From: Nodosilinea nodulosa PCC 7104
GTDB lineage: Bacteria; Cyanobacteriota; Cyanobacteriia; Phormidesmidales; Phormidesmidaceae
DNA: 64,000 nt
Reading direction: 5' to 3'
NCBI RefSeq assembly: GCF_000309385.1
Contig: NZ_JH976538.1
Span: forward strand, 313,332-377,331
Below are positions 1-64,000 of the stretch, piece by piece. Made by a program: the position numbers and the translations under genes. The notes under the pieces are model-generated. The model saw only the letters and a list, made by a program, of their open reading frames with translations. It was not told the DNA's origin and made no database searches. How positions within the stretch are numbered: position 1 is the first letter of the stretch; every line of letters starts with the position of its first letter.

Positions 1-48
1 TGCGATGCCCGCCAGATCGCCATCAGCACCACCGGTCAGGCGGCGTGA
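1..48 (+). CDS. feoA: FeoA-like protein, C-terminal end only (partial)
   Basis: The window opens inside an open frame whose last 15 codons end CDARQIAI...GQAA, with the stop TGA at 46-48. The stop overlaps the GTG start of the FeoB gene (GTGA), which indicates translational coupling. FeoA is a small SH3-like protein that assists the ferrous iron permease FeoB and normally precedes it. The identification rests mainly on position and on the overlap, because too little of the protein is visible to show a domain. Confidence 0.55.
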   Translation, partial: CDARQIAISTTGQAA

Positions 49-1838
49 GACGAATTGCCGTACTGGGAATGCCCAACACGGGCAAATCGACGTTTTATAA
101 CCGCCTAACCGGCTCTAAGGCCCACATTGGCAACTGGCCAGGAATTACCGTCGATCTGATGATGGCGACGGTTAAGCTGGCGGACGAAGAGGTTGAGGTC
201 GTCGATCTGCCGGGCATTTATGACCTGCGCGGATTCTCCGAGGACGAGGCGGTGGTGCGCCGCTTTCTGGAGTAGGCTCCGCTGGACTTAGTTTTAATCA
301 TTCTCAATACCACCCAGATCGATCGACAGCTGATTTTGCCCCTCCAGGTCAAGCATTTGGGGCTGCCTGCGGTGCTGCTGCTCAACATGGCCGATGAGGC
401 CCAGCGGTTTGGGGTCAAGGTGGAGCCCGATTTGCTCTCCCAGCGCCTGGGTCTGCCGGTGCAGCCGATCAGCGCCAAGTACGGCAGTGGGTATGCAGGG
501 GCGATCGCCACCATCACCGCCGCGCTCCAGCAGAATCGCCCGCTGGTACCGGTGACGGGGCTAGACGACCACCTGCTCAGCGATACCGAGCTGGCCACCG
601 AGCTGGCGAGCGCCCTTGACGGCACCGTCCAGATGCCCCTGAGGCTGTCAGATCGCTGGACCACGCGGCTCGATCGCATTCTGCTGCATCCGGTGCTGGG
701 CATGCCGATTTTCTTTGCCGCCATGTACCTGGTGTTTCAGGCCATCTATGCCCTGGGCACCCCGCTCCAGGGGTGGTTGGGCGATGCCCTGGCCTGGTTT
801 AGAAGCATTGCCCTAGAACCCATTACCGCGCCCCTGCCCCCGTTTCTTCAGGGCTTTTTGCTCGACGGTCTGTACCAGGGCATCGGCACCGTGGCGGCGT
901 TTTTGCCCGTCATTTTCCTGTTCTTTCTGTTTATGGCGATCGTGGAGGACAGCGGCTACCTGTCGCGATCGGCCTTTTTGATGGACGGCCTGATGGAGCT
1001 CCTGGGGCTGGACGGACGCTCCTTTGTGATGGCGCTGATGGGGTTTGGCTGCAACGTCCCGGCGATTTTGGGCACGCGGGTGATGCGATCGCCCGGCCTG
1101 CGCATGCTGTCGATGCTGATCATCCCCTTTTCGCTGTGCTCGGCCCGGCTCAACGTGTTTATGTTTATGTCCACGGCGCTGTTTACCGCGAGCCAGGCGC
1201 CCAGGGTAATCTTTAGCCTGTACCTGCTCAGCTTTGGGGCGGCGCTGCTGACGGCTGCCCTGTTTAAGGGCAAGTTTCCCAGTCACGAGCCGCTGGTGCT
1301 AGAGCTGCCCCCCTACCGATTTCCGACCCTGGGCCAAATGTTCAACCGCGCCTGGTGCGAGGTCAAGCATTTTTGGTTTTGGTCGCGGCGCTTCATTATT
1401 TTTGGCGTGATTGCCATCTGGCTGCTGAACAACCTGCCCACCAACGTGCCTCCGGCCAGCGCCCAAACCCTTTCGGGGATGCTGGGGCAGGCGATGCAGC
1501 CCCTGTTTGCCCCCCTGGGCATCAACCCACAGCTGACCGTAGCGCTGTTTTTTGGCTTTATCGCCAAGGAAGTGGTGCTGGGGGGGCTGGCCGTTATCTA
1601 CGGCACCGCCCAGGAAGGCGATTTGGCTACCGCCCTCGCCCAGCAGCTCGACTGGGTGCAGGCCTACAGCTTTATGCTGTTTACGCTGCTGTACGTGCCC
1701 TGCCTGTCGACGGTGGCGGTGCTCAAGAGCGAGTCTAAAAACCTGAAGTTTGTGCTGCTGGCGGTGGGCTGGTCCCTCGGCCTGGCCTGGCTGGCCAGCT
1801 TGGTTTTCTACCAGGGGGCGCGGCTGCTGGGCTTTTAA
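45..1838 (+). pseudogene. feoB: FeoB ferrous iron transporter interrupted by an in-frame TAG
   Basis: FeoB imports Fe(II) across the inner membrane through a polytopic Gate-containing domain coupled to an N-terminal G-protein domain. G motifs are visible: G1 GMPNTGKST (residues 8-16), G3 DLPG (54-57) and G4 NMAD (from residue 114). The membrane part has the conserved GCNVPA segment and a second Gate region with KEVVLGGLAVIYG and PCLSTVAVLKSE. Codon 77 (273-275) is TAG. The same frame continues without a shift on both sides, and the residues after it (APLDLVLIIL) are the expected FeoB continuation. A single substitution from CAG or GAG would explain it. Without the stop the protein would have about 597 residues, short for the family. 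The GTG at 45 is chosen because it overlaps the feoA stop. A downstream TTG at 336 could only start a protein that lacks G1-G3. Confidence 0.85.
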
Positions 1839-1903
1839 CGCCTGCGGCTGTGGTTGACGGCACCCCGCGCCGACCAATCCAGATCAATTCAAATCAATCC
1901 AGA

Positions 1904-3910
1904 TTAATACTGCACCGCTGACGGCAGCGGATTTTGCGGCGGGTCAACGGCCTGCTCCAGCGATCGCCGCTCCCAGTTGCCCTCGCCATCGAACAGCAGC
2001 AGCCAGTCGTGGAACTGGCTCAGGCTGGTGCGGTGACCGACGCTGATCAGGGTCGTGCCCTGGTCGCGCAGGCGCTGGTAGAGGCGGGCTTCGTTGTCGG
2101 CATCCAGAGCGCTGGTGGCTTCATCTAAAATGGCGTAGCGCGGCTGGGTGAGCAGCAGGCGGGCAAAGGCGAGGCGCTGCTGTTCGCCCAGCGACAGCAC
2201 ATCGACCCAGTCCAGATCGGCCTCCCAGCCGCCCACCCGCTCGGGCAGGTCGGCCAGGTTGACCTGCTCCAGGGCCTCCAGCAGATCGCGGTCGGCCACC
2301 TCGCCGCAGCGGTAGGGGTAGAAGACCTGGTGACGCAGGTTGCCCAAGGGCATGTAGGGCCGCTGGGGCAGAAACATGATCTGATCGGTAGTGGGGGCGA
2401 CAATGGTGCCCTCGCCCTCGTGCCACAGCCCGGCGATCGCCCGCAGCAGCGAGCTTTTGCCGCAGCCGCTCGGCCCCATCACCAGCAGCCCCTGCCCCTG
2501 GGCCACCTCCACCGAAAGGTCTCGAATCAGCGTTTTGGGCCTGCCAGGAACCGTCAGGGTCAGGTCTTTGAGGGCGATCGCCGTGCCCAGCTGGCGTTCG
2601 ATGGGGCCATGGCCTTCCTGGCGCTCAGGGGGAGTTGCCATCGCGGTCTTGAAGCTATCTAGGCGATCGACCCCGGCCGCAAAGGCGCTCAGCGATTCAA
2701 ACTGATCGACAACAATCGACAGCGCCGTCAGCACCTGGGAAAAGGCAAAGCTGGCCTGGGAAATGCCGCCAAAATCCAGCTCGCCCGCAAAATAGCGGGG
2801 GGCCACCACCAGGGCGGGCACAATCACCACAAAGTAGCCGTAGCCGGTGGTAAAAAAGCCCAGATTTCGCTGCCAGCCAATCAGCAGGTTGAAGTTGCCC
2901 AGCGCGTGCCCCAGCCGGGTTTGCACGGTGGTCGATTCCTCCGCTTCGCCTTGGTAAAAGGCGATCGACTCGGCGTTGTCGCGCACGTGCACCAGGCCGT
3001 AGCGAAAGTTGGCCTCCTGACGCAGCTGGTTAAAGTTGAGGCGAATTAATCGGCGGCCCAGCAGCACCGTGCCCACCGTGCCCAGGGTGGCGTAGGCCAG
3101 CAGCACCCCCACCAGCAGGTGGGAAATCGACCAGAGAATGCCGGTAAACGCGATCAGCGAAATCACCGAATCCAGCACCATCAGCAGAAACGATAGCGAG
3201 GTGCGGGTAAAGGAGCGCACGTCTTCGCTGATCCGCTGGTCGGGGTTGTCGATCGCAGGGTTGCGATCGATCGCGTAGTAGGCCCGGTTGCTGAAGTAGC
3301 GATCGAGGAACTGGTGGGTAAGCCAGCGCCGCCAGTGCAGGCCCAGCTTGTCCTGGGCGTAGCTGTAGAACACCACAATTGGCGTACCTACCACAAACAC
3401 CCCGGCGTAGATAAACAAAAACCGCCAAAAGGTAGGCGCGTCTTTGTCCGCCAGGGCGGTCTGAAAGAAGCGGCCCACGTAGCTGATAATCACGTTCAGG
3501 CCGTTGACCGAGAGCGACAGCAGCAGCAGCACCGTCAGCAAAGCCCAGGGAATGAGCCGCCCCCGCAGGCGGTTGCTCAGGGCCACAAACACCCCCGCTG
3601 GGATCACCAGCCCCAGTCCCAGAACCCCGGCAAAGGGCAATCCCATGCGCTGTATGATTGTCCATAGCCCCGGAGCCATGGCATCCAGCCGAGTCGGCAG
3701 CCAGTGGTGAGCCGCCATGCTGGCCAGCACCACCCCCAGCCCCAGCAGCGCCGTGAGAAAAATCATCAGCAGGAGCAGTAGCCCCAAAAAGATGCCGGTG
3801 CTGCCGCGACTGTGGGGAAACCAGTAGGGCTGGGCCAGACTGACAAATTTTTGCCAGAGGCGACGATCCAGGCGCTGGGCTACAGGCTGGGCCAAGGGAA
3901 ATGCATCCAT
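1904..3910 (-). CDS. SbmA/BacA-like ABC transporter, fused permease and ATPase
   Basis: This 668-residue protein has an N-terminal membrane domain with about six hydrophobic segments, followed by a nucleotide-binding domain. The Walker A motif GPSGCGKSS lies near residue 480. The signature LSLGEQQRLAFARLL, Walker B with the following ILDEATSALD, and the switch histidine in SVGHRTSL follow in order. The architecture matches the ABC_membrane_2 group (YddA, SbmA/BacA and peroxisomal ALD relatives), which works as a homodimer. The substrate cannot be read from sequence; peptide, cofactor or fatty-acyl transport are all known in relatives. The gene converges on feoB with only 65 bp between the stops. 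The ATG at 3910 gives a normal N-terminus. Confidence 0.85.
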   Translation of the reverse strand: MDAFPLAQPVAQRLDRRLWQKFVSLAQPYWFPHSRGSTGIFLGLLLLLMIFLTALLGLGVVLASMAAHHWLPTRLDAMAPGLWTIIQRMGLPFAGVLGLGLVIPAGVFVALSNRLRGRLIPWALLTVLLLLSLSVNGLNVIISYVGRFFQTALADKDAPTFWRFLFIYAGVFVVGTPIVVFYSYAQDKLGLHWRRWLTHQFLDRYFSNRAYYAIDRNPAIDNPDQRISEDVRSFTRTSLSFLLMVLDSVISLIAFTGILWSISHLLVGVLLAYATLGTVGTVLLGRRLIRLNFNQLRQEANFRYGLVHVRDNAESIAFYQGEAEESTTVQTRLGHALGNFNLLIGWQRNLGFFTTGYGYFVVIVPALVVAPRYFAGELDFGGISQASFAFSQVLTALSIVVDQFESLSAFAAGVDRLDSFKTAMATPPERQEGHGPIERQLGTAIALKDLTLTVPGRPKTLIRDLSVEVAQGQGLLVMGPSGCGKSSLLRAIAGLWHEGEGTIVAPTTDQIMFLPQRPYMPLGNLRHQVFYPYRCGEVADRDLLEALEQVNLADLPERVGGWEADLDWVDVLSLGEQQRLAFARLLLTQPRYAILDEATSALDADNEARLYQRLRDQGTTLISVGHRTSLSQFHDWLLLFDGEGNWERRSLEQAVDPPQNPLPSAVQY

Positions 3911-4084
3911 AGCTTTTAATAAAGGGTCAACTGATGGATATAGCGCACCGATCCGGCAGATCCATGGCAGTGGGATGACTTTTTTGTGATCACTTTTTTA
4001 TGATGGCGTCTGGGGGCGATTTGCGGACACCATGTTTCTATTCAAGCGTTTGAACGCTTATGGAGACATGTCTGAACCCTGGTC

Positions 4085-4260
4085 GACTGACAAGACCCTT
4101 GAAATCCTTATGCTGCCGTAGGTTGGGTGAAGCGCCAGCGTAGCCCAACAAAACCGTTACTGTTTGTTGTTGGGGTTTCCCCGCTGGAGACGCTACGCGA
4201 ACGCTTCGCTCAACACCAACCTATATCCGAACTACATCAGAACTTTTGTCAGTCAATCAG
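4085..4260. repeat. MITE-like palindromic element, copy 1
   Basis: The element starts GACTGACAAGACCCTTG and ends CTTTTGTCAGTCAATCAG, so its ends are inverted copies of a TGACTGACAAAA-type sequence. Internal arms GTAGGTTGG and CCAACCTA are also inverted. It is closely similar to the element at 16835-16973, with extra bases in the centre. It has no coding capacity and lies in the gap of about 750 bp between the ABC transporter and the lipoprotein gene. Confidence 0.75.
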
Positions 4261-4466
4261 AAAAGTACCAATCGGACGAAGTGAGCCAGCACTTCTACAT
4301 CTCAGCACAAACTTAGCCCAGCAAAGCCTCCTGCCATGCAGTCGAGCCAGAGCAGGCCAATGCTCGATGACTGAAACATACCTGCCATTCTGCTTCCCAA
4401 GATCTCTAGTGCTCGAAGGCTGAGAGGGCGTTTAAAGAGTGATCTGCTATAGCTTTAGCCCCCTGC

Positions 4467-4540
4467 TGATCCCCCCTACCCCCCCTTAAAAAGGAGGGTA
4501 AAAGTCCCTCTCTTTAAAGGGGATCGAGGGGGATCTCCAC
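4467..4540. repeat. REP-like GC-rich imperfect palindrome
   Basis: Arms rich in CCCCC and GGGGG (GATCCCCCCTACCCCCC near the left, GGGGATCGAGGGGGATC at the right) can fold back on each other around AAAAAGGAGG and CTCTTTAAAGG segments. This is the common dispersed type of intergenic palindrome in cyanobacterial genomes. I see no gene in the remainder of 3911-4661. Confidence 0.6.
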
Positions 4541-4661
4541 TCTTGCCACAAAAAATAGAACTTTACCTCACTTCAGGCAAAATTCCACAGGTTTGACATT
4601 AAATTGACATAGCTGTTTCCTATGCTTCTAGCCACAACGAGTTCACTCTAGGAGAAGCTGC

Positions 4662-5207
4662 ATGAACCCTAAGTTTCTGGCTGCGATCGCAACCGGTTCA
4701 ATGCTTTTAATGATCGGATGTAGTGCTCCTGCCAACCTTCAAGGAAAAGCTGCGTCAGCCCACAACAAAATGGCGAGTCAACCCGGCTCAGCGACCCATG
4801 ACACCGCAAAATCCATGGCCAAACCTCTCGCCGCTGAAAAGCCTGAAACCGTCAATACCATTGACGTTCAACTTTCAAATAGCAAACTCATGCTAGACCA
4901 CGACAGGGTCGATGCTGGCCTGATCAGCCTGGATATTCGCAACAGCAGTGGCGGGCCGCTAGACGTGGTTCTACTAAAAACCGATCTGCCGACCAACCAA
5001 ATTCCGATCAAAGAGGGAAAGGTAGATACAGCTAATGCAGCGGTCAAACAGGTGGGCCAGCTAATAAACAGTCCTATGCCAGCAAACGGCAACGAAGCGA
5101 TCATTCACACGTTAGAGCCAGGCAATTACGTTTTAATGGCCTATCAACCTGGAAAAGCCGATAGGGCTATGACTCACACAATTATCGTTCAGGCCGCTGG
5201 CATTTAA
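4662..5207 (+). CDS. Lipoprotein with a cupredoxin-like domain lacking copper ligands
   Basis: This 181-residue protein starts with a lipoprotein signal peptide. The lipobox MIGC places the modified cysteine at about residue 20. A low-complexity linker rich in Ala, Ser and Lys runs to about residue 65. The rest has the rhythm of a small cupredoxin: a central DVVLLKTDLP strand, a TDL-type turn, then LEPGNYVLMAYQPG near the C-terminus. In copper-binding relatives the central strand has His and the YVL segment is followed by Cys and His. Here those places hold Asp and Ala. I infer an envelope lipoprotein with a degenerate, non-metal fold. The start is preceded by AGGAGAAGCTGC, a good ribosome-binding site. 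The function is unknown. Confidence 0.6.
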   Translation: MNPKFLAAIATGSMLLMIGCSAPANLQGKAASAHNKMASQPGSATHDTAKSMAKPLAAEKPETVNTIDVQLSNSKLMLDHDRVDAGLISLDIRNSSGGPLDVVLLKTDLPTNQIPIKEGKVDTANAAVKQVGQLINSPMPANGNEAIIHTLEPGNYVLMAYQPGKADRAMTHTIIVQAAGI

Positions 5208-5693
5208 TTCCCTCCAGCCTGGTCGACTGACACAACTTTGAAAAGTTTGAAAAGCAGTTATATCCCGCAGGTTGAGTGGCGCAGCAGCAGAATCCAGACG
5301 CCCCCAAGATAGTCGGCGTTTGTTGACAACGCCGAGAGCACCAGCTTCGAGATATTGTCAATATCCTGCGATCGCTCTCCCACGGGCAGGTGAGATGGGC
5401 TATCTAGTTACAATCGTCAGGCAGTGAAAGGCTTCCAACGAAGTCACTACTGCCTCCAAATGGCATCATTTGCCATCAGAACCGGAGCGCTCTGATCAAC
5501 AACTCATCTATCTGGGTACAGATCGCAACTCAGTGCTGTCGCCAAGACTACAATCTTAGCGGCAGCATTTTCTGTGTTTGGCTGTTTGGGGTAGAGTGAG
5601 TGCAGACTGAGGCGTTAATCATTCAGCAGCCTGTTAGTCTGTGGGCTAATTAGCCATGCTCTTTGGTAACAGTTTGAGATTTTAGGAATACCC
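5208..5693. other. Intergenic, with a degenerate MITE left end
   Basis: The stretch from about 5219 to 5292 repeats the left part of the element at 4085 in worn form (CTGGTCGACTGACA, then CAGGTTGAGTGGCGC). No matching right end is visible. I see no gene in the rest. The final 60 bases probably hold the promoter of the permease gene, but I could not fix its elements. Confidence 0.45.
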
Positions 5694-6056
5694 ATGAACA
5701 CCATACTGCTCTACATAGCACTCGGTCTTTTGGCAGGATTTATCAGTGGTTTAATTGGCATTGGTGGTGGAGTCATTATTGTGCCCACGCTGGTCTTTTT
5801 GTTTGGATTGTCTCAGCATGAAGCCCAGGGAACTACGCTGGCCCTCCTGGTTCCCCCCATTGGGCTATTGGGCACTTGGGCCTATTATAAAGAAGGCTAT
5901 GTAGACGTAAAGATTGCGGCCTTTATTTGCCTGGGGTTTTTATTTGGTAGTCTGGGCGGTGCAAAACTTGCGGCCCATATGTCAAGCATAGTTTTGGAAA
6001 GAATATTTGGTGGGGCCATGCTGATGATTGCGCTAAAGATGATGTGGGGGCGGTAG
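5694..6056 (+). CDS. Half-size TauE/SafE-type permease
   Basis: This 120-residue protein is almost entirely hydrophobic with about four membrane segments. It carries the GLIGIGGGVIIVPTL motif typical of the first half of TauE/SafE (DUF81) permeases, then a second glycine-rich helix GFLFGSLGGAKLA. Full-length family members have two such halves, about 250 residues. Single-half proteins occur in cyanobacteria and presumably dimerise. Relatives export sulfite, sulfoacetate or other organosulfur anions; the substrate here is unknown. The gene stands alone, with several hundred bases of noncoding sequence on each side. Confidence 0.8.
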   Translation: MNTILLYIALGLLAGFISGLIGIGGGVIIVPTLVFLFGLSQHEAQGTTLALLVPPIGLLGTWAYYKEGYVDVKIAAFICLGFLFGSLGGAKLAAHMSSIVLERIFGGAMLMIALKMMWGR

Positions 6057-6469
6057 GGGGTAAAATTCAGCGCTGTTGACTGGGGGTATTTGGCCAAGCT
6101 TGATTTCATGGCTTCACTCCTTCAGACCCTCAATTTTTTTGACTCTAGGCCATCAGCAACTCTATTGCGGTGGCCGCAAGAACAAGTTTGGATGTGGCTG
6201 CCTTAAATAAAATTTGTCGATGTCAGCCAGGCTCTAGAAAACTTGCAGCGCAATCTGCGGTTCTCATCGGCGTTCACGGAGATCCTATTCGCAATCTGCC
6301 GCATCTCTCGGATGCCGCCAAGTCATGTTCTTAAATATTTTGGGCTTCAGTCACGCGAATGGGTTCCCCTTTGACCTGTCCTTGAATTCTCCACTGAGTC
6401 TGGCTGAATGAGTTCCCTGGTGTCAGATATAGGTCATGGTGTTGTCGCCTTCAGGTCTTTATCGTTGCC
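6057..6469. other. Intergenic, nothing recognised
   Basis: About 410 bases without an open frame of note, and without repeats or RNA structure that I can recognise. The promoter of the trypsin-caspase pair should lie in its right part. Confidence 0.4.
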
Positions 6470-7447
6470 ATGAAACCTTCTAGTTCTCCACTCCAGGCCC
6501 GGGTGGCCCTGGCAGGCTCCGGGGTGGCTCTGCTCGCCCTGGGCACAATGGCTAATCTGTCGGCTCAGGCCCAGTCCATCGTCGCCCAATCCCTAAGTCA
6601 GGTGCAGCAAACCGCCGCTGCAAAAGTCGTTGCCTTTGGCCTGACCCCCAATCCCCGGCCCATTGTCCCCGAGGGGCTAAGCCAGTCGCGCAATCCTGCT
6701 GAGGGCAGTCGGGGCACCATTGGCCTCAGCGACGATCGGGTAGCCATGACGAGTACCAGCTATCCCTGGTCTGCCATTGGCCGCTTGCAAAGCCCCGAGG
6801 GCGACAGCACCATCTCCATCTGCACCGGTAGCCTGGTGGCGCCAGACGTGGTGTTGACCAATGCCCACTGTGTAATCGATGCCGAAACTCATCGGGTCAA
6901 AGCCGATATAACTTTCGAACCCAACCTGATCAACGGTCGCGTCAGCGATGATGCCGACGTAGCTGCGGTGGTCGACGTGCTCTACGGCACCGATTTCAGC
7001 AATAGCGATGCCGCTCTTCAGCCCAACGACTGGGCCTTCGTCAGGCTCGATCGCCCCTTGGGCAACAAGTACGGCACCCTGGCCTGGACTCAATTGCCGG
7101 TGGCAGAGCTGCTGGACAATTATCAGGGGCAGATCATTTTGGCGGGCTACTCCGGCGACTTTCCTGAAAATGCTCCGGCCGAAACGGCGGGGGTCCACGA
7201 CGGTTGCAGTATTCTCGGCGAAGCCCAGGGCAACTTGATTCACGACTGCGACACCTATGGCGGCTCCTCGGGTGGGCCAATGCTGGCGGTTATTAACGGG
7301 GAGTTTCGCATTGTCGCCCTCAATGTAGCCGAGCGGTTTGAAGAGGGCACTGTGGTCAGCACCGGGGCTACCGTGCGCGCTGGTATCGTCAACTATGGGG
7401 TCAAAATTGACCCGATTGTTAGCTTTATTCGACAGTCCTCAAACTGA
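6470..7447 (+). CDS. Secreted trypsin-like serine protease (family S1)
   Basis: This 325-residue protein has a Sec signal peptide (hydrophobic core about residues 11-30, likely cleaved near AQA at 32-36) and a chymotrypsin-fold domain. The catalytic triad is visible: His133 in TNAHC, Asp187 in NDWAFVRLD, and Ser267 in GGSSGGPML. Cysteines at 118, 134, 246 and 260 could form disulfides in the periplasm. The Tat-caspase gene starts 36 bp after the stop on the same strand, so the two are probably one transcript. This suggests that one protease acts on, or is activated by, the other. The ATG at 6470 is chosen because it gives the signal peptide. The substrate is unknown. Confidence 0.85.
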   Translation: MKPSSSPLQARVALAGSGVALLALGTMANLSAQAQSIVAQSLSQVQQTAAAKVVAFGLTPNPRPIVPEGLSQSRNPAEGSRGTIGLSDDRVAMTSTSYPWSAIGRLQSPEGDSTISICTGSLVAPDVVLTNAHCVIDAETHRVKADITFEPNLINGRVSDDADVAAVVDVLYGTDFSNSDAALQPNDWAFVRLDRPLGNKYGTLAWTQLPVAELLDNYQGQIILAGYSGDFPENAPAETAGVHDGCSILGEAQGNLIHDCDTYGGSSGGPMLAVINGEFRIVALNVAERFEEGTVVSTGATVRAGIVNYGVKIDPIVSFIRQSSN

Positions 7448-7483
7448 GATTTGATGGAGTAGGAGCCGCTCACTGTACCCACT

Positions 7484-9808
7484 ATGAAACGTCGCCATTT
7501 CTTGCAGCTTTCTGCCTCGGCCCTGTCTGCCATAGGTCTCAGTCAGACTAACTTTTTGCGGCAGGCAAACCGCTACGGCAAGGCCCTGGCCCAGGGTACG
7601 CCTCGCAAGCTAGCGCTGCTGGTCGGCATCAACCAGTATCCTGACGACTATGTCGCTGACCTGTCTGGGTGCCTCAACGACATCGAGATGCAGTACCAGC
7701 TACTGGTCAATCGCTTTGGGTTTGACCCCAAAGATGTGCTCAGGGTGACGGATGACTCAGACCTGATACCGACTCGCGCCAACATTTTGCAGGCCTTTGA
7801 GGAGCACTTGATTCGGCAGGCCAAACCCGGCGATGTCGTGGTGTTTCACTATTCGGGGCACGGGTCTTTGGTCACAGACCCCAACCCCATTCGGGTGGCG
7901 CAGTGCGGTCAAGACTATGAGGCTGGGCTCAACGGTACCCTTGTGCCCCGAGATATTGAACTTGGTACTGACAAGGCTTCTAATATTATCGTCCCAGACA
8001 TTATGGGGCGCAGCCTGTATTTGCTGACGGAGCGCATCAACACCGACAATATTACGCTTGTGCTCGACAGCTGTTTCTCGGGGGCGGGCACTCGCGGGAA
8101 TGCCCGAGTGCGCTCGGCCACCAGCTCGCGGCAGTCAGGTAGAGGCGGCATTAGCCTGGTGCCCAGCGCTGAGGAACTGGAAAATCAGCGGCGCTGGATG
8201 CAGGAGCTGAAGCTAGATGAGGCAGAGTTTCAGCGGCGGCGATCGCAGGGTATTGCCAAAGGGGTGGCCCTGGGCTCTGCCAGCTGCGATCAAAAGGCCT
8301 ACGAGCTGCCCTATGACGACAATCAAGTGGCCGGAACCTTTACCTACCTCTTGACTAGCTATCTGTGGCAGCTTCCGGCAGCAGCAGCAGCCAGCAGCGT
8401 CAAGATCGATCTAATTCGCAGTACGCGGGCGGCGGTGGCGCGAAACCGCCGCGAAGAACAGGTGCCCATTTTTGAAGAGGCTGCCAACACCCATAACCTG
8501 GCCCAGCCGTTTTACTTCCTAGACGCAATGACGCCCTTTGCCGACGCCGTAGTGAACCGCGTAACGGGCGACCAGGTAGAGCTTTGGCTGGGGGGAGTTG
8601 CTTACCAAAACCTAGAAACCGTCCGACCGGGCACGGTTTATACCCTGGTGGCCCCCCATACGGGGCCAGGCGAAATTGTGGTCGAACGGCGCAGCGGGCT
8701 GTTGGCCTATGGCAAAGTTTCTAGCCCGTCAGCCACGGCGATCGCACCGGGAATGCTGCTGAGGGAAAAACTGCTCGCCATTCCCACCCCGACTCTGCGC
8801 ATTGGGGTAGACCCGACCCTGGCGGCGGAGCAGGCCACGGCGGAAACCGCCCTGGAAACCGTGCTGCAACCTGCGGGGGGCGGCCAGACGCAGCGCCTGA
8901 TCACCATACTGCCGGTGGATCAGCAGTCAAACCTGGAGTTTGTGCTGGCCCGCACCACCGAGGAGATTCTTAGCCAGCTGCGATCGCCTGCGCCGATGGT
9001 GGCGCTGCCGCCCCTCGGGGCGATCGCCCTCTTTTCAGACGATCTGACCAGTTTTTTGCCCAACACGGCTGGGCCAGTCAATGAGTCGGGGGCAGCGGCG
9101 GTCAACCGTTTGGAGCAGCAGCTGAGACGCCTGCTCGTGATTCGCACCCTGCAAAGCCTGACCGGGATAGCGTCTGACCTGCGGGTCAGCGGCGAAATTT
9201 TTACCACTAGCGGGCGGGGGCCAGTGGCGGCTCTAGTCAGCCGGGGCAGCCAAATGGAGCGATCGCAGCCCCAGGCGGCCACTAGCTACGCCTACCAGGC
9301 AGATGAGGTGTTTCAGATCACCATTCAAAATGCCGAGCCCAATGGAGTCTACCTCAGTGCGCTGGCCATTGACAGCGCCGGAAAAATCATTGTGCTGCAC
9401 CCGGCCCGGTTTGACTCCCCCGATGAGGCGGCGCTAGTAGCAGGCAAAGGCAGCCTCACCGTGCCCCGCCCAGAGGACCACATTCGGCTGCGGTTTGCCG
9501 ATGTCGGTCTGCTTGAGATCATTACCATCGTGAGCCAGAGCCCCCTGCGGAGGTTGCTGCAAGCCCTAAAGGCGATCGCCGAAGACCCTAGCCGAGGTGT
9601 GCGGGGGCCAGTGGGGTTTGATGAGGGCAATCCGCTGGAGCTGATTAGTCACCTGCTGGGCGATATCGATAGCCTGTCGCGGAGCCGTGGTGCGACAGGC
9701 GAGGCGGTTGGGGTTAGCCAGAGCGATGCAGCGGTGGATGCGGGCGCGATCGCGGCCTTCTCAACCATTGTTGAAATTGTCCCCAACCCCAGCGCTGGTG
9801 CGGGCTAG
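7484..9808 (+). CDS. Tat-exported caspase-like protein (peptidase family C14)
   Basis: This 774-residue protein begins with a twin-arginine signal (KRRHFLQL, then a hydrophobic Ala/Leu stretch), so it is exported folded. The caspase-like p20 domain follows at about 42-340. The catalytic dyad is His126 in HYSGHGS and Cys197 in LDSCFSG. The C-terminal 400 residues contain segments of the DUF4384 type found behind many cyanobacterial caspase domains (DEVFQITIQNAEPNGVYLSAL, then LHPARFDSPDE). It is a paralogue of the protein at 30912. Both keep the dyad, unlike the many inactive cyanobacterial orthocaspase relatives. The trypsin-like gene directly upstream is probably co-transcribed. Confidence 0.88.
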   Translation: MKRRHFLQLSASALSAIGLSQTNFLRQANRYGKALAQGTPRKLALLVGINQYPDDYVADLSGCLNDIEMQYQLLVNRFGFDPKDVLRVTDDSDLIPTRANILQAFEEHLIRQAKPGDVVVFHYSGHGSLVTDPNPIRVAQCGQDYEAGLNGTLVPRDIELGTDKASNIIVPDIMGRSLYLLTERINTDNITLVLDSCFSGAGTRGNARVRSATSSRQSGRGGISLVPSAEELENQRRWMQELKLDEAEFQRRRSQGIAKGVALGSASCDQKAYELPYDDNQVAGTFTYLLTSYLWQLPAAAAASSVKIDLIRSTRAAVARNRREEQVPIFEEAANTHNLAQPFYFLDAMTPFADAVVNRVTGDQVELWLGGVAYQNLETVRPGTVYTLVAPHTGPGEIVVERRSGLLAYGKVSSPSATAIAPGMLLREKLLAIPTPTLRIGVDPTLAAEQATAETALETVLQPAGGGQTQRLITILPVDQQSNLEFVLARTTEEILSQLRSPAPMVALPPLGAIALFSDDLTSFLPNTAGPVNESGAAAVNRLEQQLRRLLVIRTLQSLTGIASDLRVSGEIFTTSGRGPVAALVSRGSQMERSQPQAATSYAYQADEVFQITIQNAEPNGVYLSALAIDSAGKIIVLHPARFDSPDEAALVAGKGSLTVPRPEDHIRLRFADVGLLEIITIVSQSPLRRLLQALKAIAEDPSRGVRGPVGFDEGNPLELISHLLGDIDSLSRSRGATGEAVGVSQSDAAVDAGAIAAFSTIVEIVPNPSAGAG

Positions 9809-10164
9809 CGCCCTAGAGGCTGTCCATCAATTAATCGCCAATGGCCTAAGAATCAGCAGTTACAGCTCCTAGCCTGTTTTTTGGGGTTGGGCGTGGCAAT
9901 ACCTATGGGATAAGGATTTTAGTCAAAATTGATGACACGCCCAAGGCTAGGGTTTCATTGCAGCATCACGGGCGATCGCAGTTCAAATTCCCTAGAAGGC
10001 ACAAGCCGCCTTGAGGTTATCGTAGCTGTCTCGACCAGTCGCCTTTCCAACAGGCATTGTCTCAGCTCCAGCCTGCTGCATCTGGTAACTGACTACATCG
10101 GCATTTATATCTGGAGGCAACAGGCTTTTCACTCGGCGTTCAGGTGGCCGATGAGGCGCGATCG
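9809..10164. other. Gap between convergent genes with an inverted-repeat structure
   Basis: Segments CCTAGCC (9868-9874) and TTGGGCGTG (9887-9895) are complementary to CACGCCCAA (9936-9944) and GGCTAGG (9945-9951). This gives a two-part stem with a bulge. It could end transcription of the caspase gene and of the convergent CHAT gene, but it lacks a clear U-tract on either side. No gene is seen. Confidence 0.4.
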
Positions 10165-12957
10165 CTACTCAGCCGCACCTATCAGCGTAAACGCAGCCCA
10201 GTTCCGAGGGTCGGGATACTGCCGCATCGTGGTTAACATCCCCTGTCGCAGAGCTTGGGCGTTGTCCTGCCCCTGGTCGAGTTGACGGTAAAATTCGGTC
10301 ATCAAGGCCTGGGTCGAGGCGTCGTTGACAGACCATAAGGACACCACCACACTCGGCACCCCCGCTGTAATCAGCGATCGCGATAGCCCCACCACGCCAT
10401 CGCTCGTGATCCGCCCTCGCCCGGTATCACAGGCACTCAGTACCGCCAGTTTGGCCTGCAATGGTAGCGACAGAATTTCAGCCGAAGTCAGCAGCCCATC
10501 TTCTCCCCCGCTAGGAGCTAGAGCGATCGCTCCTGGCAGGTCGAGGCTGCCGTAGGCTTGGGGATCACCGTAGTCGAGCAGACCGTGGGTGGCTAGGTGG
10601 ATCAGTTGGGCCGAGGTGATTTGCTGCTTGACGCGGGCTTCGCTAGCCTGATCGCCCACCAGTACGGGGGCATGCAGAAACTGGCCGATGGCTTCGGCTT
10701 CAGCCTTGGCACCAGGCAAGTCTGGAAGTTGCGTTTGAGTAAAGCTGCCATGACTGTCGGGTATCTCCACCGTAGGCATGGTCGGATCCCCCACAATCAG
10801 ATCTTGCCCAGCACTCAGGGTTAGCGGCGATCGCGAGGCTGCCGCCTGACTCGCCAAGCCAAAGACCTGAATTGAGGGGGCCGTCAAAATCGTATGGTTC
10901 TGGATCAGGTAGGTGCCGTCTGGGGCTTGCAGGGCGGCAAAGGGTACCAGAAACAGGTTGCCCTGGGGAATAAAGGCTACTCTGGCAGCAGGGTCGGTCG
11001 GGAGTAAATCTGCGATCGGGGCAATCAGCGTTTGATATAAAGCTTTGAGCTGGTCGGGGCGATTAGTCGATTCGATAGCGATCGTCGCTCTGAGGTCAGA
11101 GACCAGAGTTGTCAGCTCTGAGTTGTCCGGGCGACCCCGGTAGAGCGGGCCATCGCTGAGTGCGACGATTGGGTTGATGGAAACATCGGGGTTATCAGCG
11201 TCCTTGAAGTTGACAACGCGAAACTGGATGTCGCCAGAGGGGGATACCACCCAGATATATAGCGCCTGGTCAGAGAACAGTGAGTAGGTGACCAGGGTGG
11301 TGTGAGTATCGCAGGCAATCTGCTGGATTTCACTAACACCAGGAGGATGGGCCAGCGTTTTCGCCAATTGCGTAGCCTGGGGGTCTCCAGCAGTAATACG
11401 CTTAGCGAGTTGCCAGACAAAAGCGCGGGCACGGCCTCGTTCGGAAGTAGCGAGGGACTCATTGGTTTTGCCTTGGGCCATTAAGGCGCTTTGCAGTTCG
11501 GCATAGGCAGTTGCTTGAGTGTCAGCGATGGAAATGAGCTGATTATCAGGCAAATCGGTGCGGAGAGACTCATAGACATTAATAGACTGGCGCAGCAACG
11601 ATTCTGCTTGAGAAAACTGCCCTATTTTGCCGAGGGCAACACCTTGATTTTCGAGATCGGTGGCCTGCCCCTGGAGATCACCGATCTCGCGGTCAATCGC
11701 TAAGGCTTGCTGATAGAAGTCAATGGCCTGCCCATACCGACCCTGAGAATCGTAGGCAAGGCCCAGGTTGCCCAAGTCAGCTGCTTCGCCTTGGCGGTAG
11801 CTGATCTCGCGGTCAATTGCCAATGCCTGCTGATGGAAGTCAATGGCCTGCTTATACTGACCCAGAGAACTATAGGCAAGGCCCAGATCTCCCAGGGAGT
11901 TGGCTTCGCCTTGCCGGTCGCCGAGTTCCTGGTCAATCGTTAAAGCTTGCTGAAGGAAGTCAATGGCCTGCTCATACCGACCCAGGGAATAATATGCAAC
12001 GCCCAGGTTGCCCAGAGAATCGGCTTCGCCCTGACGGTCGCCAATTTCGCGATGGATGGTTAACGCTTGCTGGTGGGAGTTAATAGCCGGATTATACTGA
12101 CCCAGGGAAACGTAGGTATTGCCGAGGGTACTTAAATCAGATGCTTCGCCCCGGCGGTCGCCGATCTTATGCTCAATCGCTAAGGCTTGTTGCAGGAGAT
12201 TAATGCCCCGCTCATACTGTCCCAGAGAACGATAGGCAAGGCCCAGGTTCCCCAGGGAATTGGCTTCGCCCCGCTGATCGCCGATCTTGTGCTCAATCGC
12301 TAAGGCTTGCTGAAGAAAGTCAATGCCCTGCTCATACTGCCCCAGAGAACCATAGGCAAGACCCAGATTACCTAAGGAATTGGCCTCTCCCTGGCGGTCG
12401 CCGATCTTGCGGGCAATCGCTAAAGCTTGCTGAAGAAAGTCAATACCCCGCTCATATTGATCCAGGGAATTATAGAGAAGGCCCAGGTTGCCCAAATCAG
12501 CTTCTTCCCCCTGGCTATCGCCGAGATCACGGGCAATCGCTAAAGCTTGTTGAAGGAAGTCAATACTACGCTCATACTGCCCCAGGGAATTATAGAGAAG
12601 GCCCAGATTGCCCAAATCAGCTTCTTCCCCCTGGTGATCGCCAAGCTGCCGATAGGTTTCCAAAGCCTGCTCCCAAGACTGTAATGCCTCCTGAAACTGG
12701 CTGTACTGGTATTGCTCAAGGCCTTGCTGCAACAACTGATCTGCTTCGACTTTACGGTCGGTTGCGCTATCATTCTGGGCCAGCATCACCGGGGTTGATG
12801 ATTGGGGGAGAAATCGAGGTACTTGCGAGACTCCTGAAGCCTGATTCTCCGGCTGGGGGAGGAACTGAATGTCTTTTGAAAAACCCGGTTTTTGAGCAAA
12901 TGGCACCATCAGAGCCGCAAGCACAGCGAGGCTGAATAGCTTTGTAGAGTAGCCCAT
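10165..12957 (-). CDS. Secreted TPR-CHAT protease
   Basis: From the ATG at 12957 this is a 930-residue protein. It has a Sec signal peptide (LFSLAVLAALMVPFAQ), a linker, and about ten TPR repeats of the 40-residue type (QALAI...GDRQGEA..LGNLGLAY.SLGQYE). A linker and a C-terminal CHAT domain follow, the caspase-related clan CD fold. The dyad is His about 791 in HLATHG and Cys about 843 in LSACDTGRG. The repeats are nearly identical to each other, which points to recent internal duplication. I prefer 12957 to a longer start at 12993 because the signal peptide then begins directly, and because the paralogue at 13105-16746 has the same arrangement. CHAT proteases of this kind are typically switched on by a partner that binds the TPR part. 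Confidence 0.85.
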   Translation of the reverse strand: MGYSTKLFSLAVLAALMVPFAQKPGFSKDIQFLPQPENQASGVSQVPRFLPQSSTPVMLAQNDSATDRKVEADQLLQQGLEQYQYSQFQEALQSWEQALETYRQLGDHQGEEADLGNLGLLYNSLGQYERSIDFLQQALAIARDLGDSQGEEADLGNLGLLYNSLDQYERGIDFLQQALAIARKIGDRQGEANSLGNLGLAYGSLGQYEQGIDFLQQALAIEHKIGDQRGEANSLGNLGLAYRSLGQYERGINLLQQALAIEHKIGDRRGEASDLSTLGNTYVSLGQYNPAINSHQQALTIHREIGDRQGEADSLGNLGVAYYSLGRYEQAIDFLQQALTIDQELGDRQGEANSLGDLGLAYSSLGQYKQAIDFHQQALAIDREISYRQGEAADLGNLGLAYDSQGRYGQAIDFYQQALAIDREIGDLQGQATDLENQGVALGKIGQFSQAESLLRQSINVYESLRTDLPDNQLISIADTQATAYAELQSALMAQGKTNESLATSERGRARAFVWQLAKRITAGDPQATQLAKTLAHPPGVSEIQQIACDTHTTLVTYSLFSDQALYIWVVSPSGDIQFRVVNFKDADNPDVSINPIVALSDGPLYRGRPDNSELTTLVSDLRATIAIESTNRPDQLKALYQTLIAPIADLLPTDPAARVAFIPQGNLFLVPFAALQAPDGTYLIQNHTILTAPSIQVFGLASQAAASRSPLTLSAGQDLIVGDPTMPTVEIPDSHGSFTQTQLPDLPGAKAEAEAIGQFLHAPVLVGDQASEARVKQQITSAQLIHLATHGLLDYGDPQAYGSLDLPGAIALAPSGGEDGLLTSAEILSLPLQAKLAVLSACDTGRGRITSDGVVGLSRSLITAGVPSVVVSLWSVNDASTQALMTEFYRQLDQGQDNAQALRQGMLTTMRQYPDPRNWAAFTLIGAAE

Positions 12958-13030
12958 GGAAGGTTCGCCCAAATTTCGAGGTGACATCAGCATATAGGTC
13001 TGGGGGAGAAAGACTTATTCGCCCATGGGC
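12958..13030 (-). promoter_or_regulatory. Shared upstream element of the TPR-CHAT genes, copy A
   Basis: The 73 bases upstream of the start are almost identical to those at 16747-16818 in front of the paralogous CHAT gene. Shared parts include a perfect palindrome GCCCATGGGC at the far end, GTCTTTCTCCCCC in the middle, a TATATG/TATATA block that could be a -10 hexamer, and GATGTCACC before the start. The gene neighbours in between are unlike, so this is either a conserved promoter/operator or a remnant of the duplication. Confidence 0.55.
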
Positions 13031-13104
13031 AAACCTCTGCGGATTTTTCCCATTGGGAGATGCCGCTCAGCCCACGAAGGCATTGGGATGCCCATTGAAC
13101 AACC

Positions 13105-16100
13105 TTACAATCCATTGCCAATCAGGATGAACGGTGCCCAGTAGTAAGGATGACTCAGGCGGCCTTGCAGCGCCATGGGCGTTTCGGTATTTTCGACCAC
13201 AACGGTGCCGCGATCGCCGCCGCCAATACCCATGTCGTCGGCAATCAGGGCCTGCTGGGCAGCTTGCAGCGCCGCAGTTTTGGTCATGCCCTGCTGGAGA
13301 GCGGTGTAGAAGGCGGTCATCAATACCTGGGTGCTGTTGTCATTGACCTCCCAGAGGGAGGCAATAACGGCTTTTGCGCCTCGGGCCTGGAACTGGTAGC
13401 CCAATCCCAAGATCTGTTCACCGTTGTTGTCGAAGCCGCCCAACCCCGTATCACAAGCGCTGAGCACAACTAAATCCACATTGGACAGATACCAGATTTC
13501 GATATCCTTCAGGGTGGGAGCGTCGCCATTGCCGAAGAGAATAAATGACTGGCTAGGATCGCCGGGGAGAAAGGCCGCATGGGTGGCAAAATGCAGAATG
13601 TTGAATCGCCCGACGTCGGCCACCACCTCCCGGAGGCTGAACGCCCGATCGATGAGAGTCGTGGTGCTGGGCAGGGCAGTTCTAACCTGGAGCACTTCCT
13701 CCCCCGCAAAGGGTAACCCCGAAAAAGTCATGCCGTCTATTGAATAGGAAATAGCGCGATCGGCAAAGGCTCCGGCTAAAACGTGGGGTTGTGGCTGAGG
13801 TTGGGCGGTGAGTTCTTGCAGAGAGCGGGCCGTAATATTGTTGATCCGAAACCGCTGCGCTAGCCACTGGTCGCCATCGTAAAGTGCCCCCAGGGGAATG
13901 TAGCGCAGCGCCCCATCGGGGGAGTAAATCAGGGTGTCTACGCCGGCAGCGGCCAGGTCAGCTTCGAGGGGTTGGATCAACCACTGGTAGAGCTGCTGAG
14001 CCGGGGTTTTCGCATCAGAGCGAGGGTTTTCTAAGGCCTGGCGAAACTCGGTAATGGTGGCGTTGAGCTGGCTGCGCCCCACCCCTTCGACAGTGCGTCG
14101 CAGGGGCTCGGTGTTGGCCGTGGTAATTACCAGCTCAATGCGGTCGTCTAGAATGAGCGGGTAGATTAAGGCGGCATGGAGATCGGCCAGGTTGTTGCGC
14201 AATCCGGAGAGATCTTCTAGGTCAACGGTTTGCCGCAGCGTTTGGCGGTCAAGCTGATTGAGCAGATGCTCAACATCGTCGCTGGTGGCAAAGGCGTTGA
14301 ACTGACCGGCCAGGTCACTCTGTAGGGCGGCTAATTGCAGGCGACGCTGCTCTTCGTCAGGAGTAATTTGGCCCGCGTTCTTTTTGGCGTTGAGTTCGGC
14401 CAGTTCAGCGCCCAGGGCAATGGCGCTGTCTTGTAGCGACTGATAGCGATCGAGAATGTCCTGCTCCGGTCGCCAGTATTCAACCCCACTGGCGGTTTGG
14501 GCATTGCCGCGCACGTCTTGCAGGTAGTCGTCGAGTTCCTGAACTTTGAGCAGGTCGAGCACGCGCTGGGCTTCGAGCACGCGATCGCGTTGCAGCAGCA
14601 GGTCGGCCAGGTTGCGGTAGGTCTTCGCAATGGAGTTGGTGTAGGAGGTCTGGAGGTCGGTATCGAGACCGCGAATGCTGCCGCGAATGGCTTCGAAGGC
14701 GTTGACAGATTGTTTATAGAAGACAATGGCCAGCTCGGGTTGGTTTTGAGACGCAAGGACGCCGCCAATATTGCTGAGGGAGGTGGCCGCCGTGGCGCGA
14801 TCGCCGATAGCTTGCAGAATCACCAAAGCCTGTTGGTAATAGCTCAGTGCTTCCGAATATTGGCCTAGATTGTTGTAGGCCCAGCCAATATTGTTTAGCG
14901 AAATCCCTTCACCGTTGCGATCGCCAATATCTCGACGAATGGCCAGCGCCTGTTGGTAATAGTTCAGCGCCTCTGCGTGCTGCTCTAACCTGCCGTAAAT
15001 AAAACCAATATTATTTAGCGTAGTAGATTCGCCGCTGCGATCGCCTATTTTTTGCTGAATCGCTAGCGCCTGTTGGTAATAGTCCAGCGCCTTTGGGTAG
15101 TCGCCTAAACTGTCATAGATGCCGCCAATATTGTTCAGCGAGATCGCTTCACCACTTTGGTCACTTATTTCTTGGCTAATCGCCAGGGACTGCTGATAAT
15201 AGTCCAGCGCCTTTGGGTAGTCGCCTAAGCGATCATAGATATAGCCAACATTATTTAGCGAGTTGCTTTCACCTCTGCGATCGCCAATCTCTTGACGAAT
15301 CGCCAGCGACCGTTGGTAATAGTCCAAGGCTTCTGAATATTGACCTGACCTATCGTAAATAATGCCAATATTACTTAGCGAGTCACCTTCGCCATTGCGA
15401 TCGCCTATGTCTTGACGAATGGCCAGTGCCTGTTGGTAATAGTCCAGCGCCTTTGGATAGTCGCCTAACCGATCATAGACATTGCCAATGTTATTTAGCG
15501 AAACGGCTTCACCACTGCGGTTATTAACCTCTTGGAGAATTGCCAGCGACTGTTGGTAATACCTCAGGGCTTCGTCATACTGGCCTAAACTAATATAAAC
15601 GAAGCCAATATTGTTGAATGAGCTAGCTTCAAGGCTACGATCATGAATAGATTGACTAATCGCCAGCGATCGCTGGTGATAGTCTAGGGCTTCGGGGTAC
15701 TGACCTAAATCACCATAGGCGCTGCCAATGTTATTCAGCAAAGTGGCTTCGCCACGGCGATCGTCTAGCTCCTGGCGAATGGCCAACGACTGCTGATAAT
15801 ACTCCAGTGCATTCGAGTACTGACCTAAATCGCTATAGTTATTGCCAATATTGTTGAGCGATATGGCCTCACCACCGCGATCGGCGATCGCCCGGTAAAT
15901 GGCTAAAGACTGCTCGTAATACTCCGATGCCTTTGCATGCTGCCCCAGGTCATTGTAAGCAGTGCCAATATTGTTGAGCGATGTGGCTTCGCCCCAGCGA
16001 CTTTCCTCCGGAAACGCTTCGCGAACAGCCTCTTGCTGGTAGATGGCTAAAGACTGCTGAAAGCGATCCACTGCTTCTGGGTAATGGGCTGTATTCAGCA

Positions 16101-16746
16101 GCCGCAAGCCCTGGCTGTTTAAATCGTCTGCCCTGTACTTTTTTACCGCTGGGTCATCGGGCGAAGTTAAAACTACCCTCAGCCGGTAAGCACCCTGTTG
16201 GGTGTCATCATAGGCACCTGCCAATACTCGATACGTGCCAGCTTCAGGCAGCACAACTGCAACAGCAGAATTGCTGTTGCCATTGCCGATGTCGTCATTT
16301 TGGGCAAGGGCCTCTCCCTGGCTATTTATTAGCAGCAGGTAGGTATCAAACTCAGCGCTTTCCAGGGTAATAATGACCGCCTGCCCGGCGTTAACCTCAA
16401 AGGTGTAGGTGTCGTAGAAGCTGTTGTCCGCCGAAAAAGTTGAGTCCCCCGCTTCTAATACGCCCTCCACCTGTAGCAGCGGTTCAGCTTCACCATTGAC
16501 TTGTTTAGTCTGCCGAGGTTGGATATCTATCGGCTTTACCCCAGGCCCAGCAGGAATCGCTTCAGGCGACAGCCACTTTTCTGGTTTCCCATCCACAGCC
16601 ATATCGCGAGCCGCATTCTGATTGGCTGACCAGCGATCGGGCTGGCGGATTGCCCCAGGGGTTGCCGCAAGCCCAGGCAGCTGAATGGCGGGCACCATCA
16701 GCGCCGTGGCAACTGCCAAACCAAGCTGCTTCGCAGAGTAACGCAT
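13105..16746 (-). CDS. Secreted PPC-TPR-CHAT protease
   Basis: From the ATG at 16746 this is a 1213-residue protein. The order is a Sec signal peptide (LGLAVATALMVPAIQLPGLA), a PPC-type beta domain (about 90-190, with DTYTFEVNAGQAVIITLES and LPEAGTYRVLAG), about eleven TPR repeats (NNIG..Y..LGQY.EALDYYQQSLAI), a helical linker, and a C-terminal CHAT domain. The dyad is His about 1056 in HFATHA and Cys about 1098 in LSACDTGLGG. The PPC domain is usual in secreted proteases and may bind cell-surface material. The start at 16746 is preferred over 16845 because it exposes the signal peptide and lies at the end of the shared upstream element. A longer reading frame would run into the MITE. Confidence 0.85.
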   Translation of the reverse strand: MRYSAKQLGLAVATALMVPAIQLPGLAATPGAIRQPDRWSANQNAARDMAVDGKPEKWLSPEAIPAGPGVKPIDIQPRQTKQVNGEAEPLLQVEGVLEAGDSTFSADNSFYDTYTFEVNAGQAVIITLESAEFDTYLLLINSQGEALAQNDDIGNGNSNSAVAVVLPEAGTYRVLAGAYDDTQQGAYRLRVVLTSPDDPAVKKYRADDLNSQGLRLLNTAHYPEAVDRFQQSLAIYQQEAVREAFPEESRWGEATSLNNIGTAYNDLGQHAKASEYYEQSLAIYRAIADRGGEAISLNNIGNNYSDLGQYSNALEYYQQSLAIRQELDDRRGEATLLNNIGSAYGDLGQYPEALDYHQRSLAISQSIHDRSLEASSFNNIGFVYISLGQYDEALRYYQQSLAILQEVNNRSGEAVSLNNIGNVYDRLGDYPKALDYYQQALAIRQDIGDRNGEGDSLSNIGIIYDRSGQYSEALDYYQRSLAIRQEIGDRRGESNSLNNVGYIYDRLGDYPKALDYYQQSLAISQEISDQSGEAISLNNIGGIYDSLGDYPKALDYYQQALAIQQKIGDRSGESTTLNNIGFIYGRLEQHAEALNYYQQALAIRRDIGDRNGEGISLNNIGWAYNNLGQYSEALSYYQQALVILQAIGDRATAATSLSNIGGVLASQNQPELAIVFYKQSVNAFEAIRGSIRGLDTDLQTSYTNSIAKTYRNLADLLLQRDRVLEAQRVLDLLKVQELDDYLQDVRGNAQTASGVEYWRPEQDILDRYQSLQDSAIALGAELAELNAKKNAGQITPDEEQRRLQLAALQSDLAGQFNAFATSDDVEHLLNQLDRQTLRQTVDLEDLSGLRNNLADLHAALIYPLILDDRIELVITTANTEPLRRTVEGVGRSQLNATITEFRQALENPRSDAKTPAQQLYQWLIQPLEADLAAAGVDTLIYSPDGALRYIPLGALYDGDQWLAQRFRINNITARSLQELTAQPQPQPHVLAGAFADRAISYSIDGMTFSGLPFAGEEVLQVRTALPSTTTLIDRAFSLREVVADVGRFNILHFATHAAFLPGDPSQSFILFGNGDAPTLKDIEIWYLSNVDLVVLSACDTGLGGFDNNGEQILGLGYQFQARGAKAVIASLWEVNDNSTQVLMTAFYTALQQGMTKTAALQAAQQALIADDMGIGGGDRGTVVVENTETPMALQGRLSHPYYWAPFILIGNGL

Positions 16747-16818
16747 AGAAGGCTCACTCAATTTTGGGGTGACATCGGTATATAGGTCCGGGGGAGAAAG
16801 ACTGATTCGCCCATGGGC
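16747..16818 (-). promoter_or_regulatory. Shared upstream element of the TPR-CHAT genes, copy B
   Basis: This is the second copy of the element described at 12958-13030, with about nine in ten bases the same. Its outer palindrome GCCCATGGGC is at 16809-16818. A weaker echo (GACTTATGCGCCCA) occurs at 23720-23733 upstream of the minus-strand TPR gene. Confidence 0.55.
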
Positions 16819-16834
16819 GGAGGGTTTAGGCTGG

Positions 16835-16973
16835 CTGACTGACAAAACCCTTGCAACCCCTATGCTGCCGTAGGTTGGGTGAAGCGCCAGCGTAACCCAA
16901 CAAAACCGTCACTGGTGTTGGGTTTTGCTTCGCTCAACACCAACCTACATCAGAACTTTTGTCAGTCAATCAG
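16835..16973. repeat. MITE-like palindromic element, copy 2
   Basis: The ends are CTGACTGACAAAA and CTTTTGTCAGTCAATCAG. The interior GTAGGTTGGGTGAAGCGCC is inverted towards CTTCGCTCAACACCAACCTAC. It is the same family as 4085-4260. It lies between the CHAT gene and the DUF928-like gene, 16 bases outside the shared regulatory element. Confidence 0.75.
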
Positions 16974-16998
16974 GGGTTTAGGTGGCTCTACCCAATGC

Positions 16999-17700
16999 CT
17001 AGGGTGATAACTCCTGGCTGCAAATGTCTTCTACGGCCGCCTCACGGGCGGCGATCAGGTTTTCAGAGGGCGACTCCACGGAGAACATCGCCTGAAAACT
17101 ATCTGCAAGCAGGCCGTGGTCAAAGAAATAGTTTGCCCTTGCGGCAGCCCTATCGTCCTGGCTGGCTCCGTCGGCGGCTAGCTCGGCATCTAGCTGCTCT
17201 AGCTCGGTGGTGATGCGATCGCGCCCATCCCCGGCGGCCATCACCCGAAACGGAATATCGTGCTCAACCAATTCTCGCAGGCGGTTGCGCTGGTAAAAAA
17301 TCCACTCGTAGGACTGCCCTGGCTCTAGGGGCGCGCCGCTGTAGATCACCTGCACGCCAGATTCATTCGGCCTGACCGGGGTGGGCTGGGGAGTATGTTC
17401 TGCGCCCAGGGGCTTCAGCACAAAGCTTTCTACCGGGCCTTTGACTACCGCCAGCGGCTGCACAGTCCACACCGTTTCGTCGGTGCCGGGGTTCACCAGG
17501 CAGAGCGACCCGCCATCCCGCGAGCCGCTGTCTCGCCCCCGGCCCTGGTGCCCGGCATCGCGGCCCAAGAACTCGCGAATGCGCTCATAGGCGCTGGCCC
17601 GCTGAGCCTGAGCCGCACTCATCCAGGGCCACGGCGGCCCGGCGGTAGCGGCGATCGCCACCGCCAGCGAGCCTGCCACCATCCAGCTAAATCGGTTCAT
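16999..17700 (-). CDS. Secreted DUF928-like protein
   Basis: This 233-residue protein has an N-terminal signal peptide (VAGSLAVAIAATAGPPWPWMSAAQA). The body fits the pattern of DUF928: a short Gly/Arg-rich segment, a CLVNPG strand, the core VWTVQPL...ESFVLKPL, the LEPGQSYEWIFY strand, and a helical tail. DUF928 proteins are cyanobacterial, exported, and often encoded beside CHASE2, DUF1822 and CHAT-TPR genes, as here. The gene overlaps the CHAT-CHASE2 stop by 14 bp, which supports co-transcription. The function is unknown; by context it may sit in the periplasm near the CHASE2 sensor. The family assignment is by pattern only. Confidence 0.6.
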   Translation of the reverse strand: MNRFSWMVAGSLAVAIAATAGPPWPWMSAAQAQRASAYERIREFLGRDAGHQGRGRDSGSRDGGSLCLVNPGTDETVWTVQPLAVVKGPVESFVLKPLGAEHTPQPTPVRPNESGVQVIYSGAPLEPGQSYEWIFYQRNRLRELVEHDIPFRVMAAGDGRDRITTELEQLDAELAADGASQDDRAAARANYFFDHGLLADSFQAMFSVESPSENLIAAREAAVEDICSQELSP

Positions 17701-20080
17701 AGGTCTTCTCCTTAAGTAAAGGTAATGCGTATAGCCAAACTGTCAGCGCAGGCCACAGCCAGGGCAGCATGACCGCAGCGCTGATGTAGAGCTGCAAACT
17801 GGTGAGGCCGTAGGCGATCGTAACGGCAGCCAGCAAAGCCCCAAACTTGAGCGGGTTTAGCCGGGGCCGCTGGGCCAAGTACAGGGCTAAGCCTTTGCCT
17901 GCCAGTGCCGCCACCAAAACCATCGCCAGGTCGGGGATGGGGATGACCAGACGGTGGGTCAGCCAGTGGTGCGTCGCGTAGGCGTGGGCTTCTCCGCCCG
18001 TAAAACTGGTGGCCTCCGGTTGCCAGTACCCCATGGCCGGGGGCTGGGGCAGGTTGTCATCGCCGTTTTGGGCAATCCCAGCGGCATCGTAGCCGCCGGG
18101 GGCAATGATGACCACGCGGTTCTTTAGCGGCTGGCGGCCCAGGGCGGCCTGGGGGGCCTCAAGCAGCTGCCAGGCGGGCACGGTCTGGTAGACCTGCTGG
18201 GGGGGAATTGAGAAATCCAGCAGGGGTTGCAGCCAGGTTTGCCCCAGGTAGCCAGACAGTTGGGCCAGGGGATGGGGGGTAACCCAGGACGGCAGGCCCA
18301 GGTCGTGGTCGCTGAGATAGAGCTGCACCTGGTTTTGAAGCGGTTCAGGGCGTTCCCCAGGGCGGGGAATGCCGGGGCTTTGGTCACCCGCTGGCTGGCT
18401 CAGCCGCTGGGCCGTGGCCAGTTGGTAGCTAAAGGGAGTGCCGTAGTTGATGGGGGGCTGCCGGGTGGGCAACCGCCAAAAAGGCAGCCAGGCATCCCCC
18501 TGCAATACCCAGTCAGGATTGGCGGCCTGCCCATAGATGTGGCTCCAGCTACCGTGGGGGTTTTTGCTGGTAATAAACACTGGCCAGGTCTGGTTTTGCG
18601 CCACGGCGCGGCGAACAGCCTGGTTTAGCGCCGGGTCGTTGGCGGGCTGAGGCAGGTCGAGCAGGTAGTCCACCCCGATGACGGTGGCCTGCTGCTCGAC
18701 CAGGCGGTTGATCAGATCGGCGAGGAGGGCGCGGTTGATGGGTTTAAAGTCTGTGGCGCCCCAGCGGGAAAACGTGTCTGGATCGATCTGCACCAGCACC
18801 ACCGGAGGCTGGGAGGGTTTCGCTATCTGCCCTGTACTGTCCCGATAGATGGCCTGGGCCAGCACCCGATGATCGATCAGCCAGTAGTGGACAGGGGGAA
18901 TCAGGCTGAGCAGGGCGATCGCGCCTACGACCAGCGCCTCTCGCCGTCGGGGCCGCCACTGGCGTACGATCGCCCGCCATCCCACAGGCTGTACCTGGTA
19001 GGGCACCGAATCGGGATGGCGAAACAGCGAGGGGACTAAGTAGGCCGACGGATAGGTCAGGTTTTGCTCCAGTTTGAGAAACCGACAGGCTCCGATTAGG
19101 GCCTCCTGCACGTTTTGGTAGCGGGCCAGCCGCTGCAAGAGCTGGACCAAAAACATCTGGGCCACGTCGTTGTGAACGGGCTCGCGCATTACCGCCACCT
19201 GGCTCAGACCGAGGTTAATTAACCCACTGGCAATATCCAGACCGCTGCACGAGTTAAACAGCGCAAATTGCAGTCCGTGCTGCTGGGCCTGCTGTAGGTA
19301 GGGGCTGAGTTCTTTAATTGAGATGGCGTTGTTGGGGGCGATCGCGATCTGCCCCCCCACCAGGGCCGCTTCGTTGCTGTGCCCGGCAAAAAACAGCACG
19401 TCCCACCCCAGCGGATCGGCAATTTCCTGGCAAATGCGCCGCTTCAGGGCGACGGCTTCTTCCCCCGGCTGCCAGCCGACGTAGTGAATATCCAGCATGG
19501 CTTTTTGGCTATTTAGCGCGGTTCGCTCGCCGGTAAAGTTGAGCCCGGTCTCATCGCCCAAAATGGCCAGCACCCTGGCTTTGCCCCGCCGAAACGAGCG
19601 GCGGTCGGCGGTGGCCGCCCGGATGTGGGCGGGCGATCGCACAATCTGCATGTGTTGACCCACCTCCCAGGTCTCCCAGGGCAGCCGGGCGATGTCGAGG
19701 GATGAGCAGGTCAAAAACAGCTCGGTCTTGGTCTGCTCAGCGGAGAGCTGGGCCGGCTTTGAGGGTAGGGCCAACTCCTGGCGCAGGTCAAACAACGCGC
19801 CATGCTTCAGCCAGGTGTAAAACTCTGACAGCAGCCGGGCCTCGGCCAGCCCCAGCTCTCGGTGCCAGTCTACCTCTGGGGCGATCGCCTGCCCCACGGC
19901 GCCCACCCGCCCCCGCAGCGCCTGCTTGTAATAGCCCAGGTAAGCCCGCCGCCACGACTCGTACAGCATCGGCAGCGCCTGGGGAAATTTCAGGCTGGCG
20001 GTCAGCCGCTGCCCTTTGCCCCAGGTGAGATCAAACAGGCAACTCTGGTCAATTTTATGAATGCTGAGCCGGTAAGTCAT
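17687..20080 (-). CDS. CHAT-CHASE2 membrane sensor protease
   Basis: This 797-residue protein (from the ATG at 20080) has an N-terminal CHAT domain. The dyad is His234 in FFAGHS and Cys278 in FNSCSG. A membrane helix follows at about 381-402, then an extracytoplasmic CHASE2 domain (about 403-700) and three hydrophobic segments near the C-terminus. CHASE2 domains sense unknown extracellular cues and usually feed kinases or cyclases. Here the cytoplasmic output would be a peptidase. The gene is the third in a minus-strand run: sigma-like, DUF1822, CHAT-CHASE2, DUF928. An alternative start at 20107 adds nine residues. The topology is inferred from hydrophobicity. Confidence 0.85.
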   Translation of the reverse strand: MTYRLSIHKIDQSCLFDLTWGKGQRLTASLKFPQALPMLYESWRRAYLGYYKQALRGRVGAVGQAIAPEVDWHRELGLAEARLLSEFYTWLKHGALFDLRQELALPSKPAQLSAEQTKTELFLTCSSLDIARLPWETWEVGQHMQIVRSPAHIRAATADRRSFRRGKARVLAILGDETGLNFTGERTALNSQKAMLDIHYVGWQPGEEAVALKRRICQEIADPLGWDVLFFAGHSNEAALVGGQIAIAPNNAISIKELSPYLQQAQQHGLQFALFNSCSGLDIASGLINLGLSQVAVMREPVHNDVAQMFLVQLLQRLARYQNVQEALIGACRFLKLEQNLTYPSAYLVPSLFRHPDSVPYQVQPVGWRAIVRQWRPRRREALVVGAIALLSLIPPVHYWLIDHRVLAQAIYRDSTGQIAKPSQPPVVLVQIDPDTFSRWGATDFKPINRALLADLINRLVEQQATVIGVDYLLDLPQPANDPALNQAVRRAVAQNQTWPVFITSKNPHGSWSHIYGQAANPDWVLQGDAWLPFWRLPTRQPPINYGTPFSYQLATAQRLSQPAGDQSPGIPRPGERPEPLQNQVQLYLSDHDLGLPSWVTPHPLAQLSGYLGQTWLQPLLDFSIPPQQVYQTVPAWQLLEAPQAALGRQPLKNRVVIIAPGGYDAAGIAQNGDDNLPQPPAMGYWQPEATSFTGGEAHAYATHHWLTHRLVIPIPDLAMVLVAALAGKGLALYLAQRPRLNPLKFGALLAAVTIAYGLTSLQLYISAAVMLPWLWPALTVWLYALPLLKEKTYEPI

Positions 20081-20167
20081 GGCAGAAAGATAGAGCAAAG
20101 GTCTCAATGTCGGATGTTGGGACTGGCGCTTTTGGCTGGGCCATCCTTACGTCGCGGCCCAGGCGGC

Positions 20168-21304
20168 TCAGGCGTCTGGATTGAAGACAAAGGGGGGCCA
20201 GTTGAGGGTGGAGCCATTGGGCAGCTTGACGGTGACCGTAAACTGCTCGTCCCAGGTGCCAATCACTTGGGCGTAGAGGTAGGAGGCTGTCCCGTCGTCG
20301 GTCAGGGTTTGCTCAGCCAGGGTGGTGGCGGCATCGCACACCCTCAGGCCGGTGCCGGGGAGCAGATGTTGTCCGGCAGCAGGGCCTAAAAACAAAAACA
20401 GTGACCATTCGGGATGCTGGGTTTCAAACATCGTCCAGGTCAGGGCGTAGAGGCGCAGGGGTAGCCCCAGCGGCTGTAAGTCGGTGAAGGCCCCCCGCGC
20501 CGTCGGCGGAATCGTAACGCCCGCAGGCGCGAGGTCGAGCAGCACGGCTTCTAGCTGCTCGGCTGGGGTGGTGGGCAGCGGCATCAGGGCATTGCCGGGG
20601 GCCAGGGGCGGCAATAGCGTCCAGGCCAGGGTTTCAGCCACCGTATCGAGCTGGTCGCGCAGCCAGCGACCGGCGTTGATCAGCCCGCCCGTTGTCTGCC
20701 CGAGGGCTGGTGGCAGGCCGGTGGCCGCGATCGGGGCCGGGGCCGCCAGCTGCTCTGGGTTCAGGCAGCTCAAATAGAGCAGCATGTCCTCTGGGCTGGT
20801 GTCAAAGTAGCGCACCGGCAGGGTATAGGTGCCGCTGGCGCTGGCGACCAGGCTGGTCTGCTGGCAGTGGGCGAGCAGGCGATCGCGGCGCAGCCCCGCC
20901 AAAATCGTCACCTGGTCGGCCTCCTCATGCACCTCGGCCAAAATGTAGAGGTGCGCGAAGTTGGTACGGTCGTCCAGCGTGCCCTGGGGAATAGTCACCA
21001 CCTCGTCGCTGAGGCTACCCTGGGCCACCAGGCAAAGCCGAAAGTCATTGACCCGATAGAGCCTATCTGGAGTCGGAACCTGGTCGGGCGCGTAGCGGAG
21101 GGATAGTCCACCGCTCCCGGCGGCTAGCCACTGTTGCAGGCCCGCCAGGGCCATGGCCCGCAGAAACGTCGGCCACTGCTGGGCCAGATCCGCCTCCCGC
21201 CGACAGATCTCGGCGGCCCAGCGGATCGACTCGGCAGTCAGGGTGACCGTCGTCGATCGCAGCGGCTCAAATTCAAAATCCTGGGGTTCGGTGGTGTAGC
21301 TCAT
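20168..21304 (-). CDS. DUF1822 family protein
   Basis: From the ATG at 21304 this is a 378-residue soluble protein with the segments expected of DUF1822: an N-terminal helix about AESIRWAAEICRREADLAQ, PEDMLLYLSCLNPEQL in the middle, and a C-terminal ASYLYAQVIGTWDEQFTV strand. No catalytic motif is visible. DUF1822 genes in cyanobacteria commonly sit between a sigma-like gene and a CHASE2 gene, exactly as here, so a role in the same signalling unit is inferred. A longer frame begins at 21355 and overlaps the upstream stop, but its extra residues do not look conserved. Confidence 0.7.
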   Translation of the reverse strand: MSYTTEPQDFEFEPLRSTTVTLTAESIRWAAEICRREADLAQQWPTFLRAMALAGLQQWLAAGSGGLSLRYAPDQVPTPDRLYRVNDFRLCLVAQGSLSDEVVTIPQGTLDDRTNFAHLYILAEVHEEADQVTILAGLRRDRLLAHCQQTSLVASASGTYTLPVRYFDTSPEDMLLYLSCLNPEQLAAPAPIAATGLPPALGQTTGGLINAGRWLRDQLDTVAETLAWTLLPPLAPGNALMPLPTTPAEQLEAVLLDLAPAGVTIPPTARGAFTDLQPLGLPLRLYALTWTMFETQHPEWSLFLFLGPAAGQHLLPGTGLRVCDAATTLAEQTLTDDGTASYLYAQVIGTWDEQFTVTVKLPNGSTLNWPPFVFNPDA

Positions 21305-21351
21305 AGGAGAACGATGGGCGAATGGAGATGAAGAAAACAGTAAAGTAACCA

Positions 21352-22725
21352 TCACTCGGTACCTGGCATAAATTGATCAATTGCGGTGCAGAGATGGCGG
21401 GCAAACAAGCTCCTAGCGGTACGGTTTTTAGGAATTTTGGCTTCGGCCTCGGCTTCGGCCATCATCTGGTCAACCTCTTCGCTCAGGAGAGCCTCTAAAG
21501 TGTGGTCAATAGCGCGTAGCCGGTCGGCAGACACATAGCTCAGCGCCTGCTGACGCACGGTTTCGTATAGCTGGGGCAGCAGCCGATGGCGCACGTCGGC
21601 CTGTAGCTGTTTCCGGTTGAGGAAGCGAGAGACCTGCACCTGCGTGCTGAGGCCAATTTCGGCGGCTAGCTGGCCCATCGCCTGCCCCTGGCAGTAAAAC
21701 AGGTGAAGCCCCCGCACGTAGGCTCTGTCCTGGGGTGGCTGGCGGCTTTGCAGTCGATCTATATTGGCTTGAATGGCCTGGGCGATCGCCTCGTCCAGGC
21801 CGGCTTCCAGGGCCTCGCGGTACGCCTGCAAAAATTCCTCTTGGTCGTCCACCTCCAGGGGGGAATGACCGCCAGCAATCCGATCCCACTCATGGTCCTC
21901 GGGCTGGTAGATTGGCCCGCTACCGCCCCGCATGACAATCCGGTGCTGGCGCAGCCGATCGGCCAGCTGGTTGAGCTGTATCAAGACCTCCCTGGCCGAA
22001 ATGTCGGGATTGATATCGCGCAGCTGCTCGGGGGTGGGTACCTGGCAGCGCCCGGTTTTGCCCGTTTGGCGTTGGGCCATGCGATCGCGCCGATACACCC
22101 GGTGATACCGCTCCAGTAGAACCACCGCCTGGGTGACTTCGTATTCGCTACAGAGGTGATACTGCCGCAAAATGCGCTGCACCTGCTCCAGGCTGGTGTC
22201 GTTCAAAATCGCCCAGTCGCTGGCCCGGTACAGCCCCTTTTCAAGCAAGAGCTGGTTGAGTTCGGTGTGGTTTTGGGTCAGTCGGCTGCTCCAGGTGCTC
22301 AGGGCACCCTTGTTTACGTCATAGGTCTGAAGAATCTCCAGGGTGAAAAACCTATGGGCGGGAGCGATCTGCCCGTCGTCGTCAAGCACCTGGGCCAATA
22401 GCTCGGCCGCTTTAAATCCATAGGTTTCACCAAACCTGGCCGCCAACCCAACGCAGGCCTGGTGAATGTGATGGGTGACATAGCACCGCAGGCTGAGCTG
22501 AGCCAGATCGCGATCGGGCGAACGAGCCGGTGCTGCTAGGTCTGCTGGCGATCGCCAGAGGGTCAGCAGCGATCGCTGAAGCTCATGCTCAGGGGTGTCG
22601 GGGGCCGCAAGTAAACTGGCAAAGGTAGCCTGCACCCAGGTCTGCACCTGGGCCAGTACCTGGAATTGGCACTGCCCCGAGCCAGTCAGGCGAACCAGTT
22701 GCCAATAGCGAAAAGCGTTGTCCAT
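21352..22725 (-). CDS. Sigma-70-like/HTH regulatory protein of the CHASE2-DUF1822 unit
   Basis: From the ATG at 22725 this is a 457-residue, largely helical protein. A segment ILQTYDVNKGALSTWSSRLTQ resembles sigma factor region 2, and a later segment (QGQAMGQLAAEIGLSTQVQVSRFLNRKQLQADVR) looks like a helix-turn-helix. This fits a divergent sigma-like transcription regulator. It is the promoter-proximal gene of the minus-strand run and is followed by DUF1822, CHAT-CHASE2 and DUF928. I infer that it carries the transcriptional output of the membrane protease. No conserved DNA-binding residues can be verified by eye, so the class is tentative. Confidence 0.55.
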   Translation of the reverse strand: MDNAFRYWQLVRLTGSGQCQFQVLAQVQTWVQATFASLLAAPDTPEHELQRSLLTLWRSPADLAAPARSPDRDLAQLSLRCYVTHHIHQACVGLAARFGETYGFKAAELLAQVLDDDGQIAPAHRFFTLEILQTYDVNKGALSTWSSRLTQNHTELNQLLLEKGLYRASDWAILNDTSLEQVQRILRQYHLCSEYEVTQAVVLLERYHRVYRRDRMAQRQTGKTGRCQVPTPEQLRDINPDISAREVLIQLNQLADRLRQHRIVMRGGSGPIYQPEDHEWDRIAGGHSPLEVDDQEEFLQAYREALEAGLDEAIAQAIQANIDRLQSRQPPQDRAYVRGLHLFYCQGQAMGQLAAEIGLSTQVQVSRFLNRKQLQADVRHRLLPQLYETVRQQALSYVSADRLRAIDHTLEALLSEEVDQMMAEAEAEAKIPKNRTARSLFARHLCTAIDQFMPGTE

Positions 22726-22935
22726 GGAGTTGATCGGTGAAGCTGGTTTTAGTGTTGCATCGCCAGGCCCGTAAGCCAAAGATGCCGAACGTTGGAGGCT
22801 GAGAAACAGCGGGGTAGGTTGTGCAGGCCGCCGGGGCGGTATAGCCGTGGTCGCGTTGGTCAGGGCCGTAGGAAACGCAGGGAGGGTTGGGGCGTTGGGG
22901 TGTTGGGGCGTTGATCGGCGATTGGTCCGCTGAGT

Positions 22936-23667
22936 CTACTTAGCACTCTCCTCGTTCCCCAGGGCCAGGGCCTCCAGATCGTGCTTGAGGGCCAGATCTT
23001 GGTGACCGCAGACGCGGCAGACCTGAGCGATCAAATGCCGTATCTCGGCTTCAAACCAGCGCCCCTCCAGCGCAGTCTCGTGGAGCCGGCCAATATCCAG
23101 TGCCCCCTCGTAGCAGGCCAGGGCAAACCAGTACTGCCGCTGGGCGTGGTAAACCCGGCCCATATCCACCAGCACCAGGGCCTCCCCAACGTCATCGTGC
23201 AGCTGGTTGCGAAGGGCGAGGGCCTTTTCGAACCGTTTGAGCGCCAGAAAAAAGTGCCCCTGATGAAAATTGGCCTGGCCCAGCAGGTGTAGGGCGGCGG
23301 CATAGTCGCTGCGCACCATGGGTTGGTGGCCTTCGGCACGGAGGGCCTTAGTGAAGGTATAGGCTGCCAGCTCGGCCCAGCGGCGGGCCAGACTGTAGTC
23401 CTGCCAGTGCAGCATGATCGCTCCAATCTGGCGGCAAACGTGCCCGATGCCAATCAGATTGTCCTCAGCCTGAAACACCGCCAGGGACTGCTTGTAGCGG
23501 GCCATAGCCTGAGGCCATAGCCCCAGCTGGTAATACAGCAGCCCCTCAGTGCTGTGGGCCTGGCCGAGAAACGCCGAGGGTTGAGGGGGGCTAAGGGCAT
23601 TGGTCGCGCTTTGCAAAATCAAGTTGGCAGTAGCTACAGCGCATTGAAAGGCAAGCTTAGTATTCAT
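22936..23667 (-). CDS. TPR protein
   Basis: From the ATG at 23667 this is a 243-residue protein of about five TPR-like helix pairs (TEGLLYYQLGLWPQAMARYKQSLAVF, LLGQANFHQGHFFLALKRFEKALAL, VDMGRVYHAQRQYWFALACYEGAL). There is no clear signal peptide, so it may be cytoplasmic. The longer frame to 23766 adds a Cys/Arg-rich stretch unlikely to be real. It lies upstream of the sigma-like gene on the same strand, separated by 210 bp. It is probably an adaptor in the same signalling set. Confidence 0.65.
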   Translation of the reverse strand: MNTKLAFQCAVATANLILQSATNALSPPQPSAFLGQAHSTEGLLYYQLGLWPQAMARYKQSLAVFQAEDNLIGIGHVCRQIGAIMLHWQDYSLARRWAELAAYTFTKALRAEGHQPMVRSDYAAALHLLGQANFHQGHFFLALKRFEKALALRNQLHDDVGEALVLVDMGRVYHAQRQYWFALACYEGALDIGRLHETALEGRWFEAEIRHLIAQVCRVCGHQDLALKHDLEALALGNEESAK

Positions 23668-23942
23668 GGTGCAACAGAGGGATTGCGGGAGACATTCCCA
23701 CCTACTGCTGGCGGGGCAGGACTTATGCGCCCACCCAGGCAGTCCCCTTAGTAGACTGCGGCACAAGTATGGGGACTATTGCCAATCGCGAGGGAGCAGG
23801 GGAGCGAGGGAGCCAAGCGAGCTGGAGCAGTCGGCATATTTCCGCCTTCGAGTACTAGCTTTTGGACCTGTGAATAAGCTCAACCTCATCAGACACAGAT
23901 AGAAGCGAGTGGCCACTCACGCTGTTTATCCGGTGTGAACTC

Positions 23943-26411
23943 ATGCTTGAACCCAGTACCCTATCCGCTGGTTCCCCCCAAAGCCCCCTGGGTGGATCTG
24001 CCACTGCATCAGTTGGGGACGATCTCGGCGGCAATACCCTGCTCAACCTGCCTACCCCAAATCTCTCGGGGTTAGCCGATGGGCAACAACAGCTGCCCGA
24101 CCTGGCTCTTAGCAGCCCCAACCCCTTCGATGACCAAGCCACCGAACTCATCACCTCCGCCAGTGTTGTTTTGGCTGAGGCCTTAGCTGAGGCCGCCAAT
24201 GCCCCGGCGCCCGCATCCATGCCGGGATCGAAACCCGACGACCTGCTGGGGCTTGGCCCTGACCAGGCTCTAGTGGCTACCGCTCCCCTCCTATCGACCC
24301 AGGACAGCACCCTGAGCACCGCTCAGAATATAGGCGTCTTGGTCGGCGGGCGAGCCTTTGGCGGCAGCGTTAGCGCCAGCGACCCCGTTGACTTCTTTAC
24401 ATTTCAGCTCGATGCCCGCAGTGACATCAACCTGATGCTCTCTGGTCTCAGCAACGACGCCGACCTGTACCTGATTCAGGATGCCAACAATAACGGCCGC
24501 GTTGACTCTGGCGAAACCCTGGCCCAATCCACAGAACCTGGCACTGGCGTAGAAGCGATTACCTTTAACAACCTGCGGGCAGGGCGCTACTTCCTTGCCG
24601 TTGACCAATTCAGCGGCAGTACCAACTACAACCTCTACGCGGCGGCTTCGCCCGACGGTGGCGTGCACACCCAGCACGGCAACCTGCGAGCCAACACCTT
24701 TGAGCTATCTGGAACCAACACCTACACTGTGATATCGGGGAATGGCAACGTCGACTTTGGCTGTGGATGTGGGGATGTTCTCGATCTCTCGTCGATCTAC
24801 AGCAGCAGCGTCAGTTCCTGGAATCCTGCTACCGCCAGCGGTGGCGGCGTCATCTACGACCCCGGCAACGGGGGCCGCGTCTTTGATGCCCTGGGCCTCA
24901 GCAATGGTCGCCAAATTTTGATGGAAGGGCTAGATGGCATCCGGTTTCGGGACGGGTTTCTCAATCTCAACAGCGGCAGTCTGCCCAATGACCCGCTCTT
25001 TGCTGATCAGTGGAACCTGCACATGATGGGGGTTCACCAGGCCTGGCGCTTTACCCAGGGGTCTTCAGCGGTGCTGATGGGCATTGCCGACACGGGCCTG
25101 GCCCTGAGCCGCAGCGGCAATCTGCATCCCGATTTAGATGGCGAGCGCACCTACGGTGTCGCCAGTAATATCGATGACGATTTTGTCGGGTCAACCACGT
25201 CTCACGGTACGGCGGTTTACGGCATTATGGCGGCTGCCAGCAACAATGGGGTTGGCATGAGCGGCATTAACTGGCGCTCTGACGTAGTCGATATGGATGT
25301 CTTTGGTACCGATGCCTACGATCTGGACGCTGCCACCGCCATGATGACTGACTACGCCCAGTCAACGGGGCGACGCCTGGTTGTCAATATGAGTCTGGGT
25401 GCCCACGGCCCCGGTCCCGGGGCCATACCCGCCCTGGAGCAGCTGATTGCACAAAACCAGGACAACGCCCTGTTTGTAATTGCTTCGGGCAATGACGACG
25501 ATGGGTTTACCTCGTACCCGGCCACCCTGAGCCAGGTCTACGACAACGTTATGGCTGTGGGGGCCTCCTGGGGCGATCGCGATGCCGATGGCAACCCGAC
25601 CGAGCCAGGCGATCGCATCTCGTACCCCGACTGGTGGGGCAGCAACTATGGCTATGGCCTCTCGCTGATGGGGCCATCGGAGGTGATCGCCACCGCCGCC
25701 GGGCAAACCAGCGGCGGGGTAGGGTTTGGCTATTACCAAAATGCCCCAGATGGCACGCCTTTTAATGGCACCTCGGCGGCAGCCCCCAACGTTAGCGGTG
25801 TAGCCTCCCTGGTGTGGAGCGCCAACCCCTACCTGAGCGCGGGTCAGGTGAATAGCATTATGCAGCAGACCGCTGTAGACCTGGGCTTCCCCGGCTACGA
25901 CTATGAGTATGGCGCGGGCTTCGTCAATGCCGATGCTGCTGTGCGTCGGGCGATGGCCCTGGCGGGCACGCCGCTGCGGGGTAGCAGTGCCCAAACCTCT
26001 CTGGCGCTGCCGTTGGTTGCCGAAGATGCCCTGACGCTGGCGCTGCCGGTGCCGCAGGGGGGCGCGGCCTCTGGTCAGCCTGCCGGTGACAATGGGTTCT
26101 TAACTGCTGCGATCGCCCCTGCGCCAAGCGCAGCAGTGCAAGCCGATACCTACTCTCTCCCCTGGAGCGGCTGGGGCGATCGCTTCAGCGATCTGCGGGC
26201 CAATCTGAGCCAATCGCTCCCCGCCGACCCAGCTCAGACCTCGACAGATTTGCTGGGTGAGAGCGTCTTGCCTTTGGCCGAGGGGTCGTTTGAGGCAGCC
26301 TTGGCTCACCTTACCGAGCCTGCCTTGGCGGTTGAAGATAGGCTTGCCCCGCTCCAGGTTGACACTCCTTGGAACCTGGAGGCCCTGACGCAGAATCTGC
26401 TGGCTGCCTAG
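23943..26411 (+). CDS. Subtilisin-like protease with PPC domain (family S8)
   Basis: This is an 822-residue protein. Residues 1-115 are a low-complexity region without a Sec signal peptide. A PPC-type domain follows at about 120-235 (DPVDFFTFQLDARSDINLMLSGL, then LRAGRYFLAVDQFSGSTNYNLY). A short segment with VISGNGNVDFGCGCGDVLDL resembles hemolysin-type repeats. The S8 catalytic domain has Asp383 (GIADTGL), His421 (SHGTAVYG), the oxyanion Asn in IASGND, and Ser611 (FNGTSAAAPNVSG). The C-terminal 180 residues look unstructured. Missing Sec signal plus hemolysin-like residues suggest type I secretion, which is inference. The gene is divergent from the TPR gene. Confidence 0.85.
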   Translation: MLEPSTLSAGSPQSPLGGSATASVGDDLGGNTLLNLPTPNLSGLADGQQQLPDLALSSPNPFDDQATELITSASVVLAEALAEAANAPAPASMPGSKPDDLLGLGPDQALVATAPLLSTQDSTLSTAQNIGVLVGGRAFGGSVSASDPVDFFTFQLDARSDINLMLSGLSNDADLYLIQDANNNGRVDSGETLAQSTEPGTGVEAITFNNLRAGRYFLAVDQFSGSTNYNLYAAASPDGGVHTQHGNLRANTFELSGTNTYTVISGNGNVDFGCGCGDVLDLSSIYSSSVSSWNPATASGGGVIYDPGNGGRVFDALGLSNGRQILMEGLDGIRFRDGFLNLNSGSLPNDPLFADQWNLHMMGVHQAWRFTQGSSAVLMGIADTGLALSRSGNLHPDLDGERTYGVASNIDDDFVGSTTSHGTAVYGIMAAASNNGVGMSGINWRSDVVDMDVFGTDAYDLDAATAMMTDYAQSTGRRLVVNMSLGAHGPGPGAIPALEQLIAQNQDNALFVIASGNDDDGFTSYPATLSQVYDNVMAVGASWGDRDADGNPTEPGDRISYPDWWGSNYGYGLSLMGPSEVIATAAGQTSGGVGFGYYQNAPDGTPFNGTSAAAPNVSGVASLVWSANPYLSAGQVNSIMQQTAVDLGFPGYDYEYGAGFVNADAAVRRAMALAGTPLRGSSAQTSLALPLVAEDALTLALPVPQGGAASGQPAGDNGFLTAAIAPAPSAAVQADTYSLPWSGWGDRFSDLRANLSQSLPADPAQTSTDLLGESVLPLAEGSFEAALAHLTEPALAVEDRLAPLQVDTPWNLEALTQNLLAA

Positions 26412-26424
26412 CGGAGATAACGTT

Positions 26425-26462
26425 GAGCCAGATTAGGAGGTTTTTACCCCTTGATCTGGCTC
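26425..26462 (+). terminator. Possible stem-loop after the subtilase gene
   Basis: GAGCCAGAT (26425-26433) and ATCTGGCTC (26454-26462) form a perfect 9-bp stem, 13 bases after the stop. There is no U-run behind it, so Rho-independent termination is uncertain. I see nothing else in 26463-26800 beyond a probable promoter region for the next gene. Confidence 0.35.
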
Positions 26463-26800
26463 TTGACTCATCTACCTCGCTTCGACTCATGGGAGCTTGC
26501 TGACCTAGAAGTGCAGGAAAGTTCTGAAAGGGTTACTGCGTAAGGGATTTCAAATAAACCGAGGTGGTTGGGCGGGGCATTTCATCAGAGGCTTGAATTC
26601 CCCTGGATGGGCATGGCGATCGGGGCTTTGAGTTTTCTGCATCACTGAGGATCTTCACAGCTGAGTTAGGATGCTCCAGCTGACGCGAATTTGCTTAAGT
26701 GAATCGGTAATTTTTGGGGAGCGATTGTCTGTAATTCCAGGTTTTCGGTTATATGAAGTACAGGTTCCCCTCAAGCCTCTACCTTCACTAAATCTTTACA

Positions 26801-29800
26801 ATGCGTGCCTCTACGAAGCTTTTGGTTTCAGCCAAGCTGCTGTTGCTGATGTCGATGGCCGGGATGATTCCAGCGATGGGCTCTCCCAATGACCTGAGGG
26901 TGCTGTTGATCGGTGCAGCCCAAAATCAGCTGAAACAAGACGAGTCTGAGGAGTCGCAACCCGCTCCACCCGAACCAGAGGCCGAACAACCAGCCCCCGA
27001 GCCAGCGCCCCCCCCAGAGCCAGAGCCTGCTCCCCCACCGCCCGCCCCCGAGCCTGCTCCACCACCACCTCAGCCAGAACCCGCTCCACCACCGCCTCAG
27101 CCAGAACCCGAGCCAGAGCCTGCTCCCCCACCAGCAGCCCCCGAGGCCGCCCCGCCTCAGCCAGAGCCGGAGCCTGCTCCCCCACCGCCAGCGCCGGAGA
27201 CCGAGCCGCCCCAAACCGCCCCGCCAGCGCCAGAGGCCGGGGTGGGACAACCTCAACTTGCACCACCCGCCCCAGAGCCTGCGGCAGAGCAACCCCAACC
27301 CAGTCCGCCTGCCCCCAAGCCTGAGGCGCAGCAGCCCCAACCCAGTCCACCAGCCCCAGAACCCGCAGCAGAGCAACCCCAACCCAGCCCGCCCGCCCCA
27401 GAGCCTGAGGCGCAGCAACAATCTACTCCGCCGGAATCATCGGCTGAGCCGACATTGCCACAGCCCGATGCACCCCCTCCAGAAGCGAAGCCTGCGCCGC
27501 AGCGATCGGTAGCACCTGGCTCGCGGGAAACCGCCGATCGACTGTTCCAACAGGGAAATGAACGATATGCAGATGGCCAGCTTCGCGAGGCGGTGCAGTC
27601 GTGGAGTAGCGCGCGCAATGTGTATATACAGATAGGCGATCGCGACGGAGCAGCCCGTAGCTCGGACATGATCAACCGTGCCTATAAGGCAAATGCCGAC
27701 CAACTGTTTCAACAGGGCAATGAACAATATGCGGCTGGCCAGTTTAACGAGGCGTGGCAGTCGTGGAGTAGCGCGCGGCAGCGGTATCGCGGAATTGGCG
27801 ATCGCGCTGGAGAAGCCCGCAGTTTGACCAATATTGGCCTTGCCAATGTTGCCTCAGGCCGGTACCAGTTTGCAATCAGCAGCGGTGAAGAAGCAATATC
27901 CATCGCCCGCGCTATAGGCGATCGCCCACTGGAATTCAACGCCCTGATGCTTTTAGGCGATGCTAATTATCGGTACTACGTTGACAATCGAGATACCGAT
28001 CAACTCACTGATAAATCTGTGGTAGCTGTTAGCTACTACCAGCAGGCGTTGGGTGTTGCTCAACAACTGGGCGATCGCGCCAATGAACGCCAGCTCTTGG
28101 AGGCTCTGAGTAATATCACCCTTGGCAGAAATCGGTATGAGCAGGCGGTTGATTACTATCGGCAAGCCCTATCCATCGATCAACAAACTGGCGATCCCCA
28201 GGTAGAATCGCAAACGCTGAGGGGGCTAGGTAATGCCTACCTTGGGCTAGGCAATTTTCAGGCAGCAATTGAGCAATATCAGCAAGCCTTATCCCTCAAT
28301 CAACAGCTTGACGATTTCCCAGGAAAAGCGCTGATCTTGCAGGGCTTGGGCAGTGCTTATGTGGGTCAAAGCCAATATCAGCAGGCGATTGATAGTTATC
28401 AACAGGCCCTGGCGCTTGCTCAGCAAGTAGGCGATCGCACCGTTGAAGTAGACATTTTGAACAAGTTAGGCAGCACTTACTCATCGATACAGCAATATCA
28501 GCAAGCGGTTGAGAGCTATCAACAGGTAGTCGATATTGCTCGTGAGTCTGGAAATGCTGAATGGCAGCGTAGGGCTCTGCTGAACCTGGGAGATAGTCAG
28601 ATCAAACTGAGTAACTATCAGCCAGCAATTGAGGCTTATCAAAGCGTATTAGGTATGACCTCCCTCCGGCTTCGCGAAGGGGATCAAGCGGCAAGAGTGC
28701 TTGGCCGGTTGGGCCTCGCCAATGTCTATGCATCTCAGGGACAGTATCAGCAGGCAACTGAACAGCTCGACCAAGTTAATAACTTTTGGGCTCTTGCTGA
28801 GACTAACAGTCCTCTCCAAGCTGAGATCTTGCAGCGATTTGGCGACGTTCACTTCAATTTAGGCCAGTACCAGCAGGCGATCGATGCCTATGGGGGGGCA
28901 TTGAATGCGGCCAGAAAACATAGCAATCTTGCGGTCGAAGCCGCTAGCCTGGAGGGACTGGGCAACACCTACAACAGCCTGGGGCAAGGCGATCAGGCGA
29001 ATCGCTACTTCCAGGAAGCTAAGGCGGTTTATGGGCAACTGGGCACTTTTTCGGCTAATCCCGAGACGGCCCTAGATAGAGCCAGGGCGACGGGCAATCG
29101 GGCTGAGGAGAGTAGACTCTTAATCGCCCAGGGCGATGACTATGGAGCTAAGGCGCAATATCAAGATGCGATCGCAGCCTACGAAGAAAGCCTGCAAATC
29201 GCCCGCGACATTGGCGCTCGCCCCGAGGAAAGCCTGGCTCTGGTCGGCCTCGGCAACGCCTACCGAGATCTGGGCGACTATCCCCAAGCCCTCGACCACT
29301 ATAGCCAGGGCCTAGCCGTGGCCCACGAAATTGGTCAGCGAGAGGTCGAGGCGCAGGCGCTAAACAGCCTGGGTTGGATACATTTAAATCAAGGATCCCT
29401 GGTAGATGCCGAGAAAGCCTTTTCTGAGGCCGTGGCTGTATACGACAGTCTCCGGGATACGGGGCTTGCCGATGCTTACAAAGTCAGCCTGTTCGAGCGG
29501 CAGGTCAGCGCCTACAAAGGCCTGGAGCAGACATACACCCTGCAAGAAAAGCCGGAGGCGGCCCTCGAAGCGGCGGAAAGGGGCCGCGCCCGCGCCTTTG
29601 TCGACATGCTGGCCCAGAACCTATCGGATCAGCAAACGGAGCAATTTACCGCCGCACCTCCCAATTTCGCCGCCATTCAAGCCATTGCCCGCACCGAACG
29701 GAGCGTACTGGTCGAGTATTCAGTCGTCGAGAGCGGCCCGGATAGCCCCAGTCTCTACATCTGGGTCGTGCAGCCCGGCGGTCAGCTCAACTTTCGCAAG

Positions 29801-30811
29801 GTCAAGCTGACCGAGGACACCGCTGATTTGGCCAGCCTGGTGACCAACAGCCGCGAGGCGATCGGGGTTCGCGGGCGGGGCGGGTTCGAGATTGCCCTCA
29901 GCAGCCAATCCACGGAATCCAACCAGCAGCTCCGCCAGCTGCACCAGCTGTTGATCGAGCCGATCGCCGATTTGCTGCCCACCAACCCCAGGGACCGGGT
30001 CACGTTTATTCCCCAGGGACCGCTGTTTCTGGTGCCGTTTGCGGCCCTGCAGAATGAAGCAGGTCAGTACTTGATCGAGCAACACACGATCTTGACGGCC
30101 CCTTCTATTCAGGTTCTCGCCCTCAGCCGTCAGCAGCACGCCCCCCGCCGCATTGGCAGCACCTATTCGCCCCAAAAACTGCTGCTGGTCGGCAATCCGA
30201 CCATGCCCTCGGTGTGGAACCCCGATACCAACCAGAGGTCGCCGCTACCGCCGCTGCCGGGGTCTGAGCAAGAAGTCAGAGCCATTGCGGCCACCTACAG
30301 AGCGGAGGCTTTAACCGGTGAAAATGCCACTGAAGCGGTCGTCAAGCAGCGCATCGGTGACGCGATGGTGGTGCACCTGGCCACCCACGGCCTGCTGGAA
30401 TACGGCGATCCGCAAAGCTCCAACGGGCAGGATGTACCGGGGGCGATCGCCCTGGCACCGGGAAATGGCGAAGACGGGCTGCTGACTTCCACCGAAATTT
30501 TAGAAGACATCAAACTCAGTGCCGAAATCGTGGTGCTGAGCGCCTGCGATACCGGGCGGGGCGACATCACCGGGGATGGGGTGATTGGTCTGTCGCGATC
30601 GCTGATGGCGGCGGGCACCCCTACGGTAATTGTGTCCCTCTGGTCGGTGCCCGATGCCCCCACGGCCCAGCTGATGATGGCGTTTTACCGCCAACTGCTC
30701 CAGGAAGAAACCCGCGACCAGGCCCTGCGGCAGGCCATGCTGGAGACCATGCGCGACCACCCCAACCCCGCCGACTGGGCCGCGTTCACCTTCATTGGGC
30801 TGGGCGAGTAG
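26801..30811 (+). CDS. Secreted TPR-CHAT protease with a long Pro/Glu-rich spacer
   Basis: This 1336-residue protein has a Sec-type signal (LLVSAKLLLLMSMAGMIPAMG), then a spacer of roughly 190 residues made of PAPPEPEPE- and QPQPSPPAPE-like units (about 50-240). About fifteen TPR-like repeats and a C-terminal CHAT domain follow. The dyad is His about 1196 in HLATHG and Cys about 1249 in LSACDTGRG. The CHAT part is close to that of the protein at 10165. Pro/Glu spacers of this type are stiff and can span the peptidoglycan layer, as in TonB, so the protease may be held at a distance from its anchor. The caspase gene starts 100 bp downstream, and the two are probably one operon. Confidence 0.87.
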   Translation: MRASTKLLVSAKLLLLMSMAGMIPAMGSPNDLRVLLIGAAQNQLKQDESEESQPAPPEPEAEQPAPEPAPPPEPEPAPPPPAPEPAPPPPQPEPAPPPPQPEPEPEPAPPPAAPEAAPPQPEPEPAPPPPAPETEPPQTAPPAPEAGVGQPQLAPPAPEPAAEQPQPSPPAPKPEAQQPQPSPPAPEPAAEQPQPSPPAPEPEAQQQSTPPESSAEPTLPQPDAPPPEAKPAPQRSVAPGSRETADRLFQQGNERYADGQLREAVQSWSSARNVYIQIGDRDGAARSSDMINRAYKANADQLFQQGNEQYAAGQFNEAWQSWSSARQRYRGIGDRAGEARSLTNIGLANVASGRYQFAISSGEEAISIARAIGDRPLEFNALMLLGDANYRYYVDNRDTDQLTDKSVVAVSYYQQALGVAQQLGDRANERQLLEALSNITLGRNRYEQAVDYYRQALSIDQQTGDPQVESQTLRGLGNAYLGLGNFQAAIEQYQQALSLNQQLDDFPGKALILQGLGSAYVGQSQYQQAIDSYQQALALAQQVGDRTVEVDILNKLGSTYSSIQQYQQAVESYQQVVDIARESGNAEWQRRALLNLGDSQIKLSNYQPAIEAYQSVLGMTSLRLREGDQAARVLGRLGLANVYASQGQYQQATEQLDQVNNFWALAETNSPLQAEILQRFGDVHFNLGQYQQAIDAYGGALNAARKHSNLAVEAASLEGLGNTYNSLGQGDQANRYFQEAKAVYGQLGTFSANPETALDRARATGNRAEESRLLIAQGDDYGAKAQYQDAIAAYEESLQIARDIGARPEESLALVGLGNAYRDLGDYPQALDHYSQGLAVAHEIGQREVEAQALNSLGWIHLNQGSLVDAEKAFSEAVAVYDSLRDTGLADAYKVSLFERQVSAYKGLEQTYTLQEKPEAALEAAERGRARAFVDMLAQNLSDQQTEQFTAAPPNFAAIQAIARTERSVLVEYSVVESGPDSPSLYIWVVQPGGQLNFRKVKLTEDTADLASLVTNSREAIGVRGRGGFEIALSSQSTESNQQLRQLHQLLIEPIADLLPTNPRDRVTFIPQGPLFLVPFAALQNEAGQYLIEQHTILTAPSIQVLALSRQQHAPRRIGSTYSPQKLLLVGNPTMPSVWNPDTNQRSPLPPLPGSEQEVRAIAATYRAEALTGENATEAVVKQRIGDAMVVHLATHGLLEYGDPQSSNGQDVPGAIALAPGNGEDGLLTSTEILEDIKLSAEIVVLSACDTGRGDITGDGVIGLSRSLMAAGTPTVIVSLWSVPDAPTAQLMMAFYRQLLQEETRDQALRQAMLETMRDHPNPADWAAFTFIGLGE

Positions 30812-30911
30812 CAGCTACAGCGAAGTCACTGTTTTATCCAGTAAAATCGCTAATTCTTCCAGCCGATTGATGCATTTCTCCGCAGTTTAGACTGTCAGCG
30901 CAAGCATACCT

Positions 30912-33149
30912 ATGGTCAATTTCAATCGTCGTCATTTTTTGCAGGGGGCGGCTGGGGCGCTGGGGGCCATTGGCCTCAGCCAGTTTGGCCTCGAACGTCG
31001 TGCCCTTCGATACGGTCAGGCCCTGGCCCAGAGCACCCCGCGCAAAGTGGCGCTGCTGGTGGGCATCAACGACTACCCGGCGCGGGAGCGGCTGTTTGGC
31101 CCCGTCACCGATGTCGAGCTGCAAAAGCAGCTGCTGATCAACCGCTTTGGCTTTAACCCTAGCGACGTGCACACCCTGACCAACCAGCAGGCCACCCGCC
31201 AGGGCATGCTCGATGCCTTTGATGAGTATTTGATCAAACAGGTAAAACCAGGCGATGTGGTGGTGTTTCACTACTCGGGCCACGGCGGCCAGGTGCAGGA
31301 GTATGAGCGGATGCGATCGCTGCTCGATGCCGCCGATCGCGACTGCATTGACGCCAGCTGTCAAAACACCACCATCGTCCCCATCGACTACAGCAGCCGG
31401 GGAGAGGCCGTGGTGGACGACATCATGGGCCACACGCTGCTGCTGCTGCGATCGCTGGTGCCCACCGAAAACCTGACGTTTGTGCTCGACTGCTGCTACG
31501 CGGGCGGCGGCAAGCGGGGGAATGTGATCATGCGATCGCGCCATACCGATCTAGACGTTGCCAGCGGCAGCGCCCCCCAGATCACCAGGCTGGAAGACGA
31601 GTACCAGCAGCAGTTGCTCGGCCGCCTGGGGTGGAGCGTTGACCAGTTTATCGAGGCGATCAATGCTCCGGTCAGCAACGGCTTTGTGATCACCTCGTCG
31701 CGGGCCAGCCAGCAGTCGGCCGACTACGCCTTCGACGGGTTCACGGCGGGGGCATTCACCTATCTGCTGACCCAGTACCTCTGGCAGGACAGCCGGCCGC
31801 TGTCGGTCACCATTCCGGCGGTGGCCAGCAGCACCACCAGCCTGTCGCGCTACAGCCAGATTCCAGAATACGACCCCCAGGGCATTGCCCAGGTCGATGC
31901 CACCCCGGTGTACCACCTGCCGCCCGTGTCTCCCCCCGCCGAGGCAATTCTGCTCGACGGGGCGGGCACCAAAGCCGACGGCCCGGTGCAGCTGTGGCTG
32001 GGCGGCCTCGACCCGATCAGCCTGGAGTCGTTTGACAGCAACGCCGAATTCACCCAGATCGACCAGGCGGGCAGCGCCATCGGCACGATTAAGCTTCTGA
32101 GTCGCCAGGGTCTGATTGCCACTGGGGAATGGGTGGAGCGCCCAACCACTCGCGGCGGCGCTGCGTCCAGCCCGCTCTTGCAGGAGCGCCTGCGGGGCAT
32201 TCCTGAGGTGATTACTCTGCGGGTGGGGCTGGATGACACCCTGAGCGAGGCCGAAAAGGCCACCGCCCGGGAGCTATTGCAGAGCTTCAGCGCGATCGAG
32301 TGGACCGGATTAAATTTTGAACCAGAGGCCCGTCCCCCCCACGTGCTGCTGGGGCGCTACACCGTCGACATTGACCAGCGCATGCGCCTAAGCGGCGTCA
32401 CCCGGCTGCCGGAGGTGGGTGGCGTAGGTCTGTTTTCGGCCACCCAGGAACCGCTGCTGCTGAACTCCTTTGGCACCCCCAACGAAACCGTTGAAGCGGC
32501 GTTGAGCAGACGGCTGAAGGCCCCCCTCACCAGCCTGTTAATTGGCCGCATGCTGGCCCTGATGGTGAACCAGAATGCCTCGCAGCTCAAGGTCGACCTG
32601 GCGATTGAGCACGGCAGTTCGCGCAGCGGCACCTCCACCCGCGGCGGCAGCGACGCCGCCATCCTCATTCCCAAGCAGACCGAGCAGGGCATTGAGGTGA
32701 TTCCGGTCGGCGACGAAGTGACGATTAAAGTCGCTAACAACGAGCCCACCGACCTGCACATCGGCCTGCTGGTGGTCGATGCCGCCGGGGAAATCAACGT
32801 CCTGTTTCCGCCCGCCAGCGATGACGCCAGTGCAGATATTGTGCGGGCCAACCGATCGGTGTCGCTGCCCCAGCTCAGGGCGGCTCCCCCCTACGGCATT
32901 ACCCAGCTGCTGGTGATGGCCAGCACTCAGCCCTTGCGGAGTGCCCTCAAAACCCTGCGGCGGATTGCGCCGCAGGTGCGCGGTAGCGCCACCGAAGCCT
33001 CTGCCGAGGAGGTGAAGCGCGATATGTTTGGGGCGGTGGATAGCCGTCGCGGCAGCAGCAATGGGCCTCCGCTCTCAGGCCCTCGCCTGATTGACGCCAA
33101 CGCTGTGGCCGTACTGTCACTACTCTTTGATGTGGTTTCGGCTACCTAG
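30912..33149 (+). CDS. Tat-exported caspase-like protein, second copy (family C14)
   Basis: This 745-residue paralogue of the protein at 7484 starts with the Tat signal NRRHFLQG and a hydrophobic stretch. The caspase-like domain has His124 in HYSGHGG and Cys195 in LDCCYAG. The C-terminal half carries a DUF4384-like segment (GDEVTIKVANNEPTDLHIGLL, then NVLFPPASDD). Codon use and GC match the neighbours. The gene lies between a TPR-CHAT gene and a membrane TPR gene, all on the plus strand with short gaps. An activation chain among exported clan CD peptidases is inferred from the context. Confidence 0.88.
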   Translation: MVNFNRRHFLQGAAGALGAIGLSQFGLERRALRYGQALAQSTPRKVALLVGINDYPARERLFGPVTDVELQKQLLINRFGFNPSDVHTLTNQQATRQGMLDAFDEYLIKQVKPGDVVVFHYSGHGGQVQEYERMRSLLDAADRDCIDASCQNTTIVPIDYSSRGEAVVDDIMGHTLLLLRSLVPTENLTFVLDCCYAGGGKRGNVIMRSRHTDLDVASGSAPQITRLEDEYQQQLLGRLGWSVDQFIEAINAPVSNGFVITSSRASQQSADYAFDGFTAGAFTYLLTQYLWQDSRPLSVTIPAVASSTTSLSRYSQIPEYDPQGIAQVDATPVYHLPPVSPPAEAILLDGAGTKADGPVQLWLGGLDPISLESFDSNAEFTQIDQAGSAIGTIKLLSRQGLIATGEWVERPTTRGGAASSPLLQERLRGIPEVITLRVGLDDTLSEAEKATARELLQSFSAIEWTGLNFEPEARPPHVLLGRYTVDIDQRMRLSGVTRLPEVGGVGLFSATQEPLLLNSFGTPNETVEAALSRRLKAPLTSLLIGRMLALMVNQNASQLKVDLAIEHGSSRSGTSTRGGSDAAILIPKQTEQGIEVIPVGDEVTIKVANNEPTDLHIGLLVVDAAGEINVLFPPASDDASADIVRANRSVSLPQLRAAPPYGITQLLVMASTQPLRSALKTLRRIAPQVRGSATEASAEEVKRDMFGAVDSRRGSSNGPPLSGPRLIDANAVAVLSLLFDVVSAT

Positions 33150-33210
33150 TCAGTAATCGATCGCAGTTTGCCTGTAGAGTTCAATGGATTCGCAGGGTTA
33201 GCAGAAAGAC

Positions 33211-34497
33211 ATGGGAGCATCTCACCCGCTGCAAAGCGCCTACCCCCAATACCAAAGCCTGGTTCATCAGCTGGTGGCCAGCCCAACCTGGGAACCGGAG
33301 CCGGTGCTGGCCCTGCTGAGAACGCGCGATCGCATTCAGCAGCTGATCGATCTGCTGGCCGAAATGCCCGACGAGCAAACCCTGCCGCCCCAGTTTTGGC
33401 TCGATCTGGCCAATACCGATGCCGATTTGGGTCGCCAGAGCGATCGCCTGCGGGCTGTGCCCGCCTTGGCCGACTGGCGCAAAAGCGTTCATCCCCCCGA
33501 GCACCACTGGTGGTGGTACCCGCCCGACCCGGAGCCGCCAAAGGAAGCCCTGGCCTGGCTGTGGGGCGGCCTCACCATCGCCATGCTGACCATTAGCCTG
33601 GCCCTGGCCCAGGATATTGCCAGCCGCTTTACCGCCAGTGCGCCAGGGGTGTGGAGTTCGCTGGGGGCGATCGCCCCGGTTATTCTCACCCTGTTTGCCA
33701 GCGGCGGGGCGCTGACCAAAGTAGGCCAGCAGGCCCTGGAAAACATCCTGTCCAGCCGGGGCTCCCACCGCAAGAACTGGGCCAAAATCAAGTTTGCCCT
33801 GGCCCTTTTCCTCGCCCTGGGGCTGTTTTGCTTCCACGCCCTGGGGCTGCCCCGCATTGCCCAGGCCTATAACCAGCAGGGGGAAACCCAGTACGAAACC
33901 GGCGACTGGGCCAGCGCCGAGAATAACTTTCAGCAGGCCCTCAGCCTGAAACCCGACTACCCCGAGGCCCAGTTCAACCTGGGGGTAATCTACGAAGAAT
34001 TTCAGCAGTACGACAAAGCCCAAACCGAATACCTGAAAGCGGTTCAGGGCGGCTACCTGCACGCCTACAACAACCTGGCCCGGCTCTACCTGCGCGAGAA
34101 AGAGTACGACCGGGCCATTCCGCTGCTGCTGCTCGCCCTGAGCGACTCCGATCTGTCGCAAGATCCCGAGCTGGAGTACGCCCTGCGCAAAAATCTGGGC
34201 CAGGTGCGGCTAGAGCAGGGCCGTCTGGCCGAGGCCGAAACCGAGCTGCAAGAGGCCATTCGCATCAGCGAAGCTCTCGACCCACCCCGCCCCGATGCGT
34301 ACTGCCTGCTGGCTCAGGTGCTTGAACAACAGCCGCCTACACCACCCAATGACTCTACCAGCGCAGTGCCCACCGCCCGCGAGGCCTGGACCCAGTGCCT
34401 ACAGTACGCCAACCGCCCCGAAGACGATCGCTGGGCAGGCCAGGCCCGAGATGCCCTCACGACCACGGAGACGCCTAACTATGCTGCGCCACAATAG
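33211..34497 (+). CDS. Membrane-anchored TPR protein
   Basis: This 428-residue protein starts with a soluble N-terminal part of about 105 residues. Three hydrophobic segments follow (ALAWLWGGLTIAMLTISLAL, WSSLGAIAPVILTLFASGGAL, FALALFLALGLFCFHALGL). A C-terminal half of TPR repeats begins near residue 225 (AYNQQGETQYETGDWASAENNF). No enzyme motif is visible. The gene follows the caspase gene by 61 bp and overlaps the FecR-like gene by 17 bp, so the three are very likely co-translated. It is a plausible scaffold holding the exported proteases at the membrane. Confidence 0.75.
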   Translation: MGASHPLQSAYPQYQSLVHQLVASPTWEPEPVLALLRTRDRIQQLIDLLAEMPDEQTLPPQFWLDLANTDADLGRQSDRLRAVPALADWRKSVHPPEHHWWWYPPDPEPPKEALAWLWGGLTIAMLTISLALAQDIASRFTASAPGVWSSLGAIAPVILTLFASGGALTKVGQQALENILSSRGSHRKNWAKIKFALALFLALGLFCFHALGLPRIAQAYNQQGETQYETGDWASAENNFQQALSLKPDYPEAQFNLGVIYEEFQQYDKAQTEYLKAVQGGYLHAYNNLARLYLREKEYDRAIPLLLLALSDSDLSQDPELEYALRKNLGQVRLEQGRLAEAETELQEAIRISEALDPPRPDAYCLLAQVLEQQPPTPPNDSTSAVPTAREAWTQCLQYANRPEDDRWAGQARDALTTTETPNYAAPQ

Positions 34498-35605
34498 CCC
34501 CCAGACATTGCGCCCCGGCCCACCTCGGCGTCAACGCCCTGCTGGGATTAAACTCCGGCGATCGCTGCTCACCCTTTCCACCGCCGGTCTGCTGGCGCTG
34601 CTGCCCACCGCCGCCCACGCCGGTCTGGCCCGCATCATGAGCGTCAACGGCAGCGTCCAGCTGCGGCGCGAAGCCTGGAGCGAGTTTCGTCAGGCAAGCC
34701 CAGGCACGGCGCTCTACGGCCCCGACCTGCTCGAGCCCGTTCGCGGCAGCCGCATCCTGGTGATCTGCCCCAGCGGCAGCCGGTGGATTGTGCCCGCCGG
34801 CACGATTTCTGCGGTCAACAACGGCTGCCCCGGCACCCCCAGAGCCCTCAAACCCCAGTTTGGCATCGGCGATCTGCGCGGCGGCAGCGATCCGGCCATT
34901 CCCTACGTAATTGCGCCCCGGCTCGATACGGTGCTTTCGCCCATGCCAACCCTGCGCTGGAACCCGGTGGCGGGGGCAGAAACCTACCGGGTCTCGCTGC
35001 AAACCCGACGCGGGGCGCTGTGGGAAATCGAGACTGAGCAAACCGCCATTCCCTACCCGCAGAACCAGCCGCCGCTGAACCCCGGCACCCTATACACCCT
35101 GGTGGTGGAGACCGAGTCTGGCGCGAGTTCTACTGATGACCCGCCTGAGCTGCGGTTTAATCTGCTGACGGGCGATCGCGCCGAAGCCGCCCAGGCCGAT
35201 ATTGCCGCCGTGGAAGCCATGGACCTGCCCGATATGGTGGCAACGCTGGTTTTGGTCGAAGATGTCTACCCCCGCTATGAGCTAACCGAAACCGCCATTG
35301 AGGCCCTGGAGGGGCTGGTGGCCGCTGGCTGTGACACCGCCAAGGTGCGGCGACTGCTGGGCGATCTCTACCTCAAAAGCGGCCTGCGCCTGCTGGCAGA
35401 ACAAAACTATGAAACCGCCCTGGCCCTGGCCCTGGCTACCGACAATCTCGAAGAACAGGTCATGGCCCAGTACGGCCTAGGCACGCTCTACGCTCGGGTG
35501 GAGGAACCGGGGCAAGCTACCCAATACCTGGAGGCAGCCCAGGCAGGTGCCCTGGCGCTGGGAGATGATACCCTGGCGGCAGCCATTGCCGCTGAGCTGC
35601 CGTAG
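34481..35605 (+). CDS. Secreted FecR-like/TPR protein
   Basis: From the ATG at 34481 this is a 374-residue protein. It has a Sec signal peptide (LLTLSTAGLLALLPTAAHA), a FecR-like segment (VNGSVQLRREAWSEFRQASPGTALYGPDLL, about 45-115), a fibronectin-like segment (LRWNPVAGAETYRVSLQT), and a C-terminal TPR-like helical part. FecR-like domains in cyanobacteria often accompany CHASE2, caspase and TPR genes and act as envelope receptors or adaptors. The longer frame from 34295 lies inside the upstream gene and is rejected as the start. Confidence 0.7.
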   Translation: MLRHNSPQTLRPGPPRRQRPAGIKLRRSLLTLSTAGLLALLPTAAHAGLARIMSVNGSVQLRREAWSEFRQASPGTALYGPDLLEPVRGSRILVICPSGSRWIVPAGTISAVNNGCPGTPRALKPQFGIGDLRGGSDPAIPYVIAPRLDTVLSPMPTLRWNPVAGAETYRVSLQTRRGALWEIETEQTAIPYPQNQPPLNPGTLYTLVVETESGASSTDDPPELRFNLLTGDRAEAAQADIAAVEAMDLPDMVATLVLVEDVYPRYELTETAIEALEGLVAAGCDTAKVRRLLGDLYLKSGLRLLAEQNYETALALALATDNLEEQVMAQYGLGTLYARVEEPGQATQYLEAAQAGALALGDDTLAAAIAAELP

Positions 35606-36130
35606 ATGAGCATTGCCAGCCAGCCACCCATCGGTTGCCCTGGTTGAACTATTGCCGCTGCCGCTGCTGTGGGAAATGCCTGGACTGCCACCCGCGCAAC
35701 GTCAGCCTCCATCTCTACGATGATGAAGGTCAGCTCTACATCGAGCCGCTTTACGTTGCCAAGGGGCTGATGGTGCCCAGCTACATTGACTTCCATGTGT
35801 CACAGTCGGTTTGGCCTCGAAGGTCCTCTGGCCAAGGCTGCGACAAGAAATCACTTTTTCAAACATGACAAGTGAACTGAAAATAAATCGAATTCACAAG
35901 CTGCATAAATCAATCTACTTTAGCAACTTTTTTGTTTTTATAAACTAAATTTTATGATTGACGAGAATAAGATTTTACCAAGGTATTAAAAAGTGATGCA
36001 TTTCATATCTTTTGAGTTAAATTTAAGCAAATTAAAAAGGGTCGATAGACAATCGTATTAGAGGCTATAAGGATTTTTGGCTAGTCCTAAAAGCCTCAAT
36101 AATCTACCTTGAAAAATAGGAGACTTAATC
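35606..36130. other. Intergenic, with an abrupt fall in GC
   Basis: The left 260 bases are GC-rich and contain a TTG-initiated frame (35635-35868) with the segment LYDDEGQLYIEPLYVAKGL, which may be a fragment of a lost gene that I do not recognise. From about 35870 the sequence is strikingly AT-rich up to the next gene. I see no RNA gene. Confidence 0.4.
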
Positions 36131-36574
36131 ATGGCAACCACATTGGCGTCAGATGTTGTTAAGCACAAAGAGCGAGAAACTGTTGGTAATCGTAAAGTCA
36201 TGGAAACATCTGCGACATTATACAGAAATGGCTTTATGGTGATAGAAACGCTCACTGATTGCAATAATTGGACAGAGGGCTTGAAAGGAAGAGTCTTCGT
36301 TGTTTGCATAGATTCTTTGGGAAGAGCCATTTGGGTTACCAAAGAGTATAAGTGTACAACAAGGGGGAGTAAATTCGATGTTACTTGTCCTCGTAAGGGC
36401 AAAGACAATTTTCAAGAAACTGTGCCAGAAGTAGTTGCCCAAATGACAAGTAGCTTAGATATTGTCCAAGATGATGGTCCTATTAATAACTGGCGAGAAC
36501 AGCTTAGGAGGCAAATGAATGATCTTGTAGATGTTGAGCAAGGACTGAAGCAGGCATACAATTCTCTTCAGTAA
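36131..36574 (+). CDS. Hypothetical protein, AT-rich
   Basis: This 147-residue protein has no signal peptide or membrane segment. The centre is a mixed beta-like stretch (GRVFVVCIDSLGRAIWVTKEYKC) with four cysteines in the protein. The C-terminus is helical (NWREQLRRQMNDLVDVEQGLKQAYNSLQ). The gene and its flanks are clearly AT-richer than the rest of the window and use AT-rich codons, a sign of acquisition. I do not recognise the family. An AGGAGACTTAATC sequence ahead of the ATG is a plausible ribosome-binding site, which supports a real gene. Confidence 0.55.
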   Translation: MATTLASDVVKHKERETVGNRKVMETSATLYRNGFMVIETLTDCNNWTEGLKGRVFVVCIDSLGRAIWVTKEYKCTTRGSKFDVTCPRKGKDNFQETVPEVVAQMTSSLDIVQDDGPINNWREQLRRQMNDLVDVEQGLKQAYNSLQ

Positions 36575-36725
36575 TTATCCTTTTCGCCGAAACTCAATAT
36601 CTGACAAATAGGAGTTGGCCTCTCGTAAAGGCTAGCTCCTATTTTTTAAGGTGTTGATTAAGGGTATAATCTACTTTTATTGGAAGATTTAGCTGTATAA
36701 ATATCTAAAAGAAAATTGTACTCTA

Positions 36726-37039
36726 ATGTCATTCCCCATCCCCGGCGATGCCGTTGAGCGAAGCCTCGACCTGAACCAGCACCTGATCCACAACCCCGCT
36801 GCTACCTTTTTCATGCGAGTCGAGGGGATATGGCGGCTGACCAGGAGGTGCAACCAGGGGATCTCCTCGTCGTCGATCGCTCTCAGCCCACCCAGGAAGG
36901 TTCTTTGGTGGTGGCGGCGATCGCACTTAGACTTCAGCAGCAGCGAGATAAGCTAGTGCCTGCTACAGGCTGGAAGCCAGAAGAAGCCTTAGATATGGAG
37001 GTTTGGGACGTAGTCACTACCCTTATCCGCAAGGTCTAA
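36726..37039 (+). pseudogene. umuD: umuD-like gene remnant with frameshift
   Basis: The first frame reads FPIPGDAVERSLDLNQHLI...FFMRVEG, and a second frame continues DMAADQEVQPGDLLVVDRS...SLVVAAIA. Together they follow UmuD (family S24): FPSP, LDLN, FFVRVEGDSM, QPGDLLVVDRS. The shift falls at a run of G (GAGGGGATATG, about 36821). The expected catalytic Ser after EGD is absent, and the segment around the catalytic Lys is deleted. UmuD is the accessory subunit of the error-prone polymerase UmuC. A worn umuC fragment lies at 39345, so an SOS mutagenesis operon has decayed here. Confidence 0.75.
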
Positions 37040-37122
37040 TCGACTCAAAAAACACTTTTACCAGTGGGGTAGGAGGTTTTTTACAGGAAGAAAGCTGGTT
37101 TATACCGGGCGCTTAGTAGTAC
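36931..37122. repeat. Duplicated segment, copy 1 (umuD 3' end to DUF4278 3' end)
   Basis: From CAGCAGCGAGATA to ACCGGGCGC this segment matches the one near 38616-38815. Both have CTGATCCGCAAGGTCTA or a close form, AAAAAACAC/CCC with CAGTGGGGT, and GGAAGAAAGCTG/GAGGAAAGCTG. In this copy the DUF4278 gene that should follow is lost after its last few codons. Confidence 0.65.
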
Positions 37123-37530
37123 AAACAAATCTTGAAAGTTGTGTAAGACGTCTCGAATGAGACAGAGTAAACGGAGCAAAGCATTTCATGAGAGGCTTGA
37201 ATTTCCTAACCGTAAGCCTCATCCCCAGCTCCTTCTCCCAGTTTGCTGAGAAGGGGGCCGGAAAAGCTCAAATCCTCTCTCCCAGGCTTGGTAGAGGATT
37301 TGGGGTGAGAGCAAGGCCATGTCTAAGAGAAGCGCTTGCGAGCTACGGAGATAAAATTAAACCCGTTATTTTTACGCTCAAAGTCATTCCTATTAAGTCG
37401 CGATCGCCAAATTGCAGTTAATCGTGTTGCTGAAGCGTTATAACCAAGGTAGAGCAGACCGCTTTGCCTGATAATCTAGCTAATTTCTATCAAATGTTTT
37501 AATTGCAGCACGAACTGCATCAACCAAACA
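37123..37530. repeat. Intergenic, with a REP-like repeat at about 37198-37318
   Basis: The part CCTCATCCCCAGCTCCTTC to TTTGGGGTGAGAGC is an imperfect palindrome of the dispersed cyanobacterial type (CTTCTCCCAGTTTGCTGAGAAG and CTCTCCCAGGCTTGGTAGAG hairpins). Nothing else is seen except a probable promoter before the secreted protein gene. Confidence 0.5.
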
Positions 37531-38307
37531 ATGCTTAACAAAAAAACCAGATGCCTTCCCGTGATCACATTGGGCATCCTGGGTTTACCCCTGCTGCTCA
37601 TACGGCCCAGCGCTGCCCAACAGCCCGCTACAGGAACTATTCAAAGATTAAATGCAGGCGATCGCGCCTGCTATGTCGACGTGGTAAACGACCAGGGACA
37701 AAAGTTTACAGAGTTTGCTAACTTTGAAATCTGTGAGCAAAATCTTGTTGGCCAGCGGGTACAGCTTACCTACGAGTCGGGCAATATTCAAGCCGCTTCA
37801 TGTCAGGGTAACCCCGACTGTGCCGAAACAGAAACCGTGATGCTCATTACCCAAGCCCAGGTTATTCCAGCGCCCACACCGGCCGCCCAGCCGACCTCAA
37901 GCCGAGTGCAAAACCTGCCAGACGGCAACTACCGCTACTGGAGCGGCACCTCCGGCGGCGTTGTCTCCGACGATGCGCTATTAGCTAACGGCGGTGTCAC
38001 CTTCACCTTCACCAAGCAGGGCAACGCCATCACGGGAGTTTTTGGCTACGTAGATGGGGAAGCCATTTGTGTGCAGGGGCAAGTCAGTGGCAACACGGTT
38101 TCAGGCGCGGCGGTGCAAACCCTACGGGGTGCCCAGGTAATCAGCGCTGGAGATACGTTTAAAGCCTTTGGCTCCAGCGGCTATTTGCAAGTGCGGCGAG
38201 GCCGCCAGGTCAGTCCTGGGGTAGTGCGCTATGGCAGCGCCCTGCTCAACCTCAACGGCCTCAACCGTATCAATGCCGGCAGTCGAGTACCGCCCAGGGG
38301 CTGTTAG
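37531..38307 (+). CDS. Secreted hypothetical protein
   Basis: This 258-residue protein has a signal peptide (VITLGILGLPLLLIRPSAA, cleavage likely before QQP). The first half (about 32-115) is a small beta domain with three or four cysteines (ACYVDVV, FEICEQNLVGQRVQL). The second half repeats NLPDGNYRYWSGTS...FTFTKQGNAITGVFGYVDGEAICVQGQVSGN, a pattern I have seen in other cyanobacterial exported proteins of unknown function. No catalytic motif is seen. It stands alone among degraded genes. Confidence 0.6.
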   Translation: MLNKKTRCLPVITLGILGLPLLLIRPSAAQQPATGTIQRLNAGDRACYVDVVNDQGQKFTEFANFEICEQNLVGQRVQLTYESGNIQAASCQGNPDCAETETVMLITQAQVIPAPTPAAQPTSSRVQNLPDGNYRYWSGTSGGVVSDDALLANGGVTFTFTKQGNAITGVFGYVDGEAICVQGQVSGNTVSGAAVQTLRGAQVISAGDTFKAFGSSGYLQVRRGRQVSPGVVRYGSALLNLNGLNRINAGSRVPPRGC

Positions 38308-38611
38308 GAACGTCAGCTAATCCGTCCGGTCGGTGGTGGCGATCGGACGGGTTGGTAGGGTTAACGAGCAGCATTCTTTCGTCGTTAAAAAGCTCTTTAG
38401 AACCAGTTGCTACTAAGGAAAGACTTTGCCTAGCAGACTAGGGGGCGGAGCGACGTTTAGCTCCAGCGAGAGACGCTACAGGTGTGGCTCTCTGCACCCT
38501 CAGTTGACTAATACCAGATTCTGCACCGCTGGAGACAATTGGCGTGAAAACCTGCTTATGTCAAGTCTACTGAATCAGCCGTACTTAGCATAGAAACACC
38601 TTCCTCTCAAA

Positions 38612-38724
38612 TCCTCAGACTCCAGCAGCGAGATACGCTATTACCCGCTCCAGGTTATCCACCAGGAGAAGCGCTAGACATAAAGGTTTAGGGCGTGGTC
38701 AAGCACCTGATCCGCAAGGTCTAG
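38612..38724 (+). pseudogene. Second umuD 3' remnant
   Basis: The frame reads LQQRDTLLPAPGYPPGEALDIKV, a stop codon, then VVKHLIRKV. This parallels the C-terminal end of the umuD remnant at 36726-37039. Only the last 35 or so codons are left. It marks the second copy of the duplicated segment. The rest of 38308-38795 holds no gene that I can see. Confidence 0.6.
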
Positions 38725-38735
38725 CAGGACAAAAA

Positions 38736-38757
38736 ACCCCACTGTCGCCAGTGGGGT
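38736..38757 (-). terminator. Rho-independent terminator of the DUF4278 gene
   Basis: ACCCCACTG and CAGTGGGGT make a perfect 9-bp stem with the loop TCGC. On the minus strand it is followed by TTTTTT. It lies 39 bp past the DUF4278 stop. Confidence 0.75.
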
Positions 38758-38795
38758 GGAAGGTCGTTGTTTTTCTAGAGGAGGAAAGCTGTGGT

Positions 38796-38972
38796 CTACC
38801 GGGCGTAGTGAACGCCGCGATAGGTTAGGTCAGCAGGCTGCGGTTGCTGGGCAACGTTGAACTGCTTGCGGGCGTAGGGACGGCCCATGAAGGTTGCCGT
38901 TTCGCCAGTTGCGATCGCATCAACGGCGGGGGTAAAAGCTTCGTAGGATTTGCCGAGGAAAGAGAGTTGCAT
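38796..38972 (-). CDS. DUF4278 domain protein
   Basis: From the ATG at 38972 this is a 58-residue protein. It starts MQLSFLGKSYEAF, has FMGRPYARKQF in the middle, and ends LTYRGVHYAR, which fits the short cyanobacterial DUF4278 family (typically starting with a strand and ending LTYRG..Y). The upstream CAGGAG sequence supports this start over the longer frame from 39086. The function is unknown. A remnant of a second copy is at about 37101. Confidence 0.75.
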   Translation of the reverse strand: MQLSFLGKSYEAFTPAVDAIATGETATFMGRPYARKQFNVAQQPQPADLTYRGVHYAR

Positions 38973-39290
38973 AGCTGGGGGCTCCTGAGTGACGGGGGTT
39001 TGTCTCAATGAATTTATAATCCCGCGAATCTTCGATTGGGGTGGTGACGGCGGTATGAGTTGGCTGGTGATCATTATGGTTAGCAAAGGTGAGCAAACCT
39101 GGCTCTACGGCTGCTTGAGATCACATAAAGGCAAATGGCCTCCCCCTCAGTAGTTACGATTGCCTGTTGGAACATACGCCAAAGAGCGCAACCTGGACAC
39201 TTTCTACGACTGCCTTCCTAAATCAAGGGCACCCTAAGCTCACAGCGAGTTCTTGAGAACGTCCTTAACATGTAGATGCAACCTGAGATC

Positions 39291-39332
39291 AACCCCCACT
39301 GGCGACGCTGGCTAGTGGGGGTTTTGTTTTTT
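39291..39332 (+). terminator. Rho-independent terminator
   Basis: AACCCCCACT (39291-39300) pairs with AGTGGGGGTT (39314-39323), and TTGTTTTTT follows. There is no intact plus-strand gene just upstream, so it probably served a lost gene of the umuDC region. Confidence 0.65.
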
Positions 39333-39344
39333 CGGAAATGCCCT

Positions 39345-39612
39345 ACCGACTCGTTTTTTGCCTCCTGTGAAAAGGTCTTCCGGCCCGACCTGGTGGGCAA
39401 GCTCATGGTTGTGCTTTCTAACAACGATGGCTGTGTCGTGGCGCGATCGCCTGATAGCAGCCATGGACAGCCTCAACCGCAGGCTCAGACCCGATGTCGT
39501 CAAGTTTGGCGCAATAGGCCTCAAGCCCACCTGGGCGATGCGGTCAGACTACTTCTCCCAGCGCTATACGACCCACTGGGCGGAGATACCAACTGTGAAG
39601 GTTTGGCAAACG
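39345..39612 (+). pseudogene. umuC: umuC remnant with large internal deletion
   Basis: One frame reads DSFFASCEKVFRPDLVGK, then VVLSNNDGCVVARS, the start of a Y-family polymerase UmuC. At about 39448 the reading shifts to another frame that gives MDSLNRRLRPDVVKFGAIGL, then WAMRSDYFSQRYTTHWAEI, the end of UmuC. More than 300 residues between them are missing. Together with the umuD remnants this shows loss of the polymerase V-type operon at this place. Confidence 0.8.
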
Positions 39613-39760
39613 ACTAAAAATCAATCCACAAGACTGTCCCACGAGACAGTCCTATAGAACCCATTTGAGATCCCTACGCAGCGGTGCAGGCCGCTTGAGC
39701 ATTAGCCGAATGAAGCATAGATTGATTTGCAGTTCTTCGTGTTCTGGGAATAGTAGAGTT

Positions 39761-41074
39761 TTACGACAATTTCCATACCCCTAGTGCTGCCAGCAATGTG
39801 GCGCTAACCCAGTAAGGTAAGGGATTCAGGGCGTTGCTTACCTGGCTCCGGCAAAAAATTCTCTCCCAGGCTTTGGCTAAAAAAGGCCAAACCAGCAGCA
39901 AAGCAGCCGCCATAAGCCAGATAGTTGAGAGAGCCCGGGGGCTGGCCACCCGGTCGATGGAAACAATCTCTATGCCATTGATTCGCCCCATAGCCCGCAG
40001 CAGCCGCAGCAGCCATGCCTGTAGGGCAAAGGACAGGGGGAATAGCAATAACAATGTGACCTGCCACAATAGGTGAGTTGAGTTTGCCGTCATCCACTGC
40101 CGTAGCTTGGCAGGGGGATGGGCCAGTCGGGACAACAGCCATTTTCGGCCTCGGTATTTCTCTGGGAAGCTTTGGAGTGCGCTCAGGGCATCTTCAACGG
40201 AACGACTAGCCGGAGCCTGATCCGCATTCAGTTCAGAGCACCAAATCGCTACCATCGGCACGATGAATACGCTGACTGTAAAAACCAATAGGCCAAAGCT
40301 AATCCATAGTGCTCCAAACACCATAAAAACCGACTCACCCAGCTTGTGGCCAATCGCCCTGAACAGTAACCCAATCCCCCCAACACCCATCGACATCAGA
40401 TAGATGATTTCGCCAAAGAAGAGAACCGTTATCGCTAAAAACGACAGAATGAAGGGCAGCAAGAACAGTTGGCTGTAGAGTTTACCCCACTGCTCAATCA
40501 CCCCTCTGAAGGGGCTACCTGCGCCAATAATGAGAGCATCGCCGTGGCGGTAGTGGGCTAACTCATGGAGCAAGATTGCCTCTGCGGCTAGTCGATCTGC
40601 CCGCCACAGTTTTACGAATGAGCCAAAGAACGCGATCGCCGTTTTGCCAAACCCCAGCGGGTAAACAAAGGGGGACTGATCAAAGCGCCGAAGGTTTACT
40701 CTGACCTCGATTCCTGGAGCATGGTGATGAATGAATTCAAGAATTTCAATCATCGCTGGAGATGTGGGGCCAGCGGGCTTGAGTTTGTATTCTTTTTCCA
40801 GGTAATTGGTTCTAATCGAGGGCCGTAGCAGAGCTAGAATCCCCAAGAACAGTGCCAGAGATGGTACCAGTTCTAAAAGCCCCACCAGGCCAAGGATGCG
40901 ATAGGCGGCATCGGTTACCGGGTCGATACCGGCAGCAGGGGTTTGAAATAGCTCTTGAATATTGCGAACCCAGACGGACAGGTAGTAGGGCAGCAGCAGC
41001 ATAAAGAACACAACCAGCCAAAACCATAGCCAGGGAGGTACTACGTTGCTTTTAATGCGCCCTTGGGCGGTCAT
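39761..41074 (-). CDS. Membrane zinc metallopeptidase, M48-like
   Basis: This 437-residue protein has two N-terminal membrane segments (about 15-37 and 61-84). The active-site motif HELAH is at 170-174 (LLHELAHYRHGD), and further hydrophobic segments follow at about 205-300 and near the C-terminus. The layout is that of M48/M56 membrane peptidases with the catalytic site facing the cytoplasm. Its ATG overlaps the stop of the upstream gene (ATGA type), so the two are co-translated. Relatives act in membrane protein quality control or in signalling; the target is unknown. The distinction between M48 and M56 is not secure by eye. Confidence 0.7.
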   Translation of the reverse strand: MTAQGRIKSNVVPPWLWFWLVVFFMLLLPYYLSVWVRNIQELFQTPAAGIDPVTDAAYRILGLVGLLELVPSLALFLGILALLRPSIRTNYLEKEYKLKPAGPTSPAMIEILEFIHHHAPGIEVRVNLRRFDQSPFVYPLGFGKTAIAFFGSFVKLWRADRLAAEAILLHELAHYRHGDALIIGAGSPFRGVIEQWGKLYSQLFLLPFILSFLAITVLFFGEIIYLMSMGVGGIGLLFRAIGHKLGESVFMVFGALWISFGLLVFTVSVFIVPMVAIWCSELNADQAPASRSVEDALSALQSFPEKYRGRKWLLSRLAHPPAKLRQWMTANSTHLLWQVTLLLLFPLSFALQAWLLRLLRAMGRINGIEIVSIDRVASPRALSTIWLMAAALLLVWPFLAKAWERIFCRSQVSNALNPLPYWVSATLLAALGVWKLS

Positions 41075-41580
41075 GGATTTGGCCCCGATTGTTCAATAAA
41101 CTTGGCGGTGCCCTGGGGATCTTCGAGTAGAGAATTTAAGACCCGGAACGTGATCAGGTCAGCTTCATTGGCCTCAATGCCCGCCGTCCTAAGCTCAGTT
41201 CCAACGGTATCAATGACTCGCTTCAGAGCCGTGTAGGGAGCAGTTTCGGGGAGCTTCTCTAGCTTCTCTTTAGGGGTGACTTCTTTGCGAATATCCAGCA
41301 AGTCCTTGACGACACCCACGGCATTGCCAGTTTCATCGTCAGAGATCAGCGTCAACACCCACTTTGCTGCTGTCGTAATGCCGCGCAGCACCCAAGGAAG
41401 GAGGGCGATCGCGCTACCAGGACCATAACCCCCCGCAATGCTGGTATCGGTTTGTATAAATAGCTCTGCCCTACTCTCGCCCCCTTCCAGGTAAGCCGCC
41501 ACAATGTCAGGAGCCAGGTCAGTCTCAGACGGGTCTGCGGCGGCGGCCAGGTTGATTGCCCAATTGTTCAGCTGCTCCAT
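41071..41580 (-). CDS. Hypothetical partner of the M48-like peptidase
   Basis: This 169-residue protein has one moderately hydrophobic stretch (GPGSAIALLPWVLRGITTAAKWVLTLI, about 53-79) and acidic helical flanks. No family is recognised. The four-base overlap with the peptidase gene suggests that the two products are made in a fixed ratio and interact, for example as substrate or regulator. Confidence 0.55.
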   Translation of the reverse strand: MEQLNNWAINLAAAADPSETDLAPDIVAAYLEGGESRAELFIQTDTSIAGGYGPGSAIALLPWVLRGITTAAKWVLTLISDDETGNAVGVVKDLLDIRKEVTPKEKLEKLPETAPYTALKRVIDTVGTELRTAGIEANEADLITFRVLNSLLEDPQGTAKFIEQSGPNP

Positions 41581-42010
41581 GTCTGCCCCCGAATGCTGTC
41601 ATTCAGGAGAATAATCTAGCCTGACTGAATTGAGGCCTCATCGTCTAAATCCTTTAATGTCTGCGCGATTACAAACCTCATCGGACAATTCGCTCTGGGG
41701 TTGAATCGTCTGGAATCGTCAGTCCCCGGCCTCAGCCTCCTTTCACGCTCTATTCCTGCCTCTTTGCCCGGTCCCCAGCCCGGTCGAGCCCTGCTCTATT
41801 GGGACAGCCCTGCGCCGTATCATCCACAGTAGCTATGCCATCCAGAACCATCTGACTAAGGAAGAAGGTATTTTGAACAGGGGAACAGGAGCTAATTTAT
41901 TCGTCCTCGGCAATAGCTCTGCTCGTTTTTATCAGGGCAACGGCCATGCTCTAGGGAAGGATTTTAACCCCCTACGAGGGGATCTTTTTCGCCCAGTGAT
42001 ATCCGAACTC
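41581..42010. other. Intergenic, nothing recognised
   Basis: About 430 bases without a credible gene. The short plus-strand frame at 41873-42070 runs into the palindrome and has no family features. Confidence 0.4.
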
Positions 42011-42210
42011 TGTCAAGCATATTTTGTCCAAGACGGACAAAATATGCTTGACATTAAATGTGATTTCTAGCATATTTTGTCCGGCGTGTAAGGCATATTT
42101 TGTCCAAAGCGATCGCTGAACGCCTTGAAATCTCATCCGGCCCAAACAGTCCTATTTTGCTGGTTTCTAGCAATTCTTGTCCGATCGTGCAGTTTTCAAG
42201 CATATCGTGT
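42011..42210. repeat. Palindrome and direct-repeat cluster of a GCATATTTTGTCC motif
   Basis: TGTCAAGCATATTTTGTCC (42011-42029) is perfectly inverted at 42035-42053, with a 5-base centre. The motif recurs in direct orientation at about 42070-42082 and 42093-42105. Degenerate forms follow at about 42170-42182 (GCAATTCTTGTCC) and 42200-42212 (GCATATCGTGTCC). TTGACA at 42048 with CATATT 17 bases later would be a fair promoter pointing right. The cluster runs into the 3' end of the HD gene. It may be a transposon end with several transposase sites, or a multi-site operator. Confidence 0.7.
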
Positions 42211-42826
42211 CCAATCGTACAGGACCGCTGTTTTGAGCGGGCTGAACCCTTTGCGAAAGCTGGGTTACGGCAGCTTTCAACTGAGTGGTGAGGTGGCCTG
42301 GCAACGCCCGATCAAACAGGTCGGTGAGAGATCGATACAGCCAGAGATAGTCCTCAGGAGTCGCGGCAAACCGGCTCCAGATGACATCGCCCTGCAGGGC
42401 TAAGTTTTCCAGCAGCGATCGCACATTGTGCAGCTTGTCGGCCAGCACCACCCGCTGGGCCACCTCAGGAGCCTGCGCCACCTGACGCAGATAGGCCAGC
42501 TTGTGATCGCGCCAGCTCTGATCAGGCTGACGGGGCGGCTCGGTGCAGACATCGACAATGGCGATCACCTGGGGGCCGAAGCGCTGCAAAAGTTTTGCGC
42601 GGGTGGGCACACCGCCCTGGTCTTCGATCGCATCGTGGAGCAGAGCCGCGATCGCTTCGTCTTCGCTGCCGCCGTCTTCGAGTACCAGGGCGGCGACGCT
42701 CATCAGGTGGGCAATGTAGGGGATGGGCCGCACTTTGCGGGTTTGGTCGCGGTGCAGATTGAGGACAACGGCAAACGCATCGGCCAGGCGATCGCTGAGG
42801 GCTGGGACAGGCGGGTTAGAGATCAT
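42167..42826 (-). CDS. HD-domain hydrolase of the RelA/SpoT (small alarmone hydrolase) type
   Basis: This 219-residue protein has the pattern of the SpoT hydrolase domain: HRDQTRKVRPIPYIAHLMSVA, then AALLHDAIEDQG with the HD pair, FGPQVIAIVDVCTE, and VVLADKLHNVRSL. Such single-domain proteins (Mesh1/SAH group) hydrolyse (p)ppGpp, but related HD proteins act on other nucleotides. The last 20 or so residues (from about GPVRLDTICLKTA) are encoded by the repeat cluster, so the native C-terminus has probably been replaced. The gene starts 11 bp inside the upstream regulator gene and must be co-expressed with it. Confidence 0.7.
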   Translation of the reverse strand: MISNPPVPALSDRLADAFAVVLNLHRDQTRKVRPIPYIAHLMSVAALVLEDGGSEDEAIAALLHDAIEDQGGVPTRAKLLQRFGPQVIAIVDVCTEPPRQPDQSWRDHKLAYLRQVAQAPEVAQRVVLADKLHNVRSLLENLALQGDVIWSRFAATPEDYLWLYRSLTDLFDRALPGHLTTQLKAAVTQLSQRVQPAQNSGPVRLDTICLKTARSDKNC

Positions 42827-44213
42827 AGAGGGTCATTTCTTGGCTAATGTCTTGGATGGTCTGCTGACGCAACTCCCAGGGCAGCAAAATTTCGACGTGG
42901 GGTCGCCAGGCGCGCAGACGCTGACGCACGTTGGGGTCATTTTGGCGATACTGGGCCTGGTAGTAGGCATCGTCGGGCGATCGCTTGCGCCAGAGGGCCA
43001 GCAGCTTGGCCTGAGTGGGGCCGCGCACCTGTTGCTGAATCAGAGGGTCGACCTGGGCGTAGGGGACTACGCGAAAGGTGCTGTGGCGCAGGGTATCGCG
43101 AATGTAGCGACGGTTCCAGTCGGGGTCGAAGCGCAGCAGCAGTAGCTGGCTGGGCTGGTAGTAGTCAAAACCCCAGGCGTCTTCCATGGCGGCGGCAATC
43201 GCGTCGGGGGTGGGCAGGGTATGGGCCTGGTACTGCTGACGCAGGGAGGGGGGAATGGTTGGGCCATCCCAGGGGTGGGGGGTAATGGCGTGGATGCGAT
43301 CGAGGCGGTAGTTGCGCCAGCCGGTGGCATCAGGAGGCTGGCCGGGTATCTGGCCGTAGCCGCAGAGGTAGGGGCCGCGCCGATAGTAGTAGATGCACAC
43401 GGGGTAAACGGTGATGGTTTCGGGGTGGGTGGCCCTGGCCCCTTGGTAGCTCAGGGCAACGGGAGGCACGGGCTGCTGCTGCCAGAGGTCGGCCAGTAGG
43501 GCCTGCCAATCGTCGACCTGGTCAAGGTTTTGCTTTGCGACGACGTAGTCAACGTGGACGAAAAAGCGGCGATGCCCACTGAGAGCGCTGGAGAGGTTTT
43601 CGGCGATCGCGGCCAGGTCGGGCTGGGTCAGGGCGCTAACTTCCTGGCTGGTGGCCCAGGTGGTGGGGGTGGCCTGGCGAGGGTAGTCGGGCCAGAGGTC
43701 GACGGGGCTAAAGGCGGCACCGCTACAGTCGAGCCAGTGAATGTCGGTAAGGCGGCGCAGGTCACTGGCCAGGGTGCGGCGGGTGACGCCAAACAGGCGG
43801 GTGTTGAGCAGGGAGTCGAACTGAGGGGGCAGTTGGCCGTGGTCGGCCAGGGATTGACGGAACTGGGCGATTTGAGCGGCGGCCTGGGGTTGGTAGATTT
43901 GCCACTGGGCTTCGGTGATTGCTAGCTCGGGATGAAACAGCCAGGCGGCGGTGGTTTTGGTACAGGGGCAGCGGGGGGCGTGGGGGTCGGGTTTGGCTTC
44001 GGTGGTGGGGTGGGTGGCGCTAAAGAAGGTGTCGCGCCATTGGGCATAGGTGAAGGGGGTGGGCAGCGGCAGGCGTTCGTCGTCGCTGCCGTAGAGCAGG
44101 CGCAGCCATACCCACAGGCGCACGGCCTGCAGCAGGTTTTGCTTGAGGGCGCCGCGGGCGAGCCACTGTAGGAGAGGAATGGAGGGGGGCTCTTGCCAGG
44201 GGTTATCGGCCAT
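42816..44213 (-). CDS. CRISPR-associated WYL-like regulator, TIGR03985-like
   Basis: From the ATG at 44213 this is a 465-residue protein. The N-terminal part has PPSIPLLQWLARGALKQNLLQAVRLWVWLRLLYG and TPFTYAQWRDTFFSATHP, features I associate with the TIGR03985 family found next to cyanobacterial CRISPR loci. A WYL-like segment follows (VYPVCIYYYRRGPYLCGYGQ, then NYRLDRIHAITPHPW). WYL domains bind ligands or nucleic acid and often regulate cas genes. The array 1 end lies 230 bp upstream, and the HD gene overlaps its 3' end. A longer frame to 44390 is possible but adds a segment with no family likeness. Confidence 0.65.
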   Translation of the reverse strand: MADNPWQEPPSIPLLQWLARGALKQNLLQAVRLWVWLRLLYGSDDERLPLPTPFTYAQWRDTFFSATHPTTEAKPDPHAPRCPCTKTTAAWLFHPELAITEAQWQIYQPQAAAQIAQFRQSLADHGQLPPQFDSLLNTRLFGVTRRTLASDLRRLTDIHWLDCSGAAFSPVDLWPDYPRQATPTTWATSQEVSALTQPDLAAIAENLSSALSGHRRFFVHVDYVVAKQNLDQVDDWQALLADLWQQQPVPPVALSYQGARATHPETITVYPVCIYYYRRGPYLCGYGQIPGQPPDATGWRNYRLDRIHAITPHPWDGPTIPPSLRQQYQAHTLPTPDAIAAAMEDAWGFDYYQPSQLLLLRFDPDWNRRYIRDTLRHSTFRVVPYAQVDPLIQQQVRGPTQAKLLALWRKRSPDDAYYQAQYRQNDPNVRQRLRAWRPHVEILLPWELRQQTIQDISQEMTLYDL

Positions 44214-44747
44214 GGTGGCAGGGGAAAGGTGAATGCTTTTGAGTGTGCCACAGGGCTGGAAGAGGGGAGGGCGGAAGAGGGAAGAGGGCAGGCGGAAAGC
44301 TTGATGGGATAGAGCCTTAATAAAGGTAAAGATCTCCATTATCAAACCTTCGTTTTTTCGCTCTATGTCTTCCGCCCTTAGAAACACCAAATTGACCTAT
44401 TTGGCAGGGTTTGGGATGAAGAGTACCACTGGTACATGAAAGAGGCGCTTCCAACTATTCCGAATTAACCCATTCGGTAGGGCAGGAAAACCATGGTCAA
44501 CTATCCCGGTGCGTTCAATTATGTCAAGCAGTTTCCAACTATTCCGAATTAGCCCATTCGGTAGGGTCCCTCCGATACTACCTAGCCGACGAACGCGACA
44601 CCGCCCGAGTCTGGTTTCCAACTATTCCGAATTAACCCATTCGGTAGGGGACGACTGGAGCGACATCTACTGGAGACTCCAGCGATACTAGTTTCCAACT
44701 ATTCCGAATTAACCCATTCGGTAGGGCAGCAGTCTCAGCAGCCTGTA

Positions 44748-45926
44748 AGCTGTTAAGCATCTAAACTACATATTAGGGAGTGTATTTTGGTGAGTTATAC
44801 ATGCCAATCAAGAATTACCTAACGGCCGAAGAGAAACAGGAATTGCAGAAGCAGCTTAAATTTCATGAGCATCCCGACGTTCGTGAGCGTATTCTAATTC
44901 TGCTATTGCGAAATGATGGCAGAAAACAGCAAGAGATTGCAGACTTTCTAGGTTGCTCCTTAAGGAAAGTAGCCTATTGGTGTGCCCACGGAAATCCAAG
45001 TGACTTAGCCAGTTTAACCGATGAACGAATGCATGGGAATTATCATAAGGCCACCGATCAATATGTCAACTTATTATTGGATGTCATTGAGAAAGAGCCT
45101 CAAGAATTGGGGTACGAATTTGGTCGATGGACGGCGGCTCGGCTCGCCACATATTTAGAACAAGAAACCGGGATTCAGCTAAGTGGAAGTCAAGTGAGGA
45201 GGATTCTCAAGTCAAAAAAGTACGTTTACCTCTGGGCCAAATATAGCTTAGAGGAGAAGCAAGATCCAGAGAAGCGAAAACTCTTCAAGGCAAAACTGGA
45301 GGAGTATTTAAGAATTACTAAAGAATCCCCAGAGAAGCTCCAGGTCTGGTTTTGGGATGAATGTGGCTTTAGTTTGAGAGTGACACGTCGAAAGGATTGG
45401 GTCAAGAAAGGGACGCGCAAGAAGGTTTCTGGAATTCGACGGAAAGGACGTATCAATGTGATGGGAGGAATCCGCTATTCGGACAAGAAGCGGTTGGTGG
45501 ACTTTCTCCCCAAAGGAACCGGTGAAAATTTTTATAAGGTTCTCAAGAACTTTTACGAGGAGGTTATTTATGACTGGGCTGGCGAGGATAGGAGCGTGAG
45601 CGAATTTGAGAAAGACGGGCCTAAGGTTGTGATTATTTTAGACAATGCGAGTATTCACAAAAAGGAGGAATTTACAGAGAAGATAAAGTTAGAGATGCCA
45701 AATTTAGTTTTGGAGTTTTTACCTGAGTATAGCCCGGACTACAATCTGGTCGAATTGGTTTGGCATTCAGCAAAAGAGTTCATCTCAAATCGTTTATTTA
45801 AGTCTATTGAAGATCTCGAGGCTCTTATCAATAAGCTTCTCAATGAAGGAGAACTGGCCATAAATTGGCATCGGAAGGTGAAAAACAAGGGAAGTGCTAT
45901 TGATGCAATTTAGATGCGCAACAGCT
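44748..45926 (+). mobile_element. IS630-family insertion sequence inside a CRISPR spacer
   Basis: The ends are inverted: AGCTGTTAAGCATCTAAAC on the left and, read inwards from the right, AGCTGTTGCGCATCTAAAT. The flanking TA dinucleotides (44746-44747 and 45927-45928) are the duplicated target expected for IS630/Tc1 elements. Removing the 1179-bp element and one TA restores a 43-bp spacer between the repeats at 44691 and 45951, the normal length here. The element is complete and carries one intact transposase gene. Confidence 0.93.
44801..45913 (+). CDS. IS630 family transposase
   Basis: This 370-residue transposase has an N-terminal helix-turn-helix part (QQEIADFLGCSLRKVAYWCAHG) and a DDE catalytic domain. 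The acidic residues are Asp in VWFWDECGFS, Asp in VIILDNASIH, and Glu in YSPDYNLVELVW, as in the IS630 family. The protein is of normal length, and there is no frameshift, so the element may still be mobile. The ATG at 44801 follows GGTGAG. A TTG start at 44780 is possible. The gene is AT-richer than the surrounding cas genes. Confidence 0.9.
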   Translation: MPIKNYLTAEEKQELQKQLKFHEHPDVRERILILLLRNDGRKQQEIADFLGCSLRKVAYWCAHGNPSDLASLTDERMHGNYHKATDQYVNLLLDVIEKEPQELGYEFGRWTAARLATYLEQETGIQLSGSQVRRILKSKKYVYLWAKYSLEEKQDPEKRKLFKAKLEEYLRITKESPEKLQVWFWDECGFSLRVTRRKDWVKKGTRKKVSGIRRKGRINVMGGIRYSDKKRLVDFLPKGTGENFYKVLKNFYEEVIYDWAGEDRSVSEFEKDGPKVVIILDNASIHKKEEFTEKIKLEMPNLVLEFLPEYSPDYNLVELVWHSAKEFISNRLFKSIEDLEALINKLLNEGELAINWHRKVKNKGSAIDAI

Positions 45927-47064
45927 TAACTTGGCAGCAAGCTGATCAGAGTTTCCAACTATTCCGAATTAACCCATTCGGTAGGGCATGACTACTTTCT
46001 GTATCGGGAGGCGGCTACGATTGAGGTTTCCAACTATTCCGAATTAACCCATTCGGTGGGGTCTCTCCGCTTCTGCTGCTTTCGGTGCTGATGATGTTCA
46101 GTGGGAGTTTCCAACTATTCCGAATTAACCCATTCGGTAGGGTATGCAAATCAACCCAGTCAACTGCCCGACGACCTAATCAGGTTTCCAACTATTCCGA
46201 ATTAACCCATTCGGTAGGGACTAAATTCAACAGCTTGGCCTAGTCGTATCCAAGTTGAAATACTAGAGTTTCCAACTATTCCGAATTAACCCATTCGGTA
46301 GGGAAGCGAGAGAGTCAGGGCAGTGCCCCTACACGAGTTAGCGGGCAGTTTCCAACTATTCCGAATTAACCCATTCGGTAGGGCGTTCGTGGGGATACCG
46401 ATGCCTCCACTACCCATGTGGTAGTGTTTCCAACTATTCCGAATTAACCCATTCGGTAGGGATCAAATCTGGACTCAGGAACAAGAAGACCTGGTTCGAA
46501 AGGTTTCCAACTATTCCGAATTAACCCATTCGGTAGGGCGATTGATCAATTTGACTGGGATCAAGTCATTCAGCAGGGTTTCCAACTATTCCGAATTAAC
46601 CCATTCGGTAGGGCTGAAGAACATGAACAATATTGGTTGTTTTGTTAATCTGGTGTTTCCAACTATTCCGAATTAACCCATTCGGTAGGGGCTGGCAACA
46701 TGTGTGCAACGAAGGAGATTTTCCAGGCTGGTTTCCAACTATTCCGAATTAACCCATTCGGTAGGGACGTAGACGTTAATCCGTCTTACGTATCGCACAA
46801 CAACGGCGTTTCCAACTATTCCGAATTAACCCATTCGGTAGGGACATAGAAGCCGCCTACTCTAAGGCATTAGCAAAGGGTTTCCAACTATTCCGAATTA
46901 ACCCATTCGGTAGGGGCGTACTAAGGTTGCGAAGGCATCCCTGATTCAAAAAAGTTTCCAACTATTCCGAATTAACCCATTCGGTAGGGTCAGGAAAACA
47001 ACCTCGATATCAACCCCGTTACTGTGACGTTTCCAACTATTCCGAATTAACCCATTCGGTAGGG

Positions 47065-47142
47065 TGCGCCATTCTGGAAGCCAGGAGTAGAGCGGGTTTC
47101 ACCCCCCTCAAAAGGCACATTAGCATTTTAGCAGTGATCTCA
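47065..47142 (-). promoter_or_regulatory. Leader of array 1, array-proximal part, cut by IS1634
   Basis: This segment is nearly identical to 55993-56070 at array 2. On the minus strand it contains TGCTAAAATG, an extended -10-like element, about 60 bases before the first repeat. The IS1634 element is inserted just upstream of it. The rest of the leader continues at 48937-49043. Confidence 0.8.
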
Positions 47143-48936
47143 CTCCCGGTTCGCTCATTTCTAAGGTGGTTCGTCAGATACGGGCCCCAGCAGGGTGTAA
47201 ATACTTACCGGGAAGTTGAGAGCCTTTAAGATCTGCTGCTGTAAAGGCGTCAGCTCCGTCAGATGGGCATAGGTCTGCCCTCGTGCATTCACCATGACTA
47301 GAGTAATGTCGCGAAAACTGGCCAACAGTAATTCGGCTGTCGGACGTGCCGTCGCCCGCTTGGGATTACCGATATATAGCCCTGAGAGGGTTTCTTGGTG
47401 ACCAGCTAAGGCTTGACGCATCTGAAACTCCACCAGCGTTAACAGCCGCAACCCCATCGAGAGTAAGCGAATTAATCCCTTGATATGGTCTTCACGCTGT
47501 AAGTACATCGGGGAGAGGGAGAGGGGATGCCCTTTGAGTCGGCTAAAGCTGTGCTCCACCAGATATTCTTGGCGGTAGACCGTCACGGCTTGAGGCAACG
47601 ATAATGCCGCTGCGGGATGATTGGTGACATAGACCCGCCAGCCCAAGGTTTGCATCTGCTGGTTGATGGCCTCAGTTTCTAGGGTGCCATTCACCTGGAA
47701 TCGACGGTGCTCCACCATCCGAGCCGGGCGGTCCCGGTAGCGACGCACAGCGTGTTGCTCCACCTGTTGTGAGTAGGTGAGTTGAACGTAGGCCTTGACC
47801 CGGTAGCGGGTGAGAATCGCCTCGGCGGCTTGCGCTAAGGCGACCTCATCGGGAAAGGCTTTCTGGCCGCGCCCCGATTGGTTGAGCGCCGCTAAGGCCG
47901 TCTGGGCGTGCTCAAGTCGAGCTTGGAAGGCCTGCTGGGCGGATTGAGCATAAGCCAAGGAGTACACGACCAATTGCCGCTCTGACCACGTCCAGGTGTG
48001 TCCGTCCCATTCTCCTGTGCGGGTCTGGGTCTGCTCATAGCCTCGGGCAATCAGCGCGGTGTGACCGTCGGCATAGTCGTAGTGAATCTCCTGCAACTCA
48101 ACGGCCCCTTGCTCCACTGGGTCTAGGTAGGCCTGCATCGCCTCCGCCTTGAGTTGAGTCCCACCGAGCGGACAGAGATAGTAATCGCCTGTGGCCTGGA
48201 GAAAGCAACGGGTCGCTAGACTGGCCATCTTGCTGTCACCCACGTAGAGCAACCCAGACTGACTGAGGGTCTGACGCACCTGCCCGATGGCCGGAATGTA
48301 GAGCGGGTCGTCGGCGCGCTGCCCGGAGACAATCTCGGTCGCTATCGGTAGCCCCAGCGGATCTAGCGTCGCCAGCATCAGCTTCAGTTGGGGCAGGTCG
48401 GGGCGATGGTCTTTGCTATGGCCATATTGGAACAGCCCTGACTCATTGACCGTCCAATCCCCGCTGACGCTGGTACTATCCAGACGCAGCCGTTTGGGGT
48501 GCAGGTCATACACCTGAATCTGACGCTGATTCAACGCCGGTTCAAACAACGCCCATTGGGCATCATCACTGAGATATCGCAACACGCTTTCTAGGCGGTC
48601 GTCACTCAGGTCAAGGGCGCGAACCGGTTGCTGCAAGCCCTGTTGCAAGGTTTCCTGATGTCGCTCTACCCAGGCCTGCACGGGGTTTAACCGGTGATCC
48701 GCTTGGGACAAAATGTGGCTCAGCCAAACTATCACCACATGGCCTAAGCTGAGCCCCTGCCAGTTCCCATGGGTCGGAAAGTAGTCGTCGAGCAGGGGTT
48801 GCACGTCCATCCGCTGCAGTTGGGCCAGCAACAGGGGAATATCGTCAACCCGTTCGGTGATAACGGTTAGGGGGGTATCCATAGCCCTAACCTATCCCAA
48901 TTGGCTGACCTCATTTAAAAATGAGCGAACCGTGAG
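47143..48936 (-). mobile_element. IS1634-family insertion sequence inside the array 1 leader
   Basis: The ends are inverted: CTCCCGGTTCGCTCATTT on the left and, read inwards from the right, CTCACGGTTCGCTCATTT. The target duplication ATCTCA is at 47137-47142 and 48937-48942. The uninterrupted leader at array 2 has a single ATCTCA at this place, which proves the insertion. The element is 1794 bp with one intact transposase gene. Confidence 0.92.
47161..48882 (-). CDS. IS1634 family transposase
   Basis: This 573-residue DDE transposase has the segments of the IS1634 branch of the IS4 superfamily: LRLDSTSVSGDW with the first Asp, GHSKDHRPDLPQLKLML, LLYVGDSKMAS with the second Asp, and YRQEYLVEHSFSRLKG with the catalytic Glu. 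It is full length and open, and starts 54 bp inside the element. It may still be active. The expression of the CRISPR array downstream of the element could depend on it or be cut off by it. Confidence 0.9.
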   Translation of the reverse strand: MDTPLTVITERVDDIPLLLAQLQRMDVQPLLDDYFPTHGNWQGLSLGHVVIVWLSHILSQADHRLNPVQAWVERHQETLQQGLQQPVRALDLSDDRLESVLRYLSDDAQWALFEPALNQRQIQVYDLHPKRLRLDSTSVSGDWTVNESGLFQYGHSKDHRPDLPQLKLMLATLDPLGLPIATEIVSGQRADDPLYIPAIGQVRQTLSQSGLLYVGDSKMASLATRCFLQATGDYYLCPLGGTQLKAEAMQAYLDPVEQGAVELQEIHYDYADGHTALIARGYEQTQTRTGEWDGHTWTWSERQLVVYSLAYAQSAQQAFQARLEHAQTALAALNQSGRGQKAFPDEVALAQAAEAILTRYRVKAYVQLTYSQQVEQHAVRRYRDRPARMVEHRRFQVNGTLETEAINQQMQTLGWRVYVTNHPAAALSLPQAVTVYRQEYLVEHSFSRLKGHPLSLSPMYLQREDHIKGLIRLLSMGLRLLTLVEFQMRQALAGHQETLSGLYIGNPKRATARPTAELLLASFRDITLVMVNARGQTYAHLTELTPLQQQILKALNFPVSIYTLLGPVSDEPP

Positions 48937-49043
48937 ATCTCAAGCTCTAGAACGCCAATTTGGCAGGGCCAAAACCCTTGTTATATAAGGGTTTGGCACA
49001 TGAGAACGAGAGAATGCGGGTTTTAGCCGATCTGGCTAATGTG
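48937..49043 (-). promoter_or_regulatory. Leader of array 1, distal part, right of IS1634
   Basis: From ATCTCAAGCTCT to GCTAATGTGCC this matches 56065-56173 at array 2. It includes an AACCCTTG/AAGGGTTTGG hairpin. It is now separated from its array by 1.8 kb and lies directly in front of csx3. Confidence 0.75.
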
Positions 49044-49136
49044 CCGGAGGCATTGCAAACTAATAGCAATTGCGCTGGCTATTCTGCTTCTAAAAGTGTT
49101 TTTTCGTTCCACAACCACTCATCTTCTGCCTTCCCT

Positions 49137-49508
49137 ATGACCGCTATTCAACTCACTCGCCAGGGGCAAACCACCGCTGCCGGGTTGCCCTACCAGCATG
49201 TGCACATTCACATCGCCACCGCCGATGGGCTGATCGAGCCTGCCGACCTCAAAGGGTTGGCCCTGCCCCCCGGCATGGTGTGGAGTCAGGGCGTGGTGCT
49301 AGAGGGCAAAGCCCCCATCTGGCTCTACAGCTATCTGGTCCACGAGTGCCACGCTGCCGTCTGGGTGGCCTGCTTTGACCCGCGCCTGGGCGACGGCACC
49401 GAAAACTCGGGCGGGGCGGTGGTGGTGGCCACCCATTCGCGCCAGGTGGCGGTGGGCCAGGTGCTGGGTGTTACCATACCGGCCATAGAAAGCGGGGCCA
49501 CGGCATGA
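49137..49508 (+). CDS. csx3: Csx3/Crn3-type CRISPR ring nuclease
   Basis: From the ATG at 49137 this is a 123-residue protein with the Csx3 pattern: an N-terminal strand, then LPPGMVWSQGVVLEGKAPIWLYSYLVHECH, then WVACFDPRLGDG and GGAVVVATHSRQVAVGQV. Crn3/Csx3 proteins degrade cyclic tetra-adenylate and so turn off type III CRISPR signalling; activity uses a sandwich of two dimers. The frame can be extended to 48960, but that part is leader sequence shared with array 2, so it is rejected. The stop overlaps the start of the next gene (ATGA). Confidence 0.82.
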   Translation: MTAIQLTRQGQTTAAGLPYQHVHIHIATADGLIEPADLKGLALPPGMVWSQGVVLEGKAPIWLYSYLVHECHAAVWVACFDPRLGDGTENSGGAVVVATHSRQVAVGQVLGVTIPAIESGATA

Positions 49509-50395
49509 TTACCCTGCGGCTGATTGAGGCCGAGTACCAAATTTTGGCGGCGGCCCCCTACCCGGCTAGCGAATTTATTCGACCGGGTGAACTGGCAACG
49601 CTGACGTTGCCCCCGGCCCTGCGCCTGGATGCGCCGATCATTTTGTTTGGCCAGGTGCCAATTTGGGTCTATGGTCGCCTGATTGACCTGTGCGGGGCGG
49701 CTCCCTGGGTGGGGTGTTTTTCGGCTCCGGTGGCGGAGGCGGTGGTGGTGCACAGCCGGGTGAGCGATGTGGCGGTGGGCGATGTGGTGCCGGTGCCCCT
49801 GCGGCAAACTCCGGCCCCGGCACTGCTGGTGGGTGGCCCACCCGATAGCGGCAAGAGCGTGTTTTCTAATGCGCTGCTGACCAGTTTGCGGCAGCACTGC
49901 GGCGATCGCACCATTTTCTTACACCGGGCTAACTGGGATGGCGAGGGCAACTGGAGCCACGACGTGGCCAACCGCGAGCTGGTCAAGCGGCTGGTGACGG
50001 GCCACGAGCGCCGCATCCACCAGCTGGACGACGCCCAGACCCGAATGGCGGCGTTTTTTGCCTACCACACCCAGGCGGTGGCCAACCTGCGCCGGGTAGT
50101 AGACCTGGTGATAGTGGATGTAGGGGGCAAACCCCAGCCCGAAAAGGTGCCGCTGGTGGGGCAGTGTACCGACGCGGCTATCATCAGCCGGGCCCCGGAG
50201 CTGGTGGCTCCCTGGCTGGAGTTTTGCCAGCCAGCCCTAAAGGTCAGGGTAATTGTGCACAGCGTGCTGGAAGATCGCTGTGAGGTGGTGGGGCACGACC
50301 CGCTGGAGATGGTGGTGGGGCCGTGGCAGCGGGGCGATCGCCGACCAATGCCAGAGCCGATCGTGAGGGCGATCGCGGCGCTGATGGATTGTTAG
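49505..50395 (+). CDS. Csx3 fused to a P-loop ATPase/kinase-like domain
   Basis: This 296-residue protein has an N-terminal Csx3 domain (about 1-98, with LDAPIILFGQVPIWVYGRLIDLC, WVGCFSAP and AVVVHSRVSDVAVGDV). A P-loop domain follows with Walker A GGPPDSGKS at 110-118 and a hydrophobic strand DLVIVDVGG as Walker B. Csx3-AAA fusions are known in type III loci; the role of the ATPase part is not settled. The overlap with the stand-alone csx3 indicates equal expression and perhaps a mixed complex. The catalytic residues of Csx3 cannot be assigned safely by eye. Confidence 0.8.
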   Translation: MITLRLIEAEYQILAAAPYPASEFIRPGELATLTLPPALRLDAPIILFGQVPIWVYGRLIDLCGAAPWVGCFSAPVAEAVVVHSRVSDVAVGDVVPVPLRQTPAPALLVGGPPDSGKSVFSNALLTSLRQHCGDRTIFLHRANWDGEGNWSHDVANRELVKRLVTGHERRIHQLDDAQTRMAAFFAYHTQAVANLRRVVDLVIVDVGGKPQPEKVPLVGQCTDAAIISRAPELVAPWLEFCQPALKVRVIVHSVLEDRCEVVGHDPLEMVVGPWQRGDRRPMPEPIVRAIAALMDC

Positions 50396-50404
50396 AGCCT
50401 GCGG

Positions 50405-50695
50405 TTAAACGGGACGATTTTGCCGTCCATGATAGACCCGCAAAATCAGCACTTCATCCTTCAGTATGGCGTAGTGAAGCAGGTACCCAACTTTGCCAAA
50501 GCGCACTACCAGCTTTCTCAAACCTGGAGCAGCGGCGATCGGGCTGCCCCGTTGAGGGGACTGGGCCAAGCTCTTGCCCGCTTGGATAATAGCCTGCACG
50601 GCGCGGGCTGCTGAATCTGGGTTTTGGTCTTTGAGAAATCGATAGTGGCGATCTAAATCGGCTAAGGCCGGACGTGACCAGACTACTGTGGGCAT
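50405..50695 (-). CDS. parE: ParE/RelE-family toxin
   Basis: This 96-residue protein fits the ParE/RelE superfamily: VVWSRPALADLDRHYRFLKDQNPDSAARAVQAI, then LAQSPQRGSPIAAAPGLRKLVVRFGKVGYLLHY, and the C-terminal EVLILRVYHGRQ, typical of ParE. ParE proteins poison gyrase, while RelE proteins cut mRNA on the ribosome; the sequence favours ParE. It overlaps the antitoxin gene upstream by 13 bp, the usual toxin-antitoxin arrangement. Both lie inside the CRISPR locus, convergent to csx3-AAA. Confidence 0.85.
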   Translation of the reverse strand: MPTVVWSRPALADLDRHYRFLKDQNPDSAARAVQAIIQAGKSLAQSPQRGSPIAAAPGLRKLVVRFGKVGYLLHYAILKDEVLILRVYHGRQNRPV

Positions 50696-50994
50696 GGTTG
50701 CTCGTCGTCAGTGCCCAAGCTATTGCCCCAGGCTTCAACCTGGTCATGGGGGATGGCATCGTGCTGATAGGTGGCTAGCACGGCTAAGCTCTGCTGAGCC
50801 ATCTCAGCCTCAGTCAGCGGCGAGAACTGGAGGTTGTCATCCAGAGCGCCGTAGCCTACATCAGTGAGTTGCTCGTCTTGATGGTCTAGTAGCTGCACCC
50901 CGGCAACAAGCACGTCTAAAACAGTTTGGTACTTGCCGCTGGCGATTTGTCGCTGAACCAGTTCTTCTAATTCTGGGGGCAAAACGATTTGCAT
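50683..50994 (-). CDS. parD: ParD-like antitoxin
   Basis: This 103-residue protein starts MQIVLPPELEELVQRQIASGKYQTVLDVLVAGVQLL, the ribbon-helix-helix pattern of ParD-type antitoxins (strand, then two helices). The acidic C-terminal half would wrap the toxin. It is somewhat longer than common ParD proteins (about 80-90 residues). The pair probably represses its own promoter in the 50995-51150 gap. Its place inside the locus may stabilise the CRISPR region. Confidence 0.8.
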   Translation of the reverse strand: MQIVLPPELEELVQRQIASGKYQTVLDVLVAGVQLLDHQDEQLTDVGYGALDDNLQFSPLTEAEMAQQSLAVLATYQHDAIPHDQVEAWGNSLGTDDEQPCPQ

Positions 50995-51151
50995 AGGGCG
51001 GTTTTCATGGTTAGGCAGCTTTGCAGATAGACAGCAGAGGTACTCCCATACCGAGAATCGCTAAATTTGCCGTTTAGCTCTTAGTGTACTCAACTACTGG
51101 CGTGTGCTCTTGCCCTAAATCTCTCTTAGAACGGAAGAGGGACTTTGAGCC

Positions 51152-52318
51152 CTATTCCGCAAACCGATCGCACAGATCCAAAAGACAAGCCTGTCGCTGG
51201 CTGGGCGTTTGGCTGGAGGTCTCAACCCAAAACTTTACGGTCCAACTGCCGTTGCTGTAGATGCCTTCGATGGCGTCGCCTTTAAGGCGAAACTGGTTGA
51301 CCGATGGCAGGTCAGGATTCCAGCGGTGGGTGCGACAGCCGGTGACGTAGGGGCACCGATCGGTAACCTGTTGCATATAGCGCAGAATAGCCGAACGGGC
51401 GTTGCCCCAATCGTGGTCAGAGAGCTGAGGCGATCGCTTTTGGCGAGCGGGCACCACCGCAGGCAGGGCGGCTATGTCGGGCTGGCGACCCCTAAAGGCC
51501 TCATGGAAGATCTGCCCAGTGGCCGATAGGGCAACGTAGTCCACACCATCGATCACTGTTCGCTCGACCAGGGGTTCCAGGGCTTCTTCCCAGGTGTTGG
51601 CCAGGGCTGTAGCGGGGAGCATACCCTGGGGTGAGTCCAGAGTCCTGAGCCAGCTAGCGTGGTTCAGCCAGAGGTCAAAGTCGAGGCTGATGGGCATGGG
51701 CGGGAAGGCAATAATTTCGCTGAAGCGCTCATGTTTGTAGTACACCGGCACCTTAAGGGCCTGACCTAGGAGCACGGCGATCGCAATCTGCGCTTTATAC
51801 CCCCCGGTGGCGTTGAGGGCACAGGTGCTGGGGCCGTAGTCGCGCAGCAGGCGGCTGATGGTTTTGACCAGGTTGCGCAGGCCGCTGGTGCGGAAGCGTT
51901 TGGGGTCGTCGTCTTGCAGGCCGATGATGGGGTGGCTTGTGGTGGAGTGGCCTTTGAGATCGTAGTAGTGGGTGAGCAGGGTGGCGATCGCGCGGCCCTG
52001 GTCAGTGTCTGAGTGGCAAAATATCAGGCGGGCGTTGGGGGCGCAGTCGCCCTGGGTCAGCAGGTCGGCAATGGAGTTGATCTCGGCTCCGGCTAGGCGC
52101 AGGGTGGGGGGTAGCTGCCCCAGGGCGATCGCCAGGTCGGCCCATTGCTGTTGCTGGTAGGCGGCTTTGAGGTCGGCCACGATCGCTGGAGAGAGGTGGG
52201 GCTGGTCGATGGCGGGCTGGCGAGCCAGCCAGTCTGCAAAGGCTGTGGATGCGGGCAGGTTTTGCAGGTTGGGGTAAAACAGGCTGACGCCCACGGTGCA
52301 GATTAGGGTTTGGCGCAT
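51152..52318 (-). CDS. CARF-domain CRISPR effector with a possible RelE-like C-terminus
   Basis: This 388-residue protein has an N-terminal CARF domain of the Cas_APE2256/TIGR02619 type: LICTVGVSLFYPN at the start, ARLIFCHSDTDQG, then NATGGYKAQIAIAVLLGQ (about 169-186) and VPVYYKHERFSEII. Such domains bind cyclic oligoadenylate made by Cas10. The C-terminal segment (about 300-388) has VNQFRLKGDAIEGIYSNGSWTV and TPSQRQACLLDLCDRF. This order resembles RelE-like toxins, as in the CARF-RelE protein Cami1, but there is no sure catalytic residue. It is not a HEPN protein: no RxxxxH motif is seen in this part. The gene lies downstream of array 2 on the same strand, behind a terminator. Confidence 0.7.
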   Translation of the reverse strand: MRQTLICTVGVSLFYPNLQNLPASTAFADWLARQPAIDQPHLSPAIVADLKAAYQQQQWADLAIALGQLPPTLRLAGAEINSIADLLTQGDCAPNARLIFCHSDTDQGRAIATLLTHYYDLKGHSTTSHPIIGLQDDDPKRFRTSGLRNLVKTISRLLRDYGPSTCALNATGGYKAQIAIAVLLGQALKVPVYYKHERFSEIIAFPPMPISLDFDLWLNHASWLRTLDSPQGMLPATALANTWEEALEPLVERTVIDGVDYVALSATGQIFHEAFRGRQPDIAALPAVVPARQKRSPQLSDHDWGNARSAILRYMQQVTDRCPYVTGCRTHRWNPDLPSVNQFRLKGDAIEGIYSNGSWTVKFWVETSSQTPSQRQACLLDLCDRFAE

Positions 52319-52396
52319 GGGCTGGCGGTGCGGTGTGTGTGCCCGAAACTATAGCCAACGGCTGGAAGTGATCTCTTCCAATGCGGCAGGGGCAGT

Positions 52397-52440
52397 GAAA
52401 AAAGGCCCAGAGTTTTTGGAAAAACTCTGGGCCTTTTTTC
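52397..52440 (-). terminator. Strong bidirectional terminator after array 2
   Basis: Arms 52397-52417 and 52420-52440 are perfectly inverted (21 bp, GGCCCAGAG core with A-runs and T-runs at both ends). It would end the leftward precursor crRNA transcript of array 2 before it enters the CARF gene. Confidence 0.9.
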
Positions 52441-52449
52441 AGCGAGTAG

Positions 52450-52485
52450 TCACCCCTACCGAATGAGTTAATTCGGTAGGGGTGA
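52450..52485. repeat. CRISPR-repeat-derived perfect hairpin at the distal end of array 2
   Basis: TCACCCCTACCGAAT (52450-52464) and ATTCGGTAGGGGTGA (52471-52485) are perfect inverse copies with a 6-base loop. Positions 52454-52476 match the sense sequence of the CRISPR repeat at all but one base, in the opposite orientation to the array. It is 36 bases outside the last repeat. Confidence 0.8.
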
Positions 52486-52521
52486 GATGGTTTTTGAGCC
52501 CTTGGTAGTCTGGGATTACGC

Positions 52522-55500
52522 GTTTCCAACTATTCCGAATTAACCCATTCGGTAGGGTCCCCCCGTCGGTGCTGCCGGTCCTGAAGCCTGGCGCTGAGCT
52601 GAAGAGGTTTCCAACTATTCCGAATTAACCCATTCGGTAGGGCAGGGATACTCTAATGCCAGAACAAATTAATTCCAGGTTTCCAACTATTCCGAATTAA
52701 CCCATTCGGTAGGGACCAACTCACCCCTGCTGGATGGCGGGCGATCGAGATGGCAGGTGGTTTCCAACTATTCCGAATTAACCCATTCGGTAGTGACCCC
52801 CATGGAAGCTCCAAGCGGCGCCATTGTGGATACAAAGGTTTCCAACTATTCCGAATTAACCCATTCGGTAGTGGCGGCATTTAAGAATGAAACTCCTGTA
52901 TGGAGTAACAAGTGTTTCCAACTATTCCGAATTAACCCATTCGGTAGTGCCCAGCACCGTCACCCTCTCCACATGCCGCGAGTAGATCGTTTCCAACTAT
53001 TCCGAATTAACCCATTCGGTAGTGGTGGCCTAATTGAAGGGGCATTAAACGCTGCTGTTCAGCGTGGCTTGTTTCCAACTATTCCGAATTAACCCATTCG
53101 GTAGTGAACTTTACAGCAGTTGTCTACTTTAACAACTCTCCCGAGCGTTTCCAACTATTCCGAATTAACCCATTCGGTAGTGACAGCCAGCTAATAAACT
53201 CTGATCTATCGGCTAAGATCGTTTCCAACTATTCCGAATTAACCCATTCGGTAGTGACTCCATCTACTCCTTCTACTCCAGACAAAGTTTCCAACTATTC
53301 CGAATTAACCCATTCGGTAGTGTGCATCTACTTACTGCTGTCTACTCACAATACTATGGACTCATGTTTCCAACTATTCCGAATTAACCCATTCGGTAGT
53401 GCATCGCGACCTTTAACCCCATCACTGGCGAAACCCGCCGTGTGTTTCCAACTATTCCGAATTAACCCATTCGGTAGTGGAGATTCTTGTACCAGGCATC
53501 TATGAACTTACTCAGGTAGTTTCCAACTATTCCGAATTAACCCATTCGGTAGTGGCTGATAGCGCCGTGCAGCCAGCGCCGCCCGTCTGGTTTCCAACTA
53601 TTCCGAATTAACCCATTCGGTAGTGAGATATTCAGCGGGCTGCCGCCAGGCGGCAAATGAGCCCAGTTTCCAACTATTCCGAATTAACCCATTCGGTAGT
53701 GCTCATCCTTCGCCCCGTGATGGCTTCCCCCTGCGGCTGTTTCCAACTATTCCGAATTAACCCATTCGGTAGTGGAAGATCCTAAATTGATCTTTGCCAA
53801 CGTCTACTTTGATGGGTTTCCAACTATTCCGAATTAACCCATTCGGTAGGGGCCCAAGAGACTGCTACGTCGGGTTCGCCTGACTGTAGGTTTCCAACTA
53901 TTCCGAATTAACCCATTCGGTAGGGTCGACTACGAAAACCTTCCCGTTCCAGAAGAATACGAAAAGTTTCCAACTACTCCGAATTAACCCATTCGGTAGG
54001 GGAAGATCCCAGAGACCAAGCCTACGTTCGGGGATACCAAGATGGGTTTCCAACTATTCCGAATTAACCTATTCGGTAGGGCCCCACCGCAGCAAGCTCA
54101 AAAAGCTGGGCTTCACCGTTTCCAACTATTCCGAATTAACCCATTCGGTAGGGAACACCGACTACCGCATGTACCCTACGCCTCGGTTTGTTTCCAACTA
54201 TTCCGAATTAACCCATTCGGTAGGGCTTTTAAGTGAGTGTCCATCTTCCTTTGAATTGATGATTGAAGGTGTTTCCAACTATTCCGAATTAACCCATTCG
54301 GTAGGGGACTCACATTCGCGGCGATCATCCGATTAACCCTACAAGTAGTTTCCAACTATTCCGAATTAACCCATTCGGTAGGGGTCTTGGCAGATCGATC
54401 AAATATACATCGATGACGACCTAGAGTTTCCAACTATTCCGAATTAACCCATTCGGTAGGGTTCTCTGAAATCCTGCACGACGCCCGGCAAGTTGTAGAT
54501 GGTTTCCAACTATTCCGAATTAACCCATTCGGTAGGGCGATCGCCACAATAGATCCCAAAATCTGTACATTGTCAAGTTTCCAACTATTCCGAATTAACC
54601 CATTCGGTAGGGTATCGACGAGGCAATGAGACTGATCAATGGTCGGGAGTGTTTCCAACTATTCCGAATTAACCCATTCGGTAGGGAAATACCGATAACG
54701 GCGAACTGCCTGCTGAAGCTATTCCCGGGTTTCCAACTATTCCGAATTAACCCATTCGGTAGGGTATCCCGAACGTGACGTCGAAAATGATCGCCCACCG
54801 TATATAGTTTCCAACTATTCCGAATTAACCCATTCGGTAGGGTAGACCTAAATCAAATCAATCAACTTAATGCAGAGACTCCGTTTCCAACTATTCCGAA
54901 TTAACCCATTCGGTAGGGTTCCGCTCTGTTTTCCGCTGCTGCTATCCTGTCTTTGGTTTCCAACTATTCCGAATTAACCCATTCGGTAGGGTCACAGGAG
55001 ATGAACAAGCGTACTTCGATATGGAGTGTTTCCAACTATTCCGAATTAACCCATTCGGTAGGGTGTTGCCATGTTTGCGGCAGGTGTGATGAAGCTTTTT
55101 GTTTCCAACTATTCCGAATTAACCCATTCGGTAGGGGTTGCTTCTGCTCTAACTGCTGCTGCTATCCTGTCAGTGTTTCCAACTATTCCGAATTAACCCA
55201 TTCGGTAGGGAATCGACTGTCAATCTGGCAGTATATACTGCAACTGGTGTTTCCAACTATTCCGAATTAACCCATTCGGTATGGTATTGCGATCTTTGAC
55301 ACCGGCGTGTCGCCCAAGGTTGCCTACAGTTTCCAACTATTCCGAATTAACCCATTCGGTAGGGTAGAAGTTTATGCCGAAGAGCAATTCATCAATCTAG
55401 AGCGTTTCCAACTATTCCGAATTAACCCATTCGGTAGGGCGTGGCATGGGAGACAACAGCTCATCTGATTGGTGCGTACGCGTTTCCAACTATTCCGAAT

Positions 55501-55992
55501 TAACCCATTCGGTAGGGGCTCAGATCGATGGCCGTGTCGCCGCTGACATTGACCCTGTTTCCAACTATTCCGAATTAACCCATTCGGTAGGGAGCCTCGG
55601 GCCGACCTCAAGCTAAGTCTGCCAAGACACCTAAGGCCCGCAAACAAAAGGCGTTTCCAACTATTCCGAATTAACCCATTCGGTAGGGTGTTGCTTTCAA
55701 CGCTGCGGCCTGGACAGATGAGACCAAGTTTCCAACTATTCCGAATTAACCCATTCGGTAGGGCACCGCTAACACCGGAGCAACAGGCACTCGAGGATTT
55801 AGCAGGTTTCCAACTATTCCGAATTAACCCATTCGGTAGGGCCCTAGTGCTGGCTGAAGGCGAATTCTTCAGCGCAGAGTTTCCAACTATTCCGAATTAA
55901 CCCATTCGGTAGGGCATGATTGGAGCAGCCATTACAAGATTCACAAACGATCCAGTGTTTCCAACTATTCCGAATTAACCCATTCGGTAGGG
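52522..55992 (-). CRISPR. CRISPR array 2: 46 repeats of 36 bp, 45 spacers
   Basis: The repeat is the same as in array 1, and spacers are 30-60 bp, mostly 35-45. The first repeats start at 52522, 52607, 52679 and 52760, and the last at 55728, 55806, 55879 and 55957. Fourteen consecutive repeats (starting 52760 to 53739) end GTAGTG on the plus strand instead of GTAGGG. Single changes are also seen in the repeats at 53966 (CTACTCC), 54046 (AACCTATT) and 55249 (GTATGG). The leader lies on the right, so new spacers are added there and transcription runs leftward towards the terminator at 52397. The long open frames crossing the array are translated repeats, not genes. Confidence 0.98.
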
Positions 55993-56180
55993 TGCGCCAT
56001 TCTGGAATCCAGGTGTAGAGCGGGTTTTACCCCCCTCAAAAGGCACATTAGCATTTTAGCAGTGATCTCAAGCTCTGGAACATCAACTTGGCAGGCTCCA
56101 AACTCTTGCAGTGCAAGGGTTTGGCACATGAGAACGAGAGAATGCGGGTTTCAGCCGATCTGGCTAATGTGCCCCGCAAC
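55993..56180 (-). promoter_or_regulatory. Leader of array 2, intact
   Basis: This segment is nearly identical to the two halves of the array 1 leader. On the minus strand it has a hairpin in CAAACCCTTGCACTGCAAG, then TTGAGATCAC and TGCTAAAATG, which looks like an extended -10 element, then the first repeat. It is followed on the other side by cas2 (stop at 56214), so the array lies directly downstream of the adaptation genes. Confidence 0.8.
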
Positions 56181-56213
56181 TTGCTCAAAAGTAGAAAATA
56201 CTGCCCTCAAGCC

Positions 56214-56489
56214 CTACACAATGTAGTAGCTAGGCGGCTCTTCAATGGGTGGGTGCCCGATAGCCAGGGAGCGCTTGAACGAGTCCGGCGTAATCCAATA
56301 CAGCCGCACGCTGTCTTCCTCAGGCTTCACCCGCTGCTGTATTGCCGCGTGGAGCTTCTGCATCTTTTTGAGATCCATAAAACACTCAAACACCGAGTAC
56401 TGCACCCGCCGTCCGTACCCTTCTAAAAAAGTGGCCAGCTTAGTACGACGCTTGTCGTCAGGGATGTCGTAAACTACCAGTACCAGCAT
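56214..56489 (-). CDS. cas2: Cas2
   Basis: This 91-residue protein has the Cas2 ferredoxin-like pattern: MLVLVVYDIPDDKRRTKLATFLEGYG with the conserved Asp8, RRVQYSVFECFMDLKKMQKL, and SVRLYWITPDS. Cas2 is the central dimer of the spacer integration complex with Cas1. The start overlaps the RT-Cas1 stop by one base (TAATG), so the two are translated together, and the array 2 leader follows. The length is normal. Confidence 0.95.
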   Translation of the reverse strand: MLVLVVYDIPDDKRRTKLATFLEGYGRRVQYSVFECFMDLKKMQKLHAAIQQRVKPEEDSVRLYWITPDSFKRSLAIGHPPIEEPPSYYIV

Positions 56490-58594
56490 TATCTCATCCG
56501 CTCAAACGCCTTGTAGGGTTGGTTACCCAGTACCGCTCGCTTGTACCGCTTCACCTGCAGCTGTATCACTCGACGATAGCTCACAGGTTCCTTAACATCC
56601 GGGTGCGTCACCTTTTCGGTAATGCGCTGCTCGAAGTGCCGCAAAAACACCCGCCGAGCCGGGTCAGTCAGGTACACGCCGTTATTTTCCTTCGGCCAGC
56701 TAAAGTCTGTAGGCCGAATAATCTTTTGGTTGATCAACCGCATCACCAGGGCATCCACCACTGGCGACCTAAACTCCTCCATCAGGTCAAACGCCAGATA
56801 CGCTTTTTGCCGCTCGGCTCCGTGCAGGTGGCCCAGGTAGGGGTTTAGCCCCTCCACCAGCAGCAGGCTAAACACATTGTTAAACAGCAGCGTATAGCCA
56901 AAACTCAGCAGCGAGTTTACCGGGTCGGTGGGCGGGTGAAAGTTGCGCCCCGCCCAGCTAAAGCCAGGGTTGGTAATCAGCGGGCCAAAGGTTTGAAAAT
57001 ATTCGCTCGCCCCGTTGCCCTCATAGCCGCGAATCTGCTCCAGCGACAGGGGCGCATCCCCCGCCAGCGTCGTCAGCGCCCCATCGAGCCGCTCGATGGC
57101 GGTACGCACCTCGGCAAACTGGCGCTTGCGATTTTGCCGCAGCAAAAAAATCTTCGAGTTCCACAGCTTGCCGTAGACCACCGCCCGCGCGGTGGTGCAA
57201 CCAAAGGCCTCGTCGTGCTGGCGGGCAAACTGCTCGGCCTCGGCAGTGAGATCGGTAATTTCGGCGCTCCACAGGTGGCCCTTGTAGTCGCCCAACTGGC
57301 TGAGAAAAATCACCGGAATCTGCTGCTGTAAACAGGCGGCAATCACCGCCGTGGTGAGCTGCACATTGCCAAACAGCAAAATGCGCTCGACCTCTGCCAG
57401 CGGAATTTCGAGACTGTCTTTGGCGCGGGGAGCTTTGAGCACCAGCCGCCCCTGGTCTTTGTGCAGGTAGGCCCCCTGCTCGACAACATAGAGACTAGAC
57501 ATGCCATTTCTCCAGGTGATTTCTTGAGACTCAAGGGCGACCCGCACATCGGCCCGCACCTGGTAGCCCAGCACCACAAACAGCGGCGGCGGTATGGGCT
57601 GCTGCGACCGCTTTAGCGCTTCCACCAGGGCCTGCTGTATAGCGGTGCTCTGGGCTGGGCCATCGGCATAGGTCAGCTTCATGGTGCTCCCCTCTCCCAA
57701 ATTGGGAGAAGGGTTGGGGGTGAGGGCCTGAGGGCGTCTTGGCGACAGCGGCACCACCACATCTCCGGCAAAGGCGTGGCCCAAAAACCGAAAGCCGCGA
57801 TCGAAGGTAGTGATCTGGGTCTTATTGGGATGCAGGCTTAACCCCATGCCCTCCAGCAGTTGGGCCACATAGGTTTGTGCTTCTACCAGTCGTTGCTGAG
57901 TACGGGCCAGCACGACAAAATCGTCGGCATAGCGCACCAGTTTGTGCCCGGCCTGGGTGAGCAGCTCATCAAAGTCATCCAGATACACGTTCGCCAGCAG
58001 CGGCGATATGGGTGAGCCCTGGGGCACACCGCAGGTGGGCAGCAAAATGCCCTCGCGGGTCAGGGTGCCAGCGGTGATCCAGCCCTGCAGCAGGGCCAAA
58101 ACCCAGGGCTGGTTGAGCCGTTCTTTCACCTCGGCCAGCAGCCGGGGATGCTGCAGGGTGTCGAAGTATTTGACAATGTCGGCATCGAGCACCCAGTCGT
58201 AGCCCCGGCTGCGCCAGTGGGCCACCCGCTCAACAGCCATGCGGTGAGAGCGACCGGGCCGGTAGGCGTAGCTCTGGGGCTCAAACTCGACCTCAAACAC
58301 CGGGTGTAGCACCTGGAGCAGGGCTTGTTGAACGATGCGATCGCGCACGGTGGGCACCCCCAGCTCGCGCCAGCCGCCCGACTTTTTAGGAATAAAGAAC
58401 TGTCGCAGGGGCAGGGGGCGATAGGTGCTGGTCGCGACCTGCTGTAAAAGCCGAGTCAGGTTTCGCGACTTGTGCAGCCCAAAGGCATAGATGGTTTCGC
58501 CATCGACCCCGGCGCAGCCCTGGTTGGTGGCCACTTTGTCCCAGGCCAGCTCAAAGTTTGTGGGGTCAAGAAAGCGATTTTGTAGAGAGTTCAT
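56489..58594 (-). CDS. cas1: RT-Cas1 fusion (spacer acquisition)
   Basis: This 701-residue protein is a group II intron-type reverse transcriptase (about 15-275) fused to Cas1 (about 355-690). The RT motifs are visible: RPLPLRQFFIPKKSGGWRELGVP, VLDADIVKYFD (Asp137/139), GVPQGSPISPLLANVYLD, and YADD at 222-225. Cas1 has the metal ligands Glu531 (GASEYF), His591 (YLGHLHG) and Asp603 (AFDLMEEFR). RT-Cas1 proteins can acquire spacers from RNA, as shown for the Marinomonas type III-B system. The linker at about 287-304 (ALTPNPSPNLGEGS) is encoded by a REP-type palindrome (57686-57735) inserted in frame. The gene is the first of a unit with cas2. Confidence 0.95.
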   Translation of the reverse strand: MNSLQNRFLDPTNFELAWDKVATNQGCAGVDGETIYAFGLHKSRNLTRLLQQVATSTYRPLPLRQFFIPKKSGGWRELGVPTVRDRIVQQALLQVLHPVFEVEFEPQSYAYRPGRSHRMAVERVAHWRSRGYDWVLDADIVKYFDTLQHPRLLAEVKERLNQPWVLALLQGWITAGTLTREGILLPTCGVPQGSPISPLLANVYLDDFDELLTQAGHKLVRYADDFVVLARTQQRLVEAQTYVAQLLEGMGLSLHPNKTQITTFDRGFRFLGHAFAGDVVVPLSPRRPQALTPNPSPNLGEGSTMKLTYADGPAQSTAIQQALVEALKRSQQPIPPPLFVVLGYQVRADVRVALESQEITWRNGMSSLYVVEQGAYLHKDQGRLVLKAPRAKDSLEIPLAEVERILLFGNVQLTTAVIAACLQQQIPVIFLSQLGDYKGHLWSAEITDLTAEAEQFARQHDEAFGCTTARAVVYGKLWNSKIFLLRQNRKRQFAEVRTAIERLDGALTTLAGDAPLSLEQIRGYEGNGASEYFQTFGPLITNPGFSWAGRNFHPPTDPVNSLLSFGYTLLFNNVFSLLLVEGLNPYLGHLHGAERQKAYLAFDLMEEFRSPVVDALVMRLINQKIIRPTDFSWPKENNGVYLTDPARRVFLRHFEQRITEKVTHPDVKEPVSYRRVIQLQVKRYKRAVLGNQPYKAFERMR
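57686..57735. repeat. REP-type palindrome inside the RT-Cas1 linker
   Basis: CCCCTCTCCCAAATTGGGAG followed by AAGGGTTGGGGGTGAGGG is the well-known dispersed cyanobacterial palindrome that is usually intergenic. Here it is in frame and encodes the peptide TPNPSPNLGEG between the RT and Cas1 domains. Confidence 0.8.
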
Positions 58595-58731
58595 GGGAAT
58601 CTCAGCGTCCCTCTCCCGGCGTGGGAGAGGGATTTAGGGAAAAGAGAAAGCTTGGTAATGAGTAACTCACGCCATGCCACATTCACCCTCCGTCCCCCAG
58701 CCCCTGCCTCCCAGGTCGGGAGGCAGGGGAG
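58595..58731. repeat. Two REP-like hairpins between RT-cas1 and the membrane CARF gene
   Basis: CCCTCTCCCGGCGTGGGAGAGG lies at about 58610-58631, within the upstream region of RT-cas1. CCCCTGCCTCCC (58701-58712) is perfectly inverted at 58718-58729, just after the CARF stop. The second could terminate or stabilise the CARF transcript on the minus strand. Confidence 0.65.
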
Positions 58732-59571
58732 TTATGGCCTCCGGCGTCGCCGCTTTATGGGCCTGAGGCGGTACGACACATCCACCGCCATGAGCTGATT
58801 GGGGTAGATCTGGCTGATGTATTGCAGGGGGCGATCGGGGGTGGCGCAGGCGAGCAAGATACCGGCGGTCATGCCCTTGGTGGCTCCGGTGTAGTCGGCG
58901 ATTACCTCGGGTTCGGAGAGCCCCGCCTGGGTGGCGGCATCGGCGTAGATGGCATCGACCAGGCGCTGAATGTAGTTGGGGTCGTCGATCTGGTCGTCGG
59001 ACACCAGCAGGCTGAGGGGTGGCTCGGACTGGTTAGGGTCAATTAAAAGATTGGGGCCGTAGTGGACTTTTAAGGTTTGGGTGATGCCCTCGACGGCGAG
59101 ACGGCTGACCAGCTGATTGGCGTAGGGCAGCGACTTGTCGGTACAAATTAGCCAGCAGTGGCGCAGATGGGGGAGGTGCCCCTGGTTCCAGTGGTAGCGA
59201 ATGGCGACTTCGGCGGGGGAGTCATCGGTGGGACTCATGGCCACGATCAGCCCCGGATAGATTTTGGTTAGCTTGGTGACATTGGCCTGGGGTGTTTCTG
59301 TCGGTATCGCTCCTATGCGGTACAGCAGTGCCTTAATCCAGCTGGGAATATCGGTGAAGTAGATCAGCAGCAGCAGCCCGACCAGTAGCGCCACGGGCAG
59401 CAGCGCCTGGCTCCACAATGGCCAGCGGGTAGTGTAGGTGTTGATCAAATTCCACAGGAACTCGGTCACCCCGTCGGAGACGAAGTTGATCACCATGGTT
59501 GCCGCTAAAAAAAGGGCAAACAGCTTTTTGGTGGGGTTGTTAAGGGCCTCGATCAGACGGCTGTAGTTCAT
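58732..59571 (-). CDS. Membrane-anchored CARF-like CRISPR effector candidate
   Basis: This 279-residue protein has two membrane segments at about 15-38 and 53-72. A soluble C-terminal domain of about 170 residues starts with a strand PGLIVAMSPTDDSPAEV, followed by HCWLICTDKSLPYANQL and the motif DYTGATKGMTAG (226-237). The last two elements are typical of CARF-type Rossmann domains that bind cyclic oligoadenylate. The tail is polybasic (KRRRRRP). Known membrane effectors of type III systems, Cam1 (CARF) and Csx23, depolarise or perturb the membrane; the layout here is similar, with two helices. A pore or ion-channel role is inference. The gene is next to RT-cas1 and divergent from cas10. Confidence 0.72.
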   Translation of the reverse strand: MNYSRLIEALNNPTKKLFALFLAATMVINFVSDGVTEFLWNLINTYTTRWPLWSQALLPVALLVGLLLLIYFTDIPSWIKALLYRIGAIPTETPQANVTKLTKIYPGLIVAMSPTDDSPAEVAIRYHWNQGHLPHLRHCWLICTDKSLPYANQLVSRLAVEGITQTLKVHYGPNLLIDPNQSEPPLSLLVSDDQIDDPNYIQRLVDAIYADAATQAGLSEPEVIADYTGATKGMTAGILLACATPDRPLQYISQIYPNQLMAVDVSYRLRPIKRRRRRP

Positions 59572-59893
59572 GGAGTGGCCGGGTAAAGGCAGGTAACGTT
59601 TAGAAGTTGAACCGAAGATTTACTTAAATTTGCCATCTTTGGCAGAAAACGCGACTAGGGTTGCACAAAGTTTGCCCCCCTGACTCTCAAAGTTCTTCTC
59701 TTGCCCTGGAAGAGAGGCTCGGGAGAGGGATTATTGCGGCTAGCTTTGCCTTCTATCCCCTGTCCCCTGCCTGCCGCCCTGGGAGGCAGAGAAGTAAGCC
59801 TGACTCTATTCAATCCTGCTTCTGGAAGACCCTGCTTCCAGGTACCCGCTAGGGTAGGGCACAACAGCGACGTTTCACAGAGCCAAATACCCC
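59572..59893. repeat. Divergent promoter region with REP-like repeats
   Basis: The gap between the CARF gene and cas10 contains REP-like fragments (CCTGGAAGAGAGGCTCGGGAGAGGGATT at about 59703-59730 and CCCTGCCTGCCGCCCTGGGAGGCAGAG at about 59764-59790) and a GCTTCTGGAAGACCCTGCTTCCAGG hairpin at about 59818-59842. The promoters of both genes must lie here, but I cannot fix them. Confidence 0.5.
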
Positions 59894-62943
<3,050 letters not shown>

Positions 62944-62988
62944 CCCTTCATCTCTCTTCCCTCTTTTGCCCTATCTCTTCTATTTCCC

Positions 62989-64000
62989 ATGTATCACAAA
63001 GCCTACGGCATTATCGAAACCCTGGCCCCGCTCCATGTGGGAGCCAGTGCCGGAGAAGAAACCGGCAATCTCAACTTGATCTTTCGCGATCAGTTTACGC
63101 AGACAGGCATTATCCCCGGCAGCTCCATTCGTGGACGCTTTCGCGCCGATATGCGACTGCGACGGCAACAGTATCTGGAGTTTTCCTTGAAGGAAAAAGG
63201 AGTATCGCTACCCCCAGCGACAGAGAGGGAAATCCCAAATCCAGATAGGCCCGACAATCCGTTTCCTCGCCTCAAGTGGTTAGAACAAGAAGCCGCCAAG
63301 CATGACATCAAAGTTCCTCCACAAACTGATGAGAACCACTGGTATGGCCACCACGCTGTTGCCGGTCAGGAAGATGGTGGTACCACCGAAGCCTTCGTGA
63401 AATTTGAATATGCTTCTCTGGTGTGGATTCCAGTATTTTGCCCTGGACAACCTGTAGTTTGGGTAAGCTGTCCTCGTCTGTTGCGCCGCTTCAAGCAAAT
63501 TACTGGCAAATCAGAGGAAATTCCAAGGCCAAAACCAAAGGCCGATGGTCAGCCCAAAACCTATCCGGCAAAATTGAGAGAACATCGAGACCGACTCTTT
63601 TTTAATCTGGGTTTTTTGGATGATTTGGAAATTGTTCAGGATCTGAACCAGTGGGTTCCCAAAGAATCAGAAATCCAGCCTGACAACCTGGTGGTAGTGG
63701 ATGACCAAGATATCAGCATTATCCACGATATGGCTTTGTATCGCCAGACTCGAACCAAGCTGGAAGATGACGTTAAAAAGGTTGAAAACTTTTTTGGCTT
63801 TGAGGCTTTACCTGAAGACAGCATTCTAATCTTTCCTATCGCTATTAAAGATATCGTACCTGAATACGACAAAAGCACTGACACCGCAGAAGATGGCAGC
63901 GATCGCTGGAAACCTTTCAAAAAGCGCACCATGCGGGAGCTTTATTTTGGGGGTTTGGAATCTGTCGGTTGCGGTCACTGCGAAGTCATGCTGGGCGGTG
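62989..64000 (+). CDS. cmr4: Cmr4, RAMP backbone subunit (partial, runs off the window)
   Basis: From the ATG at 62989 the frame is open to the window end (337 codons). It starts MYHKAYGIIETLAPLHVGAS, then TGIIPGSSIRGRFRADMRLR, the RAMP opening of Cmr4 with the IPGSS glycine loop. Later it has VKFEYASLVWIPVFCPG and EDSILIFPIAIKD, also as in Cmr4. An alternative is a Cmr6- or Csx10-like RAMP, but the order after cmr3 favours Cmr4. Cmr4 forms the backbone and cuts target RNA; the catalytic Asp cannot be assigned with confidence. The 3' end is missing. A gap of 45 bp separates it from cmr3. Confidence 0.82.
   Translation, partial: MYHKAYGIIETLAPLHVGASAGEETGNLNLIFRDQFTQTGIIPGSSIRGRFRADMRLRRQQYLEFSLKEKGVSLPPATEREIPNPDRPDNPFPRLKWLEQEAAKHDIKVPPQTDENHWYGHHAVAGQEDGGTTEAFVKFEYASLVWIPVFCPGQPVVWVSCPRLLRRFKQITGKSEEIPRPKPKADGQPKTYPAKLREHRDRLFFNLGFLDDLEIVQDLNQWVPKESEIQPDNLVVVDDQDISIIHDMALYRQTRTKLEDDVKKVENFFGFEALPEDSILIFPIAIKDIVPEYDKSTDTAEDGSDRWKPFKKRTMRELYFGGLESVGCGHCEVMLGG

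Follow-up and report, generated by a model that had tools for sequence, protein, structure and literature searches.

A cyanobacterial gene run with a predicted sigma-like protein, DUF1822 and a CHAT-CHASE2 protein, and a promoter-like element shared with neighbouring protease genes

The window, i.e., the whole stretch of 64,000 nucleotides from Nodosilinea nodulosa PCC 7104 that was analysed, contains a run of four genes on the minus strand. Start codons in the window are proposals of this analysis.

21352..22725, minus strand: SIG, the sigma-like gene (proposed ATG at 22725; the ORF, 475 aa, is open to 22779)
20168..21304, minus strand: DUF1822 gene (proposed ATG at 21304; Pfam PF08852, E 4e-23)
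17687..20080, minus strand: CHAT-CHASE2 gene, with an N-terminal region (EACC2-type by architecture only), CHAT, a transmembrane segment, CHASE2 and C-terminal transmembrane segments
19247..19381, minus strand: predicted CHAT catalytic stretch from H234 to C278, numbered from the ATG at 20080 and invariant in 21/21 aligned proteins
16999..17700, minus strand: fourth gene, DUF928-like, 233 aa

The ORFs 21352-22779 (475 aa), 20168-21355 (395 aa) and 17687-20107 (806 aa), all on the minus strand, occupy positions 17687-22725. The DUF1822 ORF begins at a GTG at 21355 and overlaps the SIG stop, while the fourth gene overlaps the stop of the CHAT-CHASE2 gene. Gene maps of 40 regions and 80 further loci revealed the order SIG-DUF1822-CHAT/CHASE2-fourth gene to be repeated in many cyanobacteria, and this recurrence indicates that the gene run is not due to chance. 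Among the 80 loci, which were collected with the CHAT-CHASE2 alignment from named genome records and include two overlapping pairs and many short contigs, SIG was found in 48, DUF1822 in 51 and the fourth gene in 65. Exceptions to the order include L036, L087 and L094, where SIG lies behind the fourth gene. An earlier note on this DNA had placed a sigma-like gene, DUF1822 and CHAT-CHASE2 in one run, as the three minus-strand ORFs and their conserved order in relatives bear out; the span it gave is filled by these ORFs but omits the fourth gene as well as a trypsin/caspase unit at 6470-9808, a probable target of the system. The sole SIG match in the 6.9-Mb genome of the strain is SIG itself. 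Across 244 sampled genomes of the phylum, SIG was matched in 28, EACC2-CHAT in 71 and DUF1822 in 164 (155 above the family cut-off). Rfam and tRNA scans of the window gave no matches.

EACC2-caspase proteins with a constant N-terminal module that includes a caspase domain and with variable C-termini, including CHASE2, many of them encoded next to ECF sigma and DUF1822 genes, were predicted by Kaur et al. (2021, eLife; PMC8195603), whose text, in the parts considered here, already proposes that a stimulus activates the peptidase and thereby a coupled ECF sigma. A caspase-type domain, a variable C-terminus (CHASE2) and a DUF1822 neighbour are likewise present in our window. The neighbouring sigma-like protein, in contrast, is long here (475 aa) and an ECF sigma there, and DUF1822, called a TPR protein in the parts of PMC8195603 considered, is predicted not to be one from our model. 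In the same parts of that text, 'promoter' does not occur and 'CHAT' occurs only within an author name. The family and its logic had thus been predicted already; new here are the predicted sigma-like fold of SIG, a bipartite promoter-like element, its five copies in the window and a clustering of CHAT genes.

CHAT is counted among caspase-type domains. Pfam matched the 806-aa CHAT-CHASE2 protein of the window with CHASE2 (E 3.8e-18, 66.4 bits, aa 406-733) and CHAT (E 6.2e-5, 23.0 bits, slightly below the cut-off of 24, aa 217-340) and with no other model, TPRs included. The region ahead of CHAT is conserved in 21 aligned CHAT-CHASE2 proteins. The His-Cys pair, defined by pattern (GH and SC) and spacing, is found in 99/102 CHASE2-class proteins and is missing in L109, L141 and one fragment in L054; the predicted dyad, intact by this pattern, agrees with the reading of CHAT as a peptidase domain put forward in the earlier note. 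Hydropathy places helices of the window protein at aa 393-411, 720-738 and 757-775 and none near the N-terminus. In the family, the hydropathy scan detected a helix after CHAT in 59/102 proteins, three C-terminal helices in 61/102 and two in 36/102, and an N-terminal helix in 1/102. The 20 residues flanking the first helix contain on average 4.41 K+R before it versus 2.75 after it, an excess that favours a cytoplasmic CHAT and an external CHASE2. The sidedness previously anticipated for this protein fits, as judged from hydropathy and charge counts.

The SIG protein of the window is 457-475 aa long and contains extra helical regions. Pfam and NCBIfam assigned no sigma identity to the window SIG, and Pfam sigma region 4 was matched in 1/31 aligned members (E 0.017). 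The predicted model of SIG (46 sequences, pLDDT 90.5) includes a low-confidence loop, 273-289, between confident parts. When the model was structurally re-aligned with Foldseek's top candidates, 50/50 rows shown were RNA polymerase-sigma entries with Z 7.1-8.1, values near 8 being in the middling range for helical proteins according to the tool. These rows carry entry titles, not chain names, and the chains were taken to be sigma subunits on the strength of chain letters and residue ranges; 9a7s_A (title RPSD-RPOB) we take to be sigma-D from its length. SIG residues 13-165 aligned with sigma2 at Z 7.4 (3.9 A over 113 residues). Foldseek itself gave no match at E <=0.001 for either the SIG or the DUF1822 model; ranks 1, 3 and 4 for SIG were Thermus initiation complexes (E 0.21-0.28), and the others near them were unrelated. 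Since the Z scores are only middling, the case for the fold leans on how uniform the list is and on profile-profile comparison with the sigmas that the genome itself encodes. The SIG profile reached 88-90% against these with 12 of 16 family matches pooled, the pooled match being limited to two short stretches (26 and 31 columns), of which one falls in the sigma4-like part and the other in the sigma2-like part. Taken separately, the five small own sigmas gave 54-62% and the seven large ones 0.3-1.8%, versus 0.2-0.3% for control profiles (DUF1822, CHAT-CHASE2). Against solved structures, SIG alignment A1 yielded DMAP6 as an unexplained top match (E 1e-4), then helix-turn-helix matches to a DeoR-type regulator (E 0.0019) and SigF (E 0.062); a profile search with alignment A3 retrieved no sigma match among solved structures. 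A predicted fold of sigma2/sigma4 type is supported for SIG, with weak support from its sequence. The label 'sigma-like', first given in the earlier note, is in agreement with this fold, although Pfam sigma models miss the window protein. An ECF sigma has hardly anything beyond sigma2 and sigma4 and is about 200 aa long; given its 457-475 aa and extra helices, SIG is called sigma-like and not ECF.

Re-alignment of the DUF1822 model suggested a restriction-endonuclease-like N-terminal domain (DpnI, Z 8.0, 3.8 A over 143 residues) and an Ig-like C-terminal domain, a reading that we set aside, both matches being middling and no catalytic motif being confirmed. DUF1822 also adjoins EACC2-CHAT genes in loci devoid of a long SIG, and 3/8 scanned short genes near EACC2-CHAT gave a weak, sub-cut-off sigma match. 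As a neighbour of SIG in most loci, DUF1822 would be the likely link between CHAT and SIG, as an inhibitor or adaptor of the latter. In Craspase, a CHAT protease cuts Csx30, the inhibitor of an ECF-like sigma (PMC10028731, as far as its text was considered); we liken DUF1822 to Csx30 by its proposed role, not by sequence comparison. CHAT might instead cut SIG itself, e.g., in a disordered loop, for which the low-confidence segment 273-289 would be a candidate. We find such a cut improbable, as the protein cut in the precedent is the inhibitor and not the sigma, and as DUF1822 remains beside the short, occasionally sigma-matching gene before EACC2-CHAT where the long SIG is absent. Craspase cleavage sites are not conserved between orthologues (PMC11106740, in the parts considered), so that DUF1822 could be the substrate even if its relatives shared no common cleavage site.

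The fourth gene had no Pfam or NCBIfam match in the window, and 8/19 members of its alignment matched DUF928. By eye, the only way in which signal peptides were judged, the start of the fourth protein resembles a signal peptide; the hydropathy scan found no helix in the window member.

Upstream regions of SIG relatives show TGAATAAG, then CAG and TA at a fixed distance. This element was first spotted by eye in an alignment of SIG upstream regions and tested afterwards; the first upstream alignment had failed to line up the whole element because distances to the start differ. It is bipartite and lies on one strand, TG[AC]ATAAG-N12-AG-N3-TA, and the 17 bp separating TG[AC]ATAAG from TA are reminiscent of -35/-10 spacing. 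In 114 loci (1.84 Mb, overlapping loci removed), which include part of those from which the element was derived and are relatives rather than independent lineages, the pattern gave 70 matches in 40/114 loci, versus 0-6 for each of 14 other spacings. The simpler core GAATAAG[TC]..AG was matched 51 times at spacing 12, 23 times at 18 and 14 times at 19, the latter two counts dropping to 1 and 3 once TA was required. The looser core TG[AC]ATA[AG]G-N12-[AG]G occurred upstream of 35/73 SIG genes on the coding strand and 0/73 on the reverse strand, of 12/85 TPR-CHAT-type genes (reverse strand 3/85) and of 2/246 other long genes (reverse strand 2); DUF1822 (3/83), EACC2-CHAT (1/106) and the fourth gene (0/77) gave low counts. 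Fisher tests, run on genomes that are related and hence not independent, returned 7e-24 for SIG genes and 2.5e-6 for those of TPR-CHAT type. With overlapping loci still included, the element preceded 1/12 subtilase genes of relatives in forward and 4/12 in reverse orientation, and was present in 42/3000 random windows. In 34 distinct instances before SIG, columns outside the search were conserved as well (A27 in 34/34, T26 in 31, A23 in 27, A31 in 27 and T36 in 31), the spacer hardly at all. A matrix trained on one group scored at least 14 in 14/56 held-out SIG genes versus 26/5000 random windows.

The looser core is absent upstream of 38/73 SIG genes and 73/85 TPR-CHAT-type genes, and relatives L031, L071 and L076 have no element directly before SIG. 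The element could then be a true promoter or operator for another factor, SIG being a DNA-binding regulator or unrelated to the element, a reading to which the weak direct sequence support for SIG as a sigma also lends itself. We hold it to be improbable: the element is asymmetric, confined to one strand with a -35/-10-like spacing and found before nearly half of the SIG genes; the seven EACC2 loci without a long SIG (L057, L058, L063-L067) contain no matrix match of 14 or above; and the predicted fold of SIG matches sigma factors. The rank correlation between element score and SIG similarity was 0.44 over 75 loci and 0.18 (p 0.19) in 56 held-out loci, and on account of the latter we claim no co-divergence of SIG and element. 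The strict pattern is matched in 96/244 genomes versus 78/244 for a wrong-spacing control; hence its presence alone does not separate genomes.

Matrix scanning of the window detected five elements, listed here with the genes around them.

6405..6437, plus strand: element, score 25.2, 65 nt before the trypsin-like protease
6470..7447, plus strand: trypsin-like serine protease (PF13365, E 3.7e-11)
7484..9808, plus strand: caspase (C14) and DUF4384 protein, directly after the trypsin gene (PF00656, E 6.3e-19)
10165..12957, minus strand: TPR-CHAT A (TPRs, CHAT), proposed ATG, ORF open to 12993
12989..13021, minus strand: element, score 29.6, 64 nt before the proposed ATG of TPR-CHAT A
13105..16746, minus strand: TPR-CHAT B (PPC, TPRs, CHAT), proposed ATG, ORF open to 16845
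16777..16809, minus strand: element, score 22.7, 63 nt before the proposed ATG of TPR-CHAT B
22936..23667, minus strand: TPR gene just upstream of SIG, proposed ATG, ORF open to 23766
23697..23729, minus strand: weak element (CGCATAAG..CAGCAGTA), score 14.9, 62 nt before the proposed ATG of the TPR gene
23871..23903, plus strand: element with TA shifted, score 27.9, 72 nt before the subtilase ATG
23943..26411, plus strand: subtilase with PPC domain (PF00082, E 8.2e-29)
26801..30811, plus strand: third TPR-CHAT gene, no element found upstream

The next score after these five (14.9-29.6) was 12.0, and scores in their range were never reached in a 4 Mb first-order Markov null. Directly upstream of the window SIG the scan gave no score above 8, and no element directly precedes the second caspase of the window (30912). 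TPR-CHAT A and B share similar 5' flanks, and their elements consequently count as one duplication. The strict pattern has a single match in the 6.9-Mb genome, the one at TPR-CHAT A, and the wrong-spacing control also has one, elsewhere; a looser pattern yields 9 matches, of which 3 fall in the window, versus 4 for a reversed control. Found before about half of the related SIG genes and before protease genes of the window, the element supports common control at the DNA level, and argues for a single factor, most obviously SIG, behind both the SIG operons and the protease genes. The control of the protease cluster envisaged in the earlier note is therefore supported at this level, although the window SIG, like 38/73 SIG genes of the loci compared, has no element directly upstream.

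Across the 80 loci, elements scoring at least 18 are followed by 78 genes: 18 SIG, 16 TPR-CHAT-type, 14 TPR, 3 subtilase, 2 DUF1822 and 25 unlabelled. Pfam analysis of 32 of the 39 TPR or unlabelled genes gave matches to trypsin in 4, caspase in 3, TPR in 10, RTX repeats in 4 and PPC in 3, and one large element-led gene carries a TPS secretion domain. Of the strict matches in genome G002, 7/8 surround its operon at 1386061-1416169, and of those in G066, 8/10 fall in 2037150-2077900; the wrong-spacing control gave 0 in both. In 13/80 loci, 11 of which we take to be Nostoc-group from their record titles, DUF1822 and CHAT-CHASE2 are separated by a TPR-CHAT-type gene. Such a gene could be coupled in the same way by its location inside the operon, with no need for a dedicated promoter. 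In nine hand-chosen genomes, at least 21 CHAT genes were found within 15 kb of the operons among the matches listed, versus 2.1 under a uniform expectation, i.e., about tenfold; two of the nine, G174 and G129, have no CHAT genes near their operons among the matches listed.

The element-led caspase, trypsin and TPR-CHAT genes look like a death module, and CHAT-CHASE2, sitting in the SIG run, is probably in the regulon of SIG. CHAT-CHASE2 might accordingly be an output: SIG, released in some other way, would activate a protease/caspase module for death or defence, in which CHAT-CHASE2 would serve as an executioner among others through cleavage of its own. Activation of an autopeptidase has been suggested for the EACC2-caspase family (PMC8195603, in the parts considered). 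We nevertheless deem CHAT-CHASE2 unlikely to be an output, as its partners, the sigma-like gene and DUF1822, also occur with EACC2-CHAT proteins lacking CHASE2. Sigma operons, moreover, are usually autoregulated, which does not turn their members into outputs. For ECF sigmas, autoregulation is stated in the parts of PMC10028731 considered here.

We prefer to place CHAT-CHASE2 at the input, where the run would be a membrane-anchored counterpart of the Craspase-type switch, minus its CRISPR part; to this we give slightly less than even credence. Gene order, dyad, likely topology, the sigma-like predicted fold, the common element and the genes behind it were computed; we infer the rest, with SIG as the factor binding the element, DUF1822 as the protein holding SIG, CHASE2 as the sensor and CHAT as the protease that cuts. 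CHAT-CHASE2 would be an inner-membrane protein whose CHASE2 part faces outwards and whose CHAT part is cytoplasmic. A signal at CHASE2 would activate CHAT, which would cut DUF1822 (SIG itself less likely) and free SIG. SIG, as a sigma-70-family-like factor recognising TG[AC]ATAAG-N12-AG-N3-TA, would drive the operon in which it is encoded, directly so in roughly half of the relatives and perhaps via the leading TPR gene in the window, together with the TPR-CHATs, the trypsin-like protease with its caspase-DUF4384 partner, and the subtilase. The most extended version, which we advance tentatively as less likely than not, runs from an outside cue through CHASE2 and cutting of DUF1822 by CHAT to a divergent sigma with its own promoter class, and on to self-amplifying expression of TPR-CHATs (probably exported), trypsin-like proteases, caspases and subtilases; it would be widespread in cyanobacteria and possibly serve colony-level defence or cell death.

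Like Craspase/CASP (Csx29, a TPR-CHAT protein, with Csx30 and CASP-sigma), the locus unites a CHAT-type protease, a putative sigma and putative sigma sites (PMC10028731, PMC11106740, both as far as considered). Unlike Craspase, the run has no guide-RNA effector among its four genes, and no Cas7-11/gRAMP was found among 15 window genes run through Pfam. The protease also differs from Csx29 in that it is free of TPRs and would bear its own transmembrane CHASE2 as sensor. Anti-sigma proteolysis of the RseA/RpoE type similarly leads from an envelope signal to sigma release (PMC10028731, same parts), but the protease domain here would be cytoplasmic, with the sensor fused to it. The CHASE2-bearing metacaspase of Trichodesmium erythraeum (PMC2853523) likewise combines a caspase-family catalytic domain and CHASE2 in one protein; in the parts of that paper considered, 'sigma' is absent and sigma gene context is not discussed.

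The purpose of cyanobacterial caspase-like proteins has long been debated. If the proposed switch is true, these proteins would be linked to a switch of transcription whose sensor is extracellular, and the principle of a CHAT protease freeing a sigma would not be confined to CRISPR. An external signal may switch on the whole protease set, the signal and the cutting step being guesses. For a family found in print only as predicted domains and neighbourhoods (PMC8195603, in the parts considered), a concrete promoter and target list are provided here, which makes its function directly testable with a reporter. Mostly open-access literature on DUF1822, DUF928, EACC2, CHASE2/CHAT and ECF sigmas in cyanobacteria was searched, and no promoter or regulon of the system was found in titles or abstracts; the DUF928 search did not bring up PMC8195603. 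In the parts of the texts considered, DUF1822 appears only in a variant table in PMC9679502, and PMC12691664 describes a CHAT gene beside a diversity-generating element.

The structure predicted for DUF1822 falls into two domains, a mixed N-terminal domain similar to restriction-endonuclease folds (DpnI, Z 8.0, on structural re-alignment of the model) and an Ig-like C-terminal domain.

20168-21304 of the window, minus strand: DUF1822, two-domain predicted structure

The protein is predicted to combine restriction-endonuclease-like and Ig-like domains and not the TPRs by which it is named in PMC8195603.

DUF1822 also accompanies a divergent branch of the long sigma-like protein SIG (L059-L062 and L068-L070), in which the EACC2-CHAT proteins, where seen, lack CHASE2. 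Upstream regions there contain sequences such as TGCATATG..GCTGACAT, a hint that this branch may have its own, different element. The strict pattern of the promoter-like element (TG[AC]ATAAG-N12-AG-N3-TA) is matched by one identical 26-mer, GAATAAGCCCGTGCGCCATAGTTATA, in at least 15 genomes of family f7, and a good element lies directly ahead of a two-partner secretion (TPS) gene.

G103:C1:3071579-3071604: 26-mer, example of the strict-pattern match
L148 15750-19853: TPS protein, Calothrix brevissima NIES-22

A matrix scan of the window found no element upstream of the third TPR-CHAT gene or the adjoining second caspase-DUF4384 gene, whose product has a weak TAT-signal match.

30912-33149 of the window: second caspase-DUF4384 protein

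Two relatives carry CHAT-CHASE2 copies interrupted by stops or frame breaks, and both have further CHAT-CHASE2 copies.

L034 8553-10431: interrupted CHAT-CHASE2
L054 8073-10487: interrupted CHAT-CHASE2

Close to the left end of the window lies an SbmA/BacA-like ABC transporter (1904-3910).
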